Source: Terebella lapidaria (Eukaryota > Annelida > Polychaeta > Terebellida > Terebellidae). From it: 64,000 nt of DNA. The stretch covers positions 4,712,001-4,776,000 of the forward strand of contig OX424560.1 in assembly GCA_949152475.1 (NCBI GenBank), in the 5' to 3' direction. The notes under the pieces were generated by a model. That model searched no databases. It had not been told where the DNA came from and was given only the letters and a program-made list of their open reading frames with translations. The position numbers were made by a program, and so were the translations under genes. This document shows, in pieces, positions 1 to 64,000 of this stretch; position 1 is the first letter of the stretch, and every line of letters begins with the position of its first letter.

Positions 1-258
1 TTGTCTAAATATGGATGTCGTGGTGGGCATACCCCGTGCTGATGGAAAGTATGAAAGGGCTCTTTCGTGTTATAATAGGAGAGAAGTAAATCCTTCAACA
101 CATAATGAAAACATAGTAATGAAAAATCCATCAAGAGACTGTGCTAAATTTAATATATTTGAAACCTTTCCCATCGCATAAAGCACATTATATTTCTTGG
201 CGTGTCATGGTTGTGGCCAGTTTTTGCCTTCGGTTCAGTAATACCTCATTAGGCCTGA

Positions 259-1043
259 AAAAAGTCTCGTCCTCCTATGTTTTCAACACTGGATAGGGAG
301 GGACGTTTTTTTTTTTATTTGCAAAAAATACCGTCCTCAGCTCAAGAGAAAATTGGGTAGAGAGGCACTTTTTATTTTTTATTTTTGGTGGGACAATATT
401 TCACACGAATGAAATGAAAATAAATATGATTTATTGATTGATTGAAAAAAAAACGCTTGCGCACAGACGCATTCGAGCCTTCAGAATTGAAATCATGTGT
501 AACACATGACTTTAATGATTTCATTTCTAGAGGCTTGATTTATTCGGGCTTGAAACCTCTTGGCCGGGCACCTTGGCACTACTAGTGTGCCATCATCCTA
601 GCAGTCAGCACATACAGGATGATTATGTGTACTAGTAGTATTATTATCAAAAACCGTCAGTTGATAATATATTTCAATGATAAGTATTAAGTAATTTTGG
701 AGAACCGTTCTATCAGTAAATATTTCCATTGAAGTATACATGAAGAAATATAGTGAATAAGTTCGTGATCACAATTTTATATGTATTATTACATATAAAT
801 TATGTTCCCACATGGAACTGGTAGCGTCTTTGTCTCATTTGGCGGAGAGTAAAAACAAGGAGGTAAGTTAGATATATTATGCCAAAGTTGCATGCTGTGA
901 TTCGGTGTCTCGATCATTCACTCTCCTCAAAATAGGGGCGGGAACACTTTTTATTTTTTTATTTGATAATCGCAAATAAAAAAAATCCGGGAGGCTGCTT
1001 TTGAACACAGGCGGGCGGGGACGAAAAACAGAAAATTACTTTT
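259..1043. mobile_element. Inverted-repeat DNA element with 11-bp flanking duplication
   Basis: The 11-mer ATTAGGCCTGA occurs exactly at 248-258 and 1044-1054, flanking a stretch absent from the matching place in alpha1 and alpha2. About 70 bp at each end form imperfect inverted repeats: after the left flank come AAAAAGT, GTCC, TTCAA, GGGAGG and a T-run followed by ATTTGC, and the reverse complement of the right end gives the same order. A related module ending in CACTTTTTATTTTTT is also repeated directly near both ends. No transposase frame is seen, so it is non-autonomous. An 11-bp duplication would suit a Mutator-like element; with an 8-bp call it would suit hAT. The superfamily is not settled. 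Confidence 0.6.
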
Positions 1044-2199
1044 ATTAGGCCTGACTCTCACACTCTAGTACGAAACTTTTCTGGATCTAAGAGACCACCA
1101 ACTAAATCCGCAGCAGGCCAGACCCCAACCGTTGTTGTAGGTACGCACTGAATTTATCATTCATAAAGTCGCCTTTTTGAGTCTGATGTGATGAATTCTT
1201 TACGGCGTTATTATTATTTACCACAGGATTTCGCTCATCGGATGTTCATTAATATGTCACAGTTTAATGTATTTTGTTTACCACGCACTACACATTGTCG
1301 TACAAATGTTGATACATAAAACGATTAGCATTATTATTGTGTAACTCTGCTCTCATAATGTGTAAACCACGGCATGTTCTACATAATATTGCTTGTATAA
1401 TAATGATTTACAATCCCGGTGAATATAAATGGACTATCTGGTCTGCATCGTGTGACATTTTGCTGGCACGCCCTAACATTTCAGGACTTTGAAATCTCAA
1501 ACCACCGACTTCATGTGGAAAAACCAGGTTACTAATCAATACCACAGTGAGGATATCAATAGGTTTGTACATTTGAGTCGACCATGGATACTAGTATATC
1601 GATCACAAACGGTTGGAACTCCGAGGGATATCAGATATTGTATCATTGATTCCTATTTCCACATAAACTAAGCCTAATATTGCGCATGAGACAAAATATG
1701 AGTATTACTGAAAATTGGAGTTTACAGTGCTGTAAAAATGAGACTAATGGTGGTCATTCACATGGCTTTCATGTGGGACGATGCTTTGCTTTCTTGACAG
1801 TTATTGCAAAAGTCCATACCATAAACTCAGTAGCCTTTTAGCTTGTAATTGCATACTTATGTACTTACATTTATTGCGTGGAGTCGTTTTGGATTTTTAA
1901 ATTGTTCTAGTAGGTTGTTGGTTGGCTGGTTGTATACTAATGTCATCTAGATTTCAGTAGAATACCTATATCAAAGAGTGTAAGATCAATATGAGGTCAC
2001 ACTCCCACAAAAATGCGTGGTTGAGCACTTTCAGCGCGAAAATTAAGGTTGACTGCAATGCTAAGATGTAGCTCTCTCGCTGGGGAAGTTCCTACTGTTT
2101 GCTAGCCCTCGCCGGCAAAGGTTCTCTTGTTTTTGCGCGTATATAGGAATATATAGACAGTTCCACCACTTGTTGTATTACACTCTCTGCTGTAATTGT

Positions 2200-2290
2200 T
2201 CGGTCGGGCTTTGTTTTTATCCCAAAATGTTGCCTTTTAGGTTTGTTATTGGCATCATCTACATCTGTTTCGGTTGGTGGTATTATGTGG
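2200..2290 (+). repeat. Dispersed short repeat, alpha0 copy
   Basis: Shares CGGTCGGGCTTTGTTT and the later GTTATTGGCATCAT segment with copies at 11588-11680, 16227-16345 and 49832-49945 on this strand and at 56058-56170, 57410-57545 and 57775-57865 on the other. The family is unknown to me. It is about 100-140 bp long and has no clear terminal repeats. Confidence 0.5.
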
Positions 2291-2556
2291 ACACATAGGC
2301 AGTTGAACCAGTTCTACGTACAGGTATAAACTTTCTCGGCGACCAAACCTGAGTTTAATATACAATTTTTATGTCCAACATACCTCAACATGGATATATA
2401 TTTTAAGGCGTAATATTATTTTCTGAACCTATTCTGTGAATTTCCGTGAAATAAGACTAGATGTTTTACTTTTATTTTGATGTTATCGTTCCTCGGTCAG
2501 AAATGTTTTTGACACCTACAACATCACTTTTTTCCTGTGTACTGATTGTCGATAGT

Positions 2557-2712
2557 CCCTCGCTGCACTTATGTTTCTGTGCCTTCACCAGAAAGTCAAG
2601 GACATCCTGGCATTGCCTTTTAGGTCAGGGAATGCAATTACATGAGCTTCTATCCGCTTGGGAAATACTCATTCTGTTTCAAATTCCGCTTCTTCGGCAA
2701 TCACACGAACGG
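2557..2712 (+). pseudogene. Decayed cysteine-rich exon remnant (GCC2/GCC3-like), alpha0
   Basis: One frame reads TYVSVPSPESQGHPGIAF before a stop, matching the alpha1 reading GRIFVSAPFTERQGHPGIC. The block ends exactly before GTAAGT at 2713, a good splice donor, giving AACGG/GTAAGT. Known family: GCC2/GCC3 (ephrin-receptor-like) cysteine repeats, often encoded by single small exons in extracellular invertebrate proteins. The key cysteines are partly lost and no frame stays open, so this copy is not coding now. The assignment rests on spacing and on the alpha1 copy and is weak. Confidence 0.25.
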
Positions 2713-2959
2713 GTAAGTTATAACGTACGGTAGATTACAGCACTTGTAGTCAGGAACCCGGGATTGATACGACTTGACAGGTCTTGACTTTGTGTTGAGT
2801 TCATTGCGTGGGAGTTAAATTCTATTTGTAATACGAGTTGAGTATTGTTTTACCATTTATTTTATGAAAAAGGAAGCATGAAATGGGTACATTACCCTGA
2901 TAAATCGCTCATCCATATAAGCCACCATTTTCCAAATAACAATCATGAACCTATCAATT

Positions 2960-3140
2960 CAGAAGCTCTAGAACATAATCCATGATGGACGCATATGCCA
3001 GGGGCGGCAATTACAATTCATCACTGTGACAGACAGTCCAAGGTCTGTTGCTTGACCATCTCACCTTCAGCTCGGGACTTCTCCACCAAATACTCCCTAG
3101 AGTGTAGTGAAAGGGGCGTTATAATGATGTGCTTAGAAGC
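2960..3140 (+). repeat. Short duplicated block, copy 1 of 3
   Basis: The sequence around GACAGACAGTCCAAGG and TTCTCCACCAAAT recurs at 4672-4772 and 16650-16830. Copies 1 and 3 also share a following GGGCGTTATAATGATGTG. No reading frame is shared by all three, so I see no coding signal. Confidence 0.7.
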
Positions 3141-6100
3141 TATACTATTCTAAACACATCACAAATTTGAACTGGCATAAACCCAAGGTTATTTACATTT
3201 GTGGTGCTTTAACAGCATGCGGCACTGTATTGTAAGTTTGGTCTAGAGGTGTGAAATTCCAATAATAAAAGTTCACAATAACATCGAGGTGTTTACGGAT
3301 GTCGCAGGTCATGTGTTCATATATGTTCTTGGAAGGAGGCTGAGAGTAACATGCCCATTCTTGCTACAGTGCTGTGGTTGAAGCAGAGATGGTTGAAGTT
3401 TGACACAGCACATGGGTAATATTTTTAATCACAAATGTAGCACAGTCAACAGGCAGACATCAGTCCAAAGTCACAGATTGAATCCACTGCCGCTTGCGTC
3501 AGCAGCCACAAATCGGTTTAAATTAAGATTTAATATATGCTGAATGTCTAGCCGATATTCCAAGCTGGGATGTGGGAGGTATACGTGTCACTGGAAATAT
3601 GACTGGTGAAATACCAGTATGTCCTGAGTTGTATAAAATTATATTGGTCGTTCTGCTGTATTTATGTTCGTGGTGACAACTGGATCTTCCAAGCGTTATT
3701 TAGGTATGTATACCATGCGAAGCCTAGTGCCTAACAAGTATATTCAATTGTTCTTTGTGATTTTTATCACAGCATTCCTTGGCGCTACCAAGTAACATAT
3801 TTCTGACAATCAAATCCGAGCCTGAGTTACAATCATACAGTGGACAAAATACATGTTTTTCAGACATTGATGTGAGGATTGAGGGAGCTTTACCGGGCTT
3901 ATATATTCTGCGATGCCTACCTCATCGCAATATTTGCTATGGATAGGTTTTCCTCCGAATATCCTACGCAATCAGTTGACCCTGTTTTACAAGTGTTTCA
4001 GGGATTCGAAAAACACCAATATATACAAATCTCTGATTGGATAATACGTAATTTGAACCAAAGATACAAAACGAGCTTGTGCGTATGGAATGGCCAAGGC
4101 ACCACCGAACGTGACTGGATTAGATCATATATCGGTCAGTTTGTATTTTTGACCCATCTGGAATGCCACATAAAATGATCCTCTTTAACGTCGACCTGAG
4201 CGCTAAATCTGATTACACGAACATCGACCAGCTGAGGTCAAACCACGCTGAAATGTTCAAGTGAAGCAATACACAAACTGTCTGTGATAAAACATATAGC
4301 GAAGAGGGCATGTTCTGGTAGTTCTTTTCACAATTGTCCTCAGTTTATCAATGTAATGTTCATATGTTAGACAATATTTTAATATTTGTTCATTTTATTA
4401 TATACTAATATTTGTTTATTTTTCTCATTATGAATAAGCAATATTGGATGTAACCTAATGTAGCAATATTAGATGTAACCTAATTTACTAACGTAACATC
4501 CAAGTGATAGGTATGTTGCATGTGCCGTTACACATTTAATAATTTTTACACTTGTTTATTTTGTTCTGTCATACATTTACTTCTCTCAATTTTTGAGAAC
4601 CCACGATGTTTTCGTATCGTTATTTCATCGACTCCAATAATAAATTAGCTGATAGGTCTTGCCCCACAATTATGGCCAGGGGCAGCAATTATAAATCATC
4701 ACTGTGACAGACAGTCCAAGGCCTGTTGCTTGACCATCTCACCTCACAAGACTTCTCCACCAAATGTTCTCTCTTCTTATCAACGTTGTCTTTGAATGAT
4801 GTCTTCTTTTTGGATTGGAACAAGTCCAAGGACACATCATCCATTGAGCGACATTTGTGTAGCGTAATTCTTTGTCAATGGGGTTATGGCATGGAAGAAA
4901 GCCACTTCCTCTCGTGATGTGTTCTGTAGTCGGTTCCTGCCTAATAATTGGCATCATTGGTGATGTCATGTAATTTGAACATTATATAGCTTATGGCATG
5001 AATAGTATGATTGTATTTTTGCATTTCGGAATAATAAGTGGGTTCAATCAGGCGAACAAGACACAATGACACATGCTATTCGTGAAGTCTTCTGAATCCC
5101 CCCAAAACCAGTGAGATGTCTAGACAACCGATATCCGCCTCCAAACGACTGCAAACTGAATCAAGGCAATCGCCTGAGTCAAGTGCAATGCCCAAATCTC
5201 AACAATTAAATATCACTGATCTGACATAATATTTCACTGAAATACTCAAATTTATTCGACAAACGCAAATCACCTTGTTGATGGTACATAGTAAATCGAA
5301 TGTATTCTCTATAATATATTTACTTACATTTATGTTAGGAATGATCAGCTGTAGCCACTGGCAAAAACATTGCCAGTGGCTAACAACACATACGGGATGG
5401 CAACAAAACGTCAGGAATATTTCATTATGAGTAGTGTTGTGCATTGGGGCTTACTCAAAGACTTCTGTAATGTAATTATTCCCTACAAGTGTACAAGCAT
5501 ACAAACTAAACCAATTTTGTGTACGCAAAGAGGATATCAAGATGAACAAACTTGAATAACAAAAGGTTTCAGCTTCTAATGACATCTGTCATACGGCGAT
5601 GTTTAACCAGGGAAATATTTTTGCAGCAAAATTCTAATTTGTGGACACTAAAATAATGTTCTAGCCTATAATAAGAGATATATGTCATCAACCAATAATT
5701 GTATAATTTATGTGTTGCCAAAATATTGGGTTTGCAGTTATTGCAGTAATGATACTCTTTAAACATACATCTACTTGGTTGCTGTTTTGTAGCCACTTGT
5801 GTGCATGAAGCGCTATTACATGACTACATATAGGAGCCTACCCCTTATGTTTAGCACAAGCGTAGGCTATATATCAGTTAAGTGTTCTATGTTTCCCATA
5901 TTATTATTATTATGTTTTGAAAATGTTACATATGAAATTCTTATTTCATTATGAAATGCTTCATATCATGATATCATGGATATAGTGAAGTAAATGTTTA
6001 TGTGGTACAGAAGCTCCTGAGTTTGGATTCTACATTGTTTCCAATGTGCCATGACGATACGGTGATAAAATTATTGATTATTTCTTAACCGAATAGATTC

Positions 6101-7220
6101 AGATCGATATGTATAGACACGAAAGGATATTGATATCTTCAAAATATATATGAGGCGACAAAGTATGGTCATGAATACAGTCACTCGTTCTCGATGCGTC
6201 TGAGAACAGAATCAGAAAAAGCGTAGGAAAAAAATTAGTGAATACCACAAAAGGCACACAATGTCCAAATGCAGAACAAAGGAAGGGGAAATGGGGTGAA
6301 ATTTCTCCTCATTGAAATGGCGACGTCTCGTCATCTGCAGGCAATTACGCCATCCTTTGCAAATATACTGTATAGACGAGTCCGAAACAGGCTCTGACAG
6401 TTCAGCGGTCACCTATAAGCCTAGCAACATTTAATCCAATTCAGTGCCTTAAAAAAACTCTGTGTGTTCAAAATACAAGTTTAGAAGCAGCCATTGCTCA
6501 CTCCCAAATTGCAATGGCTTTTGCTTCGGTTTCATCATGAAATGTGTTGGTTTTCCCATAATAAATCTTTCGGCAGACCAGACGGTTTATCGACCGCAAA
6601 ATTTTCCACGACATCCCACAAACATATTCATGAGCTTGGCATACCTAGTAGTTCAGTCAGTCGTTCATTTTCCGGGCTTGCAATACAAGTCGAACACAGA
6701 AAAACATGCTTTTCTTCAGGTTTTCGATATACATTATAGTTAACTGAATTGCAAAATAACCCAGGAACGCATGCACGACATATTTTGGGTCCTCCGCAAT
6801 TACTCCGTATGCAATAATATCGTCGATTTACACATGCGAGTAGTTCTTAAGCTCATATGGCCGCGAATTCATCAAAACTTTTCCAAACCACATCATCAAA
6901 CGCAAGACATACTACTATAGCAATCGTGCTTTTATATTTTATCTAATATTCCGCGGCAGTTTTCATGGTAAATATGGTATATTTACCTCTGATCACCCAA
7001 TCAGTTATTGGAGCTGTCTGCTCACCACCAGTGTTCACTGATCTCTGTTGCTTTCAATTAAGTTTCGTGTGATCAATTTGTAACATGTTTAAGATGGATG
7101 ACAGCAAAATGCCTGAGATGACATAACACTTGATATAGTATGAACATCCATTTCAACAGTTTGGCAGGAAATTTCTACATTCAGTTACAATATACATGTA
7201 AGCCCGAAATGGAATATTCA
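3140..7220. other. Intergenic stretch between alpha0 and alpha1
   Basis: No gene is supported here. Short open frames (up to about 100 codons) have no recognisable domain and no agreement with other copies. Two duplicated fragments are visible: 4672-4772, a copy of the block at 2960-3140, and about 5760-5880, which matches the start of beta1 near 18440-18520 (shared GTGTGCAT, ATGACTACA and GTTTAGCA words in order). The 5760-5880 fragment suggests an older or partial beta copy upstream. Confidence 0.55.
4672..4772 (+). repeat. Short duplicated block, copy 2 of 3
   Basis: Matches 2960-3110 and 16650-16780 across GACAGACAGTCCAAGG, TGTTGCTTGACC and ACTTCTCCACCAAAT. It is truncated relative to the other copies, which continue about 50 bp further. 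Confidence 0.65.
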
Positions 7221-8145
7221 GATCGTGTACTTTTGGATTTTTTGGATGAATTAATCTGGGTACAGATGTGTTCATTTACACGCAATTCACGAAAATGTGA
7301 AAATGCATCTGAAAAAAATGTACGTTTATGATGTGATCTATTGCCATCGAGAAAACAAAATTTGATGCTACCAGAAGAAAACCTGAAATGATATAATTTC
7401 AAATGGAACAAACTTCACTAAACTGGACTAGACTTTGATATCCAAAACCACACTGGCGCGCGTCATCAGCGGCAGCCAAATCAGCATTTATCGCTGCTTT
7501 TACTTTGGAATCTAGCACTACCCGTCAACCGAATAAAAGAAAGTAAGACAAAACGTGGTGAAAACATAGAGAAAGAGTAAATAAAATGAACAACACATAT
7601 AAAATGTGTTGCATTGTTCTACACCATGTTCTCGGAAGAATTTCTTGGTTCGATCGAAGTTGTAAAACTCCCTAGATCGGTCGTCAACCGTCCATCAAAT
7701 GACCAGCACTCCACTTTTGGGAGAATTTTAGTCTCATTTATAGACCATCAATCAAGTGGACTCGATAATTAATTTTCCATAAAGAAGCGAAACTCCCAAC
7801 TTTGATTTTCAGAATAAAAAGTCATCCAAACTTGGATGATTTCCTCAAATTGGGGGTTTTAGCGGAAGTTGTTGTTTTTTTACGCAACCTATAAATCTTT
7901 ATGTCATTTTGAAGTTGTCCCTAATTGCGAGTCCTTGCCCAGCAATACAGTTAATACAAGTGTGAGTTATCTTGTGTTATGTAAAGATATCTAGAGGAAA
8001 TCAACTTCTTCTTTCATCACCAATCTACTTTGATTACAGCTCTCTCAATAAGTTTATATCACACAACGAAATCCTAAGTAAAGTTGATGAAATTTAGTGC
8101 TGTGTGAGTTGTATTTTTGAGATAATCCCTATTATTGTTGTTGTT

Positions 8146-8220
8146 TTTTTTTTTTTGTTTTTTTTTTGGGGGGGGTGGATGGGGGTCGTATTATGGGGGT
8201 TGTTGTTCGAGGGAGCGGGT
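8146..8220 (+). repeat. T-run followed by G-run
   Basis: A run of mostly T leads directly into an uninterrupted G run and further G-rich DNA. The matching place in alpha2 (about 12735-12767) has a shorter T content and a longer G run, so this is a length-unstable site. Confidence 0.8.
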
Positions 8221-9817
8221 TTCTAGACACTCCATCGTTCAAACTGATGAATGATGCTGTCACAGTTTCCAAACTTATTGATGCTCAAAAATAATTACCC
8301 AAGCGTTTGTCGCTGCACCATGCGTCTGGTGGCTGTCTATAAATATACTTATGTATGTATTACAAATCTTTCTGTGTTCCTAGTATTACTGTTGAAATTT
8401 GTGCATATACGAAAGTATGATACGACATTTTGGTTGCATTCTGTGTGTAATGGGGTCATTTTCAACATATTCATATCTCATAAAATAGCTGAACTTGATT
8501 ATGGACTCAATTAGAAAGCATTTCGTTGGGTATCGATTTGAACTTTATGTCTGCTCTACCTGTTATTCTTATGTATTTAGACAGTATATATTGGAATACC
8601 AGACTGTGATTCCCCAAATGACAATATTCAAATGAAAAGTGGATATGTTCAAAGGGATTATTATTATCTGAAAGCCAGAACCCGAACCCTGGTGAATTAC
8701 TCACTGATGATTCTGTACAGTTAAAAATGGGCATTTTGAAATAATATTGGCTTCAATTGAAATGGATGCAATTCGTGCAATTCATTCACCATGAGGTATC
8801 GCAAATCTAAGGTCTTTTAAAGCTTTTGTTATCTCATAAAGCACATTTTATTTCCCAGCTTGTCATATCTGTGGCCATTTTTTGCCTTCGGTTCCATAAA
8901 ACCTTATTTTATGTGACATTGGCAATCCTGTCTGAAAGTTTTGTGGGTCTAAGAGACCACCCAGTGGATCTGCAGCAGAGCCACATTCCAACCGCTCTTA
9001 GGATGAATTTATCATCCAGAAAATCGGCTTTTTTGAAGTATCAATAAATGATGTGATGAATTCGTTTTCGGACTTATTATCAATAATATCATGAAATATT
9101 TCTCATTTCCTGTTCATAAATATGTCACAGATTATTCTGTCTACCTCGCAGTACACATTGTTGTAAACAAGTCGATAATGCAATTAGAAATCTTCTTGTG
9201 AAACTTCGTACTCAGAATGTTCCACATAATTTTATATTGCCAAATTACAATCCCTGTCCATGAAAGTGGACTAGCTCGTCCACATCGTGTGACATTCCAC
9301 ACTGGAACACGTCCTGACATTTCAGGTCTTTGGAATCTCAAATTGCCGACGCCCATGTGGAAATACCAGGTTGGAGAATCAAATGTCCGACTGAAAATTA
9401 GTACCATATTGGGCACATGTTAGGCTTAAATATGTAGACGAAACGCGGTGAGGAATGCATGCAATAATTATTGCTCGATATTGGAGACTGTATCAATGTT
9501 CCGTATTTCCAAGTAAACTACACTGTGGGCTTGATATTACACAATGGCTATGATATCGTTGTTACGTTGGCAACATTGGCGTATATGTTGCTGCAAAAAT
9601 ATACTATTTGTGGTAGATAAAATTGTTCCCATAAAGGACGATTCTTGTCGTTCATTGATTATTCTTTAAATGGTCATAATTGCGTAATCTCAATTACCAG
9701 TAATAATATGAGATGCTATATCATTACACAGCAGTGTACCCGGTATTGAATTCATATAAGAAACAATTCTGGCGTTCAAACGGATCTACAAATGTGGTAT
9801 CCTGGTTTACTTCATAA

Positions 9818-11166
9818 CACCCTGCAACAAATCTTAAGTCGGTGACCGACCTATTTCTTTTGTCTAGGGGTCAGGTCATGTTATTGTCACCGACTTGAGC
9901 TAAGATTTTTCGGACGAAACCTCGACACTCCGTAAGAAAAATTCAATTTCTGCAATATGAGGCATACATACAGTAACTGTGGGGGATAATACGATGCCCA
10001 AAATACCACTGCCCATTTATGCACTTCACAAATGTTAGTAACAATTGATATTCTTTAGAAATAAGGTTTCTTCCGCCGATATTTACCCACATTTTGACAC
10101 GGTGATGAAAATCATCGTCATTTTCAAGAACTTCTGGACATTGTATTCCAATAATCTTCACATGGGAGTCAAGATAATCATCTCATGTTTTATATATCCT
10201 GTCCATGTGCAAATATATTGTAATTTTTTTTTGTTATTCCTAAATTACTCCACATGCTTGTCGTGTCACCGATTTGAGTCAAGCGTCACCGACTTAGGTA
10301 TACATTTTTTTAGAGTATAACATACCCATTCTTTGAGTGAGTTCAAGTGTACAATGTGTTCTTTCGGTTATAGCGATGTCATATTCCTGGTATCGTGGTC
10401 CGTACGTAGTAATATATTGTGTAGTATACATCCCGACAACATTTCGTAAGAATGAGTTATTGATATAATTGTTTTTGGAGGCTGCAGCATTGTGACTGGG
10501 ACCACAGTATGAATTGCTGTTGCTCATTTTCCAATTATGATTTCGAGCATAACTATGGAAAGAAATTAATATGAACATTTGCATTATGATGTTGGATTAC
10601 AACCGTTGATTGAAAAACGGTGGTGGCTACTGCTTTTTACGTTTTTTTCTTGGAGAGATACCAGTCCTTTTCTGGAAAACTAACATCTTAAGTCGGTGAC
10701 GCTTGACTCAAGTCGGTGACACGACAAGCATGTGGAGTAATTTAGGAATAATTGAAAAATTACAACATATTTGTGCATATGCATGAGATATGTGAAACCT
10801 GATATGATTATCGTAACTCCCGTGTAGGGGTTATTGAAGTACAATGTCCGGAAGTTTTTGAAATGACGATGAATGTGATCACCATGTCAAAATTGGGGTA
10901 ACTATCGGCGGAAGAAACCTTAATTCTGGGGAATATCAACCGCTACTAACATTTGTTAATTACATGAACGGTCAGTAGTATCTCGGACATCGTATCATCC
11001 CCCTCAGTTACTCTATATATGCATCAAATTGCAGAAATTGAATTTTTCTTAGCGTGTGTCTATGTTCTGTTAAAAACTTCTGAGCTCAAATCGGTGACAA
11101 TAACATGACCTGACCCCTAGACAAAAGAACTAGGTCAGTCACCGACTTAAGATATGCTGCAGGGTG
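9818..11166. mobile_element. Foldback DNA element with eight 11-mer sites
   Basis: The ends are CACCCTGC at 9818 and its reverse complement ending at 11166. Outer inverted arms (9818-9915 and 11072-11166) are followed by inner arms (about 9934-10300 and 10690-11045), leaving a loop of about 390 bp. ATAA flanks both sides (9814-9817, 11167-11170), and alpha2 has a single ATAA in the empty site near 15860. AAGTCGGTGAC or a one-base variant occurs at 9836, 9886, 10265, 10285, 10690, 10710, 11088 and 11138, in inverted orientation in the two arms, as expected of transposase-binding subterminal repeats. The open frame in the loop (10294-10584, minus) has no recognisable domain. It is non-autonomous; the superfamily is unknown. 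Confidence 0.85.
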
Positions 11167-11340
11167 ATAACGTATCTATTTCATTATATAGACGTTTCCT
11201 TTGCGATTGTGAAAACAAAGCTAGTTGTATTTCTAATATCCAAATGCGACGTTTACAAATGTGGTTGACAATTCTGTGGGTCACGAATGTTTGTATCACC
11301 TGATTCTCAAGTTATCATGACTTTCGTGTGCTGATGTCAG

Positions 11341-11494
11341 TGGTCCCTGGCCGTATTTTTGTTTCTGCGCCTTTCACGGAGCGCCAAGGACATCCTGGTA
11401 TTTGTCTTCCATGTCAGGAAATGCAATCACATGTGCTTCTACCCACCTGGGAATTGGGCATTCTGGTTCAAGTTTCGCTTCCTGTGCACAGACG
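11341..11494 (+). pseudogene. Decayed cysteine-rich exon remnant (GCC2/GCC3-like), alpha1
   Basis: It follows a plausible acceptor, CTGATGTCAG, ending at 11340. One frame reads GRIFVSAPFTERQGHPGIC followed by LPCQ. After a frame change near 11415 another frame reads CASTHLGIGHSGSSFASC. Together the order is Gly-x-Phe, Gln-Gly, Cys-x-x-Cys, then Cys-x-(S/T), Gly-Ser-Ser-Phe, Cys, which is how GCC2/GCC3 repeats are laid out. A shift inside such a short exon and the lack of a donor at the end mean it is not functional. It could still be chance, as the match is by eye only. Confidence 0.3.
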
Positions 11495-11587
11495 CTCATG
11501 TCACCAGCAGCTTTCACTTTATTTGACCCACAACTGATCAAGGGGTTCATGCAGTGTAACGCTCATGTTACCACCAACTTGCATTTA

Positions 11588-11680
11588 ATTGACTCATGGT
11601 TGATGACGCCAGTTTGGTTATGGCTGTGAACATTCGTTCGGGTTTGGTTTTTATTCCAAACACTTGGTCGTCGTACAGTC
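11588..11680 (+). repeat. Dispersed short repeat, alpha1 copy
   Basis: Shares the words TGATGACGCCAGT and CGGGTTTGGTTT with the other members of the dispersed family listed at 2200-2290. It is shorter than the gamma copies. Confidence 0.45.
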
Positions 11681-12746
11681 ACTTCTATTGGTAATGTGAG
11701 CCCAGGACCTATGTATTCTTTTACCGCCTACATCTTCGACTTTTCAATGTGAATGATTTTAACTCTATTTGAGCACTAATTGAAACAATATTTTGACAGC
11801 ATTACACTGTTGTGTAATGTTTTTTTTCTTCAGATGGATGACTTTTGGATATTTTGTATGAATTAGTCTGGGCACAGATGTGCTCATTCACACGCAGTTC
11901 ACGAAAATATGAAAATGCATTTGATAAAAATGTAGGCTTATGATTTGATCTATTGCCACCGATAAAATGAAATTTGATGCTACCAGAAGAAAACCTGAAA
12001 TGATATAATTGTGATTCCCAATGGGGAAAAAAACTTGACTAAACCGGACTAGACTTTGATATCTACAACCACAATGGCGCGCGTCATCAGCAGCAGCTAG
12101 TTTAGGAAATATCGCTGTTTTTATTTTGGAATCTAGCACTGCCCATCAACCGAAAAAAAGAAAATAAGACCAAACGTGGTGAAAATATGGAGACATAAAC
12201 TGTGTTGTGTTGTTCTACAATAGAGTCTTGGAAGAATTCATTAGTTCGATCGAAGTTGTAAAACTTCTTAAAACGGTCGTCAACCGTCCATGGAATGACC
12301 AGCACTCCACTTTTGGGAGAATTTCAGTCTTATTTATAGACTATCAATCAAGTGGACTCGTTCATTAATTTTCCATAAATGAGCGAAATTCCCAACTTTG
12401 ATTTTCAGAATAAGAAGTCATTTGGATTATTTCCTCAAAGTGGGGGTTATAGCGTAAATTTATTGTATTTTTACGCAGCCTATAAATGTTTATGTCATTT
12501 TGAAGTTGTCCCTAATTGGGACTCCCGAGTCCTCGCCCAACAATAGAGCTGACACAAATGTGAGATATCGAGTGTTATGTGAAGATATCTAGAGGCGATC
12601 AACTTGTTCTTTCATCACCAATCTACTTTGATTATGGATGTTTTCACATCACATCACACAACGAAATCTTAAGTCAAGTTGGTGAAATCTAGTGCTAAAT
12701 GAGTTGTATTTTTGGCACAATCCCTATTGTTGGGGTTTTTTGGTGC

Positions 12747-12767
12747 AGGGCGGGGGGGGGGGGGGTT
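12747..12767 (+). repeat. Poly-G tract
   Basis: An almost pure G run in alpha2 at the position of the T/G tract of alpha1. It is likely to vary in length and to cause sequencing errors. Confidence 0.85.
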
Positions 12768-13446
12768 GCAGCACTCTAGACACCCCATCGTTCAAAATGA
12801 TGAATGATGCTGTCACAGTTTCTAAACTTATTGATACTTAAAAATAATTACCCAAGCATTTGTCGCTGCACTATGCGCCTGGTGGCTGTCTGTAAATATA
12901 CTTATGCATGAATTACAAATCCTTCTATCTAGTATTCTAGTGTTCCTAGTATTACTGTTTAAACTATACGAAAGTATGTTACGACATTTTGGTTGCATCC
13001 TATGCGTAATGGAGTCATTTTCAACATATTCAATCTCATAAAATTGTTGAACTTGAATATGGACTTAATTTTTCAGTCAATTAGAAAGCATTTCGTTGGG
13101 TATCGATTTGAACTTTATGTCTGCTCTATCTGTTATTCTTATGTATTTAGACAGTAGATACTGGGATACCAAACTCTGGTTCCCCAAATGACAATATTAA
13201 AATGAAAAGCGGATATTATCAAAGGGATTATTATTATCCGAAAGCTAGAATGCGAACCCTGATGAATTACTCACTTTAGACGATTCCGTACAGTTAAAAA
13301 TGGGCTTTTTGAAATAATATTGGCTTCAATTGAAATGGATGCAATTCATTCACCACGAGGTATGGCAAATCTAAGGTCTTTTAAAGCTTTTGTTATCTCA
13401 TAAAGCACATTTTATTTCCCGGCTTGTCATATCTGTGGCCATTTTT

Positions 13447-14929
13447 AGGTTACCGGACCTTTGGTCCGATAACCTATTGCCGTGGCGTTGCGTCCGTCGT
13501 CCGTTGTCCGTCCGTCGTCCGTTCACATTTTTATCTTTAAAGTTTTCGGTGGAATCTTTGTGAAATTTTGCACAAAAATACCTAAAAATATTTCAAGGAA
13601 AGTATTTTTTTAGTTTTTCGATTTTCGCATTTTTTTTTAAATGGCGGCCGTTTTCGACGAAAAGTGCCTGATTTTGGACATTGGCGGCCATTTTCTCAAA
13701 AACTGTTCAGTAACTTTTTTTCTTTTTGATACACAACACTCCTCATATGTACTTCTGTGATGTGTATAAGTTTCGTTGCGCTTGAATCGCTCGAAGTGGG
13801 CCATTTTGGGCCAAACTTGGCCCAAATGGGACTTTCCCATGTTAAATTCTCCTATGCTTTATAATGGGACACATTATGCCTTATATCTCACTTAATATTG
13901 AGATTAGAGACTAGGAATCAATGGTGGACATATAGGAAACGATATATGCTGATAATTTTTGTGACCTTGAATTTGACCTCTGACCTCAGTTTCAAGGTCA
14001 AAGAACAAAATGGCTAATATCTCGCTTATTATTGACTTTACAGCTTAGAAATCAATTGTGGACATATAGGAAATGATATATGCCGAATATTCTGATGACC
14101 GCGAATTTGACCTTTGACCTCATTCTCAAGGTCACAGGACAAAATGGCTAATATCTCACTTCTTATCGAGTTTACAGCTTAGGAATCAATAATGAACATA
14201 TAGGAAATGATATATGCAGATTATTGTCATGACCATGAATTTGACATTTGACCTCATTTTCAAGGTCACGGGACAAAATGGATAATATCTCACTTATTAT
14301 CGATCTCACAGCTTAGGGATCAATTGTGGACATGTAGGAAATGATATATGCTGAATATTCACGTGACCTTGAGTTTGACCTCTGACCTCATTTTCAAGGT
14401 CACGGGACAAAATGGCTAATATCTCACTTATTATCGACTTTACAGCTTAGGGATCAATTGTGGACATATAGGAAAGGATATACACTAAATATTCTTATGA
14501 CCTTAAATTTGACCTTTGACTTTATTTCGAAGGTCATAGCACAAAATGGCTAATATTTCGCTTATTATCAACTTTACAGCTTAGGAATCAATCGTGGACT
14601 TATAGGAAATGATATATCCATAATATTCTTGTGACTTTGAATTTGCCTTTTGGCCTCATTTTCAAGGTCAGAGCGCAAAATGAGTAATATCTCTTTTATC
14701 AACTTTACAGCTTAGGAATCAATTGTGGACATATAGAAAATGATATATGCAGAATATTCTCGTGACATTGAATTTGGCCTTTGACCTCATTTTCAAGATA
14801 GGAAATGATATATGGTGAATATTCTCACGACTTTGAATTGACCAATGACCTTGTTTTTCAGGTCACCAGACAAAAGGCTAAGATCTAAAATATATATTGT
14901 CCGGTAACCTTTCTTAGCCCTTGGGCTGA
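13447..14929 (-). mobile_element. Helentron-associated (HINE/pearl-like) element
   Basis: It interrupts an oligo-T site: alpha1 has six T at 8877-8883, whereas here five T lie on each side. AGGTTACCGGAC forms the left end (13447-13458), and its reverse complement lies just inside the right end (14899-14910). Short hairpins, GGACCTTTGGTCC at 13455-13467 and AGCCCTTGGGCT at 14916-14927, sit at the two ends. A CGTCCGTCGTCC-rich segment at 13487-13521 is followed by a tandem core. This combination (T-rich target, subterminal inverted repeat, end hairpin, microsatellite-like segment, tandem core) is known from HINE/DINE and mollusc pearl elements, which are Helentron relatives. Strand is given by the hairpin nearest the terminus and is uncertain. 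No Rep/helicase gene is present, so it is non-autonomous. Confidence 0.65.
13880..14890 (+). repeat. 134-bp tandem core of the Helentron-like element
   Basis: Units start with CTAATATCTC at about 14014, 14148, 14282 and 14416, giving a 134-bp period. Further units are at about 14546 and 14686, with a degenerate first unit near 13881 and a truncated last one near 14800-14870. Each unit contains GACCT half-sites and GGACATATAGGAAA. About 7.5 units are present, with 5-15% divergence between neighbours. Confidence 0.9.
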
Positions 14930-16033
14930 TTTTTGCCTTCGGTTCCATAAAACCTTATTTTATGTGACATTGGCAATCCTGTTTTGTTGGTCTAAGAGAC
15001 CACCCAGTGGATCTGCAGCAGAGCCACATTCCGACCTCTACTTTAGGATGAATTTATCCTTGAAAAATTCGCCGTTTTGAGGTATCAATAAATGATGTGA
15101 TGAATTCGCTTTCGGTCATATTATCAATAATATCAAGAAATATTGCTCATTTGCTGTTCATAAATATGTCACAGTTTATTCTGTCTACATCGCTCTTCAC
15201 ATTGTTGTAAACATGTCGATAATGCAATTAGAATCTTGTTATGTAATTTCGCCCTCAGGATGTTCCTCATGTATACTTTTGTATAGCCAAATTACAATCC
15301 CTGTCCATGTAAGTGGACTACATCGTCTACATCGTGTGACATTCCACGTTTGAACACGTCCTGACATTTCAGGTCTTTGGAATGTCAAATGACCTACGCC
15401 CATGTGGAAATACCAGGTTGGAGAATCAAATGTCCGACAGCAAATTAGTACCATATTGGGCACATGTTAGGCTTGAATATGTAGACGAAACGCGGTAAGG
15501 AATGCATGCAATGATTATTGCTCGATATTGGAGACTGTATCAAAGTTCCGTATTTCCAAGTAAACTACACCGTGGGCTTGATATTACACAATGGATATGA
15601 CATCGTTGGGACGTTGGCCACATTGGCGTATATGTTGCTGCAAAAAATATACTATTTGTGGTAGATAAAACTGTTCCCATGCAGGACGATTCTTCTCGTT
15701 CATTGATTATTCTTTAAATGGTCATAATTGCGTAATCTCAATTACCTGTATTAATATAAGATGCTATATCATTACACAGCAGTGTACCCGGTTTTGAATT
15801 CATATAAGAAACAATTCTGGCGTTCAAACGGATCTACAAATGTGGTATCCTGGTGTCCTGTATAACGTTTCTATCCATTCTATAGACGTTTCCTTTGCGA
15901 TTGTGAAAACAAAACTATCTTTATTTCTAATATCCAAATGTGACGTTTACAAATGTGGTTGACAATTCTGTGGGTCACGAATGTTTGTATCACCTGATTC
16001 TCAAATTATCATGACTTTCGTGTGCTGATGTCT

Positions 16034-16183
16034 GTGGCCCCTGGCCGTATTTATGTTTCTGCGCCTTTTACGGAGCGCCAAGGACATCCTGGTATTTGGC
16101 TTCCATGTCAGGAAATGCAATCACATGTGCTTCTACCCACCTGGGAATTGGGCATTCTGGGTTTCGCTTCCTGTGCACAGACG
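16034..16183 (+). pseudogene. Decayed cysteine-rich exon remnant (GCC2/GCC3-like), alpha2
   Basis: Reads GRIYVSAPFTERQGHPGIW, with the first Cys of the CLPC motif changed to Trp, and then changes frame as alpha1 does. A small deletion also removes part of the Gly-Ser-Ser stretch, and the acceptor AG of alpha1 is TG here. It is further decayed than alpha1. Confidence 0.27.
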
Positions 16184-16226
16184 GGGCGTATAACGCTCAT
16201 GTTACCAACAACTTGGACTTTATTTG

Positions 16227-16345
16227 ACTCATAGTTGATGACGCCAGTTTGGTTATGGCTGTGAACATTCGGTCTGGTTTGGTCCCAACATTTGTATTTT
16301 AAGTTTATTATTGTCATCATAAAAATCTGGTTGTATCGGGTTGAT
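16227..16345 (+). repeat. Dispersed short repeat, alpha2 copy
   Basis: Member of the family at 2200-2290, sharing TGATGACGCCAGT and the ATTATTGTCATCAT segment. It is longer than the alpha1 copy, which shows the two alpha units differ here by a deletion. Confidence 0.5.
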
Positions 16346-16649
16346 GCACTTGTTTTCTTCGTCATTCTATGTCTCGTTGTACTTCTATTGGTAATGTGAG
16401 CCCAGGGCCTTTGTATTCTTTTACGGCCTACATTTCGACTTTTCAATGTGGATGATTTGAACACTAATTGAAACATTATTTTGACAGCATTACATTGTTG
16501 TGAATAATGATATAAAATACAATATCAATGAGAATATACCCTCGATGTTTTCAACGAATGTACTCAATAATAAAAAAAGGTTTCTTGTGATATGTCGCTT
16601 ATTGTGTCCACGTTTCCCAATGACCGCCATGATTGCGCCAATTCGGAAG

Positions 16650-16830
16650 CACTAGAACATAATCCTCGATGAACAGCGATGCCGGGGGCGGTAATTACAA
16701 TTTATCACTCTGACAGACAGTCCAATGCCTGTTGCTTGACTGTCTCAACCCGAACTCTGGACTTCTCCACCAAATATTCCTTGTAGTATTGTGAGACGGG
16801 CGTTATAATGATGTGTGTAACTGGTGTAAG
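16650..16830 (+). repeat. Short duplicated block, copy 3 of 3
   Basis: Matches 2960-3140 over its full length and 4672-4772 over about 100 bp. No coding signal. Confidence 0.7.
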
Positions 16831-18430
16831 TCTAAACTCGCATAGATCCAATGATATCGACATTGGCAGTGCTTCATCGTCATGTGGCAAAATAGAGCAT
16901 GTTGGGTTTAGATATATTCATATCGGCTAGAGAGGTATGTTCCCATCATAGAACTGTTATAGATATTCCATATTCTGTTGAAAATTACTTAACTTTTAAT
17001 TTCTTGCACTTGTTTTTGTTTGTTTGTTTCGCTTAGTATCAAGGTTTCTCTGTAAAAATCAATGAGAACATTGAACATCCAATCTCTTGAGCTGTAGTCA
17101 ACTTCTATCGTGCCTGGATCATAGCCCATAACAATACCAATTTTGTTTGACGTTATTTTCTAGCACAAATGAGTCATTATTCTATATACATCAAAAGTTT
17201 ACCTCCGGATAGTTCAAACGTAGAGTACGTGTAACATTTTATCTCTAATTATGTACTCATGAAAGGGATAAATATGTGCGCTATAATGACACAAGTGCAG
17301 TTATAAAAGGTGCTAACACAGTCATCAGTCTCCAGTCAAACCCAAATGTCACTTCAGCAGAGGAGAACATGTCGTTGCGCTTCCGTTGTTGGCGATCCAT
17401 CCATCAAGTCCGGGCATCTCTTTGAGGTTGCTGCTGCGCGCTGTGTGTATATTCAATATGCTAGGGTTGGGAACAAAACTGCCAAATAGTGCATTCCCAA
17501 TCTGAAACATTAATCTGGAGAGACTGTAATTTCGGAAACCATAAAATTCCTGTGTTTGCTGCATTAACACTCAGCATAAATCACTGACCCGTCTACGGCT
17601 ATTTGTCCGGGCTGACGCCCGCTGGGCCAACTACACATGCCCGTGCGTTCTTTTTTAAAAAATATTGTTGAGTTTGTTCATGTAATCACAGAATCTGGTA
17701 CTTCATCTCATATGATGTCGTCATCAGAGCTGCTCATGAGGAGAATGTTACATTTGTATCTTGAACCCGCTAGTGTCCTGTTAGTGTCGTATTGCTCACA
17801 TATCACACCTTCTGGTCGATTGCATAAATTCTATTGCCCAAGCAGTCTCTGTTTCACTGTTCAACCTAGATGCATGGTATGTTTTTGTGTACAATGTCCT
17901 CAACACCCCCCCCCCCACCCCCCCCCCCACCCCACAATTATTTTCGAAGCAATTTCAGACATTTTTGCAATCACTACTCATTCATTATACGACGTTAGCT
18001 TGCATTTTTGGGCAAACTTCAGTTGAAACTGATCGAAAAGGAATTGCATGGGTTGTACTTCCACAACAATTACAAGAATCACTCCAATAATCGACGTTTT
18101 TTTTTTATAAAAGTGAGTTATCGTTGTGGTGTAATAAGCATACTGTATAGTGGTGTTCAGTTCACTTGCTTTTATGTTAGAACACCGTGTTCAAGCACAC
18201 CAATTAAATATATTTTGTAAAACAAACTAACAACAAAGGTTGCCATCTTTTAGTAACAACAATACAAGAATCAGTCTAATTTTGTAACAAACATCGTATT
18301 TTGGATGTGTTTCATGCTATGAACTAGATGCCATGTATTGAAATAAGCAGATGTGTAAACTGTGTATTGCAAAAAAAAATTGGTGTTTCAATTTTCATAT
18401 AATAGTACAAGGTATTTGAACAGCCGGGTT
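16830..18430. other. Spacer between alpha2 and beta1
   Basis: No gene is supported. It holds a GC-richer patch with a small hairpin (GGGCTGACGCCC near 17609-17620), a C-rich run at 17905-17933 and a T-run near 18098-18107. Open frames of up to 129 codons here are low-complexity or lack any recognisable domain. Confidence 0.5.
17905..17933 (+). repeat. Poly-C tract with interspersed A
   Basis: Almost uninterrupted C with two single A positions. It makes two overlapping reading frames appear open as poly-proline, which is not evidence of a gene. Confidence 0.85.
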
Positions 18431-20311
18431 TTTTTATCAATCTTTCGTATCCACTTGTGTGCATAAAGCTCTATTGCATGACTACAAATATCCATACGTT
18501 TAGCATAAAGCTAGGCTAAATATTATGACTCTGGTCCGGAACACTAAAACCACACTGGATTTATGGTCTGCTCTTAGTGTTGCGACTGCTTCGGTCAAAC
18601 GATCCACTTTAACCAGTTTATAGTCCTATACCAGCAGTGTCACAGATATATGTCAGTATGATGACACTTTACAGCCTCCACCTGTCAAAACACAGAACAA
18701 AACAAGGAGAAATAACCTTCTACATTTGGTATTTCCAAGATGATTTCACTAGTCAGCGTGCACTTGCTTATTGGATGTTCTCGACTGTGAAGAATCCAGT
18801 ACTTTTGTGGTCTGTAGTAGACGATTCAATATATCTGCAAATCATTCGGAATCCGAACATATGTGAGTTCCTGTATGTTCTTGAAAAATAATATTTCAAC
18901 TCATTGTTCGATGTAAAACATATTTTGTTTGTTGGAGATTTGATAATATTTCTCGCAAAGTTGAAAAACTTATATTTACCGGAGAGGGTCGTCTTCGTTT
19001 GTTTATGTTCGTTTCTGTTTTACCCATATTAATACAAAAATTTGAGTCAACAGACATATCAAATATTCGTATTTTCGCCTTAGACTAATGAATTTCTACG
19101 TAGGACTGATTCACGTGTAAATGCATGATATTACCAGTATAATAGTATATAAACGATATTAAATGAAGATATGGCGATATCATAACAGTGTACAGGCCCC
19201 TCACACTTTTTCATCCCGGAGCCTGCGCCAGATGCGAAGTACTAACAGACGCTAATTATACTCCATTTTCATAACACCAAACCCAAGTGCATATGGCACA
19301 CGAGATGACATTACGGCGTAACCAAATAAAGTACTAGCGGGGGGAAATGTATTACAGCCTGTGCAGTTGCCAATCTGTAGTTAGGAATTTCTCGCGAAGT
19401 TGCACTCTGACATTTCACTACAAGGTGTAATTATTCTCTGAAATATCAGGTTAGGTAGGACTTGGCATGGTGACTTGAAAATCTGGTGCTTTTTTGTTGT
19501 TACTCGTATATCTGGGCCACTGGCAGCAAATAACATGGTGGTGCTAGATAGTGTCCGGGTTGTGAGATTATCCGTTATAATTGGCCAGACATTGGGTGCA
19601 ATTAAATAAAGAAAATGTTGCGAATACAAGTATATTTTTATATTGAGTAAATGTCTGCTTCTTACATATGCATACATTAAATGATGTTCCGTATGTGTAT
19701 GGTTGAGTATTAACTGAATATTCATGTGACGAAATAGTTACAGCCATTTGATGAGCATTAATGGATGAATGAACCGACTAAAGAGATGCTACCTAACACA
19801 AATGCGCCCAGATACTATGATCAGCTGTATACCCACAAAGAGAGAGCCTGCTACTTGGTGCCAGAAGTCGCCCGAGCCCATTACCTCTGTTCTCTGGGGT
19901 GATCTGTTTACATCTTGATGATATCCGATCAAGTTGGAAGTGGTACTGTATGGAAGTTTTATTAGAAGATGCTATCAAGAGCAGAGCGTAGAATTGTTAT
20001 TCACTGCCTACGCAAAACGGAGTATGAACCCCAGTTTGGCCTTATTCAGCTTCATTTCACTAAAATTTTATGCCGAGCTGTCATTTCAAATCTTTTATGA
20101 TACCACACATTTTTGTTCGATTTTCGTCTGCGATTTTCAAAATTTCGCGTCTGTTTAGCTGTGCCCGTAGCTTCAGTAATGTACATCGCGAATCCTCAAA
20201 AATGACCGACTGAGCCTCGAATCTATTTTCACCACTCGACTATCTGACCTGAGAAATCAGAACAACGGCGGAGCCGAACCAGATCGCCTAGTTGACAAAA
20301 TTTGGGGTGTA

Positions 20312-20315
<4 letters not shown>

Positions 20316-20346
<31 letters not shown>
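20316..20346 (-). repeat. (TC)n tail of the LINE
   Basis: A GA dinucleotide run on the plus strand, read as TC on the element's strand, directly after AATAAA. Many jockey/CR1-group LINEs end in a short microsatellite rather than poly-A. It lies next to the candidate target-site duplication. Confidence 0.8.
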
Positions 20347-20350
<4 letters not shown>

Positions 20351-20439
20351 TTTTTGAACTGTGGTACAACATATATATACACTGTACTTGATGTTTGTTC
20401 AAAAAAAGTATGTACAACACAGTGCAGGGTGAACAACAG

Positions 20440-20451
20440 AGCCAAAAGGCT
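20440..20451 (-). other. Small hairpin in the LINE 3' UTR
   Basis: AGCC-TTTT-GGCT on the element strand, about 95 nt before the (TC)n tail. 3'-terminal hairpins are known to be bound by the reverse transcriptase in related LINEs, but that role here is inference. Confidence 0.4.
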
Positions 20452-20692
20452 GTGACCTTAAATTACGATATATTTGGTACAGTTAGATACGTTACATAAG
20501 GTTGTTGGACGCCCGTATAAGTCAATTGTTTATGATTGATGCAATGGTAAATTTTGAAACAAATTAGGAGGAAAGATAAAAAAAACGCTACAGGTCTACA
20601 AAGGCATTGTGGATAAACATTTGCATCTTTGACGGTTATGAACATATATACAAGATGTCTCGGAAAGCCGAGGAATGACAGAAGGAAAGAGG

Positions 20693-20723
<31 letters not shown>
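20693..20723 (+). repeat. 31-base A run inside the LINE 3' UTR
   Basis: Reads as poly-T on the element's own strand, so it is not the LINE tail. It lies about 200 bp after the ORF2 stop. An unstable homopolymer. Confidence 0.85.
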
Positions 20724-20724
<1 letters not shown>

Positions 20725-20920
20725 AGAAGAGGCGAGGAAAGCTAAGCACAACGTGGGCACAACGTAGGCGAGGCATTGTTATAGATTATAGATATGGTCA
20801 GTGTTCGGTGTGGTTTAGGTGGTTCAGAATACGTGTATGTTTGTTTAGAACGCAGTAAGTTCAAACAGAAACAAAAACGCCGGTGGAAGGAAAACACCCC
20901 GGGGTCGGTGGTATTAGCAG

Positions 20921-23900
20921 TTACGGGACCGAACCCAGGCCCTGGTACTCCCGAAGGATGCGAGATCTCATGGAAGCAGTGAAGCTGGTGATAGTACGTT
21001 TGTTTTTCATATCCACTTGAATCTCATTCCAGATTTTGGGTCCATTGCAAAGTATGCTATTATAAGCAGTAGCTGTACGTGGCTGATACGGTCTAATATG
21101 ACCTTGTTGTCTTGTGACGTAAGAGTGACAAATGTCATTGTAAGCAAATTTATTTGACAATGAGGCGGGCAGTGAGTTGTTAGTGTACTTGAACATCACT
21201 TTGCTGAGTTCGATGCGATATATATCTTGAAGTTTTAGGGTGTTCAGTTCGATAAAAAGGGGTTGTGACGGGGCGTGACTTGGACGGTTTAGTATTGAGC
21301 GCAGGATTTTTTTCTGTGCAATGAGCAAGCCATTGATATATTTCTGGAAAGTTGAACCCCACAAAGCTATACCATACTGTAGATGCGGGTAAACAAGCGC
21401 ATAGTACATACATTTTAGAGTATCAATGGGAAGTAGGTTTTTTACTTTATTTATTACAAAGCGTGCACTCGTTAACTTACCACGACAGGCATCAATATGT
21501 TCTTTCCATGTTAAATTGTCGTCAAGATGGATTCCAAGAAATTTGAATGTGTTGGCGCGATTTATTACATCACTCAATATTTGCAGATTTAAATTAGTGT
21601 CCAGTTTGGTAACCTTCTTGGAAAAGAACATGTAATTGGATTTGGAAACGTTGAGCGAGAGTTTGTTGGCGTTAAACCAATCGCTTAATATGAGTAGATC
21701 ATCGTTCATTATTCGGAACATGTCAGGTATGTTTTTGCCAGATAAATATATGGTGGTGTCGTCCGCAAACTGGAGGGCTTTGCAATTATGCATACAATTT
21801 GGTAGGTCGTTTACATATATTATGAATAATAAGGGGCCCAGCACCGATCCCTGTGGGACACCACATATCATATTGCGCATATGTGACGCGTTGCCTTGAT
21901 ACGTAACAAATTGTTGGCGGCTAGATAGGTATGATGTAAACCATGATAGAGGGATACCACGGATCCCATAATATTCTAGTTTCTTCAGAAGAATGGAATG
22001 ATCAATAGTGTCGAATGCTTTGCTCAGGTCAAGGAAAACACTGAGTACGGAGTCTTTTGCTTCTAATGAATGTATAGTGTCAATGTTAAATTCAGTTACT
22101 GCATCTATTGTGGATCGGTGACTGCGAAAGCCAAACTGACTGTTGCTCAGAAGATTATTATGATCTAAAAAAGCATAAGTACGTTTATGTACAATTTTTT
22201 CAAGAATTTTAGAGATGGATGGTAACAGTGATATAGGCCTATAGTTTGAAAAACTGGTTTTCGATTTAGATTTGTAGATAGGGATGATTTTAGCTAGTTT
22301 CTGATTCTGGGGCACTATTCCTTCTGAGAGTGATTTATTTATTAATATAGAGAGTGGGACGGCTATTTCATTGCATATCTGTTTAAGAAACCTCGGACTC
22401 AGGTTGTCATGACCACAGCTCTTCTTTGGTTTGGAGGAGTTGATAATGCGGATGATTTCATTTGGATTTGTAGGATTCATAAACAGGGAATTAGGGTTCG
22501 CTTGATAGTGACGAGAAAGGTACTCTGTTGCGCTATGATTAGGCGATGGAATCGCATTTGCGTAGGTGGGTCCAATATCAGTGAAGAAGTCACAAAAATG
22601 ATTTGCTATGTGTAAGGGGTTGTCTATTGTGCCGTTATTGTGTTGAAATGAGGATGATATTGTTGACTTAATGCTAGATTTACCAATCAGTGAATTTATT
22701 ACTTTCCATGTTTCTTTAGTGTCGTTTTTATTTGCCGTTAATATCTTAGCGTAATGACTACGCTTTGCTGCGTTTTTCACCCTATTATATAAGTTACGAT
22801 ATGTTACATAGTCAGTCCACAAGGGGTCGGTGCTGGGCTTCCCAAGACCTTGTTTGTATAATTTATTACAATGAATAGATGAATTCAAAAGACCTGTGCT
22901 CATCCATTCCTCTCGAATGACGAACTTACTTTTAATTTTAATATCCCTTTCGGGGGCGTATATATCAATAATGCCATTTATTCGATTATAAAAGGCATCA
23001 AAAGCATCTTGAGTGTTCAACCTTTCTAAGAAGCACCAGTCGGTGTCTCGAATATCAGAAGCGATGAGCTTCATTGCGTTTTGTGACATTGGTCTGTGCC
23101 TGAATTGGAGATCTTTGGAGTGTAATTTCCTAGTTTTTTTTCCAACAAAGCAAAACACAGGCAGATGGTCTGAGAGGTCACTATAAACAATACCAGAATA
23201 CATATTACTTGTATTTTGCATTACATATATGTTATCAATCAGTGTTGCTGTACTGTGGGTAATTCGTGTCGGTTTGGTAATGGTCGGTAAGGCATTTGCG
23301 GCAAAGAATGTTTCCAGTAGTTCGGCAGTATATTTTTGTGTTTCAAATTTTAGGAAATCAAAATTTTGATCGGTACCTATGATAACAGGTATGTTCGTAT
23401 TGTGTAATTTATCCAGAATGTGAGCATATCGTTCCACCGAGACATTTGGATTCGTATTGGGGACTCGATATATTTCACCGACAACAGCGGAAATATCACG
23501 GTCAGATATATCGATAAATAAACTTTCAAATTCACCTTCCACAAAAGTAGAGAGCTCTTCACGTAGTGTAAAATTTAGCGATTCACGTACTTAGATAGCC
23601 ACGCCTCCCCGAGACATATTTTGGCGATTCTTACAAACGAGCTTGTACCCAGGTATAGTATATAAATGCATATTATGATCAGTGAGGAATGTCTCGCATA
23701 ACAATATACAATCCATGATCACATTTTCTGATTGCAAATGTGTTAAGAATATTCTAAGTTTTTCATATTTGGAAGCCAGTCCCTGTATATTGATATGCAA
23801 TACCTTTATTTTATAATCAGAGGCTTTACGCTCCTGAGAGTTTATATTTCTTGGCTCAACATATTGTGAATCGATGGACATCGATTGGAGGGGGTTAAGC

Positions 23901-23995
23901 CCAATGTCCTTCTCGTATACATACATTTCATATATGCGATTGAAATCCAAGTCTGCGTTCGTGGGATCAGTAGTCAAATTCATTGAAGCCATCAT
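20921..23995 (-). pseudogene. LINE ORF2: endonuclease-reverse transcriptase, one stop
   Basis: About 1,024 codons from the ATG at 23995 (MMASMNL; I chose it because the frame upstream lacks a better ATG) to TAA at 20921-20923. The single interruption is TAA at 23591-23593, in ...SRGGVAI-stop-VRESLNF; related elements have an aromatic residue there, so this is probably a Tyr codon changed by one base. Endonuclease motifs in order: HINIQG (about 23790), LLCETFL (23690), EIYRVPN (23460), GTDQNFD (23370), SDHLP (23170). Reverse transcriptase motifs: NYRPISLLPS (22230), DLSKAFDTIDH (22010), VPQGSVLGP (21850), FADD (21758-21769), KSNYMFF, FLGIHLDD. The C-terminal part lacks a clear RNase H domain. 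ORF2 nicks the target and reverse transcribes the element RNA. The long frame beginning at 23542 starts with GTG and is only the part after the stop. Confidence 0.93.
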
Positions 23996-24652
23996 GACGT
24001 TATGGGGGAAAGTAGTCAAACAGAATCCTACCTGCCATAGACCGAGCACCCACCGGAGATGCACCAACACCCGAGACCGTCACCAACACGCCTACTACCG
24101 GCCATGGGGCTGCCCCCAGGTCCACCGACGCCTCCTGGTCACATTGATAACGCCTCGCCGACGTGGAGAAAACTGAAACAGGAACATAAATAGGGTAAAA
24201 ACAAATACAAGAGAACATGGTAAGGTGATTATACATAGTGATGTGATATACGACTCTAGGCTCATTAAATTTTAAATATTATGTACAAAACAATATTTGA
24301 CGTTAAGAAGACAGTACATATATTTTGTTCACAACGTGGTATGTTGAGAAATCTATGATTTAAGGTACAAATTAATGCGTGTAACATCAGAAAAGCTTCA
24401 GAACAACACAAGTAATCATTGCACGTGGCGATTTTTTCGATATCAGACAAAAGAGTGTGTAACATAATATTACTTATATATATATGGTTGCGGAATGATA
24501 GTCAGTCACAACGTAGTAAACTGTGAGTTGAGCGTGTACATGTAGGCCTATGCATGCAGACGGTATGTCAAAGCATTTACACATGTAGGGCTGTAATGTA
24601 TAAATTCTAGACATATACTTATCAGGATTGGCTTTTAATGATAGATTCGAAA
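23996..24652 (-). other. Inter-ORF spacer of the LINE
   Basis: No conserved frame. The part next to ORF2 (about 24000-24140) is GC-rich on both strands and holds short overlapping open frames without domains; the remainder is AT-rich. A spacer of this length is unusual for a two-ORF LINE. Confidence 0.6.
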
Positions 24653-25840
24653 TTACTTATCTTGCTGGTAAGCATCGGCACACAGCTTTTGGACATGCTG
24701 GAAGCGTCGCCTCCCGATGTGTTCGAAGTCAGGTCTGCACGTCCGTGTTGCGACAAAGAGTGCGTCTGTAATCGACTTCGCCTGCATGTCCTTCAGCAGT
24801 TCCATCCCGACGCCGTAATCCATGTCCGAGTCGAAATTTTCCAGCACCCCGCCGCGTGGACAGTTGATACGGTAGGCATAGATCACGTGTGTGGAGGATG
24901 CCACCTCTGGTCTCTGCAGCAGCGTGTTCAGCGATGCGCGGACGTCGTCCAGCGAGCTGACCTTCGTGGCGTATCCCGTGAAAGTGCTTCCACTGTCCTC
25001 GGTCGTTCCACCTTCCATCACTAGTCGGTCCTCTGTGCCAGATGTCAGAGTGTCAGGTAGGGTGGGAGCCAAGAACTGTCGCTGGAGGGAGCCGTTGATA
25101 TACAGATGGTCGTCTTGTAGTTTGACTTTTAGTTCCTTATCCTTTCTCTGTTCCTTGAATGTTGGGAAGACAAATTGCTTGCGCTCTCGCTTGGCCGGTG
25201 GCAGCTGTTTTGTGACGGAGTGATTTGTGTCTTTCAGTATTTTTGCCTTGCTTATTACCAAATCCAGTTCTATTGCGTTCGGTAGCTTGACGAGCATTGA
25301 GCTTGGTCCTCCGTTCGGGTTCGGACCCAGGCGATGTGCGACAGGGATGTAGAATTTGTCAGCAGGTTGGATATTCATTACTTCTTTGAAGAATTTTTTT
25401 GCCACGGCTACAGAGTTTTCATCTTCTTTTTCTTTGTATGTTTTGGACGATTTATCGAAATTGATGATGATGTTGTACTTCATCGTGTGGGTCTTTAATT
25501 CTATTAATTCATTTTGTAGCTTGATGTTTAATGATTCAGCTCGAACAACTCGTCCGCTCAGGGTGGCGACAGTACGTTTCAATGTCGTCATATCTGATGA
25601 CAGATCATCAATGGCTGTGGTGAAGTCGTTCCCCTGCGATTCGAGTTCACTTGTCCTTTTTTCAATGGCGTCAGTACGTTCCATCAAACGTGCGAGCGTG
25701 GCCTTCATACTGTCTCTGATAGATGTAATAGCGTCCCACAATTCAGGGGAGACCCCTTCAGGTGCATCTAGGGCCTCCTTAGAGCTGCTGTTCGATGTAG
25801 GCTCGTTTTTCTGCCGTTGGCTTCTATTGCCGTGACCCAT
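24653..25840 (-). CDS. LINE ORF1: coiled-coil, RRM-type RNA-binding protein
   Basis: An intact 395-codon frame from ATG at 25840 to TAA at 24653-24655. Residues 1-30 are polar and Ser/Lys-rich. Residues about 33-118 have heptad-like spacing and should form a coiled coil. Residues about 119-215 (KYNIIINF ... PVAHRLGP ... ILKDTNHS) have the layout of the RRM of L1-type ORF1 proteins, followed by a basic stretch (KRERKQFVF ... KEQRKDKELKVKL, 217-241). The C-terminal 130 residues have no recognised domain and contain two paired Cys regions without a CCHC knuckle. By family knowledge ORF1 proteins trimerise and coat the element RNA. It is followed by a spacer of about 0.66 kb before ORF2, so ORF2 must be translated by some internal or reinitiation route. 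Confidence 0.85.
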   Translation of the reverse strand: MGHGNRSQRQKNEPTSNSSSKEALDAPEGVSPELWDAITSIRDSMKATLARLMERTDAIEKRTSELESQGNDFTTAIDDLSSDMTTLKRTVATLSGRVVRAESLNIKLQNELIELKTHTMKYNIIINFDKSSKTYKEKEDENSVAVAKKFFKEVMNIQPADKFYIPVAHRLGPNPNGGPSSMLVKLPNAIELDLVISKAKILKDTNHSVTKQLPPAKRERKQFVFPTFKEQRKDKELKVKLQDDHLYINGSLQRQFLAPTLPDTLTSGTEDRLVMEGGTTEDSGSTFTGYATKVSSLDDVRASLNTLLQRPEVASSTHVIYAYRINCPRGGVLENFDSDMDYGVGMELLKDMQAKSITDALFVATRTCRPDFEHIGRRRFQHVQKLCADAYQQDK

Positions 25841-25956
25841 TTTGTAGTGTGTTGTTCACACGTTCACAAGTAGTATGTTTTAACAAGTTCGTAAGATTCT
25901 CTACGGTTGATTGATCGAACTGTGATGTCGGGTGTATGAAGCTTGACCCAATCGTA
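25841..25956 (-). promoter_or_regulatory. Presumed LINE 5' UTR
   Basis: About 116 bp between the candidate target-site duplication and the ORF1 start. Full-length LINEs carry an internal promoter here. No motif is recognised, and the boundary depends on the weak 7-bp duplication. Confidence 0.4.
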
Positions 25957-26731
25957 GTGTAACAAAGTATTCCTAAATATGTTTCGCAAATCCTGAGTCT
26001 GTATCCATGTGCAACTTCTCAAACAAATCACATTTCTTTGCACGATATCCTTATTGGCAATTCTACATGAAAAGGTAGGTGTTACATCAGTGTTACATCA
26101 GTGTATAGATTCAGATAAAATTCGTTTTGTTACATCGCTGATGGGATGAGTTATATAGCCGTATATATGTGGATGAAAAACGTGAATAACATAGTAGTGC
26201 ATATGTCACACCAGCCTTGGAACACTAGTCAAACGAAATATGTTAAGAAAATTATTTCCAAAAATAAAATAACTGATATATCTGACTGGAGACTGGAAGA
26301 GCCTGTCGATTTAGATCATGACAGTGATGAGCACAAGACTTGAGGATCCATCTATTCCAGATGTAATCTTCGGTGGTCTGCCCTTGATAGATCAAAGACT
26401 TACGCAATATCCTGGCTCGTCATATAGATTACATCCAGACGGTCGTATTAATTCCTTGTAATGATTTGACTGAAAACACAGCTCTGCTAACGGGGGGCAC
26501 CAAGCCAAAATTGTACGTCTGGGACAGATTACACCACAGGCGACAACAACCGAACAATAACACTACATTGTAACCAAAGCCAGGCATTATTCTCGATTAT
26601 TTACACACAGACACCGAACACAATAGTGTCTGGAGTACAATAAGTCTGATATTGTTTTGTCTGTGCGACCAATATCTCACGGGCTGTCGCAGACAGGCAT
26701 TTTGACCGGGGCGAGTTGTAAATAAATGAGT

Positions 26732-26822
26732 TATTGTATTATGTTTCGAACTTTCGCTACTAATTGTGCTCGCCTGGCGGCTCGCACAATAAGTACGCGA
26801 AAGTTCGAAACATAATACAATA
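26732..26822. mobile_element. 91-bp palindromic MITE with TA ends
   Basis: Two arms of about 45 bp are reverse complements except for a one-base bulge and a few mismatches near the centre. The outer 26 bases (starting TATTGTATTATG) are perfect. TA at each terminus fits the TA target of Tc1/mariner-type MITEs. The near-perfect pairing points to a recent or still constrained copy. An alternative is a structured regulatory hairpin. Confidence 0.65.
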
Positions 26823-27268
26823 TTCATACTTATTAGTGGTTTATATTTCCTGTGCTACCTCTGGAACCTTTCAATTATTCTCAACAGCACGCATCGTTGC
26901 AGCAAGCGAACTATGAACTGCACAATTACAAGCAATGCAACAATTGTACTAATTGGCTGTTGAATATTGTATGTGATTGATTGTATCATCGGTCCTCCTT
27001 TTATCGGAGAGACAGTATCACGACAATCCCGCTCAGGGATTAGACTAGAACCGACGGCCGCTGAATCTTGTCATATGCCAAGCAGTTTCGCAAAACGCGA
27101 GCGTGATTTTTGATAATCCCTGCCCTGGTTCTGAATTGCCAATGGCTTAGCTATATAACCAGTGGTACCATATCAGAAGTTGTGTTAGTGTGCTGCAATC
27201 TGGTGGCAATGCATATACAATTTCACGTTTCCAAAATGGATACTTTACTGAAAGGTTATGAAGAGATA

Positions 27269-27304
27269 ATGATCAAATTGATCATAATGATCAAAATGAT
27301 CATG
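27269..27304 (+). repeat. Clustered TGATCA/GATCA motifs
   Basis: Five GATCA words within about 36 bp, several as the palindrome TGATCA, spaced 9-10 bp apart. A short degenerate tandem repeat with no assigned role. Confidence 0.6.
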
Positions 27305-28499
27305 GCATGTCCAAATGCCAATTAGCTAAATATGTTGCATATTGGTCTGCCATCTGAATACTCAGGGACAACTCCCTCGTTGTATTATTTTTTTCAAATT
27401 GGATTTTCATTTGCCGTTTGGAGAATTCTAGGAGCAAAGAGTAGTGTATTTAGGCATTTCAGCTCACGCCCCCACACCTCCCACTACTACGTGCCTTCTG
27501 TAGATGTTACTGTATTTGTTATGTCCTCATCTTCCCAAGAGAAACGATGTTTTTATCACACACGTAAAAATTCAAAGCCTCTTACTTTATTCTCTAATAT
27601 GATTTACATGTATATCCCATTATTTGAAGCCAAATGAAATCCTTTGTATGTACACATATCCATGTGATGAGGATAAAAGGTAAATGTAGGTTTATTAGGC
27701 ATGCTGCACAAAAATTCAATTTATTAAACGTGGAATTGATCCCTGTCACTTCCACATGACTATGTTTATGGCCCCTGATCCTTCCTGCTTTCTGAGTAAT
27801 ACAATTCCCACATTCATTTTTAATGGTCAGAGCCTAGCACAATCATCCCACCAAAAAATAGTTCAGAAAATGAACGCTCCCTGGGATGACGTCATATTGT
27901 GGGTGTCACTCTCAGGGCAGAAGGTCTGACCCTGTCTGTCATAGATCAGCACTAATGAAGGGTGTATGCCTCAGCCCCGGAGAGCCCTGTCACTTAGAAG
28001 TGACTGACAATCAGTGTGACAGGCTACATTTAATTATTCTGGTGAAGATACAAAGAGACCATACAAGACATGGTAAAAGAAATACGTGTACAAGAAATAC
28101 GTGTTCTGATACAAGACATAATATTTGCTCCATTGCTTTCATGGGTTCCTTTTTTCGGGAAAAAAATGATATGTGGAATTGGTATGGTAAATATGTGTAC
28201 CTTTTTCAATTCTGTAATGAAACAGTTGTTAAAACGAGATAGGCATGAATGATATAAACAAAACATTTTGTAGATTTGATGTGTTGTATTTTAAAAGTGT
28301 CGTCTAGACATGACATGGCATGACCGTCATCTACATTAAGCAGGAAACTTGAGATGTAATCAAGCAGTCATCGGACGTTACCTCGGCTCTCACGTTGCAT
28401 CATCATCATCTCAGTATTCATCGGCCCCGCACGTATGGGTCCACATAAGACACGACAGTCTTCGTAATATTTGGTTGATGTAACTGTTGGCCTATCAAT

Positions 28500-28690
28500 T
28501 TCGTGCTGCTGGACAAATGTGTGATATTCCCTATGGTCGAAAATAAGTGCTTTGAGGTGGAATTAAGACCGTACACTTCAATTTGAGAAAGAGGTCATGA
28601 ACTGAAATCAGCATTTGTATGAACTATGTATTGCTGAAATGTTTTAATAGTCAAATTGAATGTTATATTAAATAAAGAGCCAGTTACCAA
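28500..28690. other. Junction between beta1 and beta2
   Basis: Short AT-rich DNA between the end of the beta1 match (near 28500) and the start of the beta2 match (near 28690). No repeat or gene is visible at the junction itself. Confidence 0.4.
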
Positions 28691-31600
28691 TACTCAATTG
28701 CTCTTTTGTGGTCACTATTGTACACAAATCTCCTCCAAATGACTACAAATAGCCTATACGTTAGCATAAAGCAATACTAAATAGTATGACTGGTTCGGGA
28801 TACTGAAATAGCTCTGGATTTATGATCTGTTTCTAGTGTTGCTGCAGCTTCGATCAAACGATCCACTTTAGTCAGTTTATCGCCAAAGACCAGAGGTGTC
28901 ACAGATATATGTTGGTATGATGACACTTTACGGCCTCCACTGTCAAAAAACAAAGCAGAACCCGTGGTGAAGTGACCTTTACAGTTGGTGCTTCCACGCT
29001 GATTTCTGATTTACCGATTGGATGTTTGAGGGATGTCGCAATCGTAGAGAATCCATACATATGTTGTATATAGAATATTCAGTGTACATGTGATTCATGT
29101 GAAATTTGGATATGTGTTGATTGTTTCAATAATGTATCAATTCAAATGCGCGTACTATTATATATTGCTTGTCACAATTGAGCGCAGCATCGAAGAATGA
29201 GACTGTCTGTCCACATTTCAAAATTCAGTTCACATTTTAAGTCGTCGGCGTTACTTTTTGATTTCTGAAGATATATAAGTGCTACTAGTATGTCATGATA
29301 CGGGGTTAATTGTATTGACATGCCATATGTCTGTTCTTGTATTATTCGCATGCATCAAATAATGGGCTTTCTCCCTTTTCTTGTTCGTCCAATAGTGATT
29401 GGTACCCCCGGGGTAGTAAGGTATGAATTGCGCTGAAATACTTAGAAGTGTTTGCGTATTTCCAAGGCCGATCGAGCACTAATGTTTATGTACAAGGAAA
29501 TATCGTGGAATTTGTTGGTGGGAATAACTGTTCCCTGTGTGATGTTCACTCAGTGTCTACACGTTCGACAAGTGGTAACAATGTGACAATGTATCCTTTT
29601 GATCGAAGATGTGATAATATATTATGCAATACTAGTAGTTGAATACTGGTTTTAATCAGATTGGACATATATTCATGTATATATGTATTCTACTCGTATT
29701 ACTTTATACCTGGCGTCAATCAGATATGGTATGTCAACACAACGTGACAATGCTCATCATGGTATTATTAATTAATGCAGTCTTTCACGTTTTATTAATA
29801 TTCTTCTCAGTTCATTCACTAAGCTACCATATTTTCCCGTACATCTCAGTCATGTTTTTCATTGAGGTGACATAATATTACTGGTGCAATCCCTCTGGCA
29901 GTATTGATGGTGGACATGTTGGCCTCACACCTCTGGTGATCAGTACCACGTCAAGTTTGAAGAACACCAGACACAAGTCCCTATCCTGCATGTGATTATA
30001 TCAAGGCAAAACTGAATTAAGTGCTAACGCGGGGAAATGTATTACAGCCTGTGCGCGGCCAAACTGTCCTTAGCAATTCCATGCGAGGTCGCACTCTGAC
30101 ATTTCGCTACAAGGTGTAATTACTTTGTGAAATATCGGGTTAGAGCATGGTGTAGTGACTTGAAAGTCTGGTACGTCAGTGGTTTGGAATCCGGCTCTCT
30201 CTGGTTGACTGCCTGAGCAACAGGCGACAACCACCTAGGTATAGCTAGAAGATGGGCTGGGTTGGGAGGCTGTTTTATATAATTGGAAGGACCCTGCACA
30301 TAATTATGTAAAGTAAACGTTGTGAATTCATACAACGACGATTTTACACTGATTGTATATTTGCATCTTGCTCTGACTTACTTATGGACAATTATTCATG
30401 TAATTAAATCGCATTTTGTATGCGTGTAATATATCATGTAGACATGATGAATTATAAACTAGACATCCACAACATGGTGACACAGCTTCAACATGATAAA
30501 GCTCACTTCTGGCTGAGCAAGCACGTTGTAGCCACTCTCCTATCACAGACAGAGCCCAACATCTAGTGTCCTATTTCTCCTTGAGCTCATTACCCCCTCC
30601 CTTTTGGGGTAATCTCTTCACATCTTGATGATATTTGATCAAGCTGAAAATTGTACTGTATGGATTTGCAGGAAAAATACAGGCAAAAAAGCGTTGTTTT
30701 GCATGACAAAATTCCAATATCGAATGATATTGTTCTTTTTTTAGAGGAAGGCATCAACCATGAAGTGTAGAATATATCCTTATCTCATAACTTGGGAGTA
30801 AAACCCACTGTGATCATATTGGACTCCATTCCATGAAAATCTAATTATGAGCTGTCATTTTCAATTATGCTGTTGATACACACTATCGGTTGGTTTTCGT
30901 CTACCATGTACATCTTTTTAGCCGAGCCCATAGCTGCAGTATTGCACACCGGAGTCATGTCTACAAGCGACAGTCTAAACTAAACTCTAAAATCTGTTGA
31001 GCGAAAGTGACCGTCTGAGCCCTGAATCCAATTTCACCACCGAATCGTGTCACCTGAGATCTTAAGGCAACAGATGATTCCAACCAGATAGCTCAGTTCG
31101 CAAAATTTAGGGTAAACGCAGTGTATACATGTATGAAAAGTTAGGATCTACGTCAGTTTTGGTGCCCCCCGTGTCACTGAAAACATATCATTCAATCCGT
31201 TTGACACTTTTCAAATCATTATTGAATAATAGAACAAGCAACACAAACTACCTGGGCCAAAGTTTCAGTGAAAGTGGTAGGTATCTTCATGTGTATATTT
31301 GAAAGAAATACTAACGCGATTAAGTAGTAATACATTGGATTGCGTAATATCTACGTGAAAAAAATAAGTAGGGTGTATATGTACGTTCAAGATATCACAA
31401 AATATCTGATATGTCTGTCTGGAGACCAGATGGGACAGCTTCACTTCCAGCTGTCGATTTGGATCATGCCAGGGAGAAGCAATGTACGACATGGTGCAGC
31501 ATCGAGTCGAGATGTGATCTTGGCTGCTCCCCGCCACAGACAGATCGATGTGTCACGCAATGTCCCGAGTTGTGACACAGATTATGTCCGAGAGGATTAC

Positions 31601-33900
31601 GGTACATCCATGTAGCGATCCGATTGAAAACATGATTCTGTCTTCAGAAGAAGTCTGAGTAGTTCTGAGCCTAGAATCGAACAATTGGACCTTACGGACA
31701 GATTGTGCTTTTACAGAAAGTATCGAACACATTTTAAGCATGAATGATTACAGAAATGAAACCAACTGTCATATGTTTTATTATGTACATGCATCTGATG
31801 ATTTGCTGATATTGCACCAAGCAATAACTTGATTAACTGGGACAAATACGTGACAGTTGATATGACATTTTATTAGCATGCCTGTGATACCTCACAAATC
31901 ATCTATACAGCGCTCATTCTACAACATGACATAAACTGTCAGCCATTTGTCTGAGAGAGCATGTTTTGATTTGTTAATATCACGATATTCCCGCGGTGGG
32001 ATTATACTAGGATCAACGACCGCTGAATCTTGTCACATGTCGAACACGTCCGCAACACGCAAGGGTGATTATTCTTAATCTCATCTCTGGGTCGGATTAT
32101 TCGTAAGCAAAAGCATTAAACCAGAAGTTTTCTGCTGCAACAATACGTAATGACTATACAATATGGACTTTCGATAAAAAAAATGGATATTCTATATGAC
32201 AAGTTTTCATTTGATGATGCCTAAATTTCTATGGCACGTCCAAACATCCATTTACTATATATTGCATATTTGATCTATTATTATATGCCAGATGTATTAT
32301 GTGCACCAATACTGATAACTATGTATATTTCTGTACACTAGGGTTACTGGATAAGTACACATTAACAGCGTCCTCGCCCTGACTGATGTTGAGATAACCT
32401 TACAATGTGATAGGTGTTCCAATGTTCAAATATACCATGATTACTTCAGGGAATCTACTTCGCTCGTATGAATCCCCTACTCCATTCGTTTCTTCATACC
32501 AAATCATAGTGAATCATATAAATCTATTGAATGTAGTAATATGTCCTGGGAATACTAATAATATTTTGACTGTCTCGTATTTGGCGTTACCACATCGCAC
32601 TGAATGCATGCGGTGACAAGGTACACCACTTGGGCATATATCTTCCAGACCTTGAGGTATTTGCGGCCACACTGCCCACGAGGCAATGGTTTTGTTTGTA
32701 CACATCGGGACCAAAGAGTGAGTTCAACTGGAATCAAAGATGTTCTGTCGATTATATGGATTATGATGATCTATACTTGAACACATAACAGTAAATTTTT
32801 ATCATGCACTTCCCCTGAATAAGCAGAAACCCAAATGGGAACCTATGACCTGGGTTTCTGGAATTGTCTGTACTCAGTCTCATCTGGGGGTGATAGTACC
32901 TTCAAATGTAGCTTTTTGAAAATTGTATTATCACTTTTCTGATTCAAGTGTTGAAAGAACAAGATGGTGAGGAGTGATGTATTTAAGAACTTTAACTCAT
33001 GGTCCCATCGCCCCCATTCATACGTGCTGTTTGTAGATGTTACTTCCATCTGATGTACGCGCCTACGCTAGAAATACGATGGCGTTTTTATCACACAGGT
33101 ATAAATCCAAAGCCCCTTTTACATTCATCTCTGATATGATTTGCACTTTTTTAAAGCCACATGAATGTTTTGCCGGTTTCGTATGCACACATATACATCT
33201 CATACAAGAGGAAGGCGAAGGGGTTTTTAGGCATGCTGCAAGCTACCTTAATCCAATAAACGTGGGAAGAATAAAAGATGATTAATCCCTTCCGCTTCCA
33301 TCCTGCTTTGTATATAGCCACTGATCTTTCCTGTTGGCTTACTGATACAATTTCCAGCTTTATTTTTTCACCGCATAGGCCTCGGCAACCAAACACACAC
33401 ACAAAACAACAACATAACTTGAACAAGGAAACTTTAGATGTAGAGAATAAAGTCTCGCCCCCGGGATAACTTTTTGTCGTGGGCGTCAACATGGTGACCA
33501 GAGGTCTAACCCTGTCTGTAAGGGTCGGGCACTGATGAAAAATGTATGCTTCAGCTCGGGACAGGCCTGTCACTTAGAACTGGCTGACAAATTTAGTTGC
33601 AGACAAGAAAAAAAATACATAACATCGGTAGATTCCATAATAGCCAAGGCATTTTCATTGTCTGTTATGTTACAATGATGCGCGGACAAACTGTGGCATA
33701 TATTTATACATGAAGTCGTGTGATTAACAAGAGATTGACCATCTGCAATTAGCGGGATTAGAGGAATCGGCATATAATAGGCAAATTCCGGGCGTTACCT
33801 CGGCTGCCGTATTGAATCATCCATCATTTCATTATATCCCCCACACTTTTCATACGCAAGAAAATACTTTCTTTTGGTATTTGGAAGTTCTGGGCTTGCA
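28690..33900 (+). repeat. beta2, tandem copy without the LINE
   Basis: Pairs with beta1 as listed there and provides the pre-insertion state for the LINE (31100-31130) and a version of the region lacking the 91-bp palindrome. No open frame is shared with beta1. The longest frames (up to 140 codons at 33151-33573, minus) have no recognisable domain and are probably noise. Confidence 0.75.
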
Positions 33901-34720
33901 TTTCTTAGGGTCATAGTGAATTTTGTATGAGCTTCTCAATAGTGGTGGTTAGCATGTAAACGTTTTGTCCATGAAAGTGATGAGGTGAATTGAAATTATA
34001 AATTCAAAGTATATTACATAGTTCGTAATTTCAAAGATGTATGCTGATAATTGTGTTACTTCTGTCTTTTATGATGATGTAGGTATTTTATTTTATTTTG
34101 GTACCTAGCTTCAGTATATTGCCAGCATAACAGCAAAGGTTTGTTATCCTCGTTGTACCTTCATTCATATTATAGCAAACCTACGTACCTTGGAACTGCC
34201 TCGAATCAACCAAATGCCTTCCCGGGATAATGAGAAACGTGTCTCCGATGTATGTTCAAAGTTGGAACCTTGACTTACACACATCAGGGAATGGAATCAG
34301 TCCATCACATCGGTCTGGGACTGGATACAGGCGGTATTCAGGCAGTGCATGCCAAATAATGAGACAGAGGACCAACGACTGTGTACTGCATCTAGTTCTT
34401 GTCACTCAACAAACAGCTGACGGAAAGAAAGAGAATGAATAAGCAATGATGCTTTTATTATCTTACTTGTATAGCCCAGAACTTGCGGTGGCGTTGTATG
34501 TATATTTCAACAAACAGTATTTTAGGTTTTGTATCTTTATTCCCTGAGTGCACTGAAGTAATGAGTACAAAAATGCATATGATATAGCTATTTATTTCTA
34601 TTGCTGTCTTTTCATAGAATGCAATTACTCCACAATTATGCCTTGCGTCTTCGAAGAAAGTTGCAGATCTCCAAAGGAGTACTGGATGTGTTTCGCAGTC
34701 ATCCAAGCTGACTCGTTTTC
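33900..34720. other. Spacer between beta2 and gammaA
   Basis: No gene, repeat unit or structural signal that I can support. Confidence 0.4.
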
Positions 34721-37068
34721 AGCCCGTAATATCTCCTCGATGGTAGCAGATTTTGCTTCCATGCTGGGTACTTTTTTCTAATGTAGCAGAATTCCCAGCC
34801 GGCCCTGCCATTTCTCCGTTCTACTGGAAAACCTCTAGGCTGCACGTCGTGGGTTGGAAACTCGTCTTGGAGTTGGAAGCAATTAGCAGATGGGAATTAC
34901 GACTGTTATAATTACGAGCAAAAATTAAACCTCATTTTACACGGTCTGTAGGTGGCGGACTTGCCGGTGCAATGACTGAATGTGTCTTGATATTTCAACA
35001 TCAATACATTAGTTCACCTTAATTCCTGACCTCATATGCAAAAGAAACAGTCAATTTGTTCATGAAATACCCCTAATTCTAACTTCAAACACGCGTGATA
35101 CATACCAGAAGTGCCATATGTAAAGACGTATGTTTACACAGTACATAAGGATTCGGGTTTCCGTCCATTAGTGTCTATCTGTACATGCGATACTAACTCA
35201 AAATCCCTGGGCCATGGACAGGAAGCTCTTCGCTACACCCTCGCCACTGCAAAACACCAGCATACGCCACCCAGCTTCTATCTAGTCTCATGTGATCTGT
35301 GGTGACTTTGCTTTAGTAGCTGCGACAGAAAGTGACACTCAGTCCTGTCAGTGGAAGGTTTGTATGATCTGGGTAGAAATCTCTTGAGACGGATAACAAC
35401 AATCCAGACTACTCTTGTAGATTTGTAGCCGTTTTATGTCACATATTCTATCAAACAGAAATATTTGCAAGAATACGTAGTTCATCTGTGGCTGTAATCT
35501 GTGCAATATTTCACTGCTCCACAGATCAAAGATACTCCAGAAATCGGAGCCTGATATTCTAAACTATACTTTTGCTTTATGAATTGTTCGTGTCACTGCT
35601 TTTTGTAGCATACTAAACTATATATTTGATTAATTTTATTTGAGAACAGTATTTGTTTTTACTCTTATAAAATGAATTCAAATCGAGTCACGAAAAAATC
35701 AAATACTTTGCCTTCCACTCTCTTTTGTGAGTTGGCCAAAAAATATATTGCCAATATGTTCAAATAACCACACAATATTATAATTACATTATACTGTATT
35801 TTTAACATTTCACCATCACATAATAATGAAACTTGGTGATTATAGCGATCTCCAGAAGCTTAGATAATCCCCTTTAGTGCATTCACCTGGACAAAATAAA
35901 ACATATATCCTTTTCACAGACGATAAATTGCAAATGGAAATACTAAACGTCAAGCTGGTCTCTATTCAGTCCAAAGTCCATCCGAGTTCAGTTCATTCCA
36001 TATTACATGACACCCAGGGGGCACTGTGTCTTAAATTTACACATCAATCACAGAACCTGATTGACATGTCTGTGTATGAAAGGGGAATGCTCATATATGG
36101 CCTGCAACGAGAGAAAACAACAATAATGTTATTGCATTCATATTTAAGTAATATGCTGCGGACACGAATAGCAGCCAGCACATGAAGCAGACAGTAGAGT
36201 TTTTGTCAGCCAGAGGATATGGCAGCTAGAGGGTGGTATGGTGTTTCCGAATTATGTCTCTTTGTTCATTCCAGTTATTCCAGCCTTATACAGATGTTTT
36301 GCCCTGGATCACAGCTCTATTTTATGTTACGATATATATTCGCAAATGATCATGGTCTTTTTATGCTAGTTACTACAATTAGTCAGAAAGCAACCGGCTA
36401 ATGATGTCTAGTCATTTCTTGAAACAGGCAATTCAAGGTCACGGCGCCATTAGGAAGCTTATTGTAAAACAAATTCCTGAGGCTTTTAAACCTGCTCTAG
36501 TGCACAAAACGGTAGTCTAGGAAGACAGATTCAGCGATAACCTTGGTTTACATTTCGATGTAAGGAATATATTCACTTTAAAAGCGATCCTTGTTCATGG
36601 CTGATCAGGTTGTCTGGGACTTTTTGGGAGAATGGAGCAGTAACGCTCTTTAATCCGCTTCTTGATGGTTTATTTATATATTTACGATGATGACTGTTTA
36701 TAGTTCAGGTATGCACAATGCATTAGCGAAATAGTCCTCGGTCTGGTTTGGCGTGGTTTTTATGTCACGTTTTTATTTTCAGATAACTGACAGATTCAGC
36801 ATCCAGCGCGAAATCACCCAGTTCCTTATAGATTTCTAGCGTGATCAAAAGTTTTTGCACCATTCAATTTCTTTCCATTCAAGTCCATTCAGTTACATTC
36901 ACTAATTACCACGCATTCGAAGGGGGAACGAGTTTCATACCGACAGCAGCAGGTATGGTGCTTATCTGCATAATGAATACATAATCTTTTACGGACATCA
37001 TGTTAGAATTACGTATACATTACAGTTGTTTTTTGCAAATTACATATTTTGCATTGTCCTGTGAGAGG

Positions 37069-37080
37069 AGGGGGGGGGGG
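37069..37080 (+). repeat. Poly-G tract
   Basis: Twelve G in a row following a G-rich lead. Length-unstable. Confidence 0.85.
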
Positions 37081-37980
37081 TCTTCTCACTAATATCAAGT
37101 CCGGAACCAACATAAGTTTGAAGTGGCATGGTCACTGATGTCATCGCAGTGGAATTACTTCCGCCAGGCTGCGCGTCAGCACCGAAACCTCGCCAAGAAC
37201 GCAATTATGTGACATGCTCCTCGCGCTAATTACATTGACAGGGATACTGGAAGAATTTCGAGAGAAAAAAACATTATGTAAAAATGAAGGGTAAATTGAA
37301 AATCGATTTACCATTACGAAACCTCACACAAAACGTCTGTTTGGAATCATCTAACTTTGCCTGTAGCTCTCAGATATTTGATATTTGTAGTGGGAATTTG
37401 TAGGTGATAGAATCGGAATTTTGTAATTAACATCACCGGCTTATTAGTGACAAAATGCTACTCCACGTTCTCTAATAGGACAGTAGAATGACGTCAAACC
37501 ACAGCTAACTGATGCAGGAATCTGGCTTGATTTTTGTGAAAAGTTTTTTTTGTAGTTTAATTTCAAGTCCAGATGGAATTTCAGATATAATATGACGATT
37601 ACGTAAGATGCCCTGATTTGTGGAAGTTTTCTCAACAAAAACAAAATATTTTTTCTCTGTTAAAGGGTATATATCACGAAAATATGATACCAGCTTATTT
37701 GAAGCCACTCATTGAGCTGAATAGAACAGTCTTTACAGAATGTTGATATCTCGATTTGTTAAAAAGTTTAGTATTGAAAATCTGGCAAATTTCTCCAGAT
37801 AGTCTTGAAAACTATGTCAGTTAATTAGTTTGCAAATAAGATGTGTGACGTCATTGACAGCTTGCTTTCTAATTAAGCGATTTAACATGACACAATGAAG
37901 CATTTAAGCTCATAATTCGTCACCAAAACTCATCAGATATACCGTTCAGTAGGAATAGTCAGTGAGTGCATATAAATTTT

Positions 37981-37996
37981 GGTTACCAAGGCAACC
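37981..37996. promoter_or_regulatory. RFX X-box-like site, left arm
   Basis: GGTTACCAAGGCAACC matches the X-box consensus GTNRCC-N(0-3)-RGYAAC exactly with a 2-base spacer. It lies in the left arm of the TTAA element. Binding is inference. Confidence 0.5.
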
Positions 37997-38388
37997 AATG
38001 GGCTAATTTGGCCCTTAGCAACCAGGTTGCTAAAGCTGGTATTCTAGTTAAAACATGATATAAAAGTTTCAAACCAATTCAGATAACAGGGTAGTGACTA
38101 TATTTTGTGGAATTGATCAACAAAATGTTCAAAAACACACCTTAGCAACCGATACAGGACTGACAAATCACTGACGTTTAGAGACATTGAAAGTTAATGG
38201 ATGCTATCACTGCTGATTTCCCAAGCCTGTATTGGTTGCTAAGGGTTGTGTTCAGACATTTTGATGATATACTCCTCAATATATTGTCATTACTCCATTG
38301 TCTGAAATGGTTTCATACATGTATATCTTGTTTTTAATTAGATATTGACCATAGCAACCATGGTTGCTAAGGGCCCAGCCAGACCATT

Positions 38389-38404
38389 GGTTGCCATGGC
38401 AACC
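38389..38404. promoter_or_regulatory. RFX X-box-like site, right arm
   Basis: GGTTGCCATGGCAACC is a perfect palindromic X-box (GTTGCC-AT-GGCAAC), the mirror partner of the site at 37981-37996. Everted half-sites lie beside each: TAGCAACCAGGTTGCTA at about 38017 and TAGCAACCATGGTTGCTA at about 38352. Confidence 0.5.
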
Positions 38405-38759
38405 ACGAATTTCTTGTACTTACTGACTATTCGAACTAAAAAGCATAAATAATGGGTTTGGGTGAACAAATATGGATACAAACGGCCTCATTATTCCATT
38501 TAAAAATGCCTAATTAAAAGGCAGTCTGTCAATGACGTCATACACCTCATTTGCATATTAATTAGCTGTCAAACTCTGTTGTCAGATTCTGTAAATAGAG
38601 ACATGTTTAAAGTGTCATAACTTTGGAAAGAATCATGATATCAATATGCTGTGAAGACCATTTCGTTCGGTTCAAATAGTGCTTTCACATACATAACAAA
38701 AACCAATATCCAATTTTCGTGATATATACCCTTTAAACCTTCAACCAAAATAATAATTT

Positions 38760-38822
38760 ACATGATTATATAAACATGATTACATGATTAACATGATTAC
38801 ATTATTAACACGATTACATGAT
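38760..38822 (+). repeat. ACATGATTA short tandem repeat
   Basis: Six imperfect repeats of ACATGATTA with small insertions, 24 bp to the right of the TTAA element. Probably a young microsatellite. Confidence 0.7.
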
Positions 38823-41565
38823 CTATGAGAAAAGGTGTTACTGCCTTTTTACTATATACAACTGTAAAGCACTGCCTGTTATCAAAACGTATATCATTGA
38901 CAGATAGCTCATTTCATTGGCTTCGCGGGTTCAATCTTTCTGATATCTTGTATATGCAGCACACCATGACTGTTCTTGAACAACAAGTGATATATCCACA
39001 GAACCATGGGACAGGAATGATATGAAATCAAGCCGGTAATCTTCGACCGACATCTCTTATCACTTCCACAAATTGTGATGGATTTGGATATGACCCCCTT
39101 TTTTTTTCCATGTGTGTGCAGCATTTTGAAAACACAGTGTACAAATTTTACGAGACATTGAGGTAAGAAAATGATTGATGAGAAGAGAAGAGATCACGTC
39201 AGTGGTTGCAGTGTATTGAACTTCTTTAAATATAATTGGTGGTTAATATTACCTCTGCCTGCACGTATTATAGAACCACATTGATATTAGTCGAATTGGT
39301 TATATACATGATATATATGTATATCCCTAGATGGTGGTTGTAAGAATTTGTTGGTGAGCCACCTTTCAGTGGTTTCTCGTGGTGAGTTTTTCAAGGTCGT
39401 TCGATTTTGGCCCATCTCTTCTTCAGAATTTATATGCCCACGCCATGTGGGCATTATAAGGCTCGTTCTATATTTCAGTCTTCTATTTACTCGGAGTCGA
39501 TTGCTCAGCATTCCGCCATAGCTGGGCATGTCATTCACACTCGTTGAGTGGGGTAGGCGGGTCAAGGTCGAGCAATGTTACTTAGCCCAGAAATAAAGCA
39601 GGTATTGACATGGCGAAATTCTACCTCCACTCAATAAGCAGCACACTTTGAGGATCTATGCGAGGCAGAATATAACTTAATTGCACCAGGTATACGATGG
39701 TTACACGGGATTATTCTTGTTATTATTCATTTCTTGCGATTCCAACCCGCCTAGGCGTCTATTGGCATCATTCGGTCAATAAATCTTTAAAACCTACCGT
39801 TCCCGTGATTACCACAAAGACGGAATGTGACCAAATCAGATATATAGGGGTAACAAATTTTGAATCACATGCAAATTTATCATCCGCGGATTCCCCATGA
39901 GCTTTATTGGCATTCCATTTAAAGCAGTGGTCGTAGAAACGGTAAAACACGTAACCGATGGCATTTACTCTTAACCGATGGCATTACATGGAGTATAAAT
40001 CAGCTACCGTCTGCTGTTAATTACTTACATAATGGGTCGCCACTAGACTTCCTATAATGGACCTTTGTTGGGATAGGAGAGACCTTCATCAGTTAAATAT
40101 AATTGTCATACTTATTTTGAATATCATACAAGGCTTTAGTCGAATCTGCACTCACTCCATAAAAATGAACTTTCGTTTTCCTATTGTCACACAAAGTGGC
40201 ATCAACCTGCAATACCGCAACATGCAGATTGGTTATGTTAACACACTTGCAGATTGAGGACGTAGTGGGAAAAAATTTCTGAGGGGAAATAGAAATCCCT
40301 CAAACTGCATATTTTGTGGACATTGCAAAATGATTCCGAAAAGGTTTCGAATAGTGTCCCAAAAGTATTAAATGTCGCCTCGTGTCAGCCATATAAACAT
40401 TAATTTACATAATAAATAAATAAACTCACGCGCAGTAGATATCGGGTTAAGAAAACAAATCCTGAACAAGCTCCACAGTGGATTTAGCAAGTACTTGAGA
40501 AAAAAACATAATTATATCGACTATTTATCATTTCAGTCTATTCACATAATAATTTTATCCATCAGAAAATTCCTATTAACTACACCAGTTGTCACACGAG
40601 ATGCCGCGGCACACACTGCATATTCATAATTGCTCGCAGATGAAACGAGTCAAGGGTTCGCGTCATCGCATGTATTTGTATATTGTCACAATCCCATACT
40701 TGTTCACGTGTGTTATATGAAAGGGGATTACACTAGAAGTGAATTTCAATAATGTTTGCTACCTGATAATGTCACCGGCTTTCAACAAATCTGCATGCAT
40801 TCATATCATATGATCATGTCAGGATTAGTAAAGGTTTGGATTTTATGATTATTTGTCTTGTGTTTTTTTTCGAGTTTTAATATAAGTAGATGCTAATGAT
40901 CACCGTACTAAAAGTCGACAATACAGAAAATATTATTCAGATGATGAATATATATGCATCGCATTCCATATACACCCAACAAACTTGTTACAACTATTTC
41001 ACCGAGTAGCTGATTCAAATGTCACTCATCGAATAGATGGCACATGTATATTCAACGAACAGACCAACAGGTAAGCATTACTACAATTCACCAGAATCTG
41101 ATGTCTTTCGCACAAAACAAAAATTGTCCATCAATGCTTCACGCTTAAATCAAAGCTTTTCGGTTTCCTGTCACTAATCATGGTTGTTGTGCCATAACGT
41201 AGGCTCGCCCTTATTTTAAGATGAGAAGGGAGGAAATGGGTGGAGGGTTTTGGAGATGTTCGAGAGATGCTACCCATAATCTGGCAGGAAATCCGGGCAC
41301 AATCAGTCAACACCAGTCTAAGGGGAACAGTTAATATTTACGATTAAGAAAAAAAAGCCAAAAGCAGAAAAAACTGACCCAAACCTCCATCGTAGCATAA
41401 CAGGCCTCTGAGTAATGATAAGCTATAATACACAAATATGACTCGGACTCCGAATTGGCTCCTGGGATTGAGATGTATTAATTCGATGGTCCACAGGAAA
41501 CACAATGGCCTGTGTCGTGAAACCTCACCAAGTGTTTTTCTTTTCTCTAGTGTCTGCTCCGGTCA

Positions 41566-41700
41566 CGTCATACCACGTGTCATATTCCTGGAATCGAGGT
41601 TAACTTGAAATGAACACTGTTTATCCCGTTTTGACAACTTCATGCTGCGAAAGCTCGGTAATTCGATGTGAAAGCAGCTTTATTGCTTTTCGACAATGTC
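41566..41700 (+). other. Conserved gamma block 2, gammaA copy
   Basis: Matches gammaD (62686-62820) with only a few substitutions over 125 bp, and gammaB (48985-49100) more loosely. It contains CACGTG and TTATCCCGTTTTGACAACTT. No shared open frame. The role is unknown; it could be regulatory or part of an untranslated exon. Confidence 0.5.
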
Positions 41701-43907
41701 CGTGTGTGATCGTTTTGAAGAACTGCTATTGTCTGGGAATATGGACGTGGTGAGAGGTATAGGGGCAAGTAGATTGATTCAAGTTAAAGTATTCTTTTAT
41801 TTATCACACTTATTATAACCATATGAGTGCCTTGCTATTGGCCTGTTTCAACATTACATTGTGGAAGAAACATGGGCTTGATTACATGCTCATAAATGTT
41901 GTGTAATACCTGATCCAGTTATGGTTGTCCGGCAAACACATAAATATTGCACACCCAATTACCTGGATAAAAATTTTTTATATAAGTGTTACCGAGTGTT
42001 ACCTACAAATTGAGAGATATTATGTATTAGAATGTGATGATATATGCCTATAACTGCATTTGGCAAGTAGAAATATTTGTTGTGAATAAAGGACCTGAAT
42101 AAACATGTCTTACATGTTAAGATGTCAGAGTATTTCCCTGACCAAAACAATTATTTTGTCATAGTTGTGAATAAATTGTGCTTGAAATTGCGGTGTTTCA
42201 TATAAAGATTGGATGTTTTCGATGCACTAATGTGCCAAAGCAAAAAAAAGGCGACAGGCTACGGCATTAGTAGACAAATCGAGCACGAATTTCGCTACTA
42301 TGTATTGCTGACACGTCTTCTTTCTTTACGCTACAACTCCTGATATAATGTCTGGCTGTATGTTTCACATGTCTTTGCCCTCATGCCACAGTTTCTAACA
42401 CAGTGTCCCGCCCTATGTTTCACTCCGCAGTGTCACGTGCCTAATGCTCCCAAACAGCGGTACAATCCAATTTGGTGTGAAATCGTAGTATAGTTTTTCT
42501 TTCCCTTTTTCAATTGTTCTTGGATATTGAGGCTAACAAGGTGTTAGCATTCCTGACAGCTGTTCGGCAGACTATATAAGTGCTGCTGTCTTTCCTGAGT
42601 GGTTTCTGTCCTTGTCTTTAATTGTGTATTTTCCACAGTCAGTACAATCTGGAATATCAAGTTCAGATTTTAAAAAAAATTCGAAGGTGTGATGATCGTT
42701 TCGAACGTGACGGTTTTGTTACACGTCTCAAGAATTTAACTGTATCTGGAAATGGTCACAATATGAACAAGAATGTGTAAGATGCTATTGTTAGATGCTG
42801 TCAGAGGTAGTTCATTGCTTAAGGAGACAGAGCTACACTCACGATTTTTTTCTCAGCCAATTCAAATAAACATATCATTTTTCTTGCCAGCTAAAGTAAG
42901 CAAGCAGGAATTCAGAAAAAAAATCAGACATATATCTTGCTTATTTTCTTAGATCTGCAATCCGTGTCAATAGCTAGTATTCAGTACTTTCACATTTACA
43001 TTGTAGTTTTCCGCTGCAACCCTAACCTATGATTGTCACAGGAAATTACAAACATCTAGGACAGTCATCCAAACTCATTTGTCTTCATTTCATCATAATA
43101 TTTCCTCGTGGACAGTGAATTTCGCGTGCATGCTTGATGTGGTGGGTACTGTTTTGTAACGTGGCAGAATTTCCAGCCGGCCCTCCCACTCCTCCCATCT
43201 TCAGGAAACCTCTGAGATGCGCGTGGGTAGTCCTGGCAACATGCATAATAAATTACTCAGTGTGTGGAGCTTAACGCAATTAATAAATTGGAATTATGGT
43301 TATTATAATTACCGGCAAAATCCTCATTTTACATGGTCTGTGGTATCTAAATATGGCGTCTCCGGTGCCTTGACTAATGTTCTTCTTATATTTTGCCGTG
43401 GTGATCAATACAACATTTTATCGCAATTCATTGCCCAATAGGCAAACATGTTTAAACAAAACGCTTGCATGGAAGACCTGGTCGTGTCGCTCCTTATATT
43501 TCAGATACATGCAGAATGTGCGCACATACCCGAGGTGTCCCCATGTGAAGATATTTGTTGCATAAGGATTCGGGTTTCCACCCAGTACTTACTACCGAAA
43601 TTAACCATATAGAAATGTTAGAATACCGTTAGTTCAATTTCAAATGAGTGTTTTCAGATTGTGTTGACCTGGACAATAGTCGATAATATTGGAACAATAA
43701 TCATAGTGGAATTGTATTTTTTTCCATTGTCCGCTCATTCCATATATCTGAGTTCAATTTGATTCATAATTCATGACACCCTGGGGAAACCAGTATGAAA
43801 CTAGACAACAAAAAAGCATCGATCAAATTCATATTTTTGAAAGGAAATGAGGGAATATATCACAGGGCAAAAGAAAGCAAAAACATACATACATGTACTC
43901 GGCGATT

Positions 43908-44060
43908 ACTCTTTTCTTGAGGCAAAGGTTGGAAATGTTGTTTTTGCGTATCCAGCACCAACATCCAGAGATGTGTTCCTCACCCGCCACTTCTCGTTCA
44001 AACACTCATCAGCCTCGTGTTAATGAATAAAGATCCCCAGGCCAAAGTTGTTTGATGACA
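43908..44060 (-). pseudogene. Exon-like block Y, gammaB copy, with stop
   Basis: On the minus strand it reads NNFGLGIFIH-stop-HEADECLNEKW, later GAGYAKTTFPTFAS, aligning with gammaC and gammaD with one in-frame codon deletion. It has an internal stop and an extra base near the end, so this copy is broken. The preserved frame otherwise supports descent from a coding exon. No family recognised. Confidence 0.45.
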
Positions 44061-46008
44061 TCGAATCGTTGATGAACATGTTCATGTGATGTCAATATAC
44101 TTGTTCCAAACAACCAGATTTAGGAACAAATATCCGAATGTGTTGCATGACAGTTCTGAAAATTTATTGGAATATTTCCTGTTAGTTATGTCATGATTTT
44201 CTTTCTATACAGCAGGACTGTTAATCACATCAAATCGAATTTGGAAGTTGTCTTTTTTTATCTTTGGGCGAGTGATAAATAGAGCAGTTAGTGAATATCC
44301 AAAATCAGCCAATTTGAGACACAACTATGCTGGCCATGGATTGTAAGGATATAAACTGGTTTAATGATGTCAAGTTATCACTTGGTAAAGCAAATCCAAA
44401 TCCAAGGTCACAGTACCATTGGGTATTGTAAAACTAAACCCCAGAGGCTTTTAAACATGATCCACTGCACAAAGCTGCAGTCTAGGAAGAATGATTCAGC
44501 AAAAACTTCGGTTTACTATTCACTGTCGTGTATATATTCATTTTAGAAGCGATTGACGTTTATGACTTTTTAGGTTGTCTGTGAGCTTTTTGAGGGAACG
44601 GAGCAGGTCTTCAATATGGGGGATTTATATATGTACGCACACTATTGGTAATGGACCCTAATATGTGCTGTCTTGGTTGTAAATTTTGGCTCCCTGTCAT
44701 GAAAGTGTCGAAATTCAGCGTCATATCTAATATCAATGCTTAGTACAATTCTAGCATGCTTGAAAGAGTTTGCTCCATTCGATAAATTGATCATATGGAT
44801 TGTCTTGCATTTTAAAGGGTATAGACATGTTTCGTATACATGGTATAGTACAGTGCTTAACTGCATGATAAATTTAATTTTCATCACAAATGGCCTATTA
44901 CGTTCTGCTTGATGTTAATCTCATGGAGTGAGATTCAGCGACATCAACAAAATATCAAGAACTGACAGCTTGGAGTGACACCAGAGATATCATTGCATTG
45001 GAATTATTTCCACCAATTTGCACTATTTTATAACAAGCATAAAACCTCGACAAGAACCCATTTATGTGTCAGGCTTCTCGTGTTAATTAAGGTGACAGGG
45101 ATGTTGCGAAAAACCTTTTTTTAAAAAAAGATATAAAAAGTGGAGTCTGATTGAAATTGGATTTCCATATCCCTGTTCAAGAACTGTTAGAAATCAACAT
45201 AGCTAGGCCCGTAGCTCTACGGATATCTTATATCTGTAATGGAAATTTGCAGCTGTTGTAATTCGGAATTCCTAATTAAAATCTCTTATTCGTTATTGGT
45301 TGAAAAAATACTTTACCTTTTTCTGATTGCCAATCGCTTCAAACTGATGCAACTAATTGGATCAAAATGTGGGAATGTAGTTCACTTTCAAGTCCAAATG
45401 GGTTTCCTAATTGAGTCGATATTGAATTCTGAATATTTTTTCATTAAAATACCATGAACACCTTTATTTGACAAGACAACCCCGTGACATGCTCTGGTGA
45501 CTGACACGTTTCTCAACAAAAAATGGTTTACACTTGGAAACTTCCATGTAATTGAAACGTGTTTAGTTATTGATCGATAATTTTAGTTGCGATAACTGGC
45601 TACAAGTACCTCAAAATGTGACCAAATGCCGCAAAGTGATATTTCATAAAAAAAATCAATTGAATATGTTAACCAAAATAACATTCTATACACATGACTA
45701 TATAACATTTCCAAAAGTTTTAATGAATGTACACAGTAAACACATCAAGTTTTATCACTTTTTGACATGTGTAGTATATCCGAACATCAGAAAAAAAATT
45801 GTTCAACACACCTCGACGGCGTACATCGTCCGCTTGGCGGGATTCGGTCATTCGGATATTATGAATCTGAAACACAATTACAATAGCCGCCAAACCACGG
45901 GACAGGGACGATGTGAAATTGTATTGTATTGTATTGTATTTTATTCGAGATGTGCATATAACATAATACATAATAATTCAAAATAGTACAAGAATATAGG
46001 ACACATCC

Positions 46009-46057
46009 CAGGTGTTTACAAAAGCGTAGCTTGTAACCCGAGGGCTGTAAACACCTG
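46009..46057. other. Long-stem hairpin near the LINE 3' end
   Basis: CAGGTGTTTACA at 46009-46020 and its exact reverse complement at 46046-46057, separated by 25 nt. It lies about 90 bp from the CAATA tail, the position where LINEs often carry a hairpin recognised by their reverse transcriptase; that role is inference. Confidence 0.5.
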
Positions 46058-46244
46058 TAATTAAAACCAGTCACCTCACCATATACACCACAAACATCAT
46101 ATCCTTTACAATAAATTGTTGTTCCTTCCAGTCCGTCTAATACTCATAAACATCATATTGTTCTATATTTACATACTTTACAATATTATCCACTATATAC
46201 TATATACAAAATTTACTCTTTGATAATTTCGCTGAATATTCACA

Positions 46245-46516
46245 CACACACACCTACACCCCCCACCCCCCCCCCCCCCCCATGTTACCCACCTGCACAC
46301 ACACCTACCCCCATACAACTCACACACAAACATCTACTGTACCCATCCCGAGCCAATCACACACAACCAAGCCCCTTTACACCCACACACACAAACCCGC
46401 ATCCCCACACACATTTTTCAAAATTAACTATAGTTTGGTCAAAATATACAGGGTATCCGCAGAAACCCATACCATTCACACCCACACACACCCACACACA
46501 CACACGCACACACACA
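46245..46516 (+). repeat. C-rich and CA/CCCACA low-complexity region
   Basis: Alternating (CA)n, CCCCCA and a C run at 46269-46280, with a short ordinary segment at 46415-46470. Two overlapping open frames here are rich in His, Thr and Pro only because of the composition. Confidence 0.85.
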
Positions 46517-47609
46517 AATAATTATATGAATCCAACAGTAGATAATTAGATTTCAATACATACATATGGGTCACGTGTAAATTTCCTGTCAGAGACATGT
46601 GCATGTGGGTTTTTGCTATTATAAAGAGTAAATTATCAATCATGTAAGTATATCAGATTTTCAAATTTTAGGTTTATTGTTTGATATTCGATAAATATAT
46701 TTTCGTGGCTGTGATGTGTCAAACTGACGGTGCACATACATATATGTTTTCAAATTATTCAATATCTAGACAGGAGGTCCTGCTTGACTTTCTTTTTAAA
46801 TGAAGTTCGTGTCTGTGCGTTTTTGATGGTCATTGGCAATCTCGAACACTATCTCTTATCACTTGCACAAATTGTGGTGGATATGCATATGACCCAGTTC
46901 TTCATTCTGTATGTGTGTGTGCAGGAAAGTTATATTTTAAAAGTAGACTAACGGATGGTCCTCTGATGTCTTATTAGTGTTCAAGTGAAATGGTCTATTT
47001 GAAACTTCCTTCGGGGGTAATTTGAAATACCCCTGCACCTGGACGTTTACAGGCCACATTGATATCAAACATGTACATGTATTGATATGCATAATTTTTG
47101 CATGTGTATCTCTATTGATTACATTATATATTTATTTTGCAAAAAAAAAAATAGTGTTTGAATGTTGTAAATTTAATTGTTTCTTTTCCTGAGATTTGGT
47201 ATATCAGTCGATGTTAAGCACTGTATACATTAATATGGCCGTCCCATGCTTGTTTCATTAGTTCAGTGGTGATTACTCCAGGCTAGTGTGGCATATTCCA
47301 TCATGGGCTGGGACTGTCAGTAACATTCGGTCAGTGTCGCAGGTGCGTCAACGTTGAGGCCGAGATACTCAGGCCAGAAATGAAGTAAGTATTGACATCG
47401 CGAACTTCCAATTTCACTCAATTAGACAGCACATTTTGACCCGTCTTCAAGGGCATGTATCCGAGGCAGACTGCAAACTTAACTGCACTGAGTGTACCGT
47501 GGTTACACTGGAAAAATTATCCTTGTTCATTTCTTGCAATTCCAACTCCCATCAGTTGGCCAATCAATCTCTAAAACCTACAGTTCCCATGATTACCATC
47601 GTCAAGAAG

Positions 47610-47830
47610 ATGGAACGTGACCAAATCAGACATATGGTAAATATATTTGAATCACACACATATTTATCATCCGCAGACCCCCATGAGCTTTATTGACATT
47701 CCATTTGAAGCAGGAGTCGTAGGAACGATAGAACACGTAAGTGATGGCATTTCCTTCAATGGGTCTAAATCAGATACCGTCTGCTGTTAATTACCTACAT
47801 AATGGGTCGCTACTACGCTTCTCATAATGC
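47610..47830 (+). repeat. Conserved gamma block 1, gammaB copy (diverged)
   Basis: The same order of words as the 140-bp block of gammaC and gammaD, but with about a dozen substitutions, a one-base deletion and the loss of the GTTACAACGTCAA piece. It is the outlier among the four copies. Confidence 0.55.
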
Positions 47831-49831
47831 ACATTTGTTGGTATTCTGGGATATGAAACCAATAAAATATACCTATAACTTTTATTGCGAATCATCGTGC
47901 AATATCAGTGTAAACTAATTTTCAATCAAATATACATTTTGGATTGGAATGGTACCAACTCTAAAAAAAAACATTTGTCATTGCCCTACTAATATGTGCC
48001 AATCTGCGATAACTCACCACAGACTGGCTACGTGAACACACATGCAAATCAAAGAATGTCATCAAAATTCCTAAAACTGATGTCTTCAAACACGATATTG
48101 TATAATTGGTAAATATTGCATTATTGGTTTTCAGTCAGAAAATGTTTTTAAAAGTATTAGTTTTCGCCTCGTGTTGGCCATGTCAACTTCAATTTGCATA
48201 ATAAGTAACTAAACACACACGCGCTAGGTATTACAGCACGAAACCAAACACTTGAAAAACTCAACAGTGAATTTGGTGAATAACTGATAAAGCTTGTAAT
48301 TCCATCGACTGTTTCATTTTTCAATTTATTATTTATCGTTTCATCACGAAATGATTACACTATTTGTCACCCGAGATGTGTATTCGTAATTGCACGCTGT
48401 CAGAACGAAACGGGTGTTTAGGTTATTATATGAATTCATTAGATGATAAATATGATAAGGGTCTACACCAGAGAAATATTTCTATTATGTTTGCTAAGTG
48501 ACAATGTCACCAGCGAATATACATGCATGTGTTTCTCGTAATATTCAGGCCAGGTTTAGTAAGCTTGACGATTATTCGTTCTGAATGTTTTAAGTTTGAT
48601 ACATCTCAATGCTACGGTGAGTGCATGAGAAACTACTTCAACCGAAGTTGACCCAAATGGAAATCACGAGTTTGATGCCAAGAGATACGTTTCACCAATC
48701 AATATATTTCCCATCTGGTTTCGTTTCGCAATCTCGTCACTGGGTAAATATTTATTATTTACAAAAAGAGAAGAAAAAATAGTTCCGTCTTGGCATCTCC
48801 GGCCACTACAAGTAGTTATTCATAGGCTATATGTATATAGTATATAATATGGAACGGAAACTGAATTGGCGCCCTAGGATTGAGACATATCAATTCGATC
48901 GTCTACAGCATACCCAGTGGTCTCTATTTTATGACTTACACAGGGCATTTCTCTCTCTCTTGTGTCTGCTCGGTTCATCAAACCATGTGTCATATTTATG
49001 GAATCGAGGTTAACTTGACATGTTCACTGTTTATCCCGTTTTGACAACTTCATGTTGCGAAAGCTCGGTAACTCGATGTCATAGAAGCTTTATTGCTTTT
49101 TCGACAATATCTACATGCAATTGCTTTGAAGACTGAACTGTTATGCCTGATATTACGAATGAGCTGTGAGGTACAGCGACCAGCGTATCTAATTGCTTTA
49201 AAGGTATTCTCTAGTGACCATTTTCGCCAAGAAATTATTGCTTCATGAATATAATATTGATCACAATGAAGCCCACAACACAAAGTGGTTTCCTGAACAA
49301 AATAATAATTTGTTGCAAGAATCATAGTGTGAAATAAACTGTAATCGTCATTGCACTCTGTTAACACGAAGCTTCAGGACTAAAAGGTCACCTACCACTG
49401 GAAATACTGGTCTAGTCTTTACTCCGGTTTTTCAATTTTTCTCGGTCATTAGGTTTAAAGAGGTGTTAGCATTTCTCCCAGCTGTTTTGCAGACTCTGTT
49501 GCCTTTCTTGAGTGGTTTCCGTGTTTGTATTAATTGTGTATTTCGCACAGTTATATACTAATTCCAGCAGGTGCGCATTAGGAACAACTACATAAGCGTG
49601 GAAACAAGACCCAAGTATAAAGTATCCGATCAAACAAAACCGTGTCCATTATCCAATCTCAAAGTCCGGTGTCAGGAAAAATTGTGAAAATTTTATGGAA
49701 CTTCACGAACCCCCATAATGTCCATAAAGGTGGACATTAGGTGTTCTGGAAAGAGTGAGCATTTCCAGCCCCACATGTGGCTCTCTTCATGAATTTCAAA
49801 ACAATAACATGCAAACAGGCCTTGCTGCATT

Positions 49832-49945
49832 TTGATGATACCAGTGTGTCTTTGGATAAACTATTTGTCGTGCTTCGTTCCTATTCCAAATTATTGTTTT
49901 TCGGGTTTGATATTGGCATTATCGAAATCCGGTTGTTTTGGTGTT
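49832..49945 (+). repeat. Dispersed short repeat at the gammaB/gammaC junction
   Basis: Contains CCAGTGTGTCTTTGGATAAA and a TGATATTGGCATTATC segment, matching the reverse complement of 57410-57545. It sits exactly where gammaB ends, so it may have taken part in the duplication breakpoint. Confidence 0.5.
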
Positions 49946-50426
49946 GATCCTTGACAGAAATTTTGCTTCCATTCTGAGTGTGGTGGATACTGTTTTGTAC
50001 CGTGACAGAATTCCTAGCCGGCCCTTACACTCCTCCCGTGTCTGTGGTAGTCCTGGCAACAAGCATAATAAATTACTCAGCGTGTGGAGCTTAAAGCAAT
50101 TAGTAGATTGGAATTATGATTACAATTACGAGCGAAATTTATCCCTTATTTTACATGGTCTGTGGGATCTACAAGTAGATTCTCTACTGCCTCGACTGAT
50201 GTTATTTTAATACTTTGCCACCAGCACCAATACCATATTTTACCGTGATTTATTACAACATACGCAAAACAACACTCTTGCGCAAAAGACCTGGCATTGT
50301 TACTCCTGATACCCCAGATACAAACCCTTTGTTTGCTCATGCAAGGACCATGTGAGGTATTTGTTGCATAGGGAATCTACGGTGGCTCATTACCGCCAAT
50401 TACGTTCGTGTATTTCTCACCCCATT

Positions 50427-51230
50427 TATAATTATCACCTCACAATTTTCACCCCGTTTATAATTTCCACCCCGTTCATAATTATCACCTCACAATTTTC
50501 ACCCCGTTTATAATTTACACCTCGTTCATAATTATCACCTCACAATTTTCACCCCGTTTATAATTTCCACCCCGTTCATAATTATCACCTCACAATTTTC
50601 ACCCCGTTTATAATTTCCACCCCGTTCATAATTATCACCTCACAATTTTCACCCCGTTTATAATTTACACCCCATTCATAATTATCACCTCACAATTTTC
50701 ACCCCGTTTATAATTTCCACCCCGTTCATAATTATCACCTCACAATTTTCACCCCGTTTATAATTTCCACCCCGTTCATAATTATCACCTCAGAATTATC
50801 ACCGCGTTTATAATTTCCACCCCGTTCATAATTATCACCTCAGAATTATCACCGTGTTTATAATTTCCACCCCGTTCATAATTATCACCTCACAATTTTC
50901 ACCCCGTTTATAATTTCCACCCCGTTCATAATTATCACCTCAGAATTATCACCGCGTTTACAATTTCCACCCCGTTCATAATTATCACCTCACAATTTTC
51001 ACCCCATTTATAATTTCCACCCCGTTCATAATTATCACCTCACAATTTTCACCCCGTTTATAATTTACACCCCGTTCATAATTATCACCTCACAATTTTC
51101 ACCCCGTTTATAATTTACACCCCATTCATAATTATCACCTCAGAATTATCACCGCGTTTATAATTTCCACCCCGTTTATAATTTACACCCCGTTCATAAT
51201 TATCACCTCAGAGTTATCACCGCGTTTATA
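50427..51230 (+). repeat. Left arm: 16 x 50-bp tandem array
   Basis: ATTATCACCTCA recurs every 50 bp from 50431 (50481, 50531 and so on) through about 51205. Most units contain CACAATTTTCACCCCG; a minority variant CAGAATTATCACCGCG is found mainly in the inner units. The unit is built of three related 15-18 bp modules, each with TATAATT or AATT followed by a CACC word. Confidence 0.95.
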
Positions 51231-51315
51231 ATTATGATTTGATCACAATCATTACTAGGTACAGAATTTCAATTGGTGCATTGAGTCTTAGTATGAACAC
51301 TCTTGGTATTCTGTG

Positions 51316-51838
51316 TACCGTATTGACGCGCATATAAGGACATGTCCTCATATATGAGCACTTCCTTATATCCGGACATACGAACATGACCTTATATGAG
51401 AACTTTATTTAGAAACTGCCTGTAAAACATCTGACCCACATATAAGGACATTTTGCATGTCGATGATTATAAGTTGTGAAAAACACAACACATGTAGCAC
51501 GTACCACTACGTATACCATGTTCAGCATATTAATCTCGAATATTCTTGTGGTCTTGAAATTAAATTGTATTCATGTTGAATGTATGTGTTATTGACCTGC
51601 AGGGAATTGTGTGTCATTCAAAGGGACAAAACTAATTGCGCCAATAATTTAATTAGGGCCCAATTCTTCAGCTTATAGTAGTGCATATAGTGTCCTTATA
51701 TATGAATGAACGGGGTGTTTTATGTCTGGATAAAAGGCCGTCTCCTTATAAGTGAACATGTTTTGAATTTTCGATATATTGTGAAAATGCACAAATCCAC
51801 AAATAAGGACCTGTCCTTATATGCGATTCAATACGGTA
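51316..51838. mobile_element. Nested 523-bp inverted-repeat element in the loop
   Basis: TACCGTATTGACGCGCATAT at 51316 is mirrored at 51838 with two or three differences over about 35 bp, including ATAAGGACA and GTCCT. The word CTTATA or TATAAG recurs at least six more times inside. Flanks show no clear target-site duplication. It may be an independent MITE that landed in the loop, or the original core of the foldback. Confidence 0.65.
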
Positions 51839-51892
51839 GCTATAGAGGCGTTTCCATAAGCATCTTGTTGCTCTTGGGCTGCATATGTTCAT

Positions 51893-52870
51893 GAAGTGAG
51901 GTGATAATTATAGATGGGGTGGATATTTTGAACTCGGTGAATATTGTGAGGTGATAATTATAGATGGGGTGGATATTTTAAACTCGGTGAATATTGTGAG
52001 GTGATAATTATAGACGGGGTCAAAATTATGAACGCGGTGATAATTCTGAGGTGGTAATTATAGATGGGGTGGATATTATTAACTCGGTGAATATTGTGAG
52101 GTGATAATTATAGATGGGGTGGATATTTTAAACTCGGTGAATATTGTGAGGTGATAATTATAGACGGGGTCAAAATTATGAACGCGGTGATAATTCTGAG
52201 GTGGTAATTATAGATGGGGTGGATATTATAAACGCGGTGAATATTGTGAGGTGATAATTATAGATGGGGTGGATATTTTAAACTCGGTGAATATTGTGAG
52301 GTGATAATTATAGACGGGGTGGAAATTATGAACGCGGTGATAATTCTGAGGTGGTAACTATAGATGGGGTGGATATTATAAACTCGGTGAATATTGTGAG
52401 GTGATAATTATAGATGGGGTGGAAATTATGAACGCGGTGAATATTGTGAGGTGATAATTATAGATGGGGTGGATATTATAAACGCGGTGAATATTGTGAG
52501 GTGATAATTATAGATGGGGTGGATATTTTAAACTCGGTGAATATTGTGAGGTGATAATTATAGATGGGGTGGATATTTTAAACTCGGTGAATATTGTGAG
52601 GTGATAATTATAGATGGGGTGGATATTATAAACGCGGTGAATATTGTGAGGTGATAATTATAGATGGGGTGGATATTATAAACGCGGTGAATATTGTGAG
52701 GTGATAATTATAGATGGGGTGGATATTATAAACTCAGTGAATATTGTGAGGTGATAATTATAGATGGGGTGGAAATTATGAACGCGGTGAATATTGTGAG
52801 GTGATAATTATAGATGGGGTGGATATTATAAACGCGGTGAATATTGTGAGGTGATAATTATAGACGGGGT
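51893..52870 (-). repeat. Right arm: 20 x 50-bp tandem array
   Basis: GTGATAATTATAGA recurs every 50 bp from 51901 to 52851. Most units read GGGGTGGATATT and GCGGTGAATATT, the reverse-complement equivalents of left-arm positions that differ by a few fixed substitutions. A minority variant has GATAATTCTGAGGTGGTAA. Confidence 0.95.
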
Positions 52871-53715
52871 GAGAAATGCACGAATATAATTGGCGGTAAT
52901 AAGCCACCGTAGGAATCGGGTTCCCATTCGTTACTGCCTATATGTACATGTGATACACTCTAAAGGCCTGATCTGAACAGTAAAGCTTTACAAAAGGTAG
53001 AGCGAAAGACCACAAGCAACGGCTCTCCAGTTTCTCTCATGATCTCTCGGTAAGTTTGCTTTGACATCTGCGATATGATAGGCAGTGACAATGTCACTCA
53101 CGTCACTTGAGGGCTCTGAATAAGCCTTCAGGGTATACCAAGAACAATCCAGACAACCCGTGTAGATTTGTGACATGGGCTCGTGACACATATTTTATCC
53201 AGTGTAAATATTTCTAAAATTTAACAGATTTTAAATACACAGTGATATAAGGATAACATCTTCACATTATCATACCGCTTCGAAGATTGTTCAAAATGAG
53301 ATTGATATTTCAAAGATTGTTCAATCATGAGATTGTTCAAAGGCATAGCATGGACTGTACACAAACTTTACATATTTATGTGCTCGGGAGTTCAAAACAA
53401 ACAGCAAGTATAATCGGAATTAGCCTATATAAATGTTCGGAAATGTTACAAGTTGAATCCCGTTAGTTCAGCCTCCAATGAGTGTATACAAATTGTATAT
53501 ACTTGGACAATATACTAGAATATTAGAAAAATATTCTAATTGTGAACTGATTCCATATTTGAGAGTTCAATTTGTTTCATAATTCATGGCACCCTGGGGA
53601 AACCCGTGTAAAACTAGACAACAAAAAGCCTCAATCATATTGATGTTCATATTTTTGAAAGGAACTGAGGGAATATATCACGGGCAAAAGAAAACAAGCA
53701 CAAATTCAGAGATTG

Positions 53716-53870
53716 CTCTCTTCAGAGGCAAAAGTTGGAATTGTTTTCTTAGAGTATCTGGCGCCGAAGGCATTGAAGTGTGTGTTCTTCACGTACAACT
53801 TCTCGTTCAAAGAATCATCAGCCTCATGTTGATTAGTAAAAAGCCTCAGACCAAAGTTTTTTGATGCCAT
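53716..53870 (-). pseudogene. Exon-like block Y, gammaC copy, open frame
   Basis: The frame reads NFGLRLFTNQHEADDSLNEK, then LYVKNTHFNAFG and TIPTFASEESN, open throughout. Against gammaD I counted by hand 6, 6 and 17 differences at codon positions one, two and three over 49 codons, with no indel, while neighbouring DNA has indels. That is the pattern of a coding exon under selection. It may end at GA/GCAATC (GTAATT in gammaD) as a donor. No domain is recognised; no partner exon was found. Called pseudogene only because no complete gene can be shown. Confidence 0.5.
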
Positions 53871-55850
53871 CGTTTCGCAAATGCGCAATGTCCATGAGTT
53901 ATCAATATTTACGGTTATACCATGGGACTTAACGAATCCAAATGAGTTGCATACATATGGCAATTCTGAAAATTTTAGGAAATGTTTCATATTAGTTATT
54001 TCATAACTAGGTGTTCATTCTTGATGTGCAGGCAATGAGCAAAAAGAACAGTTAACGAATGTCCAAACCAATTACCTTGAGACCAAAGGACCAATGCTGG
54101 CCGTTGACTGTGACGCTATTAACCGGTGTAACGATGTCAAGTTATTTCTTGGTAGAAGAAATCCAAGGTCAAGATGCCAATAGCAAGCTTATTGTATAAC
54201 AAATCCCGAGTCTTTTAAACCTGCTCCACTGCACAAAGCCACAGTCCAGGAAGAATGAATCAGCAATAACGTTGGTTTACTGTTCGCTGTCGTGTACATA
54301 TTTTTGAAAGCGATTTGTGTTATGATTGTTTAGGTTGTCTGAGAGTCTTTGGAGGAAATGCAGCAGGGTCTTTAATATGTAGTTTTGATATATGTTTGCA
54401 AATAATAATACGCAATGGCAATTGACTTTAATCTGTGCTGCCGTGGTTGATAAACCATATTTTGGCTTCCTGTCATGAATTCAGCGTCCAAATGGAAAGA
54501 ACTATTTCAAAACTAAATGCCGTCGATAATTATTCTAACTAGACCCATACATATAGCTCTATTCATGTCTCATATCTGACGTGAGAAATTGTAGCTCATG
54601 TAATTCGGATTTTATAACTGACATCACATTTTCCAATAGGGAAATAAATTGATGCCAACCACTTCAAACTGATACAACAAATTGAGAAATTAATTTACTT
54701 CAAGTCCATATGGATTTCCTGATCGAGTCGATATTGAAAGTGAAAAAAAATTGCTATCAATAATGTATCAAGTAAACACATAAATAATCATCTGGATTTC
54801 ATTGATAAACATGGAAACAATACACAAGTATATTCAGGCAAAATCGAGAAAATCCCTGGAGATAAAAAAAAATATATATTGTTAACTACATTGATGACGT
54901 ATATTGTCCGCTTGACAGGGTTCAGTCATTCTGATGTTTTGAATATGAAACACGATTTTAAATAGACACAAAACCATGGGATGGTGACGATGTGAAGTGT
55001 CAGTGGCAATCTCAGATCACCATCTCTTATCACTAGCACAAGTTGTGAACGATGCGCATATGACCCGATACTCTCTTTAAAATTCCTCTTAGGATAGGTG
55101 ACAGGTAAAGCGACGGGTGGTTCTTCGAACTCACGTCAGCGTTCAAGTGTATTGGTCTTTTTTATTTGTAATGTTCCTTATAAGTAATTTGTAATACCCC
55201 TGCATACCTCCTGGACGTTTATAGGCCACATTGATACTTGTATTGATACTTGTATTGATGTGTATTTTTTATGCATGTGTATTTTTTTTAAAATTATGTT
55301 ATTTATTTTAGTTTCTCAAGGTTATTAATTATGGCTTTTCTTTACCAGAGATTTTGTATATCAGTTGATGTCACACCAAGCACCAAGTATACATTATAGT
55401 GGTCGTTCCATGCTTGTTTCTTCAGTTCAGTGGTGATTACTCCAGGCTAGTTTGACACATTCCATCGTGGGCTGGGCCTGTCAGTAACACTCGGTCAGTG
55501 TCGCAGGTGCGTCAAGGTCGAGGTTCGAGATATGCTGCTCAGCCTAGAAATGAAGAGGTATTGACATTATGAACTTCCACTTTCACTCAATCAGTCAGCA
55601 CATTTTGATCCGTCTGCAAGGTCGTACATCCGAGGCAGACTGTAACTTCACTGCACTGGGTATACGGTGGTGAGACGGGGCTTATTCTTGTTCATTTCTT
55701 GCAATTCCAACCCACCTAGACGTCAATTGGTATCACTTTTCCAAACCTACCGTTCCCATGATTACCAGAAAGATGAAACGTGACCGAATCAGATATATAG
55801 GGGTAAATATATTTGAATCACACGCGAATTTATCATCCGAAAATCCTACA

Positions 55851-55990
55851 TGAGCTTTATTGACATTCCATTTAAAGCAGTGGTCGTAGAAACGGTAAAA
55901 CACGTAACCGATGGCATTTCCTCTAATGGGTTACAACGTCAAGTCTAAATCAGATACCGTCTGCTGTTAATTACCCACATAATGGGTCGC
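55851..55990 (+). other. Conserved gamma block 1, gammaC copy (139/140 identical)
   Basis: From TGAGCTTTATTGACATTCC to ATAATGGGTCGC it matches 61104-61243 with a single difference, whereas surrounding gammaC/gammaD DNA differs at roughly 10-20% of sites with indels. GammaA (from 39899) shares the first 69 bp with one difference. On the minus strand a frame with YRFYDHCFKWN is open in A, C and D but not in B. It could be an exon, a regulatory element or the trace of gene conversion. Confidence 0.6.
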
Positions 55991-56057
55991 TACTACTTTT
56001 CCTGTAATGCACCTTTGTTGGAAATGTGGGATATAAAACCAGTGAAATGTTTATATA

Positions 56058-56170
56058 TGTAAGTATCAATCTATTACCACCAATACAGTCAGATTTTGAT
56101 GATTCCAATAACAAACGTAAAAAAACAACATTTTGCAATAGAAACAAAGCCCGACAAAATAGTGTATCCA
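56058..56170 (-). repeat. Dispersed short repeat, gammaC end copy
   Basis: Begins TGTAAGTATCAATCTATTAC like the copies at 57410 and 57775 and continues through a GATTTTGATGAT segment to ACAAAGCCCGAC. Opposite in orientation to the alpha copies. Confidence 0.6.
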
Positions 56171-57409
56171 AAGACACATTGAAAGTGACAAGAATATATT
56201 ATTTATATATCATATTTATTGCAAATTATCATACAGCACAGACAGATGTAAGCTAAGATTTAATCAAATATGCATTCTTGATTGGAACGGTACCCCGGAC
56301 TCTGAAAAAAAATCGATTTGTCATTGTCTCAAAAAATGGTGTCAACATGCGATAACTCAACATGCAGACCGACCACGTGAACACACATACAAATAGAACA
56401 CATGAACACACATACAAATAGAACACATGAGTGCAGAAAAATAGCATATATCATTTTGATTACCTTAATCTGCCATCCTGTCAATAGCTGGTATTCAGTA
56501 CTTCCATGTTTACATTAATATTCTCCATTGTAACCCAACCTATGATTTTCTTAGTGAATTACAGTCATCCAAATTAATTTGTGTTCATTGTACTATAAAA
56601 CCTAGTTAATATTAGCAAACTTTGCTAACGTTTACTGAGTGTGGTGTGTACTGTTCGTGGAAGAATTCCCAGCCGGCTCTTACACTCCTCTCGTCTTCAG
56701 GAAACCTCGGGATGTGCACGTGGATAGTCGTGGCAACATGTGAAATCAATTACTCGTTTCCATGAGCGAATAGTAGATTAGAATTATGATTACCGGTTGT
56801 ACAATTACAAGCAAAACTTATGCCTCATTTTACATGGTTTATGGGATCTACATAATTCGGCTTGATTCTTTATTTGGCGTGTGTTATTTTGATATGTTTC
56901 CACCAAAATCAATACCATATTATATTGCAATTCATTACATGCAAAAGAATCTTGCACAGAAAAACTGGAATTGTTACTCCTGGTACCCTAGATAAGTATA
57001 GTATGTACACATATACCAGACATGTCCCCGTGTGAAGATATCTGTTGCATTAGGATTCGGATTTCCACCCATTACTGCCTATCTCTACATGTACATGTGA
57101 TACACTCTGAAGGCCTCTGTGTCTGGACAGTAAAGCTTTATTCCACTGTGAGAGACTACAAGCAGACGCCGTCCAGTTTCTGCTCTCTCTTGTGTGCTTT
57201 TGGGTGATTTGGCTTTGGCAGCTGCGACTTGTTAGGGAGTGACACTGATTCCTGTCACTTAAGGGTTGGTATAATCTGCATAAGTCTCTAGGGAACGATC
57301 AAGACTACCCATGTAGTTTTGTGGCTTGGGACTGTGACACACATTTTATCCAGTGTAAATATTTGTAAAAGTTAGGAAATTAGGGTTCAATAATTACACC
57401 GTGATATGA

Positions 57410-57865
57410 ATGTAAGTATCAATCTATTACCACCAATACAATCAGATTTTGATAATGCCAATAAGAAACGTAAAATACAAAATTTTGCAATAGAAACAAA
57501 GCCCGACCAAATAGTTTATCCAAAGACACACTGGCGTCATCAGGGGCAGACAGTGTGTTAAATGTAGTTGTTTCTACTGTACACCTGATGGAATTAGTAT
57601 ACAACTGCCCAACAACCTATGAAAACAATTTAAAAATCCGAAACTAACCCCATGGAATAGATACATGACAAGTACAAAAGTACCCAATCACAAGCCAGAA
57701 GGCTACTGAGTTGATGGTATCCTCGGGGACAGATTTAACGTCCGCCAGCAGTGACACCGACTCAGTGGTATGAATGTAAGTATCAATCTATTACCACCAA
57801 TACAATCAGATTTTGATGATGCCAATAAGAAACGTAAAATACAAAATTTTGCAATAGAAAATGAA
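57410..57865 (-). repeat. Direct repeats flanking a 270-bp unique segment
   Basis: The first 90 bp of the dispersed repeat occur at 57410-57500 and again at 57775-57865 with one or two differences, both preceded by TATGAA. Between them is a unique 270-bp segment with an open minus-strand stretch of about 40 codons (ADVKSVPED, then SVAFWLVIGYFCTCH) and an open plus-strand stretch. This could be a local tandem duplication or a small insertion with direct repeats. No family recognised. Confidence 0.5.
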
Positions 57866-58401
57866 GTTATAATCTGCACATTATCACACTGCTTCAACTA
57901 TCATGAAATTGTTCAAAATCGAAGCATGGTCTTTGTTAACAAACTTCACCTGTTTATGTGCTTGCGAGTTCAGCTTCAAATGAACGTTTTCAAACTACAT
58001 GTATGTTTACCTGGACAATATACTAGAAGATTGCAAAAATATTATTTTTGGGGGTTCATGAGTTTCCCTGTCATTTTTGTTTTCTCTTACTTCGTATGCC
58101 TGATATGACTTTCTGTCCCCGGACTATGAGATTGGATAACGGACCCTGTTTTGTTTGCTCGGAATACTTAATACTGGGTATTGATTCCACGTCTATTCAT
58201 GGTCGAGTTATTATTTCTTTTCGTTGTTCGCTCATTTTATATTTCAGAATTCAGTCTGTTTCATAATTCATGGCACCCTGGGGAAAAAAGTGCAAAACCT
58301 AGACAACAAAAAAGCATCGATCATAGTGATGTTCCTATGTGTGAAAGGAAATGAGCGGATATATTACGGGGTGAAAGAAAGCAAAACATACTCGGCAATT
58401 A

Positions 58402-58557
58402 CTCTCTTCCGAGGCAAAAGTTGGAATTGTTGTTCTCCAGTATCCAGTACCGAAGGCATTGCGATGTGTGTTCTTCACATACAATTTTTCGTTCAAAGAT
58501 TCATCAGCCTCGTGATATATGGTAAATAGCCCCAGCCAAAAGCTGTTTTGATGCCAT
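58402..58557 (-). pseudogene. Exon-like block Y, gammaD copy, open frame
   Basis: Reads NSFWLGLFTIYHEADESLNE, then KLYVKNTHRNAFG, TTIPTFASEESN, open on both sides. Possible donor GAGA/GTAATT after the TFASEE codons. Most differences from gammaC are synonymous third-position changes (GAG/GAA, AAG/AAA, TAC/TAT, CAC/CAT, GGC/GGT, AGC/AGT). The plus strand is also open here, but there the changes fall on first positions, which argues for the minus strand. Function unknown. Confidence 0.5.
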
Positions 58558-61103
58558 GGATAGTTGCAGAATGTATCATTAGTTCTCAATATACTTGTCT
58601 GAATACACTGGTACAATCATACTTCGAAAATATAGCTGTTGCATGATCATTTTAAAAATTTTATGAAACATTTCATGTTAGTTATTTCATGAAGTTTTTT
58701 CGCATTTGATAGGACTGGTATTCACATCAAATCGAATTTCGATGTCTTCAATAGTGATATGTACGCAAATGATCAAAAGAGCAGTTTGCAAATGTCCAAC
58801 ATTAACCAACTTGAGACACACCTGGAAACGACGCTAGCCATAGTCTATACGAGCAGCTGGTGCAATGATGTCAAGATATTTCTTGGTAGAAGAAATCCAA
58901 GGTCACAGTGCCATTAGCAAGCTTATTGTAAAACGAATCCAGAGGCTTTTAAACCTGCTCCACTGCACAAAGTCGCAGTCTAGGAAGAATGATCCAGCAA
59001 TAACTCAAGTCATAACTTACATGTTCATTTTAAAAAGGATTCGTGTTTATGACTATTTAGGTTGTCTGGGAGCTTTTCTGGGTGGAAACGAAGCAACGTC
59101 CTCAAACTGGAGACTTTATATATGTACGCTGCTAGAATACTTTCTGGTAATGGAGTGTACTGCCGTGGTTGTCAAATCACAAATTTAGCTTCCTGTCATG
59201 AATTCAGCACCCTAAGTGTCCAAATGCAGCGTCCAAATCAAAACTAACCCATTCAATGATTTTCTAGAATACTTGAACGATTTCCCATGTTTTGATCATA
59301 TAGATTATCTTGCATTTTGAAAGGTGTATACATGGTTCGTATAGACAGTAAAGTACTTAGCTACATCATTAATTAAATTTTCATCACATAGGGTACATTA
59401 TATCCTTTTCAACACTGTATTCTACTTACTGTTTTATCTAATGGAAAGATTCGGCGACATCAACATCACCAAGGACTGTCAGCAGCTTGTCGTGACACCA
59501 GAAATGCCATTGCAGTGGAATTATTACCGCCAATCTGCACGTTAGCACCGCGTCCAGTAGCACACAAAACCCCGATAAGAACAAAATTATGTGTCAGGCT
59601 TCTTGTGTTAATTAGGGTGACGGGGATGCTGCAAGAATACATTTTTTATTTACAGAAAAGGCCGTGAAAAAAGTGGAGAGTGAATTGAAATTGGATTTCC
59701 GAATCCCTGTTCAACTACTTTCAGAAATCAACGTAGCTAGGCTCGTGGCTCTACTGATGTATTCTATCTGTAGTGGAATTTTTTTTATAAATTTTCTAAA
59801 TGTTTTCTAGTCGGGAAATGAAATGATGCCAACCACTTCAAACTGATGCAATAAATTGGACCAACACGTGGAAATGTAGTTCACTTTCAAGTCCAAGTGG
59901 GATTCTCTAATTGAATCTATATTGAATTTTTTCATTGAAATGCCATGAACAGTTTTATTTGTATAAGACGGAAATGTAACATGCCCTGGTAACTGACAGG
60001 TTTGTCAACAAAAGTACTTCATAGTCAGATTAAATATAAGATTGTAAAGTATTTTATAATAGAACACTTTGAATAAGTTAAGCAGGATAATAGGCTATAC
60101 ACAAGACACTTATCCCAAACTTTTCTAATTCAACATTACCTGTTTATCTCAGATTATACACAAGGCATTTTTCAAACCTTCTGTAATTGAAGATGATCTG
60201 TTTTTCATTGCTTTCTGCTATATATAGAGTATCGCCTGATATCGAAAAAAATATTATTGACAACCTCCATCAGGTATATTGTCCGCCTGGCGGGATTCAG
60301 TCAATCTGGCACGTGGATGTGAAACATATTGTATAATAATCACCAAACCATGAGCCAGGGCGATGTGAAATGTCATTGGCAATCTATGACCGCTATCTCT
60401 TACCACTTACACAAATTGTGATGGATACGCCTGTATCCCAATACTTCCTTCCTTGTGTGTGCAGCGCCTTGACCATTTCTCTTTTTTTCAAATTCCTATA
60501 TGAATATGTGACGAGTTGTGCGATGGGTGGTCTTTTGAACTCATATCTGTGTTCAAGTGTAATGATTTTATTATTATGCAATTTCAGTCTTTCTTTTATG
60601 GCGATTCATTATATCAGTCATTCTCATATCAAACACCAAGTGAGCGTTACCGTGGCTGGTCCATGCTTGTTTCATTTCTTCAATAATGATTGTTCCAACC
60701 TAGTTCGCACATTCCGCAATACCTGGGCTTGTCGGTGACACTCGGTCAGTGTCGTAGGCGCGTCAAGGTCGAGGTATGACGAATGCTACTTAACTCAGAA
60801 ATGGAGCAGCTATTGACATGGCGAACTTCTACTTACACTCAATAATCAGCACACTTTCGAGGATATATGCGAGGCAGAATATAACTTCACTGCACTGGGT
60901 ATGCGATGGTTACACGGGATTATTCTTGTTCAATTCTTGCAATTCCAACAGCCCTGCGGGGTTTTGGGGGGCATCAGTTGATCAATCAATCTTTAAAACC
61001 TATCATTCTCATGATTACCAGAAAGATGGAACGTGACCAAATCAGATATATAGGGGTAAATATCTTTGAATCACATGCAAATTTATCATCCGTAGATCCC
61101 CCA

Positions 61104-61243
61104 TGAGCTTTATTGACATTCCATTTAAAGCAGTGGTCGTAGAAACGGTAAAACACGTAACCGATGGCATTTACTCTAATGGGTTACAACGTCAAGTCTA
61201 AATCAGATACCGTCTGCTGTTAATTACCCACATAATGGGTCGC
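61104..61243 (+). other. Conserved gamma block 1, gammaD copy
   Basis: Partner of 55851-55990 (139 of 140 identical). The flanking 60 bp to the left also match gammaA closely. See the gammaC entry for interpretation. Confidence 0.6.
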
Positions 61244-62508
61244 CACTAGGCTTCCTATAATGGACCTTTGTTGGAATAGTGGGATATAAAATCAGTGAAA
61301 TATATCTCTATAACATTTATTGCGATTTATCATGCAGTATCGATATAGGCTAGGGCTCAATCAAATATACATGATTGATTGGAGCGGTACCAACTCGGAA
61401 AACAGTCATTGTGCTACAAATTTGTTTGAATCTGTAATAACTCAACTTGCGTCTAGACTGGCTACGTGAACACACATGCAAATTGAAGTTTGTTTAAAAC
61501 AAAACATTGTACATGTCTTGAGAGGGAAGTGAATCAAACTTTCAAAAGATGATGTCTACAAACAGGACGTTGCATAATTGGTGAATATTGCATAATTGAT
61601 TTCCAGTCAGAATGGTTTCAATTGGTACAAATAATTAAACACAAGCACTTGAGATATCAGTTTACAACACGAAATGCTCATCAAACTCCACAGTGAATTT
61701 GTTAAATACCTGATTAAGCACGTAATTTCGTCGATTTTTTTTCTTTTTCATTTTGTTCATAATATCATTTTAACCAGAGAGGTCATAACTACATCATGTG
61801 TCACACGAGCTGTCACAGCACACTGTGTATTCATAATTGCATGCAGGTGAAGCGAATCAAGTGTTCATGCCATTTAATATATTTGTTTATTATCAATGGC
61901 CCATACAAGTTCGTATGTGAAATACCAAAAATATATTTCAGTCATGTTTTCTACATGATAATATCACCACCGTTCAACGAATATGCATGCGTGCAATCAT
62001 CTAACAACCAGTTCAGATTTATTGACAATGTTGAGTTAAATGTTGTTTGTCTTGGCTGTTTCACGTTGAATCATAACAAGTACATGATTATGACCCGCAG
62101 CCTAAGAGATAACGAGAGGGAAATGTTAATATATATCATATTCAATATAAAACCAGCAAGTTTGATACTCTCATAAGTTGATACGCTGCTTTGAATGGGT
62201 TTCACTGAATCGATGTCAAATGATGTTCATGATACTGCACGACAAGGAACATTTCCTACAATTCGCCAGAATCTGAAACTTCACCAAATGATGAAATTCA
62301 CATCGAAGCCATTTGTCCAGAAGTTCCGTGAAGAAGTTTCGTGTCATTACTTCTGCGGGTTTCTTTGGAGAGAGGGTAAATGAAGTTCGGTGGGTTGTGA
62401 AGAGGGGGGTATTCTGATGTGATACTGCATTCTAGGCACCGGGAAGATATTTATTATTCCCAAATAAAAAATTTAAACGACAATATCAGCATCAATCCCT
62501 TCCCCAGC

Positions 62509-62524
62509 CCACCCCCCCCCCCCC
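62509..62524 (+). repeat. Poly-C tract
   Basis: About sixteen C following an A/C-rich lead. Absent from the other gamma copies. Confidence 0.85.
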
Positions 62525-62685
62525 TGGTAATAATCAATCATCACCTATAATACACAGCTATCGAGCGGGCTCCGAACTGGCTTCCTGAGATTGAGACATA
62601 TCAATTCGATCGTCTACAGCAGACACAGTTGCCTCTATCGTGACACCTCACGGAGTATTTTTCTCCATTTAGCGTCTTTTCTGGT

Positions 62686-62820
62686 CACGTCATACCACGT
62701 GTCATATTCCTAGAATCGAGGTTAACTTGAAATGGACACTGTTTATCCCGTTTTGACAACTTCATGCTGCGAGATCTCGGTAATTCGATGTGAAAGCAGC
62801 TTTATTGCTTTTTCCGACAA
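62686..62820 (+). other. Conserved gamma block 2, gammaD copy
   Basis: Partner of 41566-41700. Shares ACCACGTGTCATATTCCT and the long stretch around TTATCCCGTTTTGACAACTT with only a handful of changes. Confidence 0.5.
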
Positions 62821-64000
62821 TATCCGCGTGCGATCGTTTTGAAGAACTGCGATTGTCTGTGAATATGAATGAGCTGTGAGGTCTACGGACCAGCATATCT
62901 AATTGAGTTCTTTAGTGACCATAAGACATTTTCGTCACAAAGTTGGCCTGCTCATTTGGTGTTCTGGATAGTCTGAACATTACCTACTCGAACAGATGAG
63001 AAACAATATCGAACAGAATCAGCTGCACAATTTTAACATTAATGGATGATTAATTACCTAGCCGTACTACAAGTTGTATATGATACAGTCTAATAATGAC
63101 CACATATATCCATAACACACAGAAGTTTCCTGACCAAACTAATTATTTCTTGCAGAAATTGTAGTTGTGAATAAGGTGCTATTAGCATTGCACTTTCTTT
63201 TATACGAAGCTTTAGGACATAAAGTTCAGCTACATCTGGACATACTGGTCGGGATAATGTACTTTGTAAAGCAGAGACGACACACATAGAGATTAGCAGA
63301 CAAATTGAGCTGGAACATTGCTAATTTGTAGTAGAAACACGTCTTCTTTCTTAACGCTACAGTTCCTAACATATTGTTCCGCCGTATGTTTTACACGTCT
63401 TCTCTCCTTACGCTACACCTACATGCACTAACATAATTTAGGCCCTTTTTCTTTTGCTTGGCTCGGTTACGTGCCTAACGTTGCCAAACAGCGGTACAAT
63501 TCAATTTGGTGTGAAATTGTAGCATAGTTTTTGCTCCCGTTCTTCAATTGTTCTTGGTTATTAGGGTTACCAAGGTGTTAGCATTCCTGGCAGCTGTTTT
63601 GCAGACTATAAGTGTTGAAGTCTTTCCTGAGTGGCTTTTGTCTTTGTGTTTAATTGTGTACTTCCTATAGTCAGTACAATCTTTAATATCAATTTTATAT
63701 TTTGAGAGACCATTGTAAGATACAAAAATGGTTTCGAACTTGTCGAACTCGTTGGGCGTCTCACGGTATAATTCACAATATGAAAAAGACTGTTTAAGAA
63801 GCTATCAGACGCTGTTAGAAAAAGTTCATTGCTATAAAAATAATTCCAATATTCTGTAAGTTTCACTTACAATTTTCTCTCAGGTAATTCAATACCATAT
63901 TGATATAATTGTTTGTTTTATCGCCGATTGAAGTTAGCACAAAGGAATCCAGAAAAGCATTTAGACATATGTCGTGACCGATTCCCTAATGGAGGCTGGT

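What the first reader, a model, noticed from the sequence alone, without database searches (positions are those of the whole stretch)
50378..52911. Foldback element whose two arms are opposed 50-bp satellites
Seen directly: exact 6-bp duplication GGAATC, terminal inverted repeats of about 60 bp, 16 units on the left and 20 inverted units on the right, and a 0.67-kb loop. Three sister gamma copies show the empty site. FB (Drosophila) and TU (sea urchin) are the known analogues, but the 6-bp duplication, the 50-bp period and the TACGGTGGCT ends match neither as I know them. This is the best candidate for an undescribed element family.
Basis: partly seen in the sequence, partly recalled or inferred. 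Interest (0 to 1): 0.82.

Follow-up and report, generated by a model that had tools for sequence, protein, structure and literature searches.

The report
Foldback transposon of the IS3EU superfamily

Summary
At 50378-52911 lies a 2,534-bp element with TACGG..CCGTA ends, an exact 6-bp duplication (GGAATC), opposed 50-bp arrays (15.4 and 19.5 units) and a 0.66-kb loop. Two paralogous stretches of the window read through the site with a single GGATTC. In the host assembly (761.6 Mb, unnamed) it is a high-copy family: of 30 distinct complete copies read, 21 have an exact 6-bp duplication and 4 more have one mismatch. The loop keeps its length (630-707 bp); the arms change mostly in whole 50-bp units. 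It is not of an unknown kind: TA..TA ends with 6-bp duplications are published for IS3EU. The genome also holds two sister families with TACGGYGGCT ends and 6-bp duplications, whose arms are different 20-bp satellites. Long members of 10.3, 11.2 and 14.2 kb carry uninterrupted integrase-like transposase frames (Pfam PF24764; nearest NCBIfam profile IS481, below cut-off); a 15.5-kb one lacks it. I read the window element as a non-autonomous IS3EU foldback, moved in trans by such a transposase. No coding copy with exactly the window family's ends was found. A foldback branch of IS3EU with its own satellite in each family appears undescribed: a new variant of a known kind.

The parts
50372..50377 (.). 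[quoted passage not shown]
   Evidence: sequence; single GGATTC at two paralogous empty sites
50378..50411 (+). left terminus (TACGGTGGCT...), outside the array
   Evidence: 186 exact genomic matches of its first 25 bases
50412..51235 (+). left arm: 50-bp tandem array, 15.4 copies at 50412-51183, then part-units up to the loop
51236..51895 (+). loop (664 bp by the anchors, which end at 51899)
   Evidence: 93-98% identical to the 39 other genomic copies scored
51896..52871 (-). right arm: 50-bp tandem array in opposite orientation, 19.5 copies
52872..52911 (-). right terminus, inverted copy of the left with a variant (TACGGTGGCTTATTACC...)
   Evidence: 56 exact genomic matches of its 30-mer
52912..52917 (.). 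[quoted passage not shown]

Best explanation
A non-autonomous, cut-and-paste DNA transposon of the IS3EU (IS3EU/GingerRoot) type in foldback form. An integrase-like DDE transposase made by a related element binds the TACGGYGGCT ends, cuts the element out and joins it to staggered cuts 6 bp apart; gap repair leaves the 6-bp duplication. The arms are satellite arrays that grow and shrink mostly by whole units between copies, probably by slippage, unequal exchange or template switching during repair. Loop and termini stay fixed. Shown here: the family, the ends, the duplications, the empty site, the unit-wise arm variation, and transposase-bearing members of sister families with the same kind of ends. 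Inferred: cut-and-paste, mobilisation in trans by that transposase, and the way the arms grow.
For: Exact 6-bp duplication in 21 of 30 distinct complete copies of this family and one mismatch in 4; cross-pairing different elements (all 39 tested) gives 1 exact match in 1,482. TA..TA / TAYGG..CCRTA ends and 6-bp duplications as published for IS3EU. Sister family 2 (TACGGCGGCTCATTACTGCC ends, 18 of 20 bases shared; arms of a 20-bp GC-rich unit): exact duplications in 9 of 9 copies under 3 kb and 2 of 3 long copies read, not at L063; the 14.2-kb copy on C17 holds a 396-codon open frame, PF24764 at 121.5 bits. Sister family 3 (TACGGTGGCTGATATATGCC ends; mostly arms of a 20-bp AT-rich unit): exact duplication in 6 of 6 copies checked, among them a 10.3- and an 11.2-kb one, each with a 421-codon open frame. 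The best NCBIfam match of both proteins is IS481 transposase (35.3 and 20.3 bits, cut-off 224), a bacterial relative named for this group. In 28 copies the loop is 630-707 bp, while 15 of 28 left arms have a length of 40 and 19 of 28 right arms of 12 bp modulo 50.
Against: No coding copy with exactly the window family's ends was found: of 102 plus-strand ends that I could list (100 of the 186 places, all 56, and those shown, both strands together), 38 paired; the longest copy is 7.1 kb, and the 3.5 kb of it that I read hold no match to the C17 transposase. The ends match family 2 over about 20 bp and family 3 over about 10; beyond 20 bp the match is no better than shuffles (91 and 123 of 500 for the two ends of family 2, 201 of 500 for family 3). 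The transposase was not placed in a tree with IS3EU reference proteins. Five of 30 copies have 2 to 6 mismatches in the duplication (L010, L018, L029, L049, L053); L010 shows GGAACC on both sides if a damaged right end is allowed for.
Confidence: 0.85

Rival explanations
1. A non-autonomous hAT6 element: hAT transposons that make 6-bp duplications, here with foldback arms.
For: hAT6 families with 6-bp duplications exist (PMC12730594 passage).
Against: The IS3EU ends (TA..TA, TAYGG) fit; members of the sister families with the same kind of ends carry an integrase-like transposase, and no hAT family reached E 0.1 in the frames scanned of the C17 element.
Confidence: 0.04
2. A degenerate Polinton/Maverick or similar element: long repetitive inverted repeats, 6-bp duplication, integrase.
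For: Polintons make 6-bp duplications, and the longest family-2 members are 14-15 kb, one of them with an integrase core.
Against: No DNA polymerase, ATPase, protease or capsid family at E<=0.1 in the frames scanned of the C17 element; the protein matches PF24764 far better than rve, and IS481 best among NCBIfam models. Not scanned: L086 (array plus 0.5 kb) and the end pieces L067 and L068.
Confidence: 0.02
3. A Mutator-type foldback (FB, Tm1, Tetris) or a P-type one (Galileo).
For: Same architecture: inverted repeats built of tandem units, variable unit number, non-coding derivatives.
Against: Their duplications are 8-10 bp (Tm1, Tetris) or 7 bp (Galileo), here 6 bp; no MULE or P transposase in the frames scanned of the C17 element.
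Confidence: 0.03
4. A satellite hairpin made by DNA repair (inverted duplication) and spread by recombination, not by transposition.
For: The arms are satellite arrays and vary in unit number; 5 of 30 copies lack a good duplication.
Against: Fixed ends, exact 6-bp duplications in 21 of 30 copies, and an empty site in paralogues.
Confidence: 0.02

Closest known systems
IS3EU / GingerRoot superfamily (PMC10045372: abstract, section 3.3 and passages seen; PMC12730594: passages seen)
   Same: TA..TA ends, TAYGG..CCRTA in fungal families, 6-bp duplications, DDE transposase related to IS481/IS3 with its first catalytic D 100-300 residues in.
   Different: The passages that I saw mention inverted repeats, not satellite arms or foldback forms. 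The Repbase entries themselves were not available.
Galileo (P superfamily, Drosophila; PMC3573991, passages seen)
   Same: Long, internally repetitive inverted repeats that change in length; some copies with non-matching flanks.
   Different: 7-bp duplication and P-type transposase.
Tm1 (Mutator/foldback, root-knot nematodes; PMC3169594, passages seen) and Tetris (D. virilis; PMC4079207, abstract and one section seen)
   Same: Foldback inverted repeats with tandem units (about 14 bp; about 220 bp); Tetris units built satellite arrays; a single coding Tm1-A element among other copies.
   Different: 8-10 bp duplications, assigned to Mutator (suggested for Tetris).
Styx (IS3EU-like, Zymoseptoria; PMC10853768, passages seen)
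   Same: Transposase of common origin with IS3EU; new insertions with 6-bp duplications observed.
   Different: A 7.9-kb coding element of a fungus; no satellite arms in the passages seen.
Satellites that resemble IS3EU: CgiSat35 and CgiSat47 of the Pacific oyster (PMC8268682, table passage seen) and half of TCAST10 of the flour beetle (PMC5844308, passages seen)
   Same: A link between tandem repeats and IS3EU sequence has been recorded before.
   Different: Longer units (690 and 129 bp are listed for the oyster satellites); no foldback element with these ends is described in the passages seen.
FB (Drosophila) and TU (sea urchin)
   Same: Foldback architecture (recalled).
   Different: Longer duplications, 9 and 8 bp (recalled, not from a call).

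Membership tests
IS3EU/GingerRoot | TA..TA termini (TAYGG..CCRTA) | tested here: met
   TACGG..CCGTA at both ends of the window element; the same in the other complete copies with few exceptions (altered right ends in L010/L054 and L040)
IS3EU/GingerRoot | 6-bp target site duplication | tested here: met
   21 of 30 exact, 4 of 30 with one mismatch; sister families 11 of 13 (L063 and the 5.2-kb C16 copy fail) and 6 of 6
IS3EU/GingerRoot | integrase-like DDE transposase encoded by the autonomous element | tested here: inconclusive
   Present in members of sister families 2 and 3 (PF24764, invariant D142, D201, E243); no coding copy with exactly the window family's ends found
IS3EU/GingerRoot | transposase groups with IS3EU/GingerRoot in a tree | not testable with these tools
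   No IS3EU reference proteins in the libraries; indirect support from a sub-threshold IS481 profile match
hAT6 | hAT transposase | tested here: not met
   No hAT family at E<=0.1 in the frames scanned of the C17 coding element, a sister and not the window family itself
Polinton/Maverick | protein-primed DNA polymerase B and virion-type genes | tested here: not met
   None at E<=0.1 in the same frames; L086, L067 and L068 not scanned
Mutator-type foldback (Tm1, Tetris) | 8-10 bp duplication | tested here: not met
   Duplication is 6 bp
P-type foldback (Galileo) | 7-bp duplication | tested here: not met
   Duplication is 6 bp

The most novel reading that the evidence does not exclude
In this host a whole branch of IS3EU transposons is built on satellite arms as a working part of the ends: each family grows its own repeat unit just inside the same kind of TACGGYGGCT terminus, in coding and non-coding members alike, so the arrays serve transposition (for example as repeated transposase-binding sites or through hairpin formation) and the branch keeps producing new dispersed satellites.
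Probability: 0.35. Interest if true: 0.75.

Novelty: new variant of a known kind. Interest (0 to 1): 0.56.

Why it matters
Most foldback elements are said to belong to Mutator, with exceptions such as P-type Galileo. A foldback branch in IS3EU, an integrase-type superfamily, would show that satellite-armed ends arise again under a different transposase. Three families in one genome, two of them with coding members, would make it possible to test what the arrays do and how transposons give birth to satellites.

Tried and rejected
Polinton, hAT6, Mutator and P assignments were considered and set aside (see rivals). Dada was read about because it makes 6-7 bp duplications (PMC3706591 passages) and dropped: it sits in small RNA genes, and the Dada-U6 and Dada-U1 families described there lack terminal inverted repeats. 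A literature search for the end sequence gave 135 papers; the 40 listed are unrelated by title. I looked for homology between the ends of families 1, 2 and 3 beyond 20 bp and between their repeat units, and dropped it because shuffles do as well. A family-1 end 242 bp from a transposase homologue on C4 faces away from that gene, which thus lies outside the copy. Two longer family-1 copies (3.5 and 4.1 kb, L062 and L061) hold inserted sequence; one search lists no transposase match there, and I ran no family search on the inserts. The 7.1-kb copy on C1 was read over 3.5 kb and holds tandem repeats. In the 15.5-kb C6 sister of the C17 element, about 4 kb of other sequence, with a weak tyrosine-recombinase match, stands where C17 has its transposase.

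Full report
What is there. The window element spans 50378-52911 and is flanked by an exact GGAATC on both sides. The outer 34-40 bp at each end are a terminus outside the arrays, beginning TACGGTGGCT. Inside lie two arrays of a 50-bp unit in opposite orientation, 15.4 and 19.5 copies, which pair as an 813-nt inverted repeat at 85%. The middle is a 664-bp loop; the window's list of frames of 95 codons or more has none in it. Joined flanks align across the junction to two other places in the window, each with a single GGATTC, the second for only 9 bp beyond the junction, so the element is an insertion.

A family in the genome. The window lies in an unnamed 761.6-Mb assembly of 438 contigs. The first 25 bases of the left end have 186 exact matches and none for the pattern read backwards; the 30-base right-end variant has 56 and none. 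The loop gave 615 first-look candidates, of which the best 40 were scored, all at 93% identity or more. From the loci fetched, 39 distinct stretches bounded by both ends were extracted. Of these, 30 are of the window family, the window copy (L031) included; L018 is counted here on its left end although it lacks the loop marker. 21 of 30 have an exact 6-bp duplication, 4 have one mismatch, and 5 have 2 to 6 mismatches (L010, L018, L029, L049, L053). L010 shows GGAACC on both sides if a damaged right end is allowed for. The other nine are L063, L064 and seven copies of family 2; L063 and L064 (a diverged relative of the window family) show no duplication. Cross-pairing different elements gave 1 exact match in 1,482. 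The fetched copies were the best-scoring ones, so they lean towards young copies.

Arms change by units. In the 28 of 29 oriented copies whose loop anchors were found (L061, with an insert in the loop, failed), the loop is 630-707 bp, median 673. Left arms run from 140 to 1,274 bp (2,072 in L062, which has a nested insert) and right arms from 112 to 1,112 bp. 15 of 28 left arms have a length of 40 modulo 50 and 19 of 28 right arms of 12 modulo 50, and left and right lengths are nearly independent (r = 0.20). Divergence of the loops from their majority sequence is 1.7-4.0%, median 2.75% (28 loops). One search replaces, where two copies were also read in the wrong orientation.

Sister families with other satellites. 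A search for ends with a similar start but a different continuation gave 83 places against 4 for the pattern read backwards, mostly a second family ending TACGGCGGCTCATTACTGCC. Its arms are a 20-bp GC-rich unit. Of the copies that I chose to read, nine of nine under 3 kb and two of three long ones have exact 6-bp duplications; the 5.2-kb C16 copy and L063 do not. Two of the nine, L073 and L076, have reverse-complementary flanks and may not be independent. A third family ends TACGGTGGCTGATATATGCC, with 372 exact matches. Its arms are a 20-bp AT-rich, nearly palindromic unit, though one short copy, L096, shows no such array. Six of six copies checked have exact duplications. Beyond 20 bp the ends of the families match no better than shuffles (91, 123 and 201 of 500), and their repeat units show no detectable kinship (118, 152 and 991 of 1,000 shuffles reach the observed match).

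The transposase. The 14.2-kb family-2 copy on C17 (exact TAATAT on both sides) contains a 396-codon open frame, 387 from the first ATG. It matches Pfam PF24764 'integrase core domain' at 121.5 bits (cut-off 26) and rve at 27.4 (below its cut-off). The 10.3-kb family-3 copy on C1 (exact CTATGG on both sides) contains a 421-codon frame, 399 from ATG, matching PF24764 at 123.1 bits; an 11.2-kb copy on C2 (ACAGAC) has a 421-codon frame too, with an extra end inside it. The C17 and C1 proteins are 51% identical and share D142, D201 and E243 (spacing 58 and 41, counted by me). The best NCBIfam match of both is IS481 transposase, 35.3 and 20.3 bits against a cut-off of 224; one chance-level match to folE also appeared. 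The genome gave 108 match places for the C17 protein and 133 for PF24764; the 14 control genomes, whose nature is not stated in the answer, gave none. A third relative on C4, with one stop, also lies beside a tandem array. The C6 sister of the C17 element, 98-99% identical where both were read, lacks the transposase in the pieces read. The scanned frames of the C17 element hold no other Pfam family at E<=0.1.

Placing it. [quoted passage not shown] fungal ones end TAYGG..CCRTA (PMC12730594). In the tree of PMC10045372, IS3EU/GingerRoot was not separated from IS481EU, which is close to bacterial IS481, although without strong support. An IS3EU-like element, Styx, makes new insertions with 6-bp duplications in a fungus (PMC10853768). 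The window element meets the end and duplication features. The coding feature is met by members of its sister families, not by a copy with exactly its own ends. The tree could not be made. It works like Galileo, Tm1 and Tetris but is not a member of their superfamilies, because the duplication length differs.

What is in print. 35 papers of the library hold 'IS3EU'. One of them also holds 'foldback', in a cited title; none holds 'fold-back'. Links between satellites and IS3EU have been recorded: two oyster satellites are labelled IS3EU in a table of PMC8268682, and half of a beetle repeat resembles IS3EU-1_TC (PMC5844308). I found no description of foldback IS3EU elements; Repbase and Dfam entries were not searchable here, and subscription journals are mostly missing from the library.

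Limits. The host species is not identified. Counts from the genome tool are lower bounds. How the arms grow, and whether they help transposition, is inference.

Noticed in passing
20921-25855, minus strand: A non-LTR retrotransposon by eye: a 400-aa frame and a reverse-transcriptase-like frame (889 and 162 aa, separated by one stop). No family search was run on it.
   Followed up: no
13876-14797: Tandem array of a 134-bp unit, 6.9 copies. A unit of the same period, similar by eye, recurs inside the 7.1-kb family-1 copy on C1 (L091 1-310).
   Followed up: no
2900-17000 and 34000-63000: Many duplicated blocks with spacings of about 4.6 to 16 kb, apparently paralogues; two such relatives give the empty site of the element.
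   Followed up: partly
L089 2250-3605, minus strand (C1:52948750-52950105): A 452-aa open frame inside the 10.3-kb coding family-3 element that looks HECT-ligase-like by eye, but no Pfam or NCBIfam family matches it (one chance-level Pfam row). It could be a second gene of the element.
   Followed up: partly
L092 1310-1984, minus strand (C6): In the C6 sister of the C17 element, about 4 kb of other sequence with a weak tyrosine-recombinase match (E 0.041) stands where C17 has its transposase.
   Followed up: partly
L069 and L070 (C16:22771500-22777000): A 5.2-kb family-2 copy without a 6-bp duplication whose two flanks are, by eye, inverted copies of each other over about 22 bp, perhaps a foldback-driven rearrangement.
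   Followed up: no
L073 and L076 (C1 and C15): Two family-2 copies on different chromosomes have flanks that are reverse complements of each other, suggesting insertion in, or duplication with, another repeat.
   Followed up: no
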